Shown here in pieces: positions 1 to 64,000 of a stretch of DNA of 64,000 nucleotides. Every line of letters starts with the position of its first letter. Within the stretch, counting starts at the first letter, position 1. The DNA comes from Mactra quadrangularis (taxonomy: Eukaryota > Mollusca > Bivalvia > Venerida > Mactridae). Where the stretch lies: the NCBI GenBank assembly GCA_025267735.1, contig CM046298.1:41363917-41427916 (forward strand), in the 5' to 3' direction. The notes under the pieces were generated by a model. That model was not told the origin of the DNA and did no database searches. It saw only the letters and a list, made by a program, of their open reading frames with translations. A program made the translations under genes and the position numbers.

Positions 1-639
1 ATCTGTCCCATTGGTTTTGATAAATGTACTAAGCGAAGAAATTCGTAATATTGTAGATTTTATGACACGTATTACTAAACATTTCTCAAGCCCGTTTCAA
101 CACGCTGACTTAATTCAGAAAAAGCCGCTTTTCAAACGATTAAAATGTACGAAGTGTAAAACAACCTAGATGTAAACTTCTTCCTTCTATTTTTGAAAGT
201 CCTATGTCAGAAGTCTACCTTTTGTTTTACTAGTATATATTAGCGCAATTTGTTGCAGTAAGCATTTTTCTGCTATTATACCGAAATCATTGAGAGAGCA
301 TTAATACATAAATGGCGAATTACATAAATAGATGCAAATAAAGGCTGAGGTATCTTGGTCCCAACGTTAGCTTTAACTACAACTAATTCCCAGGACAGGC
401 ATGCAAATAACTTAAGCAAATTGACAGTATAAATAGCGTGTGAAGGTCTCAGGCCTTAACCCAGCACGCATTTACATAATTACTGACCAACATGGGATGA
501 AATTATTGCAATATCAGTACATCCACTATTCCACAAAAGAAGACCAAACATGGTCAAAATATATACATTGTATTCACTGTATACAAATATATAACCATTT
601 ATTGGGCTAACGACACCAGTTATTGACAGACTTACATAG
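1..639. other. AT-rich DNA, no feature recognised
   Basis: I see no open frame with coding character, no repeat family known from elsewhere in the window and no inverted repeat. Degenerate copies of the CCATGGTC motif of the neighbouring minisatellite begin at about 640. Confidence 0.5.
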
Positions 640-1305
640 TTACCATCCATGGTCCATTTTGGTTTAGATCTAGCATGATCTCATATACTACCAGTCATGG
701 TCGAAATACAATACTTTAGTCATGAACATCCATGTTTATAAGTCATAGTTAAAGTTTTCGCCAGCCATGCCCACAGCGTATGGTCATAAAAAAGTATTGC
801 AGACCAGCAATGGCCGAATATTCAACTAACACGAAACTATATTGCCATCTATGGTCTAATATCCAGCCATGAACGAAATCAATTAAAATGTACCAGCTAT
901 GGTCTAATATCCAGCCATGATCAAAATCAATTAAAATGTACCAGCCATGGTCAAATATCCAGCCATGAACGAAATCAATTAAAGTGTACCAGTCATGTTC
1001 AAATATCCAGCCATGGGCGAAATCAATTAAAGTGTACCAGCCATGGTCAAATATCCAGCCATGGGCGAAATCAATTAAAGTGTACCAGCCATGGTCAAAT
1101 ATCCAGCCATGGGCGAAATCAATTAAAGTGTACCAGCCATGGTCAAATATCCAGCCATGAACGAAATCAATTAAAGTGTACCAGCCATGGTCAAATATCC
1201 AGCCATGGGCGAAATCAATTAAAGTGTACCAGCCATGGTCAAATATCCAGCCATGGGCGAAATCAATTAAAGTGTACCAGTCATGTTCAATATCCAGCCA
1301 TGGAC
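640..1305. repeat. 48-bp minisatellite with decayed flank
   Basis: From about 843 to 1303 there are nine to ten tandem copies of a 48-bp unit; AATGTACCAG/AGTGTACCAG recurs every 48 bases (887, 935, then onwards to 1031 and 1079). Each unit holds two related half-units built on CCAGCCATGG, so an older 24-bp duplication is likely. Between 640 and 840 the same CCATGGTC/CCAGTCATGG motif recurs at irregular spacing, which I read as older, decayed copies. The unit length is a multiple of three, so the array stays open in one minus-strand frame. Confidence 0.9.
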
Positions 1306-1480
1306 CATGAATAGTGTTACTTTTTCTTTGTACTTTAGTTTTGATCCGAGCCTTAACCTTTGGAGCTAAACCTGACCTATCATTGTTTGTATTTAGTTCA
1401 GACGAGCCAGTTAGCTGGGTCAATATTAAAAGATATAATATACAACTAAATGGGTGAGCTGATGACCACCAGGTCCACAT
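749..1480 (-). CDS. Candidate secreted repeat protein, or chance frame through a minisatellite
   Basis: This is an open frame of 243 codons on the minus strand. Residues 1-27 look like a signal peptide: a short N-region (MWTWWSSAHPFS), a hydrophobic stretch (CILYLLILTQL) and a small-residue exit near GSS. Residues 28-60 are basic and polar. Residues 61 to about 210 are nine copies of a 16-residue repeat, typically HGWYTLIDFAHGWIFD, with HGW twice per unit; the tail is unique. The repeat is exactly the 48-bp minisatellite, so openness there proves little. The non-repeat 60-codon start with a signal-like segment is the only argument for a gene. I recognise no family and see no clear promoter. 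Repetitive secreted proteins are common in mollusc mantle, byssus and mucus, but that is only context. Confidence 0.28.
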   Translation of the reverse strand: MWTWWSSAHPFSCILYLLILTQLTGSSELNTNNDRSGLAPKVKARIKTKVQRKSNTIHGPWLDIEHDWYTLIDFAHGWIFDHGWYTLIDFAHGWIFDHGWYTLIDFVHGWIFDHGWYTLIDFAHGWIFDHGWYTLIDFAHGWIFDHGWYTLIDFAHGWIFEHDWYTLIDFVHGWIFDHGWYILIDFDHGWILDHSWYILIDFVHGWILDHRWQYSFVLVEYSAIAGLQYFFMTIRCGHGWRKL

Positions 1481-4192
1481 ATAGTGCTACTGACAAGATC
1501 TACAGCCAGCCCTTAAGATGGGTAAATGAATTCTGGTAGACCACACACACTAAATATATAAAATATCAACCATAAGATTGAATTTGAATACAAAGCTGTA
1601 TAGTACTACAACATACTTTACTCAAGGTATCGATGATAGTTTCAAAAAGCCTGTTATATTATAGATATTATATTTAACTTGGTATATTATTTAAAATGTT
1701 ACTTAGGGATCAATTGCTGAATACCGGGTCCAACTTAAGTGCTACCGACAAGTTCAGCAACCCTCCGCTAACACTAATAAATTAGTTTTAGTACACCGTG
1801 CCCATGTACTAAATATATGATCAATATATATAGTCCAAAGTGTTATGGGGCTACATTATAATACTGGTCCCTAATAATCACTTTGATTATTTCTACCACC
1901 AGCCCCTTGAGCAAGTTTATTTCTATTTTATAATATGTTCACATGCCTCTCATTGGGTCAAACTGCCTCGACTGTATCAATGAGCATTTAAATATGGCAA
2001 ATAAGTTTTTTTCCAGTAAGCACACTCAATACTTCACAAACTGAATGTTTAATAAACATTTGAACGCCAAGTTGATGGTACTATGTCTTTATACCTGTTT
2101 AATGCTGTCGTATGGTATATATACGACTGGTTATGATATCCACTGTTTCCCCCTTAAATCCATTATTCATGTATATCACTTCCATTGTTTGTAATAAAGG
2201 TTAAACCGTCTTATTTGTTGTTTGACATTTCTTCCTTGTTTTCACCTACACTGACCATAACGAGGTTGTCACTCTGACATGCATATTTACTTTTTCTCAA
2301 GTAACTCATCTAACATAGTAGTGTACTCACTGATGATACTCTCTCTAATGTTCTTTACATACTTTCTGAAAATATATACAACAACTTGGCAGTATCTTGA
2401 TTCAACATATTACAGTACCTTAATGTTACAAATGAATGATAAGGTAAATTAATCAATTAGAATTTTAAGAACTTAAGTATTGCCGCTATATTCAACTTTG
2501 AATTATCAAAAGGGGTGGGTGTGTTGGGTTTCTCCTTTCACGAGAATAGCACAGTAAAAAGTGAGCCACATGTTACGTGAGAGCTTCTTTTATGGAATTG
2601 CCGCCGGGGGCGTGGCCTGACGTTTACTCTTCCGACGATAAACCAAAACAAAATCACGAGATAAATTCAATGTATTTTTAATGAAAATAATTGTTATTAT
2701 GTTATACTGTTTTTTAACATTTGTGTGTTATGTATGTATTATTTTCATGTATTGAATAACCTCTATCAACCTAGTATGTTTACTCGAAAACTTCTTCAAG
2801 TTATACAATTTTCTGATTGGAGGGATGCATTTCGTTTTAATCACGACTATGTATATTATTAGAACATTTCCTTTTAATGATAAATTTCAACTGTATTCAA
2901 AGTTCGTAAACCTTAAAATTAGACTTGATGCAGGCTTGATAGTGCTCAAGTTTTTGCGGAGAAATTTGCAAAAGTTTTAGTTTTTTTGCTCTTAAAAAAT
3001 AAGCTCTCAAAGAAGGCTGCAGAGACTTCTAACTTCTTAAAGATCTCTTAGAAGACATAAAAACAAGACTATCACAATACGAAACCTTCCTGATGGAAAC
3101 ATACTCGAAGCAGTTAAAGAGAATGAATATTGTCTGGAATTTGTTGTTACGGTACAGAAAAGGAATGAAACCAGCAACAAACTACAATGAACAAATACAA
3201 ATTTATTAAACAACAAAATTGTATAAAAAATAACAAAAAGAAGAAAAATGTAAAATACAAAATAAAACCTTAGTAGATGAATTCCAATTCTTTGTTAAAA
3301 ATCCGACGATGTTAGATGTCCGATTTATTAATAGTATGAATATATGAATAAATTAACATTAAATCTCTTTACATTGGGATATTTCAAAGAAATATGCACG
3401 TTTGAAGTCAGCTCAATTTGCTATGATTCTGATAATATTTTCACAAAAACTATCGATAATACAATGTTGTTTTTTTTGTTTTATTTTTTTTTGATGGAGG
3501 GGGGGGGGGCTTCTCACCCCAGATCCATGCTAGGGAAAAGTGCTTCTTGGAACCCATTCTCACGTTTTGACTCTTGTCATTCTCGACTTGTATGTTGTTA
3601 TTGAAATCCTTTTCGGTGTTCGATAACTGGTTCGTCTGCCATAAATTAGAAAACGAAAAATGTGTTTTCAAATTAATGTCATAGCAGTCTATCAATTATT
3701 CTAATGATAAATGTTTCATTTAAATTAAAAATACAGGTACATTCTTGCATTTGCTATTTTGATTTATTATTTGTCATGGTTCTTTTCTCCCTAAAATAAA
3801 ATTCCTTTACATATGTTACTATTTACAACACACCTGGTACATAAGCACATAAATATAAAACCACTGGTATATATATCCTCAAATTAAGGTACATGCTTTA
3901 CTAATTATAGAATTATATGACCGAATTAACAATACTTGTTTTAATCAAACAAGAACTGTAAGAACGGCGTTTCATACAAGTTTCACAAGGATTAGAATAT
4001 TTAAACTTTTTAATTGTGACCATAATAGAGTATTTAATCCTGCAATTCCTGATTTCCAGGTCATACATTCAATAACCAGAGTGTAATAGGAGTGATACAA
4101 TGTACTGGACAAATATTTATATATTAGGTATGCTTTATTATATTTTAATATTTAATTTAGGATAACTATATACGTGTAAACATTTTTTTACT
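1481..4192. other. Gene-free AT-rich stretch
   Basis: I see no supported gene. Minor points: a GC-rich patch at about 2599-2622 containing GGGGGCGTGGC, which is GC-box-like but has no gene next to it, and an 11-G tract at 3499-3509 after a T-run. Short frames at 3344-3695 cross these low-complexity tracts and carry no coding signal. Confidence 0.5.
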
Positions 4193-4463
4193 GGATTTAA
4201 CGCCGTGTCAACACAATTTAGGTCATTTCACGGCGTCCAGCGCACCTAACCTAGCTTTTCTGGACCATTGTCTATAACCAGTACTCACCTTCCACAAGGC
4301 CGGAATCTTATTCATATTATCCAATCAATGGAGGAAAATCGACTTTATTGTCAAATTTTCATAGAAGGGTATAACCTCCCCGGGTGGGATTCGAACCCGC
4401 ACCCCTCGGGCACGATATTCCAAATCCCGGCGCGCTACCAACTGCGCTATCGACACGGGTTTA
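4193..4463 (-). mobile_element. tRNA-derived SINE, family 1 (minus strand)
   Basis: Read on the minus strand it starts with a tRNA-like head: A-box TAGCGCAGTTGG and B-box GGTTCGAATCC, about 45 bases apart. A ~110-base body follows, then the tail GACGCCGTGAAATGACC ... ACGGCGTTAAA. It matches the copies at 6534, 17735, 55101 and (diverged) 41767. The tail suggests a V-SINE-like family of the type described in molluscs, but that is a judgement from memory. The head would act as an internal polymerase III promoter. No clear target duplication is visible here. The head's open frame at 4268-4480 is not a gene. Confidence 0.85.
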
Positions 4464-5148
4464 ACAATTATACACCATGATATATATATATATATACATT
4501 GTATATGTTTTATTCCTTAAAAAGTTATTTTTTAATATCGTTGAATAAATTAGGTAGTCGTCTATCATTCGGTGTCCGAACATGTAAGTATATAAGTACT
4601 TACATATCTATGAACAAAAAGACTTGTGAAAAAAAAACTATTGAACGTTATTAATGATCTTTTCAAAATACAAACCTGTACTTACATAAAGGGTTACTTT
4701 ACTGAGGCTGAATTTTAAGGTATATTATAAATTGCCAAAAACAACTTGCCTGTAACAAATATATGACAACTGTTATGCCCAATTTCTTTATTAGAGGATT
4801 AACTCCTGACAAATTCGGGGTTTGCTAACCCCCTATATAATCTTAGATTGTTTTGAATTCAGGGTTATTTCTATCGCGTTTCTTTCAAAAAAATAGCAAA
4901 TCAGAGATTAATTCAAGTGTAGAAAATAACTGACACGAGTACGGATTTACTCACCAAAGTTCACGTGAATTAATTGAAAATGCTACCTTTGGGTGACCAT
5001 GTGACTATGTTGTCAATACAAACGATGACATCACAAGAATGTACTGTTATGTTGATGGAAAATATGTTTAATAATTACGATTATAATTTATTTTGTCTTA
5101 ATACAGTAAATTGTTTTCATTCAATATTTATTCTTCTGATATGCATGT
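4464..5148. other. Intergenic, with a short TA microsatellite
   Basis: Contains a (TA)n run near 4480-4496 and otherwise plain AT-rich sequence. The hydrophobic 88-codon frame at 4974-5240 has poor composition and runs through the 23-bp direct repeat; I do not support it as a gene. Confidence 0.45.
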
Positions 5149-5205
5149 TTTGCCATCTTTTATTATATAGTTTTGCCATCTTTTATTATATAGTTTTGCC
5201 TTCAT
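5149..5205. repeat. 23-bp direct repeat, about 2.5 copies
   Basis: The unit TTTTGCCATCTTTTATTATA plus TAG recurs head to tail in near-perfect form. It is a small local tandem duplication. Confidence 0.85.
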
Positions 5206-5280
5206 ACATTTATAAATGTTATCAATATAAAAACAAATAAACTATCTATCATGTATATACATTTATCTTAAAATGTTATT

Positions 5281-5545
5281 ATACCCCCGCTTCGAAGAAG
5301 AGGGGGGTATACTGTTTTACCCTTGTCCGTACGTGTGTTCGTGCGTGCGTCCGTCCGTTACAAAATTTTCGTTGCAGTTTTCTCAGCAACTATAACATGC
5401 AGCAGCCTAATACTTTGCATATTGCTTCATCCCATAGTCCCATGTGGTGTAAAGCGATTTCATGCTCCTTGCTCATCTACTTCCTGTTTGTCGCATATTT
5501 TTAGATTTTGGCGGGGGTATCACTAGTGAGCATTAGCTCACAGAT
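5281..5545. mobile_element. Dispersed TIR-bounded repeat (ATACCCCCGC family)
   Basis: A 240-bp segment is bounded by the perfect 10-bp inverted repeat ATACCCCCGC (5281-5290) and GCGGGGGTAT (5511-5520). It has a CpG-rich stretch (GTCCGT/GTGCGTGCG) just inside the left end. The sequence after the right TIR (CACTAGTGAGCATTAGCTC) also belongs to the repeat as I know it from bivalve genomes. No coding capacity and no target duplication that I can define. The 67-codon frame here is a shadow. Confidence 0.65.
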
Positions 5546-6533
5546 TTACTTGTTCTATCTAAATAAAATATATTCGATCCTCACTTTATAAATCAATTTT
5601 CTAACAGTATTTTAAGGCTTTCGTAGAACCGTTTACTGATGCGAACCTAATTTCTTCGCACTATAATAATTGTTCTTTTGGTTTCTAATGGTGTCTTTTC
5701 AAAAAGAGAAATATACTCGTTCTTTTGATAAAATTCAAGAATTCATTATCTAAACTTTTTTATGATTACATTAAACCCTATGTAGGTAGTATCTACGACA
5801 AACTTAAGGTCGAATTTTAATTTTTAGCACCGACGATTAAATTTTGTTTTCGGTTTCGATCATTTTTAACGCAAGAAACAACTTTACATTTTAACTTGAA
5901 ATTATACAAAACACATTGTATCAATTGATTGGATAGATATATTTTGTAGTCAATATACAGAGTTAGTTTTGATACGAGTGTGTTCATTTTACAAATTACC
6001 GACAAGATAGCATTTGGAATGGTTGTACATTTACATGGCTCGAAGCCTAAAATTTCATTCTTTTACCAAAGAACGCTGACATATAAAGCGTTTCCCTTCC
6101 ACAACATGACCATACCCTTCTAACAAACTCAATTTTAAAGCTTCAAAGAGCATTATGTAATAATATTCCTAATTTAACAGTTATTAACATATAATTTTGT
6201 GCTCCACAGCAGCAGCATTCATTAAATTGATCCGCATTTTAGTTCAGATTTCAATCTACACTCGAATTAAACCACCCCTATAGTAGGATTATTTGAACAA
6301 TAGGCAAATAACCCAGAGTTATTCTGAGAATTTTTAAAGAAACGCACTTTACCAAATACACTCAGATCATTTTCTAACTGGATTATGATTGAGGATTAAA
6401 CTATTTCGAAGGTAAAGAAACACACCGGGTGTTAAATCTCGTGTTAATTCGCGATATAACACTCGGGTAATGTAAAGAAATTGGGCATTAGAGACTTATT
6501 GCGTCTATTATTTTTGTTATATAAGACACCACA
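5546..6533. other. Intergenic AT-rich DNA
   Basis: No gene seen. A weak hairpin lies at about 6430-6472 (CCGGGTGTTA paired with TAACACTCGG). Confidence 0.45.
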
Positions 6534-6812
6534 ACCGGGTCGGTAGCGCAGTAAGTAGCGCGCCTGGATTTCGAATATAGTTTCGAAGGGAGTACGGGTT
6601 TGATTTCCACCCTTCCGTGAAATTTGACAATAATGTCAATTTTCCTCCATTAAGTTATACGGAGAAGTTTACGGCCTTGTCGAAGAGTAGGTGAGTACTG
6701 GTTATAGACAATAGTTCAGGAAAGCTAGGTTAAGTGCGCTGGATGCCGTAAAATAACCTAAAATTGAGCTGACCAGGCGTTAAGTCCAGCGCAAAGAAAT
6801 AAATAAGACATC
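6534..6812 (+). mobile_element. Diverged SINE, family 1
   Basis: The head has A-box GTAGCGCAGTAAG and a degraded B-box (GGGTTTGATTTCC). The body and tail (GAGTACTGGTTATAGACAA, AAAGCTAGGTTAAGTGCGC) align with the intact copy at 17735, with many substitutions and an altered tail (CAGGCGTTAAG). The B-box changes suggest an old, transcriptionally dead copy. Confidence 0.8.
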
Positions 6813-7560
6813 ACAGCTCCTACAATCGTTCAACAATAAGTTACAAGTTAAAAAGTGCATACCTCGAACATGATTGATGTCATGCCAAATCCAATCATTT
6901 CTCATGTAACAGTTGCTTGTGACAGCATCAATTGTATAATGTATAATCATGTTACTTAATAGAGCACATGATTTTCTTGCGTTTTGTACTCTGTCATATG
7001 CCATGTTAGAATGTCATATAAATATGGTTCACTTCTGCATGACTGGACAATTAACATTGTTCGAATGGTTATTTTTTATCTAAAATTTACGTTTGTTCTA
7101 TCGAGAGCGTGGACATGCCACGTGACTAGATGCTACACGTCCAAGCAAAGTACTTGGTAGTCCCATTATTAAGTAGATCTACTCAATATAATCATATTAT
7201 GATTTGCAAAATTTTATGGCAACTTCAGTGGTCAAGATAAGTACTTAGTTGTTCAGAAAGGTGTATGGTACTGAATACAGCGAAACTGGCTAAATAGTGG
7301 TTACAATTTTTTAAAAGTTGCCCCATTCTCTCTATAACCCTCGTTGAATTGGTCGATAGAAGGTCCTATAGAACAATGGGGCTAATATGTTTCAAAATTA
7401 TCTTTGAACTTGAGAGCAAGACGCGTGTAAATGATATTTGTCTAGCGTTTTCATTTTTATTTCATATTTATTCCTTCCCATAGCCAACCAAGTTTGACAA
7501 ATCCACCTACAATGGTCCAAATTTACAATTAAATCACGTGATGTCCTAGATACCAGCCAA
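6813..7560. other. Intergenic AT-rich DNA
   Basis: No supported gene or repeat. Short minus-strand frames around 6780-7004 overlap the SINE tail and have no coding signal. Confidence 0.45.
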
Positions 7561-7928
7561 TTAGGGACTTTGGTCAGTTATCTTTCCCTGATATAATCTG
7601 AAGCAATCCTATTGGTAAGTAGGTCCTTACAATTGGAATCCTCGGATTTTATCATTGAATTCATATATGTAAAGATAACGAAATATTTCATGTAATACCT
7701 TTTTTGTTAATTAGGATATTAACAGATGTGATGAAATTTAGATAGTTCATTACCCTAAAAATACTTAGCTTGAATTTCAAACAAATTAAATCATTTACAA
7801 AAAAGTTATTTAAGATTAATTTTGGCAAATTAACATTAAAAAGTAAGGGTAATACCCGAGTAGTCAAACTAATGGGACCTACCAATTTGAAGAGTATACA
7901 AGGGGAAATAACTGACTAAAGTCCCTTA
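7561..7928 (+). mobile_element. PIF/Harbinger-like MITE, copy 1
   Basis: The element proper is 7564-7925 (362 bp), flanked by TTA on both sides (7561-7563, 7926-7928). Its ends are GGGACTTTGGTCAGTTATCT on the left and the inverted AACTGACTAAAGTCCC on the right. Imperfect inverted similarity continues for about 85-90 bp (AAGTAGGTCCTTAC, TCGGATTTTATC on both arms). A 3-bp TTA/TAA duplication with G-rich termini is the signature of the PIF/Harbinger superfamily. There is no transposase, so it is non-autonomous. A second copy at 34151-34514 lies in the opposite orientation. Confidence 0.85.
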
Positions 7929-8204
7929 TTAGCAACATGTAAGATTAGACGTTGTCATTCTCGGCGCAGTTGGTTATTGAATGAATAATTCCTGATATAC
8001 TGGGTCTGAGACAAAAACCTAAACAATAGTCCGAGATCAAGAGTTCAACATCGATCCCTGTCAATGAGACACTTGTAGGATAATGTGATTATATGTACGA
8101 TTTATGTAATAAATATGTATACATTGTCAACAAACGGAGATCAAGCGTTTAACGCCGATTCCTATTGATTAGACACTTTTATTTTTATTTTATTTTTCAA
8201 TTGT

Positions 8205-8345
8205 CAGTGGCGCAAATTTTAATCCAGCTGATTTAAATACCCACTTCAGTACTACTGTACTCACGATCGATAAAAATAGATATTTGTATTTAAATATGGA
8301 CATTGTCAAAGAAATATCGAGTATTTACATCAGCAGGAACACCAA
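8205..8345 (+). mobile_element. Small TIR element (CAGTGGCG family), copy 1
   Basis: The left end CAGTGGCGCAAATTTTAATC and GATTTAAATAC pair imperfectly with GAGTATTTACATCAGCAGG near the right end. The last ~8 bases of the right terminus have decayed. It resembles the copies at 34747 and 47632, which keep both CAGTGG and CCACTG ends. Superfamily unknown; no clear target duplication. Confidence 0.6.
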
Positions 8346-8362
8346 ATGTGGTTTAAGTGCTG

Positions 8363-8568
8363 TAGCGTGTTCAATTACGTAAAACGTTACAGAACGTTAC
8401 ATAACGATACATTTATACAAACGATCATTATATTTGTTTATTTTTACACCGGTAGTTTCAAAATAGCGTCTAAATATGTCCGAGATTATTCGCAGCGAAT
8501 GGCCGAGGAGTTCCGAGTGTATCGTTACGGAACGTTTTGTAACGTTCGCGGTAACTGAACGCAGGGCT
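8363..8568 (+). mobile_element. TIR element (GTTCAATTAC family), copy 1
   Basis: The left end has GTGTTCAATTACG followed by AACGTTAC repeats. The right end has GGAACGTTTTGTAACGTT and GGTAACTGAAC, the inverse of the left. The inner marker ATTATTCGCAGCGAATGGCC is shared with the copy at 50849-51108. The overlapping opposite-strand frames of 70 and 81 codons arise from this inverted structure and are not genes. Confidence 0.7.
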
Positions 8569-9135
8569 GCTTTTCTTGTACTTTGATAAATTAAAAATGC
8601 GCCTACTCTACAATGAATAGCTGTGCGAAATATTTGAATCAATATGTTTGTTCTAATTTCAAGTGTCCACGGAATTCACGTGCTCAGTTCAAACTTTGAA
8701 GTTTGACCGAAATTGTTTATACACATTCCTACTACACGTTTCTAATGAATTTACATTAATGTTTTCACAACGTCATTGAATATGTAATATAGAAATATGT
8801 GTTTAATCAAATGACAAAGTTTTAAGTTTTAATGTGTATGATAATAGAATGAATGCGGTTGTTTTTTCTTCTTGGATAACTTAAGGTTCAGTGCTTCTAT
8901 AACTCATTCTTGGATTACTTATTGAGTCAGTGTGCATAAAAGTTCGGATTAATACTTACATTGTATGTGTATTTATTAGTCATTCTTCGCTCTTTTAAAA
9001 TAATTGGTAATTACTGACTTTTACTTTTAGGGCTACGCGTGGGATGTTAGTAAAATTAGCAACTGGGTACCTCACTGCGTAATACACCAAGCAGACATCG
9101 GTAGTGGGATTACTGCATAACGTTGACCTGTACAC

Positions 9136-9370
9136 AGTGTCACCTTAGTCCTAAATATAAGACCCTACGTATGTTTTTTATCATTTGGACATTTCTCTGT
9201 TACGTAGGGTCTTAACGGATTGCTTCAAAAACGCATAGCAAAAAATTTAGTGTACAGACATCGATTCAGGTCTGAACGTTTTACTCGTTTTAATTCGAAA
9301 AAATTACATAACAGAAAAACGTCCGTATGATAGTTATGTAGGGTCTTATATTTAGGACTAAGTGTCACCT
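9136..9370 (+). mobile_element. Mutator-like MITE with 10-bp target duplication
   Basis: The element is 9146-9360 (215 bp). Both ends carry the perfect inverted repeat TAGTCCTAAATATAAGACCC (continuing a few bases), then looser inverted similarity to about 60 bp. It is flanked by the direct repeat AGTGTCACCT at 9136-9145 and 9361-9370. A 9-11 bp duplication with long TIRs is typical of Mutator-like elements. No coding sequence. The clean ends and duplication point to a fairly young insertion. Confidence 0.85.
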
Positions 9371-10794
9371 ATGAACTTTGACCTCTGGGTATATTATTCA
9401 AATCAATAACAAATCCGATGTCCAATCAGAAATAACCGGTGATCATGGCCGCCATCTTAAAAAATCGAAATGGTAAATTTTGTGATTGATTATTATCGCT
9501 ATAATTTATTATTGGATTATATTGTTCAAGGTAAATAATATTTCATTTTTTTTCATAGCCTATTACATATATGTACCAAATTTTGTTACAAAATAGTCAA
9601 GTAATTTATCAATAAGGACTTAAACGTTCTGTTTAGGTTTCATCTACTCCAAATTAAGGGTCGGTTGGTAATGGTAAGCGTTTTTATTGCATTTTGTAAA
9701 TTGCTCAGCGATATTACGGGTAAAGGTCTCAGTTAGAGTTCCCTTTAATCCAGTACTGAAAATCAGAATTCATAAACAGTGCAACAACTCTCACTAGATA
9801 ACTAAAATCTCGAGTCTGTGGCAATTTTTGCGCTTTTTTCTCATACTTAGCAAAAAATGATATTGACTTAAAATACGATGATCGGCTGTAACAAAATTAG
9901 TGGGAATCAATAACTTCAATAATTGTTAAAACTTTGAAACAAAGCGAATGAAAAACATTTTGACAGATGCAAGTGTAATGCGTTTTCGCGACCCTGTTCC
10001 TACTTTCTCTTTAGCTTTTTATTTCCCTTAGTTTTGTTTTATCATTCATTTAGGTTATAAATATTGGAGAACCTTCATTCGAATATGAACTATAATGTTC
10101 TGTAAATAATTTAATGCTCATTTTTGTTGTAAAATATTAATATATCTTAGTATTTTATCTATATTACATCAACTTTGCAAATACATGTACATCTTTTGTT
10201 ATATGATGACCAGCATAACTTTGATTTGTGATAAAAAATTGTAATTTCACTTTATTAATTTAAATTCTTCTCTCACATTGCAATTGACCAGTCTTTTAAT
10301 ATATTCCTTGGTATCCATACTGTTTACGTGTTTTAATTCTTTTTTCAGCAGTTGGTGTATGAAGAGCAATTGTTGAAGGTTTGTTATCATTCAAGCTGAT
10401 TTATGACAGCATATAAATCATTTCCTATTTATTTAAAGGTAAAAATTGGTATTGGCGGTAAAAGGGTAAGTCATTTTTCATTTATTAATTTCTAGGTATG
10501 TGAATTTTTTAACAATCTATGCATTAGAAAAATGTACGCTGTACATCTATAAATGGCATGTTAAGGTAGAATTCCACATATGTCAATTTACAGTCATAAC
10601 TTTATTTACAAGCTATGTTGAATAATTACAAACAGGAAAGTTTCATTAATTGCATAATGATATTAGGTTTATAGGGATTAGATCTATAAAACATATTGTG
10701 TTGAAAACGTGTTAATAAAACTTTCAATGAAACTTAGTTTATTATTATCTGCCTTTGATTTGAAAATGGTATAACTTTAATTTGTCCATATAAA
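9371..10794. other. Intergenic AT-rich DNA
   Basis: No gene seen. GCCGCCATCTT at 9448-9458 resembles a YY1 site, but there is no gene start beside it. From about 10780 the sequence merges into the 68-bp array. Confidence 0.4.
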
Positions 10795-11945
10795 GTATCG
10801 CCATTCCTCAGGTAAGTATCTTTCCTTAAATATCTTGACATTCACAAATTGTCAACTATAAATTTGTTCCATCTCTTATGTAGGTTTCTTTCTTATAATA
10901 AGTGTACATTCACACATTATTAGCTATCACTTGGTACAAATCATCAGGTAAGTATCTTTGCTCCTATATCTTGACATTCACACATTGGCAACTATCACAT
11001 TGTTCCATACGTCATGTAGGGTTCTTTCTTATAATAAGTTTACAATTACACATTTTCAGCTATCACTGGGTGCAATTTCTCATGTAGATGTCTTCCTTAA
11101 CTCAATTGACAATAACAAATGTCAGCTATCAATTTTTACAATTCCACATGTAGGTGTCTTTCTCATAATAAGTTTACATAGTTACATTCTCAGCAATCAC
11201 TATGTACAATTCCCCAGGTAAGTATCTTTGCTCCAATATCTTGACACTTACAATGTGTCAATTATCCCATTGCTCAGTCCCTCATGAAGAATTATTTTTC
11301 ATAAAAAGTTTACACTCACACAATGTTTGCTATCACTAGGTACCAATCCTCATACAGGTTTCTATCACATAATAAGTTTTTATTCATACTATCTCTGCTG
11401 TCACTTAGTACCATTCCTCAAGTAGAGGGTATCCTCATATTAAGTATACATTCACACAATGTCAACTGTCACTATATATCATCCCTCATGTAGTTACTTA
11501 TCTTATAATAAGTGTTCATTCCTCAGGTAACTGTCTTTCCTCCAATATTTTGACATTCACACATTGTCAAGTATCAATTGGCACCATCCTTCGTGTAGGT
11601 TTCTTTCTTATAATAAGTGTACAATACACATTCTTAGCTATCACTTGGTACCATTCCTCAGGTAGGTATCATTCCACCAATATTTTGACATTTACACATT
11701 GTCAACTATAAATTTGAACCATCCCTCATGTAGGTTTCTTTCTTATAATAAGTGGACATTCACACATTCTCGGCTATCACTTGGTACAATTCCTCAGGAA
11801 AGTATCTTTGCTCCAACAACTTAATATTCACACATATTTCAACTATTACTTTGTTCCATACGTCATGTAGGGTTCTTTCTTATGATAAGGTTACATTTAC
11901 TCATTGTCAGTTATCACTGGGTGCAATTTCTCATGTAAGTTTCTA
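10795..11945 (+). repeat. 68-bp degenerate tandem array (136-bp dimer)
   Basis: About 17 units with a 68-bp period (for example CCATTCC at 10801, CCATCTC at 10869, CAAATCA at 10937). Two unit types alternate: one carries TCAGGTAAGTATCTTT and TCTTGACATTCACACATTG, the other CATGTAGGTTTCTTTCTTAT and AATAAGTTTACA. The dimer of 136 bp is therefore the higher unit. CAGGTAAGT, a consensus splice donor, recurs at 10809, 10945 and 11215 with variants in between. Divergence is high, so the array is old. Frames of 61-113 codons inside are repeat translations. Confidence 0.88.
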
Positions 11946-12314
11946 TCTTATTTCCATTAAGCTTGCCAAAAAATGTTTTGATAGGCATTTTTACAAATTC
12001 ATTTGGGACAATAGTACAAAAGAAAGTGTTAACTTTTGCTTTTTAATGCTTATGTTCCTTTGTACTTTCTCGCTCACTTCATATATAACTTAACTGTGAT
12101 TGATATACGGTGTAGAAACATTAAAATTATAAGTTCATACAATGTAAAAAGTATCAACTGTTTGAGATTACAGACTGGTCAACTTGTCAGGAAAAAATAA
12201 AATAAGCACAAGAAAAACGTACTTCCTTTTAATTTTTGTTATTATTATTATATTAGTATGTTCACTTTTTTTAATTAAATGTTTAAGAAGTATTTTTTCT
12301 GTTTCTCACTTCTA

Positions 12315-12640
12315 TTGCATGGAAGTTTTGATGTTTAGTATACACTTATTTTTGAAGTTTTAAAGTTTTGATGTTTAGTATACACTTATTTTTGAAGTTT
12401 TGGTGTTTAGTATACACTTATTTTTGAAGTTTTGATGTTTAGTATACACTTATTTTTGAAGTTTTGATGTTTAGTATACACTTATTTTTGAAGTTTTGAT
12501 GTTTAGTATACACTTATTTTTGAAGTTTTAATGTTTAGTATACACTTATTTTTGAAGTTTAGTATACACTTATTTTTGAAGTTTTGATGTTTAGGATACC
12601 CTTTTTTGAAGTTTTGATGTTTAGTATACACTTATTTTTG
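12315..12640 (+). repeat. 32-bp tandem array
   Basis: About ten copies of a 32-bp unit containing GATGTTTAGTATACACTTAT. Blocks 2 and 3 of the surrounding higher-order repeat have a single such unit, so the expansion occurred within block 1 after the blocks arose, or was lost from the others. Confidence 0.92.
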
Positions 12641-13074
12641 AAACCATAGTAAAATATTTTTTAAATTAGATAGTAATATTTTATAGATTACAATGATCAA
12701 TGTTTCAATCTATTAATGAATTAATAAGTGATGTATTAAAATCATAGCAATTTTTTATTGATTACAATGATCAATGTTTCAATCTTTTAATGAATTAATA
12801 AGTGGTGTATACATTAAAATCATAGCAATAAACTAAAAAAACCTACTTGCATGTACATAAACCATATATGCTTTACATTGCTAATAGTTCTTTCGTATGT
12901 TTTTGGCTTTTTGGTACAAAGATGTCATCATCGGCATTGCTAAATTACGAAAACTCTCATTTTTAAATACATGTAGATAGCACTGATGATGCGAGATAAC
13001 GATGTACTAAAAAACAATGATTGCTAAATTTGATACTTATTTCAAACCGCTTGACAAAGACTTTCGAGCAATCT

Positions 13075-13395
13075 AGTGAAGGACTCATATTTCTGGGGGG
13101 ATAACTAGATCGGAGTCAAATAAAAGAGTGAAACTTCTGAGCAATCTAGTGAAGGGCCCAGTTTACTGGGAGGATAGCTAGATCGGAATTTCACACCCGA
13201 AGTGAAACATAATTCTGAGCAATCTAGTGAAGGGCCCAGTTTACTGGGAGGATAGCTAGATCGGAATTATACACTCAAAGTGAAACATAATTCTGAGCAA
13301 TCTAGTGAAGGGCCCAGTTTACTGGGAGGATAGCTAGATCGGAATTATACACTTTAAGTAAAACAAAATTCTGAGCAATCTAGTTATAAGTTCAT
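13075..13395 (+). repeat. 78-bp hairpin-forming subarray, block 1
   Basis: Four units; GCAATCTAGT recurs at 13141 and 13219, so the period is 78. The first unit is diverged. Each later unit has nested dyads: CCCAGT-TT-ACTGGG inside ATCTAG ... CTAGAT, so a single strand could fold into a stable cruciform or hairpin. Confidence 0.92.
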
Positions 13396-13944
13396 AGTAC
13401 TAAGTCTTGCTAGGGTGTTATTTACATGTATTTTATGAACAATAAAACACATCATTTTGATGATAAATTTCTGCTATGTATATATCATTACTATTTTTTA
13501 TTATACTAGTATGTTGTTTTTTTAGTTAAATGTTTAAGAAATATTTTTTCTCTGTTTCTCACATTTATTACATTGAAGTGTTGAAGTTTAGTATACACTT
13601 ATCTTTGAAACCATTTAAAACATTATTTGAATTAGATAGTAATTTTTTATTGATTACAATGATCAATGTTTCAATCTTTTAATGAATTAATAAGTGATGT
13701 ATTAAAATCATAGCAATAAACACAAAAAACAAACCTACATTTACATGTACATAAACCATAGATACTTTACTAATAGTTATTTCGTTTTTGGCTTTTTGGC
13801 ACATCATCGGAATTACTAAATTACGAATAACCCTCATTTTTAAATACATGTAGGTAGCACTGATGATGCGTGATAACGATGTACTAAAACATCTATGATT
13901 GCTAAATTTGATACTAATTTCAAACCACTTGACAAGCTTCGAGC

Positions 13945-14340
13945 AATCTAGTGAAGGACCCATATTTTTTTTGGGGGGGATAACTAGATCGGAGTCAAAC
14001 AAGTGAGTGAAACTTCTGAGTAATCTAGTGAAGGGCCCAGTTTACTGGGAGGATAGCTAGATCGGAATTTCACCCTCAAAGTGAAACATAATTCTGAGCA
14101 ATCTAGTGAAGGGCCCAGTTTACTGGGAGGATAGCTAGATCGGAATTATACACTCAAAGTAAAACATAATTCTGAGCAATCTAGTGAAGGTCCCAGTTTA
14201 CTGGGAGGATAGCTAGATCGGAATTATACACTCAAAGTGAACATAATTCTGAGCAATCTAGTGAAGGGCCCAGTTTACTGGGAGGATAGCTAGATCGGAA
14301 TTATACACTTTAAGTAAAACAAAATTCTGAGCAATCTAGT
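13945..14340 (+). repeat. 78-bp hairpin-forming subarray, block 2
   Basis: Five units, the first diverged and containing a T/G-rich insertion. The four typical ones keep CCCAGTTTACTGGG and the flanking ATCTAG/CTAGAT dyad; one has the change GGTCCCAG that breaks a pair in the longer GGGCCC symmetry. Confidence 0.92.
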
Positions 14341-14899
14341 GATAAGTTCATAGTACTAAGTCTTGCTAGGGTGTTATTTACATTTTTTTTATGAACAATA
14401 AAACACATCATTTTGATGATAAATTTCTGCCATGTATATATCATTACTATTTTTTATTAAACTAGTATGTTGTTTTTTTAGTTAAATGTTTAAGAAATAT
14501 TTTTTCTCTGTTTCTCACTTTTATTACATTGAAGTGTTGAAGTTTAGTATACACTTATCTTTGAAACCATTCAAAACATTATTTGAATTAGATAGTAATT
14601 TTTTATTGATTACAATGATCAATGTTTCAATCTTTTAATGAATTGATAAGTGGTGTATACATTAAAATCATAGCAATAAACTCAAAAAACAAACCTACAT
14701 TTGCATGTACATAAACCATAGATACTTTACTAATAGTTATTTCGTTTTTGGCTTTTTGGCACATCATAGGAATTACTAAATTACGAATAACCCTCATTTT
14801 TAAATACATGTAGGTAGCACTAATGATGCGTGATAACGATGTACTAAAACAACTATGATTGCTAAATTTGATACTAATTTCAAACCACTTGACAAGCTT

Positions 14900-15220
14900 C
14901 GAGCAATCTAGTGAAGGACCCATATTTTTGGGGGGATAATTAGATCGGAGTCAAACAAGTGAGTGAAACTTCTGAGTAATCTAGTGAAGGGCCCAGTTTA
15001 CTGGGAGGATAGCTAGATCGGAATTTCACCCTCAAAGTGAAACATAATTCTGAGCAATCTAGTGAAGGGCCCAGTTTACTGGGAGGATAGCTAGATCGGA
15101 ATTTCACACTCAAAGTGAAACATAATTCTGAGCAATCTAGTGAAGGGCCCAGTTTACTGGGAGGATAGCTAAATCGGAATAATACACTTTAAGTAAAACA
15201 TAATTCTGAGAAATCTAGTG
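14900..15220 (+). repeat. 78-bp hairpin-forming subarray, block 3
   Basis: Four units, one fewer than block 2. The last typical unit carries GCTAAATCGG in place of GCTAGATCGG, disrupting the outer dyad. Confidence 0.92.
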
Positions 15221-15394
15221 ATAAGTTTATAGTACTAAGTCTTGCTAGGGTGTTATTTACATGTAGTTTTATGAACAATAAAAACACATCATTTTGATGA
15301 TAAATTTTTGCTATGATTAAATTACATACATTATTATATATTATTACTCAGTTTAAATGAATATTTTTATTATTTGATGAATGTTTTGTAAGTA

Positions 15395-16115
15395 AAAGAT
15401 ATTGCAAGAACAGGCTGACGAATTGTCCAGGAAAGCACCTGTCATTGTTCTGGACACTCATTTTTTTACGGGTGGTCAGTAGGTCTTATGTCTCCTTGTT
15501 GTCCCTGTGGGTAATAGGGGGTATTGTTTTTGCCGGTCAGCAATTGCTAAGACATTACTGGTTACTGTACAGTAGTTTTTTATACTGAACTGTAGGTTGA
15601 CTTGTCATGTCAATCTCTTACAAAGTCATCAAATTAAAAACTTTTCAAACATGTAAGAGATAATGCTTATTCATTTTTGTTTTTATCAATCTTTTTCAAT
15701 ATCTTAGGCGTTCTATGATATAAATTTTTAAATTGTTTAAACTAGATTTTTACACCTATTTACCTTTTTAATATTGTTGATATTTAAAATAGTACAAATA
15801 CTTTTTTCAACTAAGATTATTTTTATCTTTTAGTATCAAATAAATGTACTCAAATGATAAATATTGCACGGACTTGTTAACAGGAAAGCACCTGTCATTG
15901 TTCTGGACACCATTTTTTACGGGTGGTCAGTAGGTCTTATGCCTTCTTGTTGCCCCTGAGGGTAATAAGCGGTATATTTTTCGCTGGTCAGCAATGACAA
16001 AGACAGTACTGGTTTCTGTTCAGTAGTTTTACATACTGCACAGTAGGTTAACTTGTCCTGTCAATCATTTACAAAGTCAACAAAACTTTTTGGAGAATAT
16101 AGAGGTTATACTTTA
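15395..16115 (+). repeat. 453-bp tandem duplication
   Basis: GAAAGCACCTGTCATTGTTC occurs at 15431 and 15884, followed in both by ACGGGTGGTCAGTAGGTCTT and GGTCAGCAA. A third, partial copy (AAAGCACCTGTCATTGGTC) sits at about 19190, downstream of the same block marker as at 15226, so the 19008-19215 segment is a truncated copy of 15226-15450. All three translate to a short RKAPVI(V/G)LDT in one frame, but stops follow in the first two; I do not call a gene. Confidence 0.8.
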
Positions 16116-16439
16116 AATTATTTTCATCAATTTTTTGCCTATAGCTTGTGAGTTCTATGATATTTATAGATTTTTTGTACTCAAATAGTTGTTTTAAAAA
16201 AGGATTTTTACGTCTTGTTATTTTACTTTTAAATGTTATTTATATCTAAAATAGAATTTTTACTAAAGCATTTGTTTAGTTTTGTCTCTCATGATAAATT
16301 GAATTCACACAATTGAATAGTAATTGATCTATTAAATCATTATTTTTATTATAGTTGAACTAATTTGCCATTTTTTCTCTGTATGAAACATTTACTCAAA
16401 AAGAAAGCTTTTGGCCACCCAAACATAAATCACTGTTGA

Positions 16440-18060
16440 GAATACTTATTTCTTAATTATTGTTTGACACAAACAGCAAAGTTATATTGTTTGATCCTTA
16501 TAAACAAACATTAACGTCAAGTTCATTTTCGTCGCTGTATGACATACATGTATATGCCCAAAGGTATGAATTTGATGAAATCAAAACATCTTTTGTTCTG
16601 CTAAGTTTATTTCTTTCTTTGTCTCTGTATGACATACAAAGCATATCCATAGGAAATTTGGTCATTGAAAAAACACAACTGTTGAAAATATGTATTTTCT
16701 TGTCACTGTTTGACACAATAGAAAATTTTACATATGTTTTATGCTTATACACAGGCATGACTGTTTAGATCATTTCTTTCTTTGTTGATGTTTGAAACAT
16801 ATGCTAAAAGGTTAGTATTGGATAAAATTCAAACATCACTTTCTGCTGTTTTTATTTCTTTCTTTGTCGCTGTATGACATACAAAGCATATCCAATAGAA
16901 AATTTGGTCATCGAAATAACACAACTGTTAAACTGTTTCTTTCCCCTGTTTGGCACAAATAGCAAAGTTATATATTTGATCTTAAAACTCATACATAACT
17001 ATTAAGTTCATTTCTTTCTTTGTCGCTGTATGACACACATGCTAAAAGGTAAGTATTTGATCAAAATCAAACATCACTTTCTGCTGTTTTTATTTCTTTC
17101 TTTGTCGCTGTATGACATACAAAGCATATCTAATAGGAAATTTGGTCACCTAAACAGTCACAACTGTTACAAATATGTATTTCTTTCTCCTGTTTGGCAC
17201 AAATAGCAAAGTCATATATAATTGATCTTTATACACATACATAACTGTTAAGTTCATTTCTTTCTTTGTCGCTGTATGACACACATGCTAAAAGGTAAGT
17301 ATTGGATAAAATTCATACATCACTGTTTGCTGTTTTCATTTCTACCTTTGTCGCTCGCTGTATAACATACAAAGCATATTTATATATGTTTTATCCTTAT
17401 CATACAGACATAACTTTTAAGTTCTTTTCTTTCTTTGTCCATGTTTGACACATATGCTAAAAGGTAAGTATTTGATCAATTCAAACATCACTTTCTGCTG
17501 TTTTCATTTCTTTCTTTGTCGCTGTATGACATACAAAGCGTATCCAATAGGATATTTGGTCACCTAAACAAAAAAACAACTGTTGCAAACATGTATTTTC
17601 CCCCTGCTTTGCACAAATAGCAAAGTTATATATATTTGATTTTTATACACAGGCATGACTGTTAAGTTTTTTTCTTTGTCGCTGCATGACACATATGCTA
17701 AAAGGTAAGTATTCGATCAATCCAAACACCACTTACCCGGGTCGATAGCGCAGTTGGTAGCGCGCCGGGATTTGGATACTCGTGCCCGAAGGGGTGCGGG
17801 TTCAAATCCCACCCGGGAAGGTTATACCCTTCCATGAAAATTTGACAATAATGTCGATTTTCCTCCATTGATTAGATAATATTGAGAAGTTTCCGGCCTT
17901 GTGGAAGGGTAGGTGAGTACTGGTTATAGACAATGGTCCAGGAAAGCTAGGTTAGGTGCGCTGGACGCCGTGAAATTACCTAAATTGTGTTGATACGGCG
18001 TTAACTCCAATAAATAAATAAATAAAACAAACACCACTTTCTGCTGAGTCATTTCTTTCT
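16440..18060 (+). repeat. Degenerate tandem array with about 240-bp period, split by a SINE
   Basis: Units contain TTTCTTTCTTTGTCGCTGTA, GCTAAAAGGTAAGTATT, CAAACATCACTTTCTGCTG and TTGGCACAAATAGCAAAG. TTAAGTTCATTTCTTTC recurs near 17006 and 17252; other spacings are about 170 and 240, reflecting deletions. Roughly six units are visible, the last interrupted by the SINE at 17735-18027. AAAAGGTAAGT, a donor-like motif, recurs at each unit. The overlapping sense and antisense frames at 16460-16768 are shadows. Confidence 0.82.
17723..18039 (+). mobile_element. Intact SINE, family 1, with 12-bp target duplication
   Basis: The element is 17735-18027, flanked by CAAACACCACTT at 17723-17734 and 18028-18039. 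The head has A-box GATAGCGCAGTTGG and B-box GGTTCAAATCCC. The body has TTGACAATAATGTCGATTTT and GGCCTTGTGGAAGGGTAGG. The tail has GACGCCGTGAAATTACC, ACGGCGTTAAC, then a short (AAATA)n-like run. It has inserted into a unit of the 240-bp array, whose normal sequence (CAAACATCACTTTCTGCTG) resumes after the second duplication, so it is younger than that array. This is the best reference copy in the window. Confidence 0.95.
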
Positions 18061-18515
18061 TTTTCTCTGAATGCCCTGCATAATTAAAGTAAATATTAAG
18101 TATTTATTTTCTAGTTGTAAAAGCTCATATAAACATATATCCTGATAAACTAAGATCATGTTACCATGATAACATGACAACGCACAAAATGGGAGGAACT
18201 TCTTTATTCTATTTCCTTTTTTTGTCAATGTCATTCAAATTGTCAGAATAATAACACTACAACCTGGAAATTACTTCGTTCATAACATGATTAGGACGCC
18301 CAAGGAATTAAAAGTCACACGTCTCATAGCGCACTGTTCAGCTCAAAAGTAACATATTTCCAACGGAATTGGACATAGACACTACTTTCTCATGGATTAT
18401 TTTTTTGCATATTTAACCAATGTTTACAGTAACATCTTGTCCCAGAAACAAAGTGTTAATTATAGAACAATTCTTACATATATACTAACACTAATTTACA
18501 TCTACCTAATGACAT
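18061..18515. other. AT-rich spacer
   Basis: No gene or recognisable repeat beyond the fading edge of the 240-bp array. Confidence 0.4.
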
Positions 18516-18836
18516 AAGTGTCATTAACCGCCTGGCTAGCTCAGTTTGTAGACCACATGATCTCTAATCGACGGGTCGTGGGTTCGATTCCAGAAAGGTC
18601 ATACTTTCTTGGAATTTGGTCATAAAATTATTTATTTTTCCATTTTACCTGCTACCACTGATTCATAATCATATAGGGTGGCTGTCAGCCACCGACGGAA
18701 GTATGTGTCTAGTAACTGGTTTACGACAAAATCTAGAAATTTAGCCTTTTCGGGAACAGTGAGTAGGTTGTCTGACCGCCGTGGTATGACTAATACAAGG
18801 TGTTGTTACGGTGTTAAACTAAAGTGAAGTGTCATT
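18516..18836 (+). mobile_element. SINE, family 2, with 10-bp target duplication
   Basis: The element is 18526-18826, flanked by AAGTGTCATT at 18516-18525 and 18827-18836. The head differs from family 1: A-box TGGCTAGCTCAGTTTG and B-box GGGTTCGATTCC. The tail (AGTAACTGGTT, GGAACAGTGAGTAGGTTG, GACCGCCGTGGTATGAC, ACGGTGTTAAAC) is recognisably related to the family 1 tail. Relatives lie at 20690, 22640 and 43710 (minus). Confidence 0.9.
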
Positions 18837-18919
18837 TGGGTTTTACATGTATCGTAATAGATATCTCATCACAGCTACTATATTGTGACCGGTATCGTAT
18901 CACATTTCAACTGGAGATA

Positions 18920-19320
18920 GGCAGATCTTAAAAAGATGTATCATTATTTCAAATGATACCACATTCTCATTTTTTCAGGTTATTTGTATATGAAACATTC
19001 AACATGTTCATAGTACTAAGTCTTGCTAGGGTGTTATTTACATGCAGTTTTATGAACAATAAAATTTTTGCTTTGATTAAATTATATACATTATTATATA
19101 TCATTACTCAGTTTTAATGAATATTTTTATGTTCTTAAAGTTTTGTAAGTAAATGACATTGCACGAACAGGTTGACACATTGCCCAGGAAAGCACCTGTC
19201 ATTGGTCTGGACACTAATTTAAGTATGTATCAAGTATGTTTAAGTTGTATCATTATTTCAAATGATACCACATTCTCATTTTGTTTCAGGTTATTTGTAT
19301 ATGAAACATTCAACATTTTC
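18920..19320 (+). repeat. Local duplication around a splice-acceptor-like motif
   Basis: TGTATCATTATTTCAAATGATACCACATTCTCATTTT followed by TTCAGGTTATTTGTATATG occurs at about 18936-19005 and again at 19245-19315. Between them is a truncated copy (19008-19215) of the satellite block end and the 453-bp duplication. The satellite material therefore appears inserted into, or duplicated together with, this short segment. Confidence 0.75.
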
Positions 19321-19371
19321 TGGACTGATATTAAAGTCGGTGGTACCACAGAATTCTCCAAGATGATAAAG
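19290..19371 (+). CDS. Candidate 82-bp internal exon (weak)
   Basis: A pyrimidine-rich tract and TTTCAG (19284-19289) precede an open segment ending AAAG|GTGAAC. Read in the open phase it gives LFVYETFNIFWTDIKVGG and then TTEFSKMIK, with ordinary amino-acid composition. The start of the segment is duplicated at 18985, where the frame soon leaves the homologous sequence. I recognise no family. The acceptor is good and the donor mediocre; there is no partner exon nearby. It could equally be chance. Confidence 0.2.
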
Positions 19372-19744
19372 GTGAACAATATTATAATCAACTAGACCTG
19401 ACTTGTTGTAAAATTACTTAAGAATCTTTGAAATTGACCGCAGCGTATATTTTCCTCGAGTCCTTTTGTTTTTAATATCTTTATTTGTGAAGAAATGGCC
19501 CTAAGTCAAGAACGTTTAGCTACGAGGTTGATCAAAAATAAACAGTATTGTTTGAACTATTTGTAGCATTGTTATACATGATAAATAAAAATGTTAAGGG
19601 CACTCATCTGCAACAGAATACAGAAAACAGTACCGAAAAATATTAACTAACAATTAAGATATAGTAATTCAAGTGAGTATGAGAAAATTTTGTGCGTTGT
19701 GACAGCGTTTTCATGGTTTTTGGCTAGACTTTACGAAGTAAATG

Positions 19745-20110
19745 GAGAGCTCTCCTACTCGCCCTAGCGTCGGCGTCCACATTTCTGATGAATGTTTTTG
19801 TGCAGTAAAATATTTTTTACTGTAACTTTTTTATTTCTTGAGGTATCAGCTTTAAACTTTAAATACATGTTCCTTATTATCAACCACATCTCATGTGACA
19901 AGGTTCATAACTCCAAATACATTTTTTTTCAAAATTGTCTCTGGTGAACTTAAAATTTTCTTTTAAAAAAACATTTTTTACTTTAAATTTGTTAAGGTAT
20001 CATTTTCAAATCTTAAAATATGTATGTTCCTTATCACCAACCGCATCTTCTGTGACAAATACATGTACTTACTTAGTCGAGCATGCTGTCTCCTCTGACA
20101 GCTCTTGTTA
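19745..20110 (+). mobile_element. Dispersed repeat beginning GAGAGCTCTCC
   Basis: It starts GAGAGCTCTCCTACTCGCCC with a CGTCGGCGTC run and ends GAGCATGCTGTC...GACAGCTCTTGTT. The middle holds two related ~120-bp segments (AAGGTATCA/GAGGTATCA, ATGTTCCTTAT). I recognise this as an abundant non-coding repeat type of bivalves; its class is uncertain. No protein. Confidence 0.5.
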
Positions 20111-20689
20111 GATTCGTATTTTTAAGAGAAGGGTATTTTTTTTTACAGAAATGCTTGATCAAGGTTTTGTATTTAGATTGCGATTTTTATTGATGAAAAA
20201 AAAATGGTCGTTTGAAGTATTGCTTATTATTTGAGAGTAAAAATCCTGTTTATTTTTTATCAACCCTCGTATAATGACTTGTTGTTGGAACTGGTTGTGG
20301 AACTTCACTGTATAATAGAAATTAAAAGTACGCTTTGAAATGGACTTGAACCAGCTCTAGAGTTGTTTTATTGCTATCATTATGTTTTGTACAACACCAT
20401 TGAATATACTATGAGTACAATTAGGTTAACATTTTTAATTTTTATATTGCAGTGTATTAGACAATGACCCAGTATCAAGCTGATCAGTTATAGATATATC
20501 TGACTGTACAATCAAGAATGAAATATCAACACACAGGTATGTACCGGTACCAATTAGTCAGCGGTACGAGATTTACACCAATCTTTTTTTTAAGGATTTA
20601 GGGATTTTTAATCACATTTGAATTGATGGCACTCTTTTCATGTAAATTGCCAGCAACGTCTTTCACAAACGATGTAATCAGCAGGTAAT

Positions 20690-20905
20690 TAAGTGAGAAA
20701 GCCCCCTGATACATGGAGCAAATCGAAAGTACTCTGTAGCACACGAGTCTACTGATCGGGGTGTCGTAGGTTCGATTTCCGGGTGGGGCATACTAACTGG
20801 TTAACTGCTAAATCCAGAGATTTTCCATTTCCAGAAACGTTGAGTAATTTGACTGACCGCCGTAATATGTCAATGTTGAGCTACGGCGTCACAAATAACT
20901 TAAGT
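20690..20905 (+). mobile_element. Internally deleted SINE, family 2
   Basis: A B-box region (GTAGGTTCGATTTCC) is followed almost directly by the tail (AACTGGTTAACTGCTAAATC, GACCGCCGTAATATG, ACGGCGTCA). The central body present in the 18526 copy is missing, and the A-box is degraded. Confidence 0.75.
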
Positions 20906-20920
20906 TAATAAAATATAAGC

Positions 20921-21291
20921 TACAGTACTCACGAAAAGTTTGGAGACATTTTTACTTTGTAGGCCTATTGAATAGCTTTTATCTAAAATTAGAAAAATGT
21001 TTATTTTAAAATGCTTTTTAGTTTAGCTTTATTTTTTAGTCATCATTATTAGTAGAGTCTTCAAAAATAGCATAAAAGCTGTGTTATAGAAAATATTTAC
21101 AATAAACATGGTTTTGGAGGCTTAAGGATATCAGATGCTGAATCTTATGGATAAATTGTGTTTAGGAAATTTATTTTCATTTTACACAAACCATGCTTAA
21201 ATATATCAACAATAATGATCCTACAAAAATAATTATTAAAATTCAAGAATTGTAGTGAACATCTTTTGTCTCTAAACTTTTGGTCACAATA
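20921..21291 (+). mobile_element. Tc1/mariner-like MITE, copy 1
   Basis: The element is about 20923-21289 with TA on both sides. The left end is CAGTACTCACGAAAAGTTTG followed by GAGACA; the right end carries TGTCTCTAAACTTTTGGTCA, its degenerate inverse. The interior (AATATTTACAATAAACATGG) matches the copy at 42333 in reverse. TA duplication and this TIR style fit Tc1/mariner. No transposase. Confidence 0.75.
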
Positions 21292-22639
21292 AACCTGTCA
21301 AATAATTTTGCTTTCTAAGTTTAAGTTTGACAAAGTGCCTATTTCTTAAAAAGGTAGGCATTTTCTAAGCGCACTTTATATTCTTTATTTGTTGTTGTGC
21401 TGACTGTATGAGTTCAAAATCGTTTTAGAGCTTAATCTTATAATTTTAGGGAATTTATTTCTACTGCAAGACTTCATCTTAATAAATAAATGCAATAAAA
21501 AGTATTAAACATATCTAAGACATATATAAGTTCATTTTAGATGTTAGAACAAATCTTTGTTCCAGATAAATGTCTATTTGTAATGCAATGCATGGACAGT
21601 GTTAGACTTGATTAAGAAATTTAAATATTCTGTGAAACATTTGTTTATATTGTAATTTAATAGTGAACATTTTGAAATCATTCTGGACGCTGTTATATTC
21701 ATCACTGACACTATAAACAGCAGTCTATCATTATCAAAGACGTTTTAAATTCATCATCACTCATACTATAAATAGGGCCGTAAACTGTTAAGCACGAACC
21801 AGTCGAACATTTTGTCTAAAGCTACAACCCTGTCATTGACATTTTGATTATGATTCGTGTACTAGCTTTGAAAGTTAATAGACTAAAACCTGTATTGATT
21901 TTGCATTTGTTTTTCAGGTACAATTATGTATGAATTCAATGTGCAAGAAATCATCAACAGTTTTCATCATAGATGAATGGACAATGGTCTAATTGATCAA
22001 AGAAAATGAAAATAAAAGGTATGGTAATATATCAAACTGAACTAAGTCTATCTTCCTACGTGTGAAACTTTAACACGGCCACTTAATAAAGGAATTCATA
22101 AGGTGCCAGATATCGTAGGGTCTATGGTCACGTGATCTACGATTTCAGCTGATAAATTTAACAAAATAATATTTGTTTATCGCCGATATAGCTTTTAAGA
22201 CAAAAAAAATGAATGCCACCAAATAGCGTATAACATATCTGGTACCGTTCTGTTCACGATCAATCTAAATTGACCATGTGAGTTTTAATCTTTGGTCCCA
22301 GACCGTTTGCACAAATATTGTAATGAATTGGAAGGTAAACTATGTCATGATTAACAAAGTGTGCAGTTGATACAAAGTAATCTGTTTTCTCTCACAAGCA
22401 AATGTGTTCACTTTCGGACAAAGAAATATACTAGTCATAGTTATTGTAAATCATTTTAAAATTTTAATTGAATAAGGAATGTCTCATTTATCATTAAATT
22501 AAATATTCTCATAACAAAAAAGGAAAGGACATGATGTTTTATGCATTTTCTTATTTTAATTCGATGTTTTGACTCCAAGAATTTGACGAAAAACAAGAGT
22601 TCGTTTAAATACTAGAGATCACGTGACTATAAACCATCT
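21292..22639. other. Intergenic AT-rich DNA
   Basis: No gene seen. GGTCTATGGTCACGTGATCT (near 22121) and an inverted relative near 22613 both contain CACGTG; they may be remains of an element or two E-boxes. Confidence 0.4.
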
Positions 22640-22940
22640 ATCTAGAGAACCGCTCTAGATTTCGATTCCCGAGAGGGGCTTATGTTCGTGGAGTTCGATT
22701 CCCGAGCGGGGCATACGTTCGTGGAGTTCAATTATGAAATTATTTTTACAGCCATTATCTCACCACTGATTCTAAATCATGCAAGGCAGCTGACTATCAT
22801 TGACAGACATATTCTCGTAGTAACTGGTTATCAGCTAAATCCAGAGATGTAGCTTTTCAAGGAACGGTATGTCAACAGACCACCGCAATGGTCTAATCGA
22901 CCCACACAATGTGTTGAAATTGCGTTAAACCAACCATTAT
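22640..22940 (+). mobile_element. Degraded SINE, family 2, with duplicated B-box
   Basis: TTCGATTCCCGAG(A/C)GGGGC occurs twice in the head (about 22658 and 22692). Body and tail follow: GTAACTGGTTATCAGCTAAA, TCCAGAGATGTAGC, AACGGTATGTC, TTGCGTTAAACC. The head has suffered a ~35-bp duplication. Confidence 0.7.
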
Positions 22941-25928
22941 TCTTAGGCTCTTAGACAGTTTCCATTTTGATATCAAATACTCTGGGGTCCAAATGTTTCT
23001 TTACACATGTATTGTTTCATATTTCCTCTGAAAACTTGAATTTTTGTAAATAATTCAATAAGTATGGAGTAAAAGTCATTATTTGTTTATAACTACATTT
23101 CGACAAAAAGGAGATACTACGTAATGCTATAATTAAGGAGTCATATTTAAATGTATATTAGTTGTGAAACTAGCAACAACATGTGAAGTATATCTAAGTA
23201 TATTCTAAAACACAGGGAATTGTCTTGTTACCTCCCTTTGATTTCCAAACATACCTATATACGTAAATACTCTGCCCTCCAAAAGTTCCTTCACACATTC
23301 ACAATTTATATTGTACTAAATAGAATTTCAAAAAGTTGAACAACATACCCAACTTATTGTGATAATCCGCCGAAAGTTGTCCCCCTTGTTGAGTTAGTTA
23401 AAATCGATATTGGTTGAATCGATAGAGAAAATTATCATATAGAATATAGAGTAAGAAATGTTATAAACATAATTTTCGACAGTATATTGAAATATGCCAA
23501 TATTTTTCCTCCTATTGAGACAAAGTTTAGTCCATCCTCTTTAATCTGGTATATTTTTCAATGAGTTAAAGTAACATCTTCTTGCTTCCATTTGACTTTA
23601 AAGTTGACTACTATGAGTCATATTAAAAATAGAGTAAAAATATTGCTGACATGCAATTTTTCTATTTTCAATCGAAAATTAGCGTACTTTTGCATTAAAT
23701 TTGAATTTTTTTCCTCCTATACACACAATCTATGGGTAATAAGCTTTAAGATGGTAGTCTTAAATTTAAAATGAAATATTGTCTTCTTGCTTCCAATTTT
23801 GTTACAAAATCGTTGAAAATGGAAAATTGAAGAAAATCGGGCGTTTAAGTACATGTGCACTTGGGTCATTACAGGCGACGTTAATTGTTGTGTAGGCGAT
23901 CAGACAAAGATAATATCTATGTCTCTGAAGTTATGTACTCGCCTAAACAACTATGTAAATGTATTATAAAAAAGAGTGGTTGATGTTGTAACCATTATTT
24001 GAAATAATTTGTTCATTGAATTTAATATTTTTATGAATGAAATACGACAGCTAACATTTTCGACTTCGATGAAAATACCTAGGCATGCAAATATATGTGC
24101 GATACTCACAAATTATAAATCTGCTTGTAGGTGTATTTATAAGTAAATAAGAAAAATATATGTTCTTGCTTTAATTGTTGTCTGGGTGTTTGAAGCACAA
24201 AAATTAATTACAGTTCTTTAGCACGATTTTTTAACGTGTAAGCAATATCATTTATCTATTTTTTGATTCACACAGAAATGACTTTTATTTTGGGAATTGG
24301 ACAAATATACTCTGATTCATACTAACATTCGTGTTTTTTCTTCGTGTGTTTTGTTGTTTAAATTTTTGAAAAATGGGATCAGCCGCCTCGAAGGGGCAAT
24401 ATATGCAGACCCCTTTCAAAATAAAAATAACTGAATCTTGAATTCAGATTTTTATACCCGAGATTTCATATAAAATTCATGCTTCTGTAGACACATGTAT
24501 ATTGATAATAAGGTTATTAGATTGATTGTATTTTTAATTATATCATTATTATGCAGTGATACATATTATACCCCTAATGTTGACAGTGTTAATGATAAAG
24601 GGGTCATTATATAGCGGTCAACAACCATAAAACTTTAATTATACAGGATGACACTGATATGATTACTGTCTACCCCTGACTATATTACATTGCATACATA
24701 CATGTATATTATTTCCACAATTATTGATTAAAATTTACATGTCCGTTTTATAACCAAAAACTTAACTCCCTGAAAAGTATGCTATATTCATGAATATACT
24801 TTTTTGTCGCTCTTTAAAATCATGATACATGATTCAGAGAAAATTCTGGTTTAATAAACGAGGTTGCACTACACTTAGAACGAACGTCATCAATTTTTAC
24901 TTATCAATAAAACTCCGGGTTCTAAAGGGACTGGTTACCGATTTTTACTGAATCATAGCCAGTCAATTACGTTCAATTAACTTATAGATATTTTATGTTT
25001 GGTGAAGCCAGAGATTTACATAGCATCAAACAAAATCCCTGGTACAATTTACTGCAAAAATATACATGTTTTATTATTAGAGCACAAACTTCAACGCATT
25101 GATGAAAGTTTTCAGTATTAATAATGATTTCAGTATTTTGAGATTGATCTAGCTATGTAATTGAAATACGAAATCTGAATACAAATGTATATATTTCAGT
25201 ATTTTGAAAGTATTAGCACCCCATGTCAACGACACTACTACATGTAGCATAGTATAACGTTCACTTCTATTTTTTTTCTCAAAAATTATCATGTAAATAT
25301 TTTGCTCAATCACATATACTTATCTATTGTCCGATCTTATCAGTTAGTGTGACACCATGGGTGTCCTATATATTTTAGACATCATCTTTATTATATCGAT
25401 TTTCTATCGGATTATGACACTGCACACTATCGATTTATCTATTAATTATAAACTCTAAAATCTGGTGTAAAGGGAACAAACCCAATCACAAATTTTTACT
25501 CCTTACGAGGGGGAGTGAACTCCTATTTTGTACGTAATATTCTCCACATGGCAATTTATTATTAATTCTAACATAGGCACGTGCGTTTTCACTCTTTATT
25601 TAATGTGACGTCATCTATGCTTTATTATTCAACAAAATATAGCTCGTGACGGCTGTTGAAATTTTACTCCCCACGTTAAATGCGCAAAGCCGAAAATGGC
25701 GCCCGAGTTTATAAGGGTTGACTTTTACAATTTGGTTTCTATTCTATAATTAAGATTTTAATATTTTTTGTTCGGAATAAGAAACACCTATCCGTGAGAA
25801 TTGTGTAAATAAATGCTATTTTTGGCCTTTGCACTGGGGTGGATTTCAACAGCATGACGTTTCTGACAGTTTAAAATAGTTCTATAAATATAATCTTTTC
25901 TAAGGATGTATTTTACGATGTTAGAATC
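22941..25928. other. Long gene-free stretch with one arm of an inverted repeat
   Basis: The segment at 23218-23255 (AATTGTCTTGTTACCTCCCT, then TTGATTT) is the inverse of 26833-26873. TGACGTCA, a palindromic CRE, lies at 25606-25613. GAAAATGGCGCCCGAG at 25691 is a GC-rich spot. I see no exon with convincing borders; the 60-codon frame at 23592 is AT-rich and unsupported. Confidence 0.45.
25606..25613. promoter_or_regulatory. CRE-like palindrome TGACGTCA
   Basis: A perfect 8-bp CREB/ATF consensus. There is no gene start adjacent, so function is unsupported. Confidence 0.2.
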
Positions 25929-26098
25929 GAAATAACTTACAGTTGTCTATATTTTGTTGTCTAACAAAATATAGGCACTCGTTTGATGCGCTTATTAAAT
26001 CACTCGTGCTAAAGCACTCGTGATTTAATCATACGCGCATCACAACTCGTGCCTATATTTTATTAGACAACAAAATATAGACAACTGTAAGTTATTTC
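25929..26098. repeat. 170-bp near-perfect palindrome
   Basis: The arms start GAAATAACTTACAGTTGTCT and mirror as AGACAACTGTAAGTTATTTC. They continue through ACAAAATATAGGCAC, GATGCGC and TTAAATCACTCGTGCT to a centre near 26014 with only a few bases of loop. By eye there are a handful of mismatches and one or two small indels. It is either a hairpin MITE with almost no unique interior or a recent inverted duplication. DNA like this is prone to cruciform formation and deletion. Confidence 0.88.
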
Positions 26099-26412
26099 TT
26101 AAACAACTTTAAATTTTGCTTTTTGAAATCAGTACATCTTTCCTATGATATGAAAATACAAAAAAAAACTCTAACTTGATATTGGCTAATTAAAATGCAT
26201 TGAATATAGTTTCGAAGGCTGATATATAAATTTGCTGCACCTCAAAAAACAAAATGTACTCACACAAAATCCATATCATTGCGTGAATAATGAATTAAAT
26301 AAATACTCATTATGAAATAATAATTCTTTAAACAACTTGAACATAGAAATTGTAGCAATTTGATCAACTGTACTGTGAAAATATATTTGGAAGGCAGTGT
26401 ATGTATATAAAC

Positions 26413-26836
26413 AGTATGTTTTAGGTTTGTAATGATTAACCGATATACCGGTTAATATTGCAATACGACTTCTGACGGTATTTAACCGGTTCATTTTTCT
26501 CTGAACCGGTTGTTCTAGTAATGTTCCATACTAATTGTTTTTATCAGAATCTGAAATTTAAATGTTTGAATAAACGTTAAAATGTGTTCGGAAACTTGAA
26601 ATATTTCTCGTAAAGTGAGAGAATATTTATCTTTGAAAGTCCATCCAAAACCTTTTTTCTAACTTATTCAAACATTTGCATAATACGTATAGATCATTTG
26701 AAAATACAAATATCTATGTACAATGTTGATCAAATTAAGACGATGCACGTGCATTAATTCATGCTATGCATGTATGGGCAAAAGAACAATATATTGCAAT
26801 ACGGTTTTTACCGTATTGTTACACCCCTAGTATGTT
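26413..26836 (+). mobile_element. hAT-like MITE with 8-bp target duplication
   Basis: The element is 26421-26828 (408 bp), flanked by AGTATGTT at 26413-26420 and 26829-26836. The left end TTAGGTTTGTAATGATTAAC and the right end (inverse AGGGGTGTAACAATACGGTA) are degenerate inverted repeats. Both ends carry TTGCAATACG and a nested dyad (ACCGATATACCGGTTA on the left, ACGGTTTTTACCGT on the right). An 8-bp duplication and an AGGGGTGTAAC terminus are typical of hAT elements. No transposase; the 72-codon minus frame is a shadow. Confidence 0.75.
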
Positions 26837-26873
26837 TGAAAATCAAAGGGAGGTAACAAGACAATTCCATGTG
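26829..26873 (-). repeat. Inverted partner of the 23218 segment
   Basis: ATCAAAGGGAGGTAACAAGA then CAATTCC matches the reverse complement of 23218-23255 over about 38 bases with few changes. Together they bound ~3.65 kb. They may be ends of one large decayed element or two unrelated copies of a dispersed repeat. Confidence 0.6.
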
Positions 26874-27960
26874 GTATAATCAAAGCAAACAGGCGCTGTC
26901 GAGCGAAACTATTTCGAGTCCCAGTCGTGGTAGGTGATAGCATTCCATGAAAATCTGATATATATAATTCATGTAAAGATTTTTTCTGTACATAAAGAAG
27001 TTGTCAAAGTTTCCAGTGGTCATTTGTACAAAAATCTTACGATAAAAATTTATAGAAAGTCAGTGTTAAAACTTTGAAGCTTAAAGCATTAAAGACATAT
27101 AACCATTTATTGATTATTAATTATATGTATCTCAGAGAGTATTCATTATTCTACATAATTAAAGAGCATTATAAATTGATTGGACATAGAATGAAGATAT
27201 TATGCATGTTTTCTGCTTTTAACTTACGGAGATTCTTATCGTAAGACCTTTTTGTGAAAATGACCACATGAATACTGGTTAGGTTAAGCCTCGTACATGA
27301 CTTATGAAAATGTTTAGATAAACGGCCATTTCTAATCTAAGGTAGAATTTCACTAATGGCAATTTGCAGTCACCAATATTATTTGGAAACCTTGATAAAT
27401 GATAGATTTATAATATCATGTTAATAATCATTTTGAATTTTAAGATTTTTAAAACGATGTTATGCTGCAAAATTTCTGAAGAAAACTTCTGATGAAAATT
27501 ACTTATTATCTCCCTTTTAAATGTTCAAAATAGTGTAATTCTTAATCTATAGTTTGTTCAAACGAATAAAGATATAATTTAAAAATCTGGCAAGGTGAAA
27601 ACATAAGATATACTCTGTACAATCAGACTCCAGATTTTGTATTTTCTGTGGCTGTTTTGTAGTTTTCTATTAGTGGAATTCTGCCTGTAAGAGGATCACC
27701 CATGGCGAGACGAAATACGAATGTCATCGATGATGCGCATGAATGATAAAATACGCTGCAATTTGTCTTAAATAAACGTAACACAAGTGCTCTGTACAGA
27801 GTCTAAAGTCACGTGATCTACAACAACATATAAAAAGCTAAGCAAAGTTTCTTTGTTGCAAATATTTTATGCGCTGTATGAATCTTTTCTGTGTTTGTCT
27901 TCTGCAACAAAGAAGAAACGCCAGTTTGGTTCCATTCTGCTGATCTTGTTACTATATACA
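26874..27960. other. Intergenic DNA with a possible tRNA-like relic
   Basis: A weak SINE-like piece lies at about 26890-27080 (GCTGTCGAGCGAAA, TTTCGAGTCCCA, GTCAGTGTTAAAAC), too diverged to assign. GTCACGTGATCTAC near 27812 repeats the E-box segment at 22131. No gene seen. Confidence 0.35.
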
Positions 27961-27961
27961 C

Positions 27962-28264
27962 CAGGGGCGGATCCAGGTTTTGTTTCCATGGGGGTCCGAA
28001 CTTTTCTAGGGGGGGCGAACTTTTCTAGGAGGGGGGGGGGGTCCGAACCTCGAACCACAACCATATTATACACATTTTGCAAAAAAAATGCAACAAATTG
28101 ATAATAAAAACTACATAACCATCAAATCTATGTTAAGCACCGAAAAATTGCTTCATGCTACTTAAAAATGACTTACAGGCAGGAAATACTCTAATGAACA
28201 GGTACTTTTTGGAAATTGTAGGGGGGGTGTCCGGACCCCCCTGACACCCCTGTTGGATCCGCCC
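27962..28264 (+). mobile_element. G-rich TIR element (GGCGGATCC family), copy 1
   Basis: It begins AGGGGCGGATCCAGG and ends TTGGATCCGCCC (inverse). Inside each end are long G tracts on the left and GGACCCCCCTGACACCCC on the right, which pair. The centre (CACAACCATATTATACACAT, AATCTATGTTAAGCACCGAA) matches the copy at 48823. The two overlapping opposite-strand frames here are translations of the inverted, low-complexity ends, not genes. The class is probably a non-autonomous DNA transposon, but I see no clean target duplication. Confidence 0.75.
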
Positions 28265-28543
28265 ATGTACACTGCATACACCAAGGCGTGTTGCCTTAAA
28301 ACCCTAACTCCGACTTAAATTCTTAATTCGAGGCAAATCATGTATTTTAGAAAATATAAATAACAACCCATTTCGTTGCACTTGAAAGGAATATACTAGT
28401 ATTAAAAAGAGCTTACATGTGTATCATTTCAGAAATTATGGACCTACGGACTCATCCGACATGTTTATCAACAAGATGGTCATTGTTGAATATGATTCTT
28501 TCTGCAAACAGTCAAGAACTCACAGATTATCCAATCCCTTACT
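28265..28543. other. AT-rich spacer
   Basis: Nothing recognised between the G-rich element and the 83-bp array. Confidence 0.4.
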
Positions 28544-28870
28544 GTAATTTGACCTGCTTAAATATTTAACAAGTCGTCTCGGACTTTTTGTCCTTGAGAT
28601 GTTTGTTGTCCCATTACGCGTGGATTGTATACTTTGGCCTGCTTATATTCAACAAGTCGTCTCGGACATTTTGTCCTTGAGATGTTTGTTGTCCCATTAC
28701 GCGTGGATTGTATACTTTGGCCTGCTGATATTTAACAAGTCGTCTCGGACATTTTTGGTCCTTGAGATGTTTGTTGTCCCATTACGCGTGGAATGTATGA
28801 TTGGGCCTGTTGATATTCAACAAGTCGTCTAGGACATTTTGTCCTTGAGATGTTTGTGTCCACTTACATA
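28544..28870 (+). repeat. 83-bp tandem array, four units
   Basis: AAGTCGTCTCGGAC recurs at 28571, 28654 and 28737 (83 bp), then at 28822 with CTAGGAC (85 bp). Units also contain CCTTGAGATGTTTGTTGTCC and CATTACGCGTGGA. The units are highly similar, so the expansion is recent. The 77-codon frame is the repeat translation. Confidence 0.93.
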
Positions 28871-28969
28871 ATATAAATGTTTTGCTAGCCCTTTATAATG
28901 TTGATGATGAATGTTTGTTGTTTGTGCTGTTGCTTAGGGTGGTGTTGACAGCAGGTATTTATATGAAAC

Positions 28970-29895
28970 AGTTTGGTACGATATGTAATGGGTACGAATT
29001 AAACTTTTAACAAAGGGATTTTCAAACTTTTTGTACCAAGAAAAGATGGGTACGATATTTCCCGAATAGTAATCGACACAAGAACAAATGATTCGTATCA
29101 TTCCCGGAAATATTCGGATACGATATCTTCTAGGTACGAATTAACATTTAAAAAGGATTCGCCCAAAGTGTTTCGAACCCCGAAAAAAGGGTACGAAATT
29201 GTCTGGTTACGAATCAACATAATTATCAGAAACGATTTGTCCTAAATGTTTCGTATAGTGCGTACACATTGAACCCGACCTTACCTTCCTCATTTGCATC
29301 TAATTATCATTTGCACGTATCCCGGCGAAAATCAATACCACGCCTACTATATGCTTCGGCTCGTTACGTATTTAAGATAAAATAAGACATGTATAAAGTT
29401 TACGCATGTGAAACAACTCACGATTCAAATGCAATCAAACGGGAAACTCGTGTTCTTACATTTATGAATATAATTGATAATAAAATGGATGGGGGATGGC
29501 GGTTGTGGGGCTAAAACCCACCACATTTGAAATGGTGGCTAGCCTCATAGTATAATCATCTGGTCCAGTCCCTGTATAATAAACACTCATTGTACGCTTT
29601 AAATGTACTTAAAAATTAATCCCTGTGTTATAATTAAATTCGAGCCTTGACGATATAATCCAAGCACTAATACAACATTCGTATTCAATGTAATGAATAT
29701 TCTTGCATAAAGGTCAGGTCGGGGTCAACTTGTACGCACTATACATAGGAAAAGTTGTGCACGATGTTTCCTTGCTACTAATAAAAATATATATGCAAAG
29801 GTTTCATAACCAAAAAAGAATGGTTGTGAAAGTTTGGTTTCGTATCAAAATATTAAAAAAATGATTCGTCCCCAAACTTTTCGTACCCAGTAAAG
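28970..29895. mobile_element. Inverted-repeat element with GGGTACGAA motifs
   Basis: The left region (28970-29285) holds several GGGTACGAA/GGTACGA motifs and ends TATAGTGCGTACACATTGAA, CCCGACCT. The right region (29703-29895) starts AGGTCAGGTCGGGGTCAACT, TGTACGCACTATA and ends CCAAACTTTTCGTACCCAG, i.e. the inverse order. The ~415-bp loop shows no gene. It looks like a decayed foldback-type or MITE element with sub-repeats in the arms; the ends and duplication are not clear. Confidence 0.45.
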
Positions 29896-30499
29896 GATTA
29901 TTATAGATCCAGTTATATTTATCATGAAACTATGAACAGCCGCTGGCAATTATTACGAAGAGTAATACTCATCCCCATCATTATAAATGACATACTGTAA
30001 TTTTCATCATCATTAATAGAACATCAGTCTGTCATTGTTACATGTATGAATGCAGTAATATTTATCATCAACACCGTATGCAGTAAAAGTACATGTATAT
30101 ACCCGAAATGTCCCGAAATTCATTGAAGGACAGAAAATAGTTCATTTTGACATTTTAATTGAACACATGTGAATTTAAATGCGCAGAATGGACTTATACA
30201 TTGCGGGCGAGTATATAATATGGGTCTAACATCTAAGTTCGAATCGTTGCTTGCTAACTTCTAACTCAAAACGACCCCGATGGGCTTCCGTAGTTTTAGG
30301 ATACAGCCTTAATGCCGTAGTCTGTTTTTATCATACAGACCATTCGTTATCTCTTTTGTTTCTTCGCTGATGTATTATAGTATTGCATATGTTACTATCA
30401 ATAGTAAGAAAATTGACGTAAAGTGTGCCAATACGTTTTGATGAGCGTGCAAGAATTAATTTCAACCGAATATGTCCCATTATGTGTGCCTTATTCGGC
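29896..30499. other. Intergenic AT-rich DNA
   Basis: No gene or repeat recognised. Confidence 0.4.
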
Positions 30500-30745
30500 T
30501 AAAGAGTATGACATATTCGACAAAAAATATCACACGTGTGACATATTCGACCGAAAATTTCACACGCGTGACATAAGCGTTCTGTGACATAAAGGTTCTG
30601 TGACTTAAACGTTCTGTGACATAAACGTTCTGTGACATAAAGGTTCTGTGACATGAGCGTTCTGTGACATATACGTTCTGTGACATAAACGGTCTGTGAC
30701 ATATACGTTATGTGACATATACGTTCTGTGACATAAACGGTCTAA
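30500..30745 (+). repeat. 16-bp tandem array with a 32-bp preamble
   Basis: About ten copies of a 16-bp unit CGTTCTGTGACATAAA (variants GGTTCTG, ATATACG) run from about 30569 to 30745. Before it lie two copies of a ~32-bp unit: GTGACATATTCGACCGAAAA and TTTCACACG. All share GTGACATA, so the 16-bp array probably grew from the end of the 32-bp unit. Both minus-strand frames here are repeat translations. Confidence 0.9.
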
Positions 30746-31215
30746 CATAGTATCAATCAAGACAATGTCGTCAATTCTTAAGGTTATTCAACGGAACAAG
30801 AGTGCTGTAAGGAAGAAATCGGCACACTTGCTCAGGTATCGACTCAAAGCTTAGGCTCATTGGCACATTTAGAAGTTCAGCCGATATAATATTTTGGCAC
30901 AGTTGGAATACATAAACAACATTTCAGGCTAATTCGGCCCACTTTTACGAAGCCCTCGTGCCATTTTCTAAGCAAGTTTGTCGATATCTTCCTTAAAGCA
31001 CACTTGCCCGGATTAATAAACTCTTAAGTATTTCGTTGGATAGATTGATTTCGTTACACGATATTTAATAACACGAGCTAATTGATACCTGGACAGGTGT
31101 TATTGGAATTAAACCATAATAAATATAGTACTGACATATCATCAATATATACCTTTACTTCATCATCTGCATGGAAAATTAACAATTTATTGATCGAACT
31201 CTTCCAAACAATTAC
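30746..31215. other. Intergenic AT-rich DNA
   Basis: No feature recognised, apart from lying immediately downstream of the candidate minus-strand exon at 31216-31399. Confidence 0.35.
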
Positions 31216-31399
31216 CTAGGTAAAGGGAAGATACAAAAAAAACGTTAACAGGGTCTGCAGTCCGGCTGATCTCAATCTCCGTAAACAGATATCCTGTAGA
31301 CTGCTGTCGTACAGGATCTCTACTGTCTCCATGGAAGGTCACGTCGAGATGACCTTTATGTCGACAAATCAATGCGTAGCTTTCATCTAGACGAAACAC
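31216..31399 (-). CDS. Candidate exon, unknown protein
   Basis: On the minus strand an open segment of about 61 codons has GC near 45%, clearly above its surroundings, and a balanced composition: it opens with FRLDESYALICRHKGHLD, and later has GYLFTEIEISRTADP and FFVSSLYLG. It ends at CCTAG|GTAATT, a good donor. Upstream an in-frame stop lies two codons before the GTG at 31399 and no ATG is present, so it would have to be an internal exon; the upstream AATAG is a poor acceptor with no pyrimidine tract. I recognise no domain. It may be a fragment of a gene or transposon whose other parts have gone. Confidence 0.35.
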
Positions 31400-32245
31400 T
31401 ATTTATACCATTTTGATTTCGTTATTTCTATTTTTAGACCAAGGTTTGCAAGCTAATTTAACAGCGGTATTATTCACAGTCTGCGATTGGACGGCTCATT
31501 TCAAATTGCGTGACGTAGACGATGTAAACAAGTAACGTATCATAATAATTTCGTCACTAATATTATGATGAGAAAAGGTCACTTGAACGTGACCCTCGTT
31601 TAAAAAAGGCCAGATCTAAATTATCGAGTAGGCGAGCGGAAAATTTTAGATCGAGTTTTAATCAGATTGGACTGATCTACACATGAAAGTAGACTTTAAA
31701 GAGTAATGTTAAGTATAGGTACCAAATGCGAGACTGAATGTTGATAACGTACGAGCATTTCAAGTACATGCATTTAAGCAACCTTATATACTTTCATAGT
31801 AAGAATATATTGTCAAAAAAACTGGGTTTTTTTATAATTCTAATGACACCTTAATTTAGGTTAACACATAAATTGAATCGCATTTTTGGTTAAGATTTTT
31901 TCCCAACAAAAATGATACTGCACGGATATAATTAAACAGGAAGCCCACTCCAAAAACTCTCTTTCGTGTGTTTATCTTCAAGGCTTTTTACAAAAAAGCC
32001 TACAAAACCAAGCGAGAAAAGAATTTCTCCACGTTTTTTAGACCCTGCATTTATTTCATTCATACGAATGTCAACTGTCGCCCAGAATAAAATAACATCC
32101 TGTTGCAAGTTTATCTAGGTCAAACATGTTTTAAAAGGGGCTTAAATGATGATGAATCGTGGCAAGTCTTTTACTGTTAATCACTTGGAAACGGGTGTTT
32201 TACGCAAATGCAAGCATATCGTCAGTTGTGAGGATATTTGCATAG
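31400..32245. other. Intergenic DNA
   Basis: No gene seen. CGATTGGACGG (31483) and TGCGTGACGTAGAC (31511) are CCAAT/CRE-like, about 90-120 bases upstream of the minus-strand exon at 31216-31399, so a promoter for it cannot be excluded but is not supported by a start codon. Confidence 0.3.
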
Positions 32246-32249
32246 CCCC

Positions 32250-32760
32250 GCTCTAGTCTTGATTATCTGCCTCTTACTATTATTGTTATCGGGTCAAGCA
32301 AAGCACGATAATGGCAGCCCCCTCAGTTATTATTCAGGTAACAAAATTTTCGTTAACTTTTTATTAATTTTGCATGATCATTTGTTGACGATAGTAATTT
32401 TAGTAGGAGTTCGGTACTATATAGATCATTCGAAGTCAATTTTCTGATTGCACGTATACTTAGCGAACGATTAAACAAAAACCATGTCTCGAAGTGAACA
32501 CAATTGAGACGTGGATTAGTCTCATTAGAATTACGGATACATTACATGTATCTAGCATAAATGTAGCCGAACAACTAAAAAAAATATCCACTGTAATTAC
32601 TGTACAATAATCTTTTGAAAAAAGGCTGTGCAATGAGAAATGTTCATTTGAAAACACAATTATCCAATACCTAATTCATTACATCGGGCGCGGCCATTAT
32701 CATGCTTTGCCTGACGTACTTATACTTGTCAAAGTACGACTGGGAACCAGACGAAGTCCT
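32250..32760 (+). mobile_element. About 500-bp dispersed repeat with inverted ends, copy 1
   Basis: GTCAAGCAAAGCACGATAAT, GGC near 32293 is the inverse of GCCATTATCATGCTTTGCCT, GAC near 32693. Homology to the copy at 60806-61275 extends beyond these on both sides (CTGCCTCTTAC on the left, GTCAAAGTACGACTGGGAAC on the right). The interior is AT-rich with TTGCATGATCATTTG. Probably a non-autonomous DNA element; small frames inside are unsupported. Confidence 0.7.
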
Positions 32761-32815
32761 GCTCGAGTCGAATCATCCATACCGGGATAACTAGCCAGAT
32801 GCGTAACGGAACACC

Positions 32816-32852
32816 TCGACAATCTTCTACGAATATATTTTCGTAGAAAATT
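32816..32852. repeat. Short imperfect hairpin
   Basis: ACAATCTTCTACGA pairs with TCGTAGAAAATTGT across an 8-base AT loop. No T-run or gene nearby suggests a role. Confidence 0.5.
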
Positions 32853-32875
32853 GTCTAAGATTTCAGAAATCGGAC

Positions 32876-33224
32876 ATGTTCACATTAAGTGAGCGTATAC
32901 ATCAAAACGAATTAATTGGATGTGAGTTATCGTATTACGTTTATGCTAATATGTACAATTGGATAGCGGAAGAGTTTGCGACTATAAGAGTCTCACACGC
33001 GACCACATACTTGTATCAAATATCACCGACATTCTTGTTTTATAAAATCTTGTATAATATTAAACATATTATTTCCGACCATGTGGCAAACTTATTTAAT
33101 ATGTTTTATCTATATTACTTTATCTTACTTTATTACTTTAGCTGTATTTTTAACAATTCATACAACTTTGGTTAATCAATCATTTTCGATTCCGCTTTTT
33201 GGTCCCCCATGATACTGAGATAGT
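32876..33224. other. AT-rich spacer with an unsupported frame
   Basis: A 99-codon plus-strand frame (32876-33175) is rich in Y, F, I and N, with no domain and no splice context; I treat it as chance. Confidence 0.4.
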
Positions 33225-33290
33225 AGGATTACATTTCTTGCTCAAGGAAAGAACGTGGTAGGTTTTTAGGTTTTAAATTCCTTACAACCA
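33225..33290 (-). mobile_element. Possible SINE body fragment (minus)
   Basis: ACATTTCTTGCTCAAGGAAA is the inverse of the TTTCCTTGAGCAAGAAATTT motif in the SINE at 33500-34060. Only this core is recognisable. Confidence 0.4.
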
Positions 33291-33499
33291 AACAAATCCA
33301 CTACATTGGGATTGCTTAAACAATACATTTTGTAAAGCATTTGATTTAATTTCTCATTCTGGTGAAATCAAAATAATACATATATCTTTATTATGTATAA
33401 AATGTAACTACAGATATCCACTGAACAGAAAACGTTAATTTGTAAAGACGGAGAGTTATTATTAATAAGATGCTCCGCCGGAAAAATATAGTTTTAAGA

Positions 33500-34060
33500 A
33501 GAGGGCATAGCCGAATGGGAACAATTGGGGTGGCATGGCCGAATGGTTATAATTGGGGTGGCATGGCCGTATGGTTACAATTGGGGTGGCATGGCCGAAT
33601 GGTTACAATTGGGGTGGCATGGCCGTATGGTTATAATTGGGGTGGCATGGCCGTATGGTTACAATTGGGGTGGCATGGCCGAATGGTTACAATTGGGGTG
33701 GCATGGCCGTATGGTTACAATTGGGGTGGCATGGCCGAATGGTTACAATTGGGGTGGCATGGCCGTATGGTTATAATTGGGGTGGCATGGCCGAATGGTT
33801 ACAATTGGGATGACATGGCCGTATGGTTATAATTGGGGTGGCATGGCCGAATGGTTATAATTGGGGTGGCATGGCCGAATGGTTACAATGTTGGACCGAT
33901 AATATCAATGTATAGCCAGCTCCGTGCTGGTTAGAATCCCATCCAAAACCTATCCCGTTGTTTCCTTGAGCAAGAAATTTTATCTTACTAGCTCAGAACT
34001 GGGTGACCAGGAAGTGAACTAGAAAGTAATCAATCGACATTCTGAGAATTTGTTTCACAA
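33500..34060 (+). mobile_element. tRNA-Ser/Leu-like SINE with amplified A-box region
   Basis: At 33860-33957 there is a complete tRNA-like head. It has TGGCATGGCCGAATGGTTAC (A-box core TGGCCGAATGG), ATGTTGGACCG, a long variable-arm-like stretch, then GGTTAGAATCCC (B-box). The layout resembles class II tRNAs such as Ser or Leu (GGCCGAGTGGTTAAGG...GGAC). The body has TTTCCTTGAGCAAGAAATTT, AACTGGGTGACCAGG, similar to the Deu-type SINE domain. Upstream the A-box segment is repeated as a 28-bp array. The direct repeat CTCCG(C/T)CGGA...TATAGTT flanks the whole (33472 and 34104). Confidence 0.65.
33515..33892 (+). repeat. 28-bp minisatellite made of A-box units
   Basis: About 13 head-to-tail copies of ATTGGGGTGGCATGGCCGAA + TGGTTACA. 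Units alternate loosely between GAATGG and GTATGG and between TTACAA and TTATAA, suggesting a 56-bp dimer step. Every unit contains TGGCCG(A/T)ATGG, a near-consensus polymerase III A-box (TRGCNNARYNGG). The 28-bp unit is open in several frames; the 120- and 83-codon frames here are artefacts. Confidence 0.95.
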
Positions 34061-34147
34061 TCGAGCTGAAATAGAAAAATATTAAAATTACAATAAAATG
34101 TGGCTCCGTCGGAGTATAGTTATAAAAGAGTTCTGCTTGAGCATGAA

Positions 34148-34517
34148 TAAGGGACTTTAGTCAGTTATTTCCCTTTGTATACTCTTCAAATAGGTAGGTC
34201 CTATTAGTTGGATGACTCGGATTTTATCCTTACTTTTCAATGTCAATTTGCCAAAGTTAATCTTAAATAACTTTTTTTTGTATATCATTTAATTTGTTTA
34301 AAATTCAAGCTAAGTATTTTTATGGTAGAGAACTATCTAAATTTCATCACTTCTGTTAATATCTTGATTAACAAGAAATATATATTAGATGAAGTATTTT
34401 GTTATCCTTACATAGGACTTCAATGATAAAATCCGAGGATTCAAACTGTAAGGACCTACTTACCAATTGGATTGCTTCAGAGTTTATCAAGGAAAGATAA
34501 CTGAAAAAAGTCCCTAA
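34148..34517 (-). mobile_element. PIF/Harbinger-like MITE, copy 2
   Basis: The element is 34151-34514 (364 bp), flanked by TAA at 34148-34150 and 34515-34517. It is the reverse of the copy at 7564: left end GGGACTTTAGTCAGTTATTT, right end AACTGAAAAAAGTCCC. The two copies differ at many positions, so both are old enough to have diverged, but termini and duplications remain clean. Confidence 0.85.
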
Positions 34518-34746
34518 TTATTAGAAAATCGTAAGTTTACGACAGGTATGTGCATATTTTTCAGAGTTCTACATACTGTACTAGTATGTAATCTATTATT
34601 AATCAGACAAAGATCACCTTGTACGCTGCCTTCATTCGTTATATTTTTCTCAATTGATTTAAACAAAACTGTTCTCATCGTACGACAGTCTAGTTTTATC
34701 GCATTTATCATTCACACTTGAGTACAAAATTCAGTTACAATTATGC

Positions 34747-34850
34747 CAGTGGCGCATACATTAACCCCATTGATCAAAGTACTCACTACAGTACATGTTT
34801 TGTTTACTCATGATTGATTTAAATCAGCGGAGTTAATGAATGGACCACTG
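34747..34850 (+). mobile_element. Small TIR element (CAGTGGCG family), copy 2
   Basis: A 104-bp element with CAGTGGCGCATACATTAACC at the left and the degenerate inverse GGAGTTAATGAATGGACCAC, TG at the right. GATTTAAATCAG near the right arm matches the other copies. The interior is shorter than in the 47632 copy. Confidence 0.7.
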
Positions 34851-36455
34851 ACAGCTGATAAAAAATAATAATATCTACGAGTGTTATTGTAAGGCGAATA
34901 TTTTGTTTTATATAACTAAATAGCCCATTATCTTCAGTAAGAATATAAGCAAACCGAACACTCGGTGTCCTCTACTGACATCCGTAGAGGTTTTCGTGCG
35001 GCCGCAAGATTTTTTTTTGGACGAAGGAGGAATGGAGGAATACCATTTCAGACAATGCGGTTTTAAATTATTCTTGGTAATTTGTTAAACAAAGACAAAG
35101 AGGCGTGGTCAGAGCCCAACATGCAACATCTCACTGTCTTCGGTTTAGTCAGGGTTAGGGACACGAAATTGATTGCTCCTACGAAAGCAGCCAAACTGAA
35201 GATTTAAATGTTTTATTGGATTGAATCTAAATAAGTACAATGCTATGTACGAAAGATATTATACAAAATAACACGAATTATAAAACTGTGCAATAGTTTA
35301 TTGCTAAAGACGCAAATCTTAAAAAAAACCATCTCCATTTTACTTTCATTTTAATTGGAAAGGATTTCGCTTATCTTACAGAAAAGTAATAATTAGTTCA
35401 GGAAATCGTTAACAATTCTGTGCTTTGATTTGATAAAATTTGCAAGATGCACTGTTTTAATGTAATAATTAAAGGCTGTGTTAAGGAAATAACGAGAAAG
35501 GGTGAACCCGCGAGGTGATTTATTCAAGAAGCGATGACAAAATTGGGTCAAAATAGTAAAGCGAGACAATGTTAATATGTCCCGTCATTTAGTGTAACTT
35601 TAAATCTTAATTGCATAACCATTGTTAGTCTAAAAGCGGTGAAAGCTAGACACAAAATAAGACCTGTAGCTAATACATATCGGAAACAAGCGTAGAAACT
35701 CTCTGACTCTGACAGTGGAATTACATCATAGGAGAGAACTAATGCATTCGCGAGTGATTGGAAAATATAGAGTTTGAACGTTGAAACAGTCTTGCTTATT
35801 TTTCAATGATTTGTTTTGTATACGCCAAGTAAATATAATGTCGACCTATAAAGTGTGCATCATTTAATACTACTAATTTCACCGAGTTTAAACTGACACG
35901 AAATATAAATTACAATTATTGCGTTCTACCGAGTGTTAACATACAAGACAATACGAAAAATCGCTACTACGTTGAACTAGTAAATTGTACATAGATACTT
36001 TAAGAGTATACGTTTCTTTTTTACAACTGATCAGTATCAGAGTAGTTAAATATACCTCTTACAAGTGATAGTTGATTTTATATAAATATTATTTTATATG
36101 TTTTAATTAACGCTAGTATTGGATTTACTGTTTCTCGTTCGGTTAGCATACAAAATTCCACCGGAGGGAATACAAGTTAATTATAAATTTGCTATTCCGA
36201 TATATTTGAATTATTAACGGTGCATTAGTATACGTCGGATGACCTCGGATATTATGATGTATTTGTGACAGTAGGATTTATAATTAGTTTTTAATAAGAC
36301 AGAAGAATGCATTTGTTTCTATCATACTTAAGAAAGCTTTGAGAGTGTAATGAAAGTTGTGCTTAAAGAAAAACTAAAGTTGTAAATACACGGTTATTAG
36401 ATGGATTGGATTTAAATTGCAAGATTTTATTTACTATTTACTGAGTTGTATTACG
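34851..36455. other. Intergenic DNA upstream of the 36456 exon
   Basis: No coding exon seen. The last ~400 bases would be the 5' UTR and promoter region of the signal-peptide exon; TATATAAATATT near 36078 is TATA-like, but AT-rich background makes that weak. A small hairpin CTCTAC...GTAGAG lies near 34971-34990. Confidence 0.35.
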
Positions 36456-36593
36456 ATGAAGCTATTTGTAAGTGTTCTTATATCCTGTGTTTTTGTACTT
36501 AATGTTGAAACTGTGAGTAATACTATTGAAAAGTTTGAAATTCCAAGGGAGGTAATTATCGAAGCTACATGTCAAGCGAGATGCTATAAACAG
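36456..36593 (+). CDS. First coding exon of a secreted protein (unknown)
   Basis: ATG at 36456 has A at -3 and opens 46 codons that end exactly at CAG|GTAGGG, a good phase-0 donor. Residues 1-20 form a clear signal peptide: MK, then LFVSVLISCVFVL, with likely cleavage near NVETVS. The mature part is polar and ends ATCQARCYKQ with two cysteines in a CxxxC arrangement, as though a cysteine-rich domain continues in the next exon. CxxRC followed a few residues later by Q is faintly like the start of anosmin-1, but that is too short to assign. An upstream TTG-started extension is irrelevant. I could not identify the second exon within the window; a long intron is likely. Confidence 0.55.
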
Positions 36594-38128
36594 GTAGGGT
36601 AATATTTTTATCAAATGATAATTTTCTGTTTTATTTTTCTTATAAATATCTATTCAATCTAACTTAGTTCTTGTTGGCCCATTGAGCCGAGTACCAACCC
36701 TATGCTTTGTTTGTTGTATTTTGATGCCTGTATTATACCTGGTAAATTGTACTTGTCACTGAAAGGAGTAAATACTTATCGTTCGTACAAAAAATCAAAC
36801 ACTGTTTATATAAACAATACAATGAACTAATCCATGAAAGGGGATGCTCAGGTTGACATTAACATTATATAATTTTAATATGTTTAATGAGTGTCTTGTT
36901 GCCGCGCTAATTTTGTCAAAATGAATTATGTATACAACTTTTATTTTCAACTTTTATTTACTGCCTACCTCTGAAATGGAATGTTTCATTTTTAATGTTA
37001 ACTAAAACACGTTTTGTTATTTCGTACGCACTATACTTACCTATGTTATTCAAACATGTATTGTAACCATCAAGCCAGAGTCATTTCTTGGTTGCATACA
37101 TAGCAATTCCAATTTGTCAATCTTCTACATGTATTTATTTTTATATTCAGAGTCCACGTTTCTTTTATTTTGCCATGCATATCTACACTATTTATAGATA
37201 TTTTGAAAATCTAAACACCATAACAACTGTTGTTTTAAACCCATAATATCGTTGCTATGGAACTAGCGTTCTTAATGTCAACATTAATTTTGTACATTAT
37301 ATTATTTGAAATACACACTATTTAAAGTTATACTTCTAAAATTTTCTCGGTACAGCAATTAGGAAAAAAACAAATGTTTCCTTAGATGTAGACATATCTT
37401 ATTATGATATTCAAATTTAAAAAAAAAATGCATTGCTTTTATTAATAAATGTATACCCAAAACATACGATAAAATGGATCGTAAGTTCATTTGCAATCAT
37501 TTGATGCAAAAGCACTCAAAAGCTATCACCAATATTTGTGATGCATGTAACATGTTCTATTTGTATACACTAATCGGTGCTCTGAGTAGTTTAAAAGTTA
37601 AAGGTAATGATTTGACAAAGTATTAACACTTGGTTTCTGTTTTGTCATTAGGTGAGATTTAAGCTAGTGAAAAGGTGCCTCTCTGCTCAGTACTAAAAGC
37701 TTACGAGCACTAACATACATCAATTGTTTCTTAACATATTAGATAATGCTAGTCAATCGAGAATTTTAAGGCGCTACAATTCTAATCAAAGACTGGAAAC
37801 GACAATAAAATGGCCCGAGAAATGTATACATGTGTATATGTTGTTCAATTTTATTAAATAATTCTATAATAAGGCCAGGAATCTGTAAAGTGTGGGAAAG
37901 GAAACCTTTTTAGTGTAAATTAGAAGTATAATAATGACATTAAGCATCACAGTTAATAAAAACATAACTTCATATGGCTTCCAGATCTGACAGTACAGGA
38001 GTACTAACTAGTACATTTATACGGATGGGTCAGCGCAAAACTCAGTCTAATTACATGTTAATAAAGAATGATATAGACTGGTTCCACGCTGACACATTGA
38101 TGTGTAAGGCATTATTCATCGAAATGGT
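36594..38128. other. Probable intron or intergenic DNA
   Basis: AT-rich, with no exon in phase 0 with good borders that I can find after the 36456 exon. No dispersed repeat recognised. Confidence 0.35.
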
Positions 38129-38156
38129 TTAAGGGAGTTCGTCACATCTCCCTTAA
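38129..38156. repeat. Short perfect hairpin
   Basis: TTAAGGGAG and CTCCCTTAA form a 9-bp stem with a 10-base loop, just outside the broken reading frame at 38204-38383. Confidence 0.55.
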
Positions 38157-38203
38157 CATTTTATATAGATAACAAACTATTCCATAATGAGTTCAAAATG
38201 ATA

Positions 38204-38383
38204 TTAATATTGCCAAAGTTGCGTCTTCGCAAACATGTTTGTGCAAAAGGTGTGATTAAAACCCCGTTGACCGTTTCGGTCGCTAGTATTGGTCTCCAGA
38301 CATTCGCAAAAAGGTCACTGCCCGGACTCCTTAGACAAAAGCTCGAGAATCGCCCACTGTGTAGGATGGACAAACTGATGCAT
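38204..38383 (-). pseudogene. Interrupted minus-strand reading frame, 60 codons
   Basis: From an ATG at 38383 the minus strand reads 22 codons (starting MHQFVHPTQWAILELL), then TGA, then in the same frame 36 more codons (starting PFCECLETNTSDRNGQ, ending AKTQLWQY) to a TAA. GC is near 48% against about 33% around it, and codon composition is coding-like on both sides of the TGA. Simplest reading: a decayed fragment of a gene or of a dispersed element's protein. A selenocysteine reading of the TGA (giving U-x-x-C) is possible in principle; I see no SECIS element and do not favour it. Opposite-strand frames of 70-71 codons are shadows. Confidence 0.35.
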
Positions 38384-38422
38384 TATTCAGAAGGGTTGGA
38401 ATCTATGATGTAAAATATTGTA

Positions 38423-40927
38423 TAGTGCCATGTTTATTGACTTTCATGTATATCATGTTACTTATGATAACAATGAGAGTCTGTGGCACTATAAATCAAA
38501 TCTAATTATATGAACGGTAGATGTGGTGAAAGAATGATACCAGAGACGCTAGTAAGGTGCGCTGTAGGCTGGCCGTCATAAATAGTTTACAAGTTCACGA
38601 GTTTATTATATTATTAAAACAGGAATGTCTTTGACTTTAGCGGCCAATTCATGTATAAATTGCAACAAAATAAACTGCGTAAAGTCCGTAGTAGCAAACC
38701 AGCGAGGTATTTTTTTATTAATGAAAACAACGAATAAAATAATTTTTTGCCATGTAAAACAAATATTTATAGTACAGTATAACCTGTGAAATGTTGTGAT
38801 AGAAAAACACTTCTCTCTGTTCCGTGAATCGTCAGTGTACATGTACAATGTTAATTAAACCCTTGAATGCAGAAAATCTCTTAATTCCGAATTCCGAACA
38901 CAATTTTAGGATATATTTGGTCATTTCACGGCTATTGTAACTGAAAAATAAAAAATAAAAAATATTTTTACACTGGTCATTGTCATTCTACTAATAAATT
39001 TTGATATTTATGTGGAATAATCCATTAAAGTTTTATACCATTTGAACATCATTTAAGTAACTAGCTGTCTCATCGTTCCGAATGACAATAACCTGATAAT
39101 TACGGACGCTACTAAAACCCGATCATCCTGTCCAGGTATAGGCGGTCGGATTGTACAGATTGCATCGTATACACGAGTATACATGCATGTACTAGAGGTC
39201 TAATTGTAATTCATAAATCTAATTCACCACAATAGCTAGTATATAAATGTAAGAGTGGCTATTGACCGTGAAATTATGTAAGTTTTTTTTAAAACCTTGT
39301 CTAAACCGTAGTGTTGTTTTTGCTGAAATAAGTCGCGTTCCGTTTGTTTTTTTTTGTGCTTAGTTTTTTTCAGAGCAAATACACATCATGTTTGCTTTTT
39401 GTTAAGATTAATTTGTACAGGAAGAAAAAAGTCTTGTTTATCAAGACTCTGAATCAGTTATATAACCTGACGTCTAATACAGTAGCTTTGTCTATCTACG
39501 TAGCAAACTGTTTCAAGAACGTATTTTACTATGTAACTTCGCTAATGTAAACATTGAAGATTCCCGGAACCTTGACATCTTGATAATTTTAGAAGTTCAA
39601 TTTAGACATTCGGTATATTCGAGGTACTCTTAAGAAGTACGGAAATTGTTAAATCCGAGTTTTTCGTCCGATGCTACATGTGTTCTGATTGCTCGGGTTT
39701 TACTGTATAACGGCATTATATGTCTATCAAATCAAATAGGACTGCAGGAGCGTATATACGAGAATGTTTTCTTTGGATTCAAAACATAGATCAGCTGCTA
39801 AAACGGATTAAACATGTACAGTAATACTTTGCTATAATGTATTATTGCGAACCCATTAACTTTATGACGAGTTACAAGACCCAAATTCATAATTTTAGAA
39901 GAAAACGCCCCTTTACATAACTATATTAAGACCATTTTGTCGCGGCAATTAAGACCACCATTTAGGATGGTCCTATTTTTTGGCATATTTTCACTGTAGT
40001 ATAAAAGATAATATCGCTGTGGATCTAATTTTTTACTTTTTGGAAGTACTTTGAACTTTAATATAATTTTTTGTTATGTCTACAAAGAATGTATACATTC
40101 TAACGATACATTATACATCATTTTGTCATCTAAAACTAAACGTTTATTTACCATCACATAATCTAATATAAAAAATGAAATATCCAAATAAATGAGTTCA
40201 AATGAATCCTAAGAAAAACCGGAATCCTTACAATAATGAACGACTATCATGGTCCCATTATTTATGTGCTCCTTATTTATCTAGTCTAAAACACTTTTAA
40301 TCCGTAACCTCAGAATTCCGGAAACCTTAGAAAGCCGAAAAACTCTGTTCGGTTACTTTAAGCATTTTTTATTGTCAAATACGTTGCACAGATGAAATAC
40401 ACCAATGACAGATACGTATGTACAAAATGACAATGGGGTCTGGCCACAAGTTCTTGCAACTTAGTTACCACCATTCCTGGCAGATATTTACGAACAATAA
40501 ACATATCTTTGACTGTATTATGGTTCGGTTAAATTTTGGCCTTCTATTATCAGAGGTTACACTGTACGATGTACTTGTTTTGGGGATCGAGAATTTTCAT
40601 ACAAGGCCACACGAATCTCAATTTGTACTCAGTTTGAGTCAGAATATGTCAGATTATATTGGATAGGATGTATGTAAGTTTCAATTTATGTCAAAAATAT
40701 GTAGAGCAACATAATATAGAATCTACGTAATATAATGATAGAAAGTGATGCTTCAAATAGGTTATAGTAGATAATAACTGTAATAGATTGCCAACGATTG
40801 ATAAGCTTGGCAAAAATGTTGCTAGATACATAGTTGTTATTGTTGATCTATGTCAAGGTACTATCTCTAGATTCTGTAACTGTTTGTTTTTTACCGTCGA
40901 AATGAAGGCCGGGGGTATTCGAAACAA
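38423..40927. other. Intergenic AT-rich DNA
   Basis: No supported gene or repeat. Frames at 38606, 39344 and 40418 have AT-driven composition and no splice context. Confidence 0.4.
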
Positions 40928-41026
40928 CCACAGGCGGACGGCGCGGTCCCGAAGCAAAATCACTATATATATGTATAATATAATTATACTGTGTTTTTGC
41001 TTCAAGACCCTGCCTGTCGCCTGTGG
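40928..41026. mobile_element. About 100-bp hairpin MITE, copy 1
   Basis: The left arm CCACAGGCGGACGGCGCGGT, CCCGAAGCAAAA pairs with the right arm TTTTTGCTTCAAGACCCTGC, CTGTCGCCTGTGG. The ~35-base loop is AT-rich (TATATATATG). About 30 bp of imperfect stem; a transcript would fold like a small precursor RNA. A close relative lies 640 bp downstream. Confidence 0.7.
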
Positions 41027-41031
41027 GAGCA

Positions 41032-41086
41032 ACCTCGGCGATCCTATACCTAGATATACTTTATCTGCATGGAAGATCGCCGAGGT
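41032..41086. repeat. Perfect 12-bp inverted repeat
   Basis: ACCTCGGCGATC (41032-41043) pairs with GATCGCCGAGGT (41075-41086) across a 31-base loop. It lies directly beside the hairpin MITE and is not part of it as far as I can tell. Several overlapping frames on both strands (40788-41327) run through this GC-richer patch and are not supported as genes. Confidence 0.7.
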
Positions 41087-41568
41087 AGTTTCGAATGGGC
41101 TGGTGTGTATTGGAATGATTCGTATGTAATTGACATGGGCCATTCGGAACACCACGTTTACACCTACCAAGTGTATATTTACGTAGGAACTCACCGAGTA
41201 GTACCGAATTCCCTATACCATAGTAGGAACGGCTATTTAGGCTATTTAAGGCTACTTTAGCAACATGTGTCAGACAACGCATCTCGGCGGTGGGTTTGAA
41301 TACCAGAAGAAATCTGCATACCAGCATGGGGTCTCTACATCAAGTCTAGTAGTCGTCATCCAAGGCGAAGCAATGTCTTTATTACTTGGTTAAAATAGTT
41401 TTAGTCTAGTGATTCATGCCTGTCCATGGACAAAAAATGTGGTAGAAAAAATGTTGAAATGTAGCCCCCAAACATTATGTTTTACTCTGATATATGAATT
41501 AATGCAGTTATCATGTAACTACATGTATATGCTTAGCGTTATTTTTTACATTGACGATTCAACCATAC

Positions 41569-41656
41569 CCACAGGGGACCAACACGGTCCCGAAGCAAAA
41601 ACATTATGTATATATAGTGATATATATTTGCTTCGGGACCGTGCCAGCCGCCTGTG
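41569..41656. mobile_element. About 90-bp hairpin MITE, copy 2
   Basis: CCACAGGGGACCAACACGGT, CCCGAAGCAAA and its inverse TTTGCTTCGGGACCGTGCCA, GCCGCCTGTG. It is the same family as 40928, with better-paired arms and the AT loop ATTATGTATATATAGTGATA. Confidence 0.75.
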
Positions 41657-41766
41657 ACTTTAACTGATTTCTGTCGTGAGTTACGTTTAAAAAAAAACAT
41701 ACTTTTGTGAAGTTTGGCTAAAAACAAATTTAGGTAGTTTATGTACGTAACTATTTTTTTTAATTC

Positions 41767-42040
41767 AGTTTAACGCCTAGTCAGCGCAAATTATTGTCAT
41801 TTTACGGGGGCCAGCTCTCACCTAACCTAACTTTTCAGAACCATTGTCTATAACCATTACTTATATACCCTTCAACATCCCGGACACCTTCTCTATATAA
41901 CATTTTTAAAAGACGAAACTGACTCTATTGTCGAATTTTCATATAAGGTTATAACCCGCCCAAACCAGAAAACCCCTTGAGTACATTAGGTTTGAAATCC
42001 TGACCGTATCGTACTGTGCCACGTGCCCGTCAAACATTAT
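41767..42040 (-). mobile_element. Diverged SINE, family 1 (minus strand)
   Basis: Tail first: TTTAACGCCTAGTCAGCGCA, CCTAACCTAACTTTTC, CCATTGTCTATAACCA, then TTGTCGAATTTTCATA. The tRNA head is heavily altered (TTTGAAATCCTGACC), with no usable B-box. One of the oldest copies in the window. Confidence 0.7.
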
Positions 42041-42330
42041 CAAACCATTTACATCTAATTCATGTAAAAACTATACTCAGACAAAACCAGTAACTCTACA
42101 CTTAAAAGAAAAAATCTCATGAAATTTTAGAATCAGTCGTTTCGACAGTTTTCTGCCGATTCATCGATTTTGTCTCCTTTTTATATCATCGCCGTAGTAT
42201 GTATTTCTTACAACTAAATGATAAAGTTACATGATTTTGTACGTGACTTGTCATAGTTTATTAGTTTGTTATCAACCAAAGAATACAACCACAAGTGTAT
42301 GTATCCATATGATATTTACCCTGATGCACT

Positions 42331-42707
42331 TACAGTACCCACCAAAAATTTGGAGACAAAAGAAATTTAACAAACTTCTTAAAATTCAATGATTGATTCG
42401 TTAGAACCATTGTTTTTAATATACTTAATATGGCTGGGTATAAAATGGAAGCAAATTTCATGAAAGCATCAACATTTATTGGACTCAGCATCTGACACCC
42501 TATAGCTTCCAAAACCATGTTTATTGTAAATATTTTCCATAACGTAGCTTTTATTCTATTTTGTAGTCTCAGTTAAAATCAATGATAACCAAAAGATAAT
42601 GCATGCAAAACTTCAAAGCATTTCACAATTTACAGTTATCAAGTTATGATAAAGCCGTTCAGTAAGCCTACAATATGAAAATGTCTCCATTTTTTATGGG
42701 TACTGTA
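42331..42707 (-). mobile_element. Tc1/mariner-like MITE, copy 2
   Basis: The element is 42333-42705 (373 bp) with TA on both sides. The left end CAGTACCCACCAAAAATTTG, GAGACA and the right end TGTCTCCATTTTTTATGGGT, ACTG are imperfect inverses. The interior reads as the reverse of the 20923 copy (AACCATGTTTATTGTAAATA). Better preserved than copy 1. Confidence 0.85.
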
Positions 42708-42734
42708 TGTTATACTGTGCTATTACAAAGGTGA

Positions 42735-43046
42735 ACAACTGAGTTTTTACATGGGGTTTCCCCATGTTAAGTAGCTGACTGAGGCAAATCCTCATTAAAA
42801 TTTGTCGCGGACGATTACATTCGGCTGCGCGTTCATGTGCAAGTAAATGGATAATTACTACTTCAAAAAATGTAGTCCGCAATACGCGTTAACAAGCAGA
42901 CAATGAGAAGTACATTGTACATCTTTATCTAATCTGACTTATGTAAGGTAAAGCCCATTGTATCACTTCCGTTTGTTGTATAAACCATAATTACATATTC
43001 CAACAAAATCCCATGGCTGACAGCGCTATTAGCGCTTTGATTTGTC
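42735..43046 (+). mobile_element. About 310-bp dispersed repeat, copy 1
   Basis: It starts TTTTTACATGGGGTTTCCCC, ATGTT (an ACATGGGG-TTT-CCCCATGT hairpin), then AAAATTTGTCGCGGACGATT, ACATTCGG, ACGCGTTAACAAGCAGAC, and ends GACAGCGCTATTAGCGCTTT, GATTT. It matches 46964-47262 reversed. No TIRs at the ends and no protein. Class unknown. Confidence 0.7.
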
Positions 43047-43320
43047 AAGTTGCCAAAGATTATGGAATGCATCTTTAACAACATTGATCAATTCTGTATT
43101 AACAAATATTCTTGATCGGGAATCACCGTTTGACGTTTTATTTAAAGACACTTTACATTCATTCATTTACAGCAGATATGGAAACATTCCTACAACTGCA
43201 CGATTAAAATACATTTGTAGTTATTGTGCTTTAAAACCTAGAAACAGAAAACACAAAAAGCTACAGAAATTTGGCAGTTTGTTAAAAATATGTTCAAGAC
43301 ATTTTACACTGATCTTTTAA
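43042..43320 (+). CDS. Candidate exon or 3' gene end, unknown protein
   Basis: An open segment of up to 92 codons with no ATG near its start; the first few codons overlap the end of the dispersed repeat. Composition is protein-like rather than AT-driven: LWNASLTTLINSVLTNI, then DRESPFDVLFKDTL, then YGNIPTTARLKYICSYC, then a basic run KPRNRKHKKLQK, ending at TAA. IPTTARLKYI loosely recalls the end of a SOCS box (LPLPxRLKxYL), but the usual L-C-R part is missing, so I give no family. It would need an upstream exon; no strong acceptor is visible because the repeat abuts it. Confidence 0.33.
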   Translation: MSSCQRLWNASLTTLINSVLTNILDRESPFDVLFKDTLHSFIYSRYGNIPTTARLKYICSYCALKPRNRKHKKLQKFGSLLKICSRHFTLIF

Positions 43321-43705
43321 TGGTCATTAAGCTTCCATTCGTCTCATAATGCCTGTAGTTAATTTTTAAACAATTTGGTTTGTATGCAGATTAGTTCCCT
43401 GTTTTATAATTGATAATTTTACTCATTTTGCTGCAACTTTGTTAATATTGATTATCTGAAGCAAGGAAAAGCAATAAAAGGAGCAAGAGTATTCGGATAT
43501 TCAGTTATTTGTTAAATTTGGACCAGAATTGTTTATACCAAACCAAAATGTGTTTATTTACTTAAGTTAGTGCATTTGTTTGCTCCATTCTGACTGAGTC
43601 TTTGGTTTTAAGCTAGAACATTGTATTGTAAAGACGTTGTTTTAGACATAGTGGCAGATAACCCTTGTTCGGTTATTTTTATTTAATTTTTGTTTGGTTT
43701 AACTC
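43321..43705. other. AT-rich spacer
   Basis: Nothing recognised before the minus-strand SINE tail. Confidence 0.4.
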
Positions 43706-43890
43706 CCTAGCAACACATTGTATATGTCATATCACGGCCGTCCGCCAACCTACTCACTGTTCATGGAAAGCCTAAATCCCTGGATTCAACTGTTTAACAA
43801 TTATTAGCCGCATACTGTCGCCAGTTACTGACAACTGCCTCACGTGATTTAGAATCAGTGGTAAGAGGAAGAATGGGCGTGAAACAACAG
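43706..43890 (-). mobile_element. 5'-truncated SINE, family 2 (minus strand)
   Basis: The tail GGTTTAACTCCCTAGCAACA, TATCACGGCCGTCCG, CCTACTCACTGTTC and the body CCAGTTACTGACAACTG, GATTTAGAATCAGTGGTA match 18526-18826 reversed. The tRNA head cannot be seen. Confidence 0.75.
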
Positions 43891-44936
43891 TCCGCCGGGA
43901 GGACCGACAGCAAAGTGATACTGCGTATCTCTTGTGTACTCCAATAGACTAAGAAAGCCTCTTGATGAAATATGACTTAAAAAAAGATTGAATTCATTTC
44001 ACCAAAATGATGGTTTGATTTATTGTTTAAACCGTATCGTGACAGATTAGAAACGTTTCACTGAGATATATTTCGTGCAGACGAAACTTATTTTTGTGGC
44101 AACAACTGTCAATTAAAACAATTCAAACTCAATGACACTCATACAACAATAAATGATTAACGACTGAACCCAATCAAATCTGTCTGACAATGTCTGTACT
44201 GAAATTATATATTTATATAGAATAAACCGCTAGCACAAGAGTCCATAACGTATGATCATAAAAAATGCGTACGTTCCTATACATGTATATAGTCCCTCGT
44301 TTATACATGCATACAACCTAATGTATAATATATTTTATGTGCTGTCCATCACAGGTGTCTACGAATAGGGCATGAGGGAAAAAAAAACAGGAAATAAGAT
44401 TGATTGAAAATGGGCATTTTATTCTAAATGCCATAAACAAAATATACAAGCTATTATATTAAATTCATTAATGTAAGTAAAGTTTTAAGTCGTACACGAT
44501 TATAAACAAGAGACCGTTTTATAGATGTGTTCGTTGAACAAAAATATTACAGTATATCGTCACCTTAGAACCAGAGGGTTCTACCTTCATTTTGTTAAGT
44601 TGGATATATAGTATGTGTGTGTATTTAACTAGTTCAAGGACTCTGGTGCCAGTAGATTAACTTATGATTTACTTATGGCAAACATTAATTTAACGTTTCC
44701 ATCTAAACAGAAACGCTGAAAATAATACGATACGTTTGGCAATGAACATTGGCATCTCTTTGTTTTAAAGTTATTTACATACACAACTACTGGAAACAAA
44801 ACAGTTTATTATGATAGTACCGTGTATATGAAATAAAAATGTGTCCAAATTCAATTCAACTGATATTTTTGTTCGAATATAATGCCACTTCGCTTATTGC
44901 AACGTTGAAACGTCTAGAGTGAAACTTTTTGCACAT
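43891..44936. other. Intergenic AT-rich DNA
   Basis: No gene or repeat recognised. A short dyad AGAACCAGAGGGTTCT lies at about 44567. Confidence 0.4.
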
Positions 44937-45036
44937 CAGGGACCAATATTATCAAGCGTCTTACGACCGATTTCAGTCGTAAATCCTTCTATTGTATTGT
45001 TGATTAATCGTAAGATTTTTGATAATATGTTGCCCT
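44937..45036. mobile_element. About 100-bp hAT-like hairpin MITE
   Basis: The left end CAGGGACCAATATTATCAAG, CGTCTTACGA is the imperfect inverse of the right end TCGTAAGATTTTTGATAATA, TGTTGCCCTG. CAGGG termini suggest hAT, but I find no convincing 8-bp duplication. A second, inner dyad (CGACCGATTTCAGTCG) fills the loop. Confidence 0.65.
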
Positions 45037-45842
45037 GATCCATTATAATCAGCAGCATGACTGAAGTCTTACTGATGCACATACATGTTTTTGTTTCAAT
45101 TAATGATTAATATCTGCATTTATCATTCTTATACTTCAAGTTACTGCTAATGCTAATAGTATTTGTGCATCAGACGATTTGTCAATCATACTTTGTCTAC
45201 TTCTTATTTGGAAATAAATCGCAGACTTCGAGTGTCAATGATTGTTAAAATCTGATCTAGCATTGACAGATACTGTGTTGTCGTTTTGCAGTTTATTGGA
45301 AATTCTAATCACGTGACGTACATTTGTAATATGCAAGAATACCAATGACGTCATCGACATTATACTGATTTAGATGCGTTAATATGTACTTGTGCTTGTA
45401 AATATGACTAAGTATCTAAAAACCTAGAGTTATTCCACGACAAATCATAAACTAATCAATGTATGTTAATATTAAATCATGTTATATTCTGTTGTACTGT
45501 CAACAATAATGCCTACTTGCAAATTAAAATGTTTTAAAGAGACAGTTCTCAAACTTTTGTATGTCTTTTCACTTTTTTATATCCCTCTTACCCTGGAGAG
45601 CTCCCAGGGTTGACCCGGGGTGTTACCCTTAAATGTGTTTCGACTTTTTCTAAGGAGTGATTGTGTATTTTTGTGTGTTTGACTTTCATGAGTTCGACAA
45701 CCAGTTCCGTTATGTAGCAAATGTTTGGTGAGGACTCGAATGAAAATATACGAGTATATCATCATTTTTTGTGTGCATGTTTTTGTATATTGTTGTACTT
45801 AATTTTTGTATGTATAAAAATGAATGCATTCAATTATTGCAG
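45037..45842. other. Intergenic DNA with one CRE palindrome
   Basis: TGACGTCA lies at 45346-45353, close to ATCACGTGACG at 45308. ACCCTGGAGAGCTCCCAGGG at about 45591 is a dyad. No gene seen. Confidence 0.35.
45346..45353. promoter_or_regulatory. CRE-like palindrome TGACGTCA
   Basis: A perfect consensus, with CACGTGACG 35 bases upstream. It is about 500 bases before the candidate exon at 45843; no transcription start is identifiable. Confidence 0.2.
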
Positions 45843-45914
45843 CTTGCAATCGGTATCTATGAAACGTAATCCTCAATATTCAGCCTTCATGGCACTGGAG
45901 AAATTACTGATTAG
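45843..45914 (+). CDS. Candidate 72-bp internal exon
   Basis: A pyrimidine-containing tract and ATTGCAG precede it, and ATTAG|GTACGT follows; both borders are good. In the open phase it reads LQSVSMKRNPQYSAFMAL and EKLLIR, with normal composition, one leading base and two trailing bases, so its length (72) keeps frame when included. It does not match the phase-0 donor of the 36456 exon. No family recognised. The longer 83-codon frame around it is not needed. Confidence 0.3.
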
Positions 45915-46963
45915 GTACGTACTGATATACATGTGTGTACTTTTATTACCTCCGAGACCGGAAAGCAACTAAGATGTACATAGTAAACAACATTTCTGTC
46001 TATTGTGTTAAAACAAATGATTTCTTTCATTAACCTCTGTTACAGGCGATGTTAGTTTGCCATGTGATAAATGTACTTATAATTCATAGGTAACCTAATT
46101 CATTGGATCGTACTTATTTTGCTTACATTGTTACAGTAACACTATTACAACAGCCACTAACATCCTATGTCAAAATGGCTTTTTATATTGAGTTAACGGT
46201 TGTTGAAAGCTGAACGGGTAAGTTCCATGGACAAAAATCATGACACTGGCGAATTCATTTGATTTGAATTTAAGGAGCCTGTTGATTAAAGAAGGTTGTT
46301 AAAAGGTCGTGTTGGGAGATATCAGTGTATCATGTATAATATAAGTTCATTAACATTGTGATCGATTAAATACCATGTATCTTGTTGTCACCAATGGCAA
46401 CCAATTAGTTATGGTCAATACAACGTAGTTTTACACTTGGTTTGTTACTGGAATGGTACGTCTTAAGGTAGCATTCCATGTGGCAATTTATAGTACGGAA
46501 ATAGCGATTTTTAAACCAAACCAGATGCTGGCGAATCGGCACTTTTTTAAGAAAGTTTTTATTCTCTGTTATTTTTTGTCTTAGATGTGACCATGAAAAA
46601 CATGAGAATTGATTATGATAATCACTCTTTTGCATTCAGTGCAAAATGGTAATCATCATGCATCAGGGATTTATGAAATAACATTATGTTGCAAAAGTAT
46701 TATAGAAAACTTTTAAGAGAACAGAACAGAACAGAACATATTATTAATAAGGCCTTAAATATGTACATATTTATTAACCGTAAACAATTTTACATCATAT
46801 AAAAGGTCAAAAGTTAATATTTATGTATCATGTATATTAAGAGAAAAAAAACACCGAAAAAGGTAAAACGCAATTAAGATATTACCCCACTCCAATATGT
46901 AAATTGGTGCAGTTTTACGCAAATAATTTGTAATAATAACATTGTAATAATGACATTGTAAAT
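45915..46963. other. Intergenic DNA with a retroelement-like pentamer tail
   Basis: AGAACAGAACAGAACAGAAC at 46719-46738 is a (GAACA)n tract followed by TATTATTAATAAGGCC, resembling the reverse of a SINE or LINE tail seen in molluscs. No coding sequence nearby. Confidence 0.4.
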
Positions 46964-47262
46964 CAAAGCGCCGATTGCGCTGTCAGACATAGGATTTTGG
47001 TAGAGTATATGGCTGTATACAACTCATGGAAGCGATACAAGGTACCTTTAACTTACATAAACTAGATAAGATATACACGTGCTTCTTATCGTCTGCTTGT
47101 TAACGCGTAACGCGAACTATATTAATTGCAGTGGTAATAATCCTTTTATTTGCGCGCGCACAACCGAATGTAATCGTCCGCGACAAATTTTGATGTGAAT
47201 TTGCCACAGTCCAATACTAAACATGGGGAAACCCCATGTAAAAATTAACAGAAAAAAAATAA
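46964..47262 (-). mobile_element. About 310-bp dispersed repeat, copy 2 (minus strand)
   Basis: Reverse of 42735-43046. It keeps GCGCCGATTGCGCTGTCAGA, GCTTGTTAACGCG, ACCGAATGTAATCGTCCGCG, ACAAATTTTGATG and the hairpin ACATGGGGAAACCCCATGT. Middle parts have diverged more than the ends. Confidence 0.7.
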
Positions 47263-47631
47263 ATGAGCAAATCGGATTTATGTAGAAATACAAAGTTCAA
47301 TTACATACCAGTTTTCTGAGAAAGTTTCTGATGTCATAGACATGGTTTGATATAAAGGGAGATCTACCTTAATACCTTATAATCATAATGTTAACACTGT
47401 CTTATACATTGTAATTGATTCTTTGATTTTTTCTCTCCTATTTTCTCTGGTCATTATATACGCTATGATGTCACGTTAGTTACGTATAGATCAATCTCAA
47501 GATCAATTAACAACACTTCGTTGTTTCCATGACTACACTGCATCAACAATTGTCCTTGAATATTGAAACAGTTTTGTCGGTGAAGTCGATCTTATCTGAA
47601 ATATGACTATTGTTACTTTTCATTCAACTGT
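47263..47631. other. AT-rich spacer
   Basis: No feature recognised. Confidence 0.35.
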
Positions 47632-47783
47632 CAGTGGCGTAAACATTAACTCTGCCGATTTAAATACTTACAACAATATATTAGTGCTCAATATCGATAC
47701 AAATAGATAGTCGTATTTATGTACGAAGTTTATCGAACAAATATTGAGTATTTAAATCAGCAGGGTTAACGTTTGCCCCACTG
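47632..47783 (+). mobile_element. Small TIR element (CAGTGGCG family), copy 3
   Basis: The best copy of the family (152 bp). CAGTGGCGTAAACATTAACT, CTGCCGATTTAAATACT on the left pairs with AGTATTTAAATCAGCAGGGT, TAACGTTTGCCCCACTG on the right. About 40-bp TIRs. No defined target duplication. Confidence 0.8.
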
Positions 47784-47895
47784 CCAGTAAAGTTAGTAAA
47801 GTTAGTTTAGCTTTTTCTTAAAGCTATTCTTCTTATTCCGGAATCAATGATGATACGGACAGTGTTAGTATTTAAATAGTGAATTAAAGTATATA

Positions 47896-48256
47896 ACTAA
47901 TGCTACAGTCCCATAAACATATAAATAGTCGTGAGGGCACCGTACGGGCGCCGTGCGATCAAGCTCCGCGAGGACTCGCACGAAGTCTTGTGTACCCGCA
48001 TGGACTGTTACGTTTTTACCAGGGTTCGTGAGATGAGCAGTGGATCCACATATCAGTTTTAAAGTCAAATCGTGAACACAATTATGGCCGAGTATGAATT
48101 AAACTTGCACATCTTCCAGCTACAGCTCCGTTCGGGTGTGTTGTTTTGTGCCATGTGCGTACCGTCTCCTTAATACACAAGGCTTCCCACGGCCTACGGC
48201 TCTCTGCACGTACGGGTCCGCAACAAGCCACGATTTTATGGGACTGAGGCATTAGT
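47896..48256. mobile_element. GC-rich MITE with 22-bp TIRs
   Basis: The ends ACTAATGCTACAGTCCCATA and TATGGGACTGAGGCATTAGT are inverted with few mismatches. The interior is unusually GC-rich for the window (CACCGTACGGGCGCCGTGCG, CGCACGTACGGGTCCGC) and shows partial internal symmetry. The 67-codon minus frame overlaps it and is not supported. Confidence 0.75.
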
Positions 48257-48719
48257 CACAAAATGTCTACAAACATACATGTACGTGTTGTTTTTTATTC
48301 AGCTGTTACTATATTAATCAAACAATATGACATTATCTTATATAATATGTCAGTAAAATTTTTGATGCTCGACATATAATTAATTATAAGAGCAAAGTAT
48401 CACATTTATTATAAAACTTCGTTAGTAATCGGTAAAGTTCGTTATATTCCGGAATCAATGCGGTTAGCGCTCAACGGTAAAAATGTATTCATTAACCTGT
48501 TAACGAGCGTATAATTTTACAAGCATAGTATATTAGATAGAAGTATTAATTGTCTGATGTTATTAACCTAGTCTAGATTAAGGTCGTCGTTTTCCGGGGT
48601 CAAATACCGTAAAGTAAATGACCTTAAATGAAAAATGTCAATGTTAGTATTATATTATACCTTACAAAAAATTGCTTCTTGTTTACTCAAATGAGTTAAT
48701 TGTCGCATGACTGTGTTTA
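48257..48719. other. AT-rich spacer
   Basis: No feature recognised. Confidence 0.35.
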
Positions 48720-48822
48720 TATTGCTTGGCGCCCTGCAGGACGAAGATACGACAAAATACCATTTTGTTGTTCTTTCGTGTTTTCATGTGGCGCTCCGCG
48801 GGACGACAATTTGACACGGCAG
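48720..48822 (+). repeat. Two-copy GC-rich direct repeat
   Basis: GGCGCCCTGCAGGACGAAGA, TACGAC and GGCGCTCCGCGGGACGACAA, TTTGAC lie about 62 bp apart. Probably a fragment of another dispersed element. Confidence 0.5.
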
Positions 48823-49093
48823 AGGCGGATCCAGGATTTTTTTCTGGGGGGTCCGAACTTTTTCAATGGGGGGGATCCACACTTTCAAACCACAACCACA
48901 TTATACACATTTTGCAGAATAATGCAACAATAAAGGTACATAACCATCAAATCTATGTTAAGCACCGAAAAATATTGATTCATGCTACTTAAAAATGACA
49001 TACAGTCAAGAAATACACTAATGGACAGGTACATTTTAAAAATTCAAGAACGGGGGGGGGGGGGGGGTACGGACCCCCTGACCCCCCCCTGCG
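48823..49093 (+). mobile_element. G-rich TIR element (GGCGGATCC family), copy 2
   Basis: The left end AGGCGGATCCAGGA, then GGGGGGTCCGAACTTTTTC; the centre matches copy 1 (CATAACCATCAAATCTATGT, TAAGCACCGAAAAAT). The right end has a ~17-G tract and GTACGGACCCCCTGACCCCC, but the final GGATCCGCC is missing, so the right terminus is truncated. The G tracts could form quadruplexes. Two open frames over the left end are artefacts. Confidence 0.75.
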
Positions 49094-49123
49094 TTTACAT
49101 AAACAAACTGTATGCAGTATAGA

Positions 49124-49270
49124 TATAGTTCATTTTTTCTCAACTGTCAAAACATGTATAATTTCACGGTGATTTCCTGTTCTTTGTCTAACACTCGTGA
49201 TATAGCGATAGTGTGTATTCAATCACCGTGAAATTATTCCAATTTTACAGTTGAGAAAAAATGGACTATA
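49124..49270. mobile_element. 147-bp hairpin MITE with TA ends
   Basis: TATAGTTCATTTTTTCTCAA, CTGT ... AATTTCACGGTGATT on the left pairs with AATCACCGTGAAATT ... ACAGTTGAGAAAAAATGGAC, TATA on the right. Arms are about 50 bp and nearly perfect at both their outer and inner parts. TA at both margins would fit a Tc1/mariner-like insertion. Confidence 0.8.
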
Positions 49271-50848
49271 CTGGGACAATATATTATAATCAGCAATTAC
49301 CGAACTGAGGAAGGAAACATTGCGAACATCATTTTGTCCTTATCAGTTTGATCGTTTTAGTTCTTAAAGGTTACAATGTACATGTACCATGTCCAACTTT
49401 AGATCCATACACACTCTCAAGTTGATATTTGATTTTTATAGAAAAGTATAGGGGGGAATTCTTTGAACGGTCATATAACTCTTATTTTGTAAGATATTAT
49501 TTTTGTGATGATGTAAAAAAGGTTTAACTCTCTTCTTTCACTTGATTGTTAATATTTTTTCGAAATGTAAAACTTAAAAACCTCTATAGATATGTTCATA
49601 TGTTACGAAATAAGCTCGTAATGCATGTTTAGCATAATGCAGGTCTATGGGACACACCAATGTCGTAGCATGATTGTTGGTTAGATATTTCACATGATGT
49701 ATTGCCACGGTTTATGTATATATTATATTCTGATATTCTATAGTGAGAGGTTATCAAGCTTCTCGCAAGAGGTTAGAGAAAATATTCAGAGAGAAAGTAT
49801 GTCATGTCCAAACTCAACGAAAGTATGAAAGGCCCGACACCACAAACCTTGAATTGTAGTCAGACGGGCTACGGACTGAGTTTACCCGAGCAGGAAACTT
49901 GAGATTCGAACCAACAAACTCTCGAGTTGTAAGCGGACATTTTAACAACTCGCCGTACTAGCTAGTTTGAAGGCAAGGGGGTACAAGTGTTGAAGTATAT
50001 CTTTGCTACATGAACCTTAGATTATATGAGGCATATCTCCAAATTCTAGGACTAAAATATTATCCTGTAATAATCATGTATAATAAAACTATATAAGCTG
50101 AAAAAATATTTTTAAGTCGACATTTTTTATGAGACAACCTAAATATGTTGACGTTGTGTTTTGACATATTCATAGCGGCATTAAACATTTCTTAGTATAC
50201 ATTATACTAGTATGATGTTATGCAATAAATTAAAACTATGAAAAAATATGTAGTTTTAATGTAAGTCACAGGTAACGGTGTTGATCGTTGACACGGAGAG
50301 TCGCTTATATCGTTGTAAACTACTATAGTACCATGTTACTACATGTATATATATTTACTTAATTAGATCTGTTCGTGTATTATGGTCATACTTGCATTTT
50401 GTATCAACAGCTTAAGAATATTACAAAATTGTTTTAAGTTAATATGTTTGTGTGTTTTAATTGACCTAATTTTAAACTCAACTTTGTGGGTTTGTCCGTC
50501 CGTGCGCAGGCGGTACAAATAAAGTTTGGCATACATTATTGCAAAAAAGCACGAAATACGGAATAAATACCATTGTTCTTATCAAACATATTTTAATTTT
50601 GACGATGAAAGTTTGATTGTACCGCAGGGGAAAACTATATATTTGAATTCCGGATAAAGTCTATTATTCCATATTAATTTCACCAAGTACATGTACCTAT
50701 ATATTATACGTCATAAGGAAATAAAAATTATCATGGTGCGTCATATTATAAACTAGGATAAACCAAAATAACTGCATGTATAGTATGAATATAATGCATC
50801 CTGATGTAGCGGACGGACTATTTTTTATCTCAATGACACCAAAATATG
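49271..50848. other. Intergenic DNA, possible faint TIR element
   Basis: At about 50505-50635, CAGGCGGTACAAATAAAGTT and AAAGTTTGATTGTACCGCAG are weakly inverted; this may be a decayed element of about 130 bp. No gene seen. Confidence 0.35.
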
Positions 50849-51108
50849 TAGCCTGTTCAATTACCCCTATCGTTCCAAAACGTTCTGTAACGTTACATTT
50901 GGAAATCCTCGGCTAATCGCTGCGAATAATATTTTTAGACGCTTTTTAATGCAATGAGTGATGTTTCGCTGTTAGTCCATAAATTTTGAAACATCACTCA
51001 TTGCCTTAACGATCGTATATCTGTTTATTAGATAAGATTATTCGCAGCGAATGGCCGAGGAATTCCGAATGTAACGTTACGGAACGTATAGGGTAATTGA
51101 ACAGGCTA
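50849..51108 (+). mobile_element. TIR element (GTTCAATTAC family), copy 2, about 80-bp TIRs
   Basis: TAGCCTGTTCAATTACCC at the left and GGGTAATTGAACAGGCTA at the right are exact inverses. Similarity continues through AACGTTACATT, CCTCGGC and CGCTGCGAATAAT for 80-90 bp. The short centre has its own dyad, AATGAGTGATGTTTC with GAAACATCACTCATT. Much better preserved than the 8363 copy. Confidence 0.9.
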
Positions 51109-51325
51109 CTGCTCCTGTTCAATAACTACTGTTAGCTAAAGTTACGGGAGAACTCAACCCGAAGACAACTCAACCCGAGCATTACTGAACTCAAAGTTGG
51201 GACAACTCAATCCGTTAATAGGAGATTGAGTTGTCTTGGGTTGAATTGTCTATGGGTTGAGTTGTTTTGACACTTCCGTTACGGAACGTTTTGGAACGTT
51301 CAAGGTAACTGAACACGCTGCAGGT
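51109..51325 (+). mobile_element. Second GTTCAATTAC-type element abutting the first, with ACTCAACCC palindrome core
   Basis: Starting right after copy 2: CTCCTGTTCAATAACT is a degraded left end. The right end CCGTTACGGAACGTTTTGGA, ACGTT, GGTAACTGAACACG matches the family's right terminus. Between them is a different core: AACTCAACCCGAAGACAACT, CAACCCG pairs with GGGTTGAATTGTCTATGGGT, TGAGTTGTT. This is either a separate family member with a new core or a foreign palindrome inside an old copy. Confidence 0.7.
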
Positions 51326-51479
51326 AGCTTAATTATGATACATTCACCAGTGACCGACTTGAACCTATTTTACCTGAGGGTTGTTTTAAAGGTCACCACA
51401 AGGTTGTTTTCTCGATCTATTAGTTGATATCATTGTAGAGTTTATTGGAATAAATATTGTTTACAAAAGCTATACATTT

Positions 51480-54400
51480 AGGTCTGTGAAGTTAGCTATC
51501 TATTGTCTATTCTCTATTCAAAAGTCTATTCGCACAATAGACAGCTATGTATTGAGAAATCTATTCATTCAGAAATCTATTCGCATTTACTGTATACATA
51601 GGCATAGGTAAGTTCAAAAATCTGTACAAAAATCTGTTCACAAAATGCCGAAAAGACAGCTGTCTATTCGGAAATCTATTCAGAAGTCTATTCGAAAAAA
51701 GTCACTAGTGCAATCAGACATATTTAAAAGTCTTTTCATAGAAAACATAAATAGACAAATGTCCATTCAAAAGTCTATTCCGAAGTCTATTTGAAAAAAG
51801 CCAGTAATGCAATCAAACAGATTTAAAAGTATTTTCGTGGAATACGTAAAGATGCAAATGTCCATTCAAATGTCTATTCCGAAGTCTATTCGCAAATTTA
51901 TGTATATGCATTCAAAATGAGGGTGAAGTCTTTTATAGAATTTCGAATAGAGAGCTGTCCATTTAAATGTCTATTCAGAAGTCTATTCGCAAAATCTGGT
52001 AAATGCTTTCAGAATGAGTCAGAACTCTATTATGCAGTAGCGAATACACAGCTATCCATTCAAAAGTCTGTTCAGAAGTTAATTTGCTAAATCATATATA
52101 TGCAATTAGAATGCGTCTGAAGTCTTTAATTAAGTTGCGAATAGATATATGTCGATTCAAAAGTCTATTCAGAAGTCTATTTGCAATATCATGTATAAGC
52201 AAGGACGGAAGTCCATTCAGAAGTATATTCGAAAAAAGCCTGTAATGCAATCAAACAGATATCCATTCAAATGTCTTTTCAAAAGTCTATTCGAAAAATC
52301 ATATATAGGCATAAAGAATGTGTCTGTAATCTATTTTAAAGTTGTAAATAGACAGATGTCCATTGAAAGATTTATTCAGAAGTCTATTTGCAAAATCTGG
52401 TGAATGTATTCAGAATGAGCCAGAAGTCTATTATAGGTTTTTGAATAGAGAGCTGTCCATTCAAAAGTCTATTCAGAAGTCTTTTCGCAAAAATCATATA
52501 TATGCAATATGAATGTGTCTGCAGACTGTTATAAAGTTGCAAATAGACAGATGTCCATTCAAATGTCTATTCAGAAGTCTATTCGCAAAAAAATCTGGTA
52601 AATGCGTCCATAATGATCCAGAAGTCTATTATAGATTTTCGAATAGAGAGCTGTCCATTCAAAAGTCTATTCAGAAGTCTTTTCGCAAAAATCACATTTA
52701 TGCATTATGAATGTGTCAGTAGACTGTTATAAGTTGCAAATGGACAGATGTCCATTCAAAAGTCTATTCAGAAGTCTATTCACAAAATATGGTAAATGCG
52801 TCCATAATGATCCAGAAGTCTATTATAGATTTTCGAATAGAGAGCTGTCCATTCAAAAGTCTTTTCAGAAGTCTTTTCGCAAAAATCATATATATGCATT
52901 ATGAATGTGTCTGTAGACTGTTATAAAGTTGCAAATAGACAGATGTCCATTCAAAAGTCTATTCAGAAGACTATTCACAAAATCTTGTAAATGCGTCCAT
53001 AATGATCCAGAAGTCTATTATAGATTTTCGAATAGAGAGCTGTCCATTCAAAAGTCTTTTCAGAAGTCTTTTCGCAAAAATCATATATGTGCATTGTGAA
53101 TGTGTCTGTAGACTGTTATAAAGTTGCAAATAGACATATGTCCATTCAAAAAACTATTCAGAAGTCTTTTCGCAAAAATCATATATATGCATTTTGAATG
53201 TGTCTGTAGACTGTTATAATGTTGCAAATAGACAGATGTCCATTCAAAAGTCTATTCAGAAGTCTATTCACAAAATCTGGTAAATGCGTCCATAATGATC
53301 CAGAAGTCTATTATAGATTTTCGAATAGAGAGCTGTCCATTCAAAAGTCTATTCAGAAGTCTTTTCGCAAAAAATCATATAAATGCATTATGAATGTGTC
53401 TGTAGACTGTTATAAAGTTGCAAATGGACAGATGTCCATTCAAAAATCTTTTCAGAAGTCTCTTCGCAAAAATCATATATATGCATTATGAATGTGTCTG
53501 TAGACTGTTATAAAGTTGCAAATAGACAGATGTCCATTCAAAAGTCTATTCAGAAGTCTTTTCGCAAAAATCATATATATGCATTATGAATGTGTCTGTA
53601 GACTGTTATAAAGTTGCAAATAGACAGATGTCCATTCAAAAGTCTATTCAGAAGTCTTTTCGCGAAAATCATAAATGTGCATTATGAATGTGTCTGTAGA
53701 CTGTTATAAAGTTGCAAATAGACAGGTGTCCATTCAAAAGTCTATTCAGAAGTCTATTCGCAAAATCTGGTAAATGCGTCCATAATGATCCAGAAGTCTA
53801 TTATAGATTTTCGAATAGAGAGCTGTCCATTCAAAAGTCTTTTCAGAAGTCTTTTCGCAAAAATCATTTTTATGCATTATGAATGTGTCTGTAGACTGTT
53901 ATAAAGTTGCAAATAGACAGATGTCCATTCAAAAGTCTATTCAGAAGTCTTTTCGCAAAAATCATATATATGCATTTTGAATGTGTTTGTAGACTGTTAT
54001 AAAGTTGCAAATAGACAGATGTCCATTCAAAAGTCTATTCAGAAGTCTATTCGCAAAATCTGATAAATGCGTCCATAATGATCCAGAAGTCTATTATAGA
54101 TTTTCGAATAGAGAGCTGTCCATTCAAAAGTCTTTTCAGAAGTCTTTTCACAAAATCAAATATATGCATTATAAATGTGTCTGTAGACTGTTATAAAGTT
54201 GCAAATAGAGAGATGTCCATTCAAAAGTCTATTCAGAAGTTTATTCACAAAATCTGGTAAATGCGTCCATAATGATCCAGAAGTTTATTATAGCTTTTCG
54301 AATAGAGAGCTGTCTATTCAAAAGACTTTTCTGAAGTATTTTCGTAACATCATATTAATATATGCTTTAAGAATTTGTCTGAGGTCTATTATAAAGTAGC

Positions 54401-54665
54401 GAATAGACAGATGTCCATTCAAAAGTCTAATCGGAAGTCTATCCACAAAATCTGGTAGATGCGTTCAGAATGTGTCAGAAGTCTATTTTAGAGTTTCGAA
54501 TAGAGAACTGTTCATTCAAAGTCTATTCAGAAGTTTATTTGCAAATTATTTTAATGCATTTAGGATGCGTCAGACATTTATTATAGAGTAGCGAATAGAC
54601 AGCTGTCCATTGAAATGTCTTTTCAGAAGTCTATTCGCAAAACTATGTTTATGCATTCAGAATGT
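51480..54665 (+). repeat. Left foldback arm: about 32 units of 98 bp
   Basis: The first ~400 bp are irregular short repeats of TCTATTC; after that units settle at 97-98 bp (AATAGACAG at 53521 and 53619). Each unit has a constant part TCCATTCAAAAGTCTATTCA, GAAGTCTATTCG with an inner 12-bp step (ATTCAAAAGTCT, ATTCAGAAGTCT). It also has one of two variable parts: type A (CTGGTAAATGCGTCCATAAT, GATCCAGAAG) or type B (ATATATGCATTATGAATGTG, TCTGTAGACTG). A and B often alternate, giving a ~196-bp step. The frames of 60-90 codons (IQKSIQKSFRK, CPFKSLFRSLFAK) are translations of the units. Confidence 0.95.
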
Positions 54666-54692
54666 GTCAGATGAAATTGTGATAGACCTGCC

Positions 54693-54960
54693 ATGTCTAC
54701 TGAAGTTTGCGTGGTTTTGCCTGAACTAAGTAAGTTTTTTAACCTCTCGTAAACATAAATGAATCTCCCGAATGTTTCCGCAATTTTAGATGAAGATCGA
54801 ATTTGCCTTTTCATATCGTCGATTTCTTGCAGATTCTGTAAACCAAGTCGAGCCGGTAAAGCCTGGTTCAAACAAGATTACTGGAACCGTAGATTACACA
54901 AGTGCAATTGCAAATTCGGTAACCAGTGCTGGTTCTATTCGAGGACGCGCCATTGATTGA
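54693..54960 (+). CDS. Possible two-exon small gene in the foldback spacer
   Basis: Exon 1 is 54693-54729: GCC before the ATG (G at -3), 12 codons MSTEVCVVLPEL plus one base. A consensus donor A|GTAAGT follows, then a 103-bp intron ending CGATTTCTTGCAG. Exon 2 is 54833-54960: joined in phase it gives N, then SVNQVEPVKPGSNKITG, TVDYTSAIANSVTSAG, SIRGRAID, stop; 54 codons in all. Exon 2 is about 46% GC in an AT-rich setting and has a protein-like composition. Unspliced, an ATG at 54793 keeps the same frame for 56 codons. No signal peptide, membrane segment or known domain. Alternative: a captured 3'-terminal exon of a host gene, or chance. The 82-codon antisense frame (54623-54871) is probably a shadow. 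Confidence 0.38.
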
Positions 54961-55087
54961 GACATGCTAATATTTCGAAGTTTGTAGGCAGAAAAACCTT
55001 TGAATTTCATATTAAATCGTAAAAAAATTGTTATTATCCACAAGAAAAATAAGCGCCAAAACAAAACTACTAAGTCAGCAATTTACA
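54961..55087. other. Foldback spacer, AT-rich
   Basis: Nothing recognised between the possible gene and the SINE. Confidence 0.4.
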
Positions 55088-55401
55088 TTTAAGTGATAAA
55101 TTTATAAATTTATTGGAGTTAACGCCGTGTCAACACAATTTAGGTCATTTCACGGCGTCTAGCGCACCTAACCTATCTTTCCTGGACCATTGTCTATAAC
55201 CAGTACTCACCTACCCTTCCACAAGGCCGGAAACTTCTCCATATTATCTAATCAATGGAGGAAAATCGACATTATTGTCAAATTTTCATTGAAGGGTATG
55301 ACCTCCCCGGGTGGGATTCGAACCCGCACCCCCTCGGGCACGAGTATCCAAATCCCGGCGCGCTACCAACTGCGCTATCGACCCGGGTTTTAAGTGATAA
55401 A
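55088..55401 (-). mobile_element. SINE, family 1, inserted in the foldback spacer, with 13-bp duplication
   Basis: The element is 55101-55388 on the minus strand, flanked by TTTAAGTGATAAA at 55088-55100 and 55389-55401. The head (GGGTCGATAGCGCAGTTGGT, GGGTTCGAATCCC), body and tail (GACGCCGTGAAATGACC, ACGGCGTTAAC) are well preserved and close to the 17735 copy. It inserted after the foldback spacer existed. Both overlapping plus frames (55190-55485) are artefacts. Confidence 0.95.
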
Positions 55402-55765
55402 GCCTGTTTAAATGATTATTTTTGTTTTATAAGAAACACAATTTTACACCATTTTGTTAATTTTTTTGACGGTGCTACAGCGTGACGTCAATCTTGGTGT
55501 TTTCGCACAGGTTCGTGCTTGTAGTATATATAATGTAAATGTATTCATAACCGAAAGGAAAAAGGTAGACTAAATCAATTAGAAGAATTTATCTCATGCC
55601 AGTAGTTGTCTCTGAAAGTCCGTTGGACTTTATTTTAAAACAAAATCAGCTACCGAAAGAAGACTTACTACCAGGAGAAAAATAGAAGTATTGCTTTAAA
55701 TAGAAAAAAAATTAGACCTGAGTGCTTCAAAGAGCATGTCAATTCACTAACCCAGAAAATTATTC
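55402..55765. other. Foldback spacer, right part, with a CRE palindrome
   Basis: A short plus-strand open frame (about 46 codons, containing TVLQRDVNLGVFAQ) lies at roughly 55425-55565 with a possible donor CAG|GTTCGT at 55510; it is too weak to call. TGACGTCA is at 55483-55490. Confidence 0.35.
55483..55490. promoter_or_regulatory. CRE-like palindrome TGACGTCA in the foldback spacer
   Basis: A perfect CREB/ATF consensus inside the unique spacer of the foldback element. It could drive spacer transcription but no start site is identifiable. Confidence 0.2.
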
Positions 55766-58700
55766 CGACACATTAAAAATGCATATGAATGATTTTGCAT
55801 ATAAAATTTCTGATAAATAATTTGAAAATGTTATTTTAACACTTTACAAAAAGTAACTTTATTAAAAGACTTTTGCTACATACTGAATAAAAGCTACTGT
55901 TTGCGAACAGATTTCAGAATTGGCATATGAATGGGTAGCTGTCTAATCGCAATCCTTTCATATACTTCTGACACAATCTACAAGCATTTACTTGATTTTG
56001 CAAAAAGACCTCTGAATAGACATATGAATGGACAGCTGTCTATTCGCAACTCTAAAATAAACATGTGACACATTCTAAATGCATAATAAGATTTTGCGAA
56101 TAGACTTCTGAATAGACATTTGAATGGACAGCTGTCTATTCGCAACTCTATAATGGACTTCTGACACATCCTTAATGCATATAAAAGATTTTGCGAATAG
56201 ACTTCTGAATAGACATTTGAATGGACATCTGTCTATTTGCAACTTTATAACAGTCTACAGACACATTCATAATGCATATATATGATTTTTGCGAAAAGAC
56301 TTCTGAATAGACTTTTGAATGGACATCTGTCCATTTGCAACTTTATAACAGTCTACAGACACATTCATAATGCATATATATGATTTTTGCGAAAAGACTT
56401 CTGAATAGACTTTTGAATGGACATCTGTCTATTTGCAACTTTATTACAGTCTACAGACACATTCATAATGCATATATTTGATTTTGCGAATAAACTTCTG
56501 AAAAGACTTTTGAATGGACAGCTCTCTTTTGGAAACTCTATAATAAACTTCTAACACATTCTGAACGCATTTACCGATTTTTTCGAATAGACTTCTGAAT
56601 AGACTTTGAATGGACATCTTTCTATTCGCTACTTTATATCAGAATTCAGCCACATTCTAAATGCATATGCATATGATGTTGCGAATAGACTTCTGAATAG
56701 ACTTTTGAATGGACAGCTCTCTATTCGAACTCTATAATAGAATAGACTTCTGAATAGACATTTAAATGGACATCTGTCTTTTTGCAATTTTTAAATAGAC
56801 TACAGACACATTCTTTAAGCATATATATGATTTTGCGAATAGACTTCTGAATAAACTTTTGAATGGACAGCTCTACAAACACATTCATAATGCATATATA
56901 TGATTTTTGCGAAAAGACTTCTGAAAAGACTTTTGAATGGACAGCATTCTATTTGAAAATCTATAATAGACATCTGGATCATTATGGACGCATTTACCAG
57001 ATTTTGCGAATAGACTTCTGAAAAGACTTTTGAATGGACATCTGTCCATTTGCAACTTATAACAGTCTACCGTCACATTCATAATGCATATATATGATTT
57101 TTGCGAAAAGACTTCTGAATAGACTTTTGAATGGGCATCTGTCTATTTGCAACTTTATAACAGTCTACAGACACATTCATAATGCATATATATGATTTTT
57201 GCGAAAAGACTTCTGAATAGACTTTTGAATGGACATCTGTCTATTTGCAACTTTATTACAGTCTACAGACACATTCATAATGCATATATATGATTTTTGC
57301 GAAAAGACTTCTGAATAGACTTTTGAATGGACATCTGTCTATTTGCAACTTTATGACTGTCTACAGACACATTCATAATGCATATATTTGATTTTGCGAA
57401 TAAACTTCTGAAAAGACTTTTGAATGGACAGCTCTCTTTTGGAAACTCTATAATAGACTTCTAACACATTCTGAACGCATTTACCGATTTTTTCGAATAG
57501 ACTTCTGAATAGACTTTGAATGGACATCTTTCTATTCGCTACTTTATATCAGAATTCAGCCACATTCTAAATGCATATGCATATGATGTTGCGAATAGAC
57601 TTCTGAATAGACATTTGAATGGACAGCAGTGTATTCGCTACTGTTTGTAAGTTCTGACTCATTCTGAACGCATTTTACAAATTTTGCGAACAGACTTCTG
57701 AATAGACTTTTGAATGGACTTTTGAATGGACATCTGTCTATTTGTAACTTTATAACAGTCTACAGACACATTCAAAATGCATATATATGATTTTTGCGAA
57801 AAGACTTCTGAATAGACTTTTGAATGGACATCTGTCTATTTGCAACTTATAACAGTCTACAGACACATTCATAATGCATATATTTGATTTTGCGAAAAGA
57901 CTTCTGAATAGACTTTTGAATGGACAGCTCTCTATTCGAAAATCTATAATAGACCTCTGGATCATTATGGACGCATTTACCAGATTTTGCGAATAGACTT
58001 CTGAATAGACTTTTGAATGGACATCTGTCTATTTGCAACTTATAACAGTCTACAGACACATTCATAATGCATATATATGATTTTTGCGAAAAGACTTCTG
58101 AATAGACTTTTGAATGGACTTCTGTCTATTTGCAACTTTATAACAGTCTACAGACACATTCATAATGCATATATATGATTTTGCGAAAAGACTTCTGAAT
58201 AGACTTTTGAATGGACAGCTCTCTATTCGAAAATCTTTAATAGACTTCTGGATCATGATGGACGCATTTACCAGATTTTGTGAATAGACTTCTGAATAGA
58301 CATTTGAATGGGCATCTGTCTATTTGCAACTTTATAACAGTCTACAGACACATTCATAATGCATATATATGATTTTTGCGAAAAGACTTTTGAATAGTTT
58401 TTTGAATGGACATCTGTCTATTTGCAACTTTATAACAGTCTACAAACACATTCATAATGCATATATATGATTTTTGCGAAAAGACTTCTGAAAAGACTTT
58501 TGAATGGACATCTGTCTATTTGCAACTTTATTACAGTCTACAGACACATTCATAATGCATATATTTGATTTTGGCGAATAAACTTCTGAAAAGACTTTTG
58601 AATGGACAGCTCTCTTTTGGAAACTCTATAATAGACTTCTAACACATTCTGAACGCATTTACCGATTTTTTCGAATAGACTTCTGAATAGACTTTGAATG

Positions 58701-59625
58701 GACATCTTTCTATTCGCTACTTTATATCAGAATTCAGCCACATTCTAAATGCATATGCATATGATGTTGCGAATAGACTTCTGAATAGACTTTTGAATGG
58801 ACAGCTCTCTATTCGAACTCTATAATAGAATAGACTTCTGAATAGACATTTAAATGGACATCTGTCTTTTTGCAATTTTTAAATAGACTACAGACACATT
58901 CTTTAAGCATATATATGATTTTGCGAATAGACTTCTGAATAAACTTTTGGATGGACAGCTCTCTATTTGTAAATCTAAAATAGACTTCTGACTCATTCCA
59001 ATTGCATTCATCAGATTTTCAAATAGACTTTTGAATAGACATTTGAATGGATATCTGTCAATTCCAAACTTAATAATAGACTTCAGACACAGTCTTAAAG
59101 CACATATATGATTTTGTGAATAGATATCCGAATAGACTTTTGAATGGACATTTGTCCCTGGCATTTTGGGAATAGACATCTTGCTCATTCAGATTGCATC
59201 ACTATGTTTTTGCGAATAAACTTCTGAATAGACTTTTGAATGGACTTTTGTCTCTTTGCGTATTCCACGAGAAGACTTTTAAATCTGTTTGATTGCATTA
59301 CTGGCTTTTTTCGAAAAGACTTCGGAATAGACTTTTGAATGGACATTTGTCTATTTATGTATTCTATGAAAAGACTCAAAAATGTGTTTGATTGCACTAG
59401 TGACTTTTTTCGAATAGACTTCTGAATAGATTTCCGAATAGACAGCTGTCTTTTCGGCATTTTGTGTACAGATTTTTGTACAGATTTTTGAACTTACCTA
59501 TATCTATGTATACAGTAAATGCGAATAGATTTCTGCATGAATAGACTTCTCAATACATAGCTGTCTATTGAGCGAATAGACTTTTGAATAGAGAATAGAC
59601 AATAGATAGCTAACTTCACAGACCT
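55766..59625 (-). repeat. Right foldback arm: about 38 units of 98 bp, inverted
   Basis: The same ~98-bp units as the left arm but on the opposite strand (GACTTCTGAATAGACTTTTG, AATGGACA). The inner edge, 55766 to about 55980, is degenerate; the outer edge mirrors the left arm's start. It carries three copies of a local higher-order segment absent from the left arm: GCTCTCTTTTGGAAACTC at 56521, 57431 and 58609, each followed by TATATCAGAATTCAGCCACA and GCATATGCATATGATGTTGC. A longer stretch is shared by 56461-56875 and 58562-58955. Frames here are unit translations. Confidence 0.95.
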
Positions 59626-59634
59626 TATACATTT

Positions 59635-60805
59635 CTGTATTTAATTAATACATAATAAACTACATTTATACACACTTCATCCTATTTCATATATAAAACC
59701 CTACGAGCTATAAACTTATGTGTAATGGATGAAATTTTTTTAAAAGGTAAAAATCTCTAACTTCCATCAGTTTGCAGATCAGAACAGAATAGAACAGGAC
59801 AATACTTTTAATTCCCTCATGGCACATTAGCGATACTTTAAAGGGATATACAGGCAAATGACTGTGCCAAAAGTATAGAACCAAGTTTAGTCTTTAAAAC
59901 AGTATTAAGAACGTAGGAAATCACTTACTAGTAACATTTGTCACTTACAACAATCAACTGAACGAATTAAAACATGTGGCATACACATTGTTGAAAACGA
60001 AAGTAGGATACTTAGGGAATTACCAAGCTATTTATAGATTTGTTATTTGTCGTACTTGCGGAAATTAAACATTTTCATTGGTCGATTCTAGTCTTTTCAA
60101 CATTCTTAGGCGGTTAGGATATGTCTTAGATAGAATTAAACTAATGTTGAACAATAACAAGCTCTAGTACTTTCTCATCAGTAAAAGCATATTTCAACAC
60201 TAATCTTTTTAGCTAACCTGACCCACGTGGTTCTAGTTAGGAAACACCCCAAATATTACGAGAAAATATAGAAATATTTTGCCAAGTAATATATCAGTTT
60301 GTCTGTTTCAATCACAATTATAAAAGTATAATGCAGAACCAGGAAAATTGGAACTGAAAATTTTGCCTACTAGTCCCTTTAAAACCATGATAAAATTAAT
60401 GTTCACAAATATACCATTTTCCTACATTTATGATTTATTACACATTTATCATTTTGCTTGAATTACGTTCATAAGAAAACATGCCATGGTTAAATTTATT
60501 TGAAAACAATTTTTAAGAGTGTTTTATTATAACCTCCCCTTGGTAAAAATATAGGCCGGGGTAATTAATATTTGACATTGACATATATAAAAATATATGT
60601 GTGTTATCATTTTTATTGATGTTATTTATTATTAATAATATTAATTAATATTTTATTAATTTCAATTTCATTTTGATTTCATTCATTTTCCTGTTGTATG
60701 CTTTTCCCTTCATTTTTTGTTGTTGTTTTAATGTATTTATTTATAAGTTTCATGTATTGTCATGTTCTTCTCTCATGTTCATGTTCGCCTAGTTTAAGGC
60801 AATAC
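59635..60805. other. Intergenic AT-rich DNA
   Basis: An imperfect GAACA tract (AGAACAGAATAGAACAGGAC, 59781-59800) resembles the one at 46719. No gene seen. Confidence 0.4.
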
Positions 60806-61275
60806 TCTTTTAGTCTGGATTACCTACCTCTTACCACTATCGATATCGGGTCGTGCAAGCCGTGATCATGGCGGCCTCCTAAGTAATTATTCAGGTATTA
60901 CGTTTTCTTAATCTTGCATGATCATTTGCTGACGATAGTTACTTTTGTAGGATTTCGGTACTGTATAGGTCATTCGATTTCGATTTTTCTGATTACACGT
61001 ATATTTAGCGAAGGATTAACAAAAACATGTTTCAAGTGAACACAATTCGGACGTGGGTTAGTCTCGTTAGAATTTCGGATACTTTATTTAGCAACTAAAA
61101 AAGTATCCACTGTAATTCTTGTACAATGATCCTTTGATTTAAACCGTGTATTGAGAAATGAACATTTGAAAACATAATTATCCAATATCTAATTCATTAC
61201 ATCGGGCGCGGCCATGATCATGGTTTGCCTGACGTACTTTTACCTGTCAAAGTACGATTGGGAACCAGACAAATA
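60806..61275 (+). mobile_element. About 500-bp dispersed repeat, copy 2
   Basis: Aligns in the same orientation with 32250-32760: GTCGTGCAAGCCGTGATCAT, GGCGGCC on the left, and CATCGGGCGCGGCCATGATC, GTCAAAGTACGATTGGGAAC on the right. The left and right inner motifs GATCATGGC/GCCATGATC remain inverted. About 40 bp shorter than copy 1 through small deletions. Confidence 0.7.
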
Positions 61276-62267
61276 ATCTGTATACAGATTATGCTAAATA
61301 AATAAATCTTGTATTGTTGTATTGTATTAATAAAACAGCATTTAAAATGTTTAATAATAGTATGTGCGATCGTATGTAAATATTTTTATTCGACATTTTT
61401 GTTCACTTATAACATAGATTTATAGTTAGGGAATTCTTACTTCGACGATTATGTAATACTTGGAAAATAATTTCAAACAAACGAAACTTAAAGGAATTAT
61501 AATTTTATCTACATTGCACTAAGTTTAAGACATATGACAACATTTTCGTTCAGTAAGGGATATTTGACAAATGTTACTTTTAGTTTTTGCCAGTTTACGT
61601 TTCAGTAGCATTTATGTAAAATGATGTTGCTGAATGCACAAAACGTTCATACTAATAAAAAGGAAAACTCATTAGCTTGGTACCACATACGAATATGTTT
61701 AACTAATTTACAATCATGGATTCAACCATAGTTTACATGTATAGTTTTTGTGTGTGATAATATATCTATTATTAGTTAGTTTAGTGTTAGAATCACCGCA
61801 ACATGTATACCACAAATATTCGTTTTAAAACTTTTAGCAACAGAAAATTCGCTTCTGAGATTATGTATTAATACTTATAGGCCTACTCTTAACAAAGTAG
61901 TATGATAATTCTAGATTCTACGGACAAATTGTCAGACGAGTCTTCGTGTATTTAATACAGCACCCCCAATTAAAAACAATTTTTAACGTATAAATTGTTT
62001 TTCCTGTTGTAATAAAGCGTTGATGTGCCGTAACCCTATATTACATCCTCGTATTTTAATTAAGTTCAAAGTATATAATTAAGGATGATGTAGTTAGTAA
62101 TTCACTAATAAAAGTCAGCACACCATCTTTCATGATGCATGTTATTTCATGCTTGTGAACACATGTCAGCGTATGAAACACATTAAAGCAATTTTTAAGA
62201 CAAACACCTGCACATGTACATCCGTTTAACAGAATACTAAGAGAAGCAGTTTTCACTTAACTATCAC
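61276..62267. other. Intergenic AT-rich DNA
   Basis: No gene or repeat recognised; the 66-codon minus frame at 62056 lacks splice context and domain. Confidence 0.4.
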
Positions 62268-62475
62268 AGGCTACAGCGTGGGGCCAAGACACACCCCTTT
62301 GACCCACTCAAGATCCCTTGTATCAAGTGTATAGTATCGAAGCTATATATAATTTTGAGAGTACATGTAGTTTAGTTTTGTTTTGATATGTGTTTTAGAT
62401 AAGACTTATGTGTTATTAGTTGTGTTTAAGGGTAGTAGAAGAGCCTTGAATATCTTGGCCCCACGCCGGTAGCCT
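62268..62475. mobile_element. 208-bp MITE with 22-bp TIRs
   Basis: AGGCTACAGCGTGGGGCCAA, GA at the left and TCTTGGCCCCACGCCGGTAG, CCT at the right are inverted with two or three differences. The interior is AT-rich with no coding sequence. No target duplication is obvious. Confidence 0.8.
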
Positions 62476-64000
62476 ATGCTTACAATGTGCGTGGAAAACT
62501 ATAGCCAATGTCCTTGGAATTTCAGTTTGACGCAGTAAATCACAGGTGTTTTTTTTCTAAGTAACACAGCTACAAGTACAAATGTACTAGAGAGGGTATC
62601 GTAGAGGTATACAGTGAAGCTTCAGTATCAGGACCATCGTAATTGATGGACTTAATATCGGAATGGTCTATATATACAGGTTGCGACTTTTTTGTTCTCA
62701 AATTAAGCATTTGGGACTTTAATTTTACAAAATGTGGCATGAGTTTGTTATACTTAACGTGGTCTTAATAGCGAAATGTTATTGTGCCAATGTTAAATGC
62801 CCAATCAATAGCAATTAGTGACATTTCGATGGCATGTACCATTGTGGTACCACACAAAAGTCATGTTTTATGTCCAGTTTCGCGACGTTCTTACATATAA
62901 ATGAATTAGGTTAATACCAACATTACCAGTAAGGTAAGATACGTGTTGTACGTGTCTAAAGTAGTGTAGACAAAACAATTGGAGACTCGCCACAATTGAT
63001 AGGAAGTTCAAGGCAGAAGTATAAATGTTTGAAGGCTTGCATAATTACAGACAATCATATGTTTGATGGCGATTATCACGGCAGTAATATTGCTTAATTG
63101 CTAGCACCAAGGCGCAATATTGCAATTTCAATTTCGCCTACCATTTTGATGCCATTTGTCCTTGATGGCTAGCATCATTATGTTGAGTAAACTTTATTTT
63201 ACTAGTAACTCTGTAATAACATTTGTAATTGGTGGGTAGTTTCAAGGCATTGAGTACACATTTTGGAAGGTGTCCTATCAGTGGACCAGACTAAGTTAAC
63301 AATCAAGGATTCGCATTGGCTTGTATGAACAAAACCGAGCCAGCTCGATTCAAAAGACTACAAAATCTCATGCGGATTGCTTGGGTGTTATCATTATAAC
63401 TGTAGTCCGAGAGAATGAGCATCATCTACGCGATACTATTTCTAAAAATAGACTGTAGCAGACTTTAAATCTATTATCAGGAATTAGCAATAGAAATCAA
63501 CGATTTACTGCACACTACTAAAAACTACATTTTAGTAACCGCATACTTTTTGTTAAAAGACCAAACGCGTTTTTGAAGAATTTACGGAAGTGGAGCTTCA
63601 GCCTTCATTACGATTTTTTTAAAGAAATTATAGTAGGACCGTCCCATCAGTACTATCAGCACTTTAATTTAAAAAAGTAACATATGTACCTAATAGTAAA
63701 CGTCGGTCGATTGGGGGTAATTATTTACAAGATGGATAGCAGGCATCACACCGATTTTTGAAGTCTTGCACCATGTAGTTAAGTGCAATTTAGATAACAA
63801 GTCCAATGAAAATAGCATACTTCTTGTAATTCTTACACACAAACGAGGAAAGACATAATTTTGTCATAAACGAGATCAGGAAGCGCAATGACAAGTGTTT
63901 GCTAATTACAGTATCATTTCACATTATGATACAGTAGTTTGCTATGTCTGGAATTCAAATGATTCGTCATATACCATCATACTGTGCGTATTTGCATTTG
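62476..64000. other. Intergenic AT-rich DNA to the window end
   Basis: No supported gene, repeat family or inverted element. Confidence 0.4.

Follow-up and report, generated by a model that had tools for sequence, protein, structure and literature searches.

A 64,000-nucleotide stretch of the bivalve Mactra quadrangularis genome (hereafter the window) holds two kilobase-long minisatellite arrays that face each other in opposite orientation between two copies of the same nine bases. Is this structure a mobile element and, if so, of which kind, how does it move and how do its arms evolve? By comparing it with other copies in the host genome, we come to read it, with a probability of about 0.8, as a member of a young family of foldback-type DNA transposons that is non-autonomous and moves by cut-and-paste.

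An 8,146-bp element with inverted minisatellite arms

The element spans positions 51480-59625 (8146 bp) and sits inside two exact copies of TATACATTT, as stated in the preliminary description. Its main parts are the following.

51471..51479, no strand: left copy of the target site duplication (TSD), TATACATTT (9 bp), by sequence
51480..51896, plus strand: left outer terminal inverted repeat (TIR), starting with AGGTCTGTGAAG, 94.5% identical over 417 bp to 59209-59625
51480..54668, plus strand: left arm, 31 delimited units, mostly of 97-99 bp, and a truncated last one
54669..55755, no strand: interior, about 1.09 kb including a SINE, found in 18 of the 18 copies read with 1089-1093 bp between anchors
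55756..59625, minus strand: right arm, 38 delimited units preceded by two degenerate inner ones (about 55756-55937)
59209..59625, minus strand: right outer TIR, terminating in CTTCACAGACCT; its right-end class is shared with copies L023, L025 and L026
59626..59634, no strand: right copy of the TSD, TATACATTT (9 bp), by sequence

The inverted ends are exact, the last 20 bases of the element being the reverse complement of its first 20. TATACATTT occurs three times on the plus strand of the window, two of these being the TSD copies, and four times on the minus strand; among 55,800 pairs of 9-mers at the spacing of the TSD a single one was identical, and by its spacing it is the TATACATTT pair. 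When up to 3 mismatches were allowed, the 17-base terminus had two matches, both at the element ends, against a shuffle mean of 0.09, and two or more matches were obtained in 1 of 100 shuffles. The exact 21-base terminus had no match in viral_contigs or genome_contigs, neither of which is a eukaryote collection, and a check of the 64-kb window for empty sites gave none. By inspection, AGGTCTGTGA is non-palindromic.

When both ends were compared in register, identity was 0.97, 0.97, 0.94 and 0.91 over the first four 100-bp steps, and 0.686, 0.76, 0.765, 0.521, 0.794 and 0.475 over the next six. Because identity falls after the fourth step, the outer domain that is alike is nearer 400 than 220 bp; the near-identity of the outer ends first reported is thus real, and the length of about 220 bp given for it is too short. 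The opposite arms of ~98-bp units were correctly recognized, with units mostly 96-99 bp long in both arms. In the left arm, the outer units are in register with those of other copies and a core of A and B unit types varies. The arms also carry an oriented motif, GTCYATTC, the first copy of which begins at base 26 of the element. It occurs 55 times along the arm strand and twice reversed in the left arm, and 79 times on the minus strand and twice reversed in the right arm (55945-59625), for shuffled means of 0.17 and 0.29, respectively, with both orientations pooled. Single units folded better than shuffles in two of four stretches only (z -2.17 and -2.55; 0.50 and -0.41 for the others), and we therefore withhold any general claim about hairpins.

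Copies with common ends lie at different target sites

The genome search covered an assembly of 979 Mb in 447 contigs, the window lying on a 47-Mb contig. Among 1062 first-look candidates, 40 places were scored and the 221-bp left end was 100% identical at all of them. The 40 places fall into nine inverted pairs, with 8.1 to 10.8 kb between partners, and 22 single ends, one of which is the left end of the window copy. We read 17 further copies (the nine inverted pairs and eight forward-strand single ends), that is 18 with the window copy. Inverted arms are present in these 17 copies, which, with the long tandem-repeat TIRs of the window copy, places the family in the foldback structural class. 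Across the copies read, three interior pieces match the window copy at 97.9-100% identity, and pairwise divergence of the interior reaches 1.07% on average and 2.1% at most (18 copies).

Of the 18 copies, 14 have both ends placed; in L021, L024, L027 and L028 no right end lies in the stretch fetched. All 14 placed copies are flanked by a TSD, every one different, of which 13 are exact 9-bp duplications and one (L016) measures 8 bp, so that independent insertions share the same ends. Five copies are short forms, in which the terminus is directly followed by the TSD, an exact 9-bp one in each case.

Short-form TSDs: window copy TATACATTT; L009 TATTGAATA; L023 ACAAATGAA; L025 CAAATTTAA; L026 TAATTTTGA

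The preliminary description had proposed a foldback element with minisatellite arms and a 9-bp TSD, and had suggested searching the genome with its end. The search bears this out, since many copies share the terminus and carry differing TSDs of 8 or 9 bp wherever both ends were placed. Boundaries off the terminus combined with missing TSDs, named there as grounds for rejection, were not encountered among the placed copies, with one qualification: in the long forms described below, the first right terminus is internal and the TSD lies about 1.5 kb further outward.

Could the structure instead be an inverted duplication of a minisatellite, either real or made during assembly? The arms are tandem arrays, which speaks in favour of such an origin, but the numerous copies that share ends and interior and differ in their TSDs contradict it, as do arms that are unequal in length and sequence. 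An assembly artefact is ruled out by the genome copies and the unequal arms, and we consider inverted duplication in either form extremely improbable. We therefore take it as confirmed that the element is really mobile in the host genome, and recently so.

The interior carries a SINE as a passenger

Three features were delineated in the interior, the second as a weak candidate and the third as a speculative one.

55088..55401, minus strand: tRNA-derived SINE (body about 55101-55388) with a tRNA-like head and a 13-bp duplication, TTTAAGTGATAAA
54693..54960, plus strand: possible spliced ORF, with an exon at 54693-54729, a donor GTAAGT at 54730 and two alternative acceptors
55483..55685, plus strand: conceivable promoter and 29-aa ORF, with TGACGTCA at 55483, TATATATAATG at 55525 and an ATG at 55596

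The tRNA-like head of the SINE scores 24.1 bits with RF00005, which is under the gathering score of 29, and further copies of the SINE with 75-96% identity are found inside the window. The preliminary description does not mention this SINE. In 18 of the 18 copies it occupies the same interior spot with at least 97.9% identity and, since all of them carry it, its insertion there predates the spread of the family. The SINE has thus multiplied as a passenger of a DNA transposon.

Capture of a gene by the interior is possible. The candidate spliced ORF encodes 67 aa, or 54 aa in another frame via the alternative acceptor, and the 67-aa form was equalled or surpassed in 5 of 500 shuffles. No relatives of it were found (the PDB was searched with the 54-aa form only), a result that is weak evidence given such short queries. 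In Pfam, nothing scored above the cut-off for the interior (10 of the 19 ORFs of at least 35 aa), nor for ten window ORFs outside the element, and the 29-aa ORF starting at ATG 55596 had no match. Two matches below the cut-off, one of interior peptides to Opy2 (E 0.062) and one of interior ORFs to PF23705 (E 0.078), were taken as chance. No transposase was recognized in the interior of the copies read, and with this common interior in 18 copies the earlier view that the element is non-autonomous here stands.

Arm length changes in the core, and units are inherited arm by arm

The number of units differs widely between copies, with 31-58 units in the left arms and 34-53 in the right arms up to the first terminus (14 placed copies). 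The outer units remain in register with those of the window copy (mean identity 0.964-0.999 for left units 1-9 and 0.966-0.998 for right units 1-7, 13 placed copies), and the innermost units also match it (0.944-0.991 for the last six on the left and 0.985-0.999 for the last four on the right, mean, 13 copies). Between the outer and the innermost units the register slips in the 13 other placed copies. Since only the core shifts register, arm length varies through gain and loss of core units, the number of which changes far faster than the interior diverges.

Do the two arms of a copy continually swap units and evolve as a single pool? The window copy taken alone would suggest so. First, the distance between its type-A units is 0.0583 within an arm vs 0.0587 between arms (25 units, p 0.41); for type B, the values are 0.0421 vs 0.0547 (10 units, p 0.10). 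Second, its arms share an 808-bp tract at 95.7% identity. Third, arm labels do not cluster on its unit tree, a tree of low resolution in which 36 of 57 inner branches are open. For the unit distances and the unit tree, 5 of the 69 delimited units (L00, R00, R07, R27 and R29), which fall outside 90-112 bp, were dropped, and unit L09, A-like by eye, lies outside type A by the motif used. A comparison across the 14 placed copies, which drew on 1016 units of 94-101 bp, points the other way. There, the nearest type-A unit is found in the same arm of another copy, at a mean distance of 0.0047 with 68% of exact matches, whereas the nearest one in the other arm of the same copy lies at 0.0275 with 6% of exact matches. 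Moreover, variants occurring in both arms are limited to 5 of 149 distinct A and 3 of 77 distinct B variants. Ongoing exchange from arm to arm is thus largely refuted by the 14-copy comparison, which makes a single pool of units very improbable, and occasional exchange may take place. Because the nearest units sit in the same arm elsewhere, the mixing of arms is old and later inheritance has proceeded arm by arm.

A young clade of long forms moves with a second right end

The other nine placed copies are long forms (L010, L012, L013, L014, L016, L017, L018, L020 and L022). Their first right terminus is followed by AATTCTGAATGC (one base off in L022) and then by arm units in the same direction. 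In L013, the continuation of which was read, a second terminus is reached 1508 bp further on, followed by ATCAAATCT, which is identical to the left duplication. The remaining eight were examined through 451-bp stretches at this distance, each of which holds the outer terminus with 1 of 21 bases mismatched. The TSD lies at the outer terminus in all nine long forms, as an exact 9-bp duplication in eight and an 8-bp one in L016; the latter can be counted as eight bases, or as nine with the last base of the terminus shared. According to the coordinates, the outer and inner termini are 1507-1509 bp apart in all nine.

Right ends fall into three classes: (i) those of the window copy, L023, L025 and L026, (ii) those of L009 and the nine internal termini, 99.2-99.6% identical to the left end, and (iii) the outer ends of the long forms, 94-95% identical to it. 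Compared in register per 200 bp, the outer 1.5 kb of L013 gave 0.96, 0.94 and 0.925 with the right arm of the window copy, and 0.94, 0.935 and 0.712 with the left arm of L013 itself. In the interior tree, poorly resolved as a whole (12 of 15 inner branches open), the long forms are gathered with the unplaced L027 in one branch (99/98) that excludes L009 and the remaining short forms. The long forms are thus one young clade that moves with its outer, second right end.

In the simplest history that we infer, the outer segment was originally part of the right arm of a diverged relative; a short form like L009 acquired it, and the combination multiplied as a unit. The short element would have been located within the right arm of that relative, and its left end, once paired with the right end of the relative, would have caused both to move together. 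More tentatively, with odds that we place slightly below even, foldback arms may grow via such end capture, a composite of a short element, its complete right terminus now internal, and ~1.5 kb of arm from a relative, right end included, having founded a successful clade.

The transposase is probably of the Mutator type

With PF10551 (MULE domain), we obtained 43 matches above the cut-off in the host genome. By coordinates, all 43 are more than 20 kb away from every one of the 40 scored termini. Eight of these loci, read with 1.5 kb on each side, contained no arm array and did not resemble the element. The only terminus-like trace in those eight loci is one 12-mer with two mismatches. These matches attest to MULE domains in the host, and none of them could be linked to the foldback family.

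We also considered that the same foldback family might be moved by a transposase from another superfamily, be it hAT, P/Galileo-like, Merlin or an unknown one. Duplications are usually about 8 bp long for hAT and P, 7 bp for Galileo and 8-9 bp for Merlin, but here 13 of the 14 are exactly 9 bp and one is 8 bp, and the 8-9 bp of the family also differ from the 7 bp of Galileo. In favour of such a mover, none of the 43 MULE matches (eight of them read) could be tied to the family, and foldback structure arises in separate lineages, as the P-type transposase described for Galileo illustrates (PMC3688188, PMC3573991). Taken together, we hold a mover from another superfamily to be unlikely, though not negligibly so.

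Duplications of 8-10 bp and TIRs longer than 100 bp, by which Mutator elements are characterized in the available text of PMC5225508, are both found in the family. The same text gives long TIRs, duplications of 8-10 bp and subterminal tandem repeats as typical of Aedes MULEs (PMC5225508), and the transposase of Galileo is described as binding sites within tandem-repeat TIRs (PMC3688188). Judged on TSD length and architecture only, the family is probably moved by a Mutator-type transposase. Such an enzyme, made elsewhere and most likely of the Mutator (MULE) superfamily, would bind the GTCYATTC motif repeated through the arms, pair the element ends and insert the element with a 9-bp stagger.

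Within Mutator relatives, the family might belong to Rehavkus proper. Rehavkus-1_TC of Tribolium is described as a 9.5-kb element with a 164-bp unit in its inverted minisatellite termini (PMC10218199), and the Rehavkus group as combining 9-bp duplications with a minisatellite (PMC6446971); our family likewise has a minisatellite with inverted termini and a 9-bp TSD. The Rehavkus units of 164 bp, mostly given as five and eight monomers, nevertheless contrast with the ~98-bp units of the family, present in numbers of 31 and more. Furthermore, Rehavkus is defined by a PHD-finger transposase, which is absent from the family copies read, and no partner was found. In its available text, PMC6446971 also prints Rehavkus TIRs of 26-400 bp with the minisatellite before the 3' TIR only. 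Membership in Rehavkus proper is thus doubtful, a little more so than a mover from another superfamily, and the broader Mutator-type assignment is the one that we retain.

Likeness to known systems

The published elements most like the family are Rehavkus-1_TC, Tetris, Tm1 and Muta1, as judged from excerpted descriptions and not from sequences. The units of Drosophila FB/NOF are 31 bp long, and the ~98-bp unit of the family differs from them in length.

Tetris/DAIBAM of the Drosophila virilis group is described as a non-autonomous foldback element with an outer TIR domain followed by internal tandem repeats, with duplications of 8-10 bp and with a suggested Mutator affiliation (PMC4079207). 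Unlike those of our family, its units are ~220 bp long, and the allelic copies reported contain three or four of them (PMC4079207). Since fibre-FISH showed expanded arrays within Tetris (PMC4079207), long arms are not peculiar to our family. Tm1 of root-knot nematodes shares tandem-repeat TIRs of unequal unit number and 9-bp TSDs, and has a Phantom-type MULE as its partner, but its units are 14 bp long with 1-9 per TIR (PMC3169594). The terminal motifs printed for Tm1 (CGGTTAA/CCTACCC and GGA) are not found in the element, the ends of which are AGGTCTGTGAAG with units of ~98 bp. Muta1 and other long-TIR MULEs of Aedes aegypti are similar by their 8-9 bp TSDs and 12-bp subterminal repeats, and MULEs of the Muta1 type are described with many non-autonomous derivatives, about 20% of which have interiors alignable to host genes; in contrast to our family, Muta1 has 145-bp TIRs carrying nine repeats. 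Finally, Galileo of Drosophila has long TIRs with internal tandem repeats that hold extra transposase-binding sites and whose number sets TIR length (PMC3573991, PMC3688188), but it uses a P-type transposase and its F group has two or three ~210-bp repeats per TIR (PMC3573991).

Among the matches listed in the open-licence literature, there was no mollusc foldback element with such arms. Several bivalve papers mention "foldback" once or twice; in the available text of PMC5139131 the word belongs to a citation of Tetris, and PMC10294476 has no mention of it. Set against known systems by description rather than by sequence comparison, it is plausible that the family is undescribed so far.

Significance

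Foldback transposons are a known kind of element, and this family is a new, well-documented example of it. Foldback arms are long, repetitive and difficult to assemble. In this long-contig assembly, with its dozens of near-identical copies, arm turnover becomes measurable against a conserved interior: the arms differ by tens of units while the interior differs by about 1%. The long-form clade is a concrete case of an element acquiring a new end, and the interior SINE is a retroposon amplified by a DNA transposon. If foldback arms do grow via end capture, oriented arrays of binding motifs would ease promiscuous pairing of ends, and the structure of the arms would thereby drive the evolution of the family and its carriage of passengers such as the SINE.

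Right arms of the foldback copies

By comparing the right ends of the family copies, we found that nine of them, the long forms (L010, L012, L013, L014, L016, L017, L018, L020 and L022), carry a right terminus that is complete but internal: beyond it, the arm continues for another 1507-1509 bp and then reaches a second terminus. The length of this outer right segment is constant across the nine copies, while their other arm parts vary.

Single copies showed further features. The right arm of the window copy (55756-59625, minus strand) contains a 786-bp segment duplicated within the arm (56090-56874 and 58177-58962, 96.3% identity), parts of which are present a third time at 57109-57627. In L024, another host-genome copy, the motif array of the right arm ends after about 1.5 kb within the stretch read, and this arm is probably truncated or interrupted. 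Next to the L013 insertion, the last ~700 bp of the adjoining stretch (L037) hold a different tandem array, made of GTAAATGTGCATGTTATACCGGGCACT and variants.

Other repeats in the window

The tRNA-derived SINE inserted in the element interior (55088-55401, minus strand) has further copies in the window, which are 75-96% identical:

4187-4462
6535-6788
17735-18023
41755-41956

Three pairs of inverted dispersed repeats were also found:

7559-7930 and 34146-34519, 88% identity
20914-21284 and 42341-42714, 73% identity
42744-43043 and 46960-47244, 78% identity

Tandem arrays outside the element include the following:

749-1486, 48-bp array inside an ORF of 243 aa that encodes a 16-residue repeat
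10805-11944, 68-bp unit with a higher-order period of 135-136 bp
13066-13384, 14014-14342 and 14970-15221, one 78-bp unit in three arrays ~950 bp apart
33504-33889, 28-bp unit, nearly 14 copies, 93% alike

The opposite strand of the 48-bp array also has an open frame, and open frames overlap the 28-bp array.
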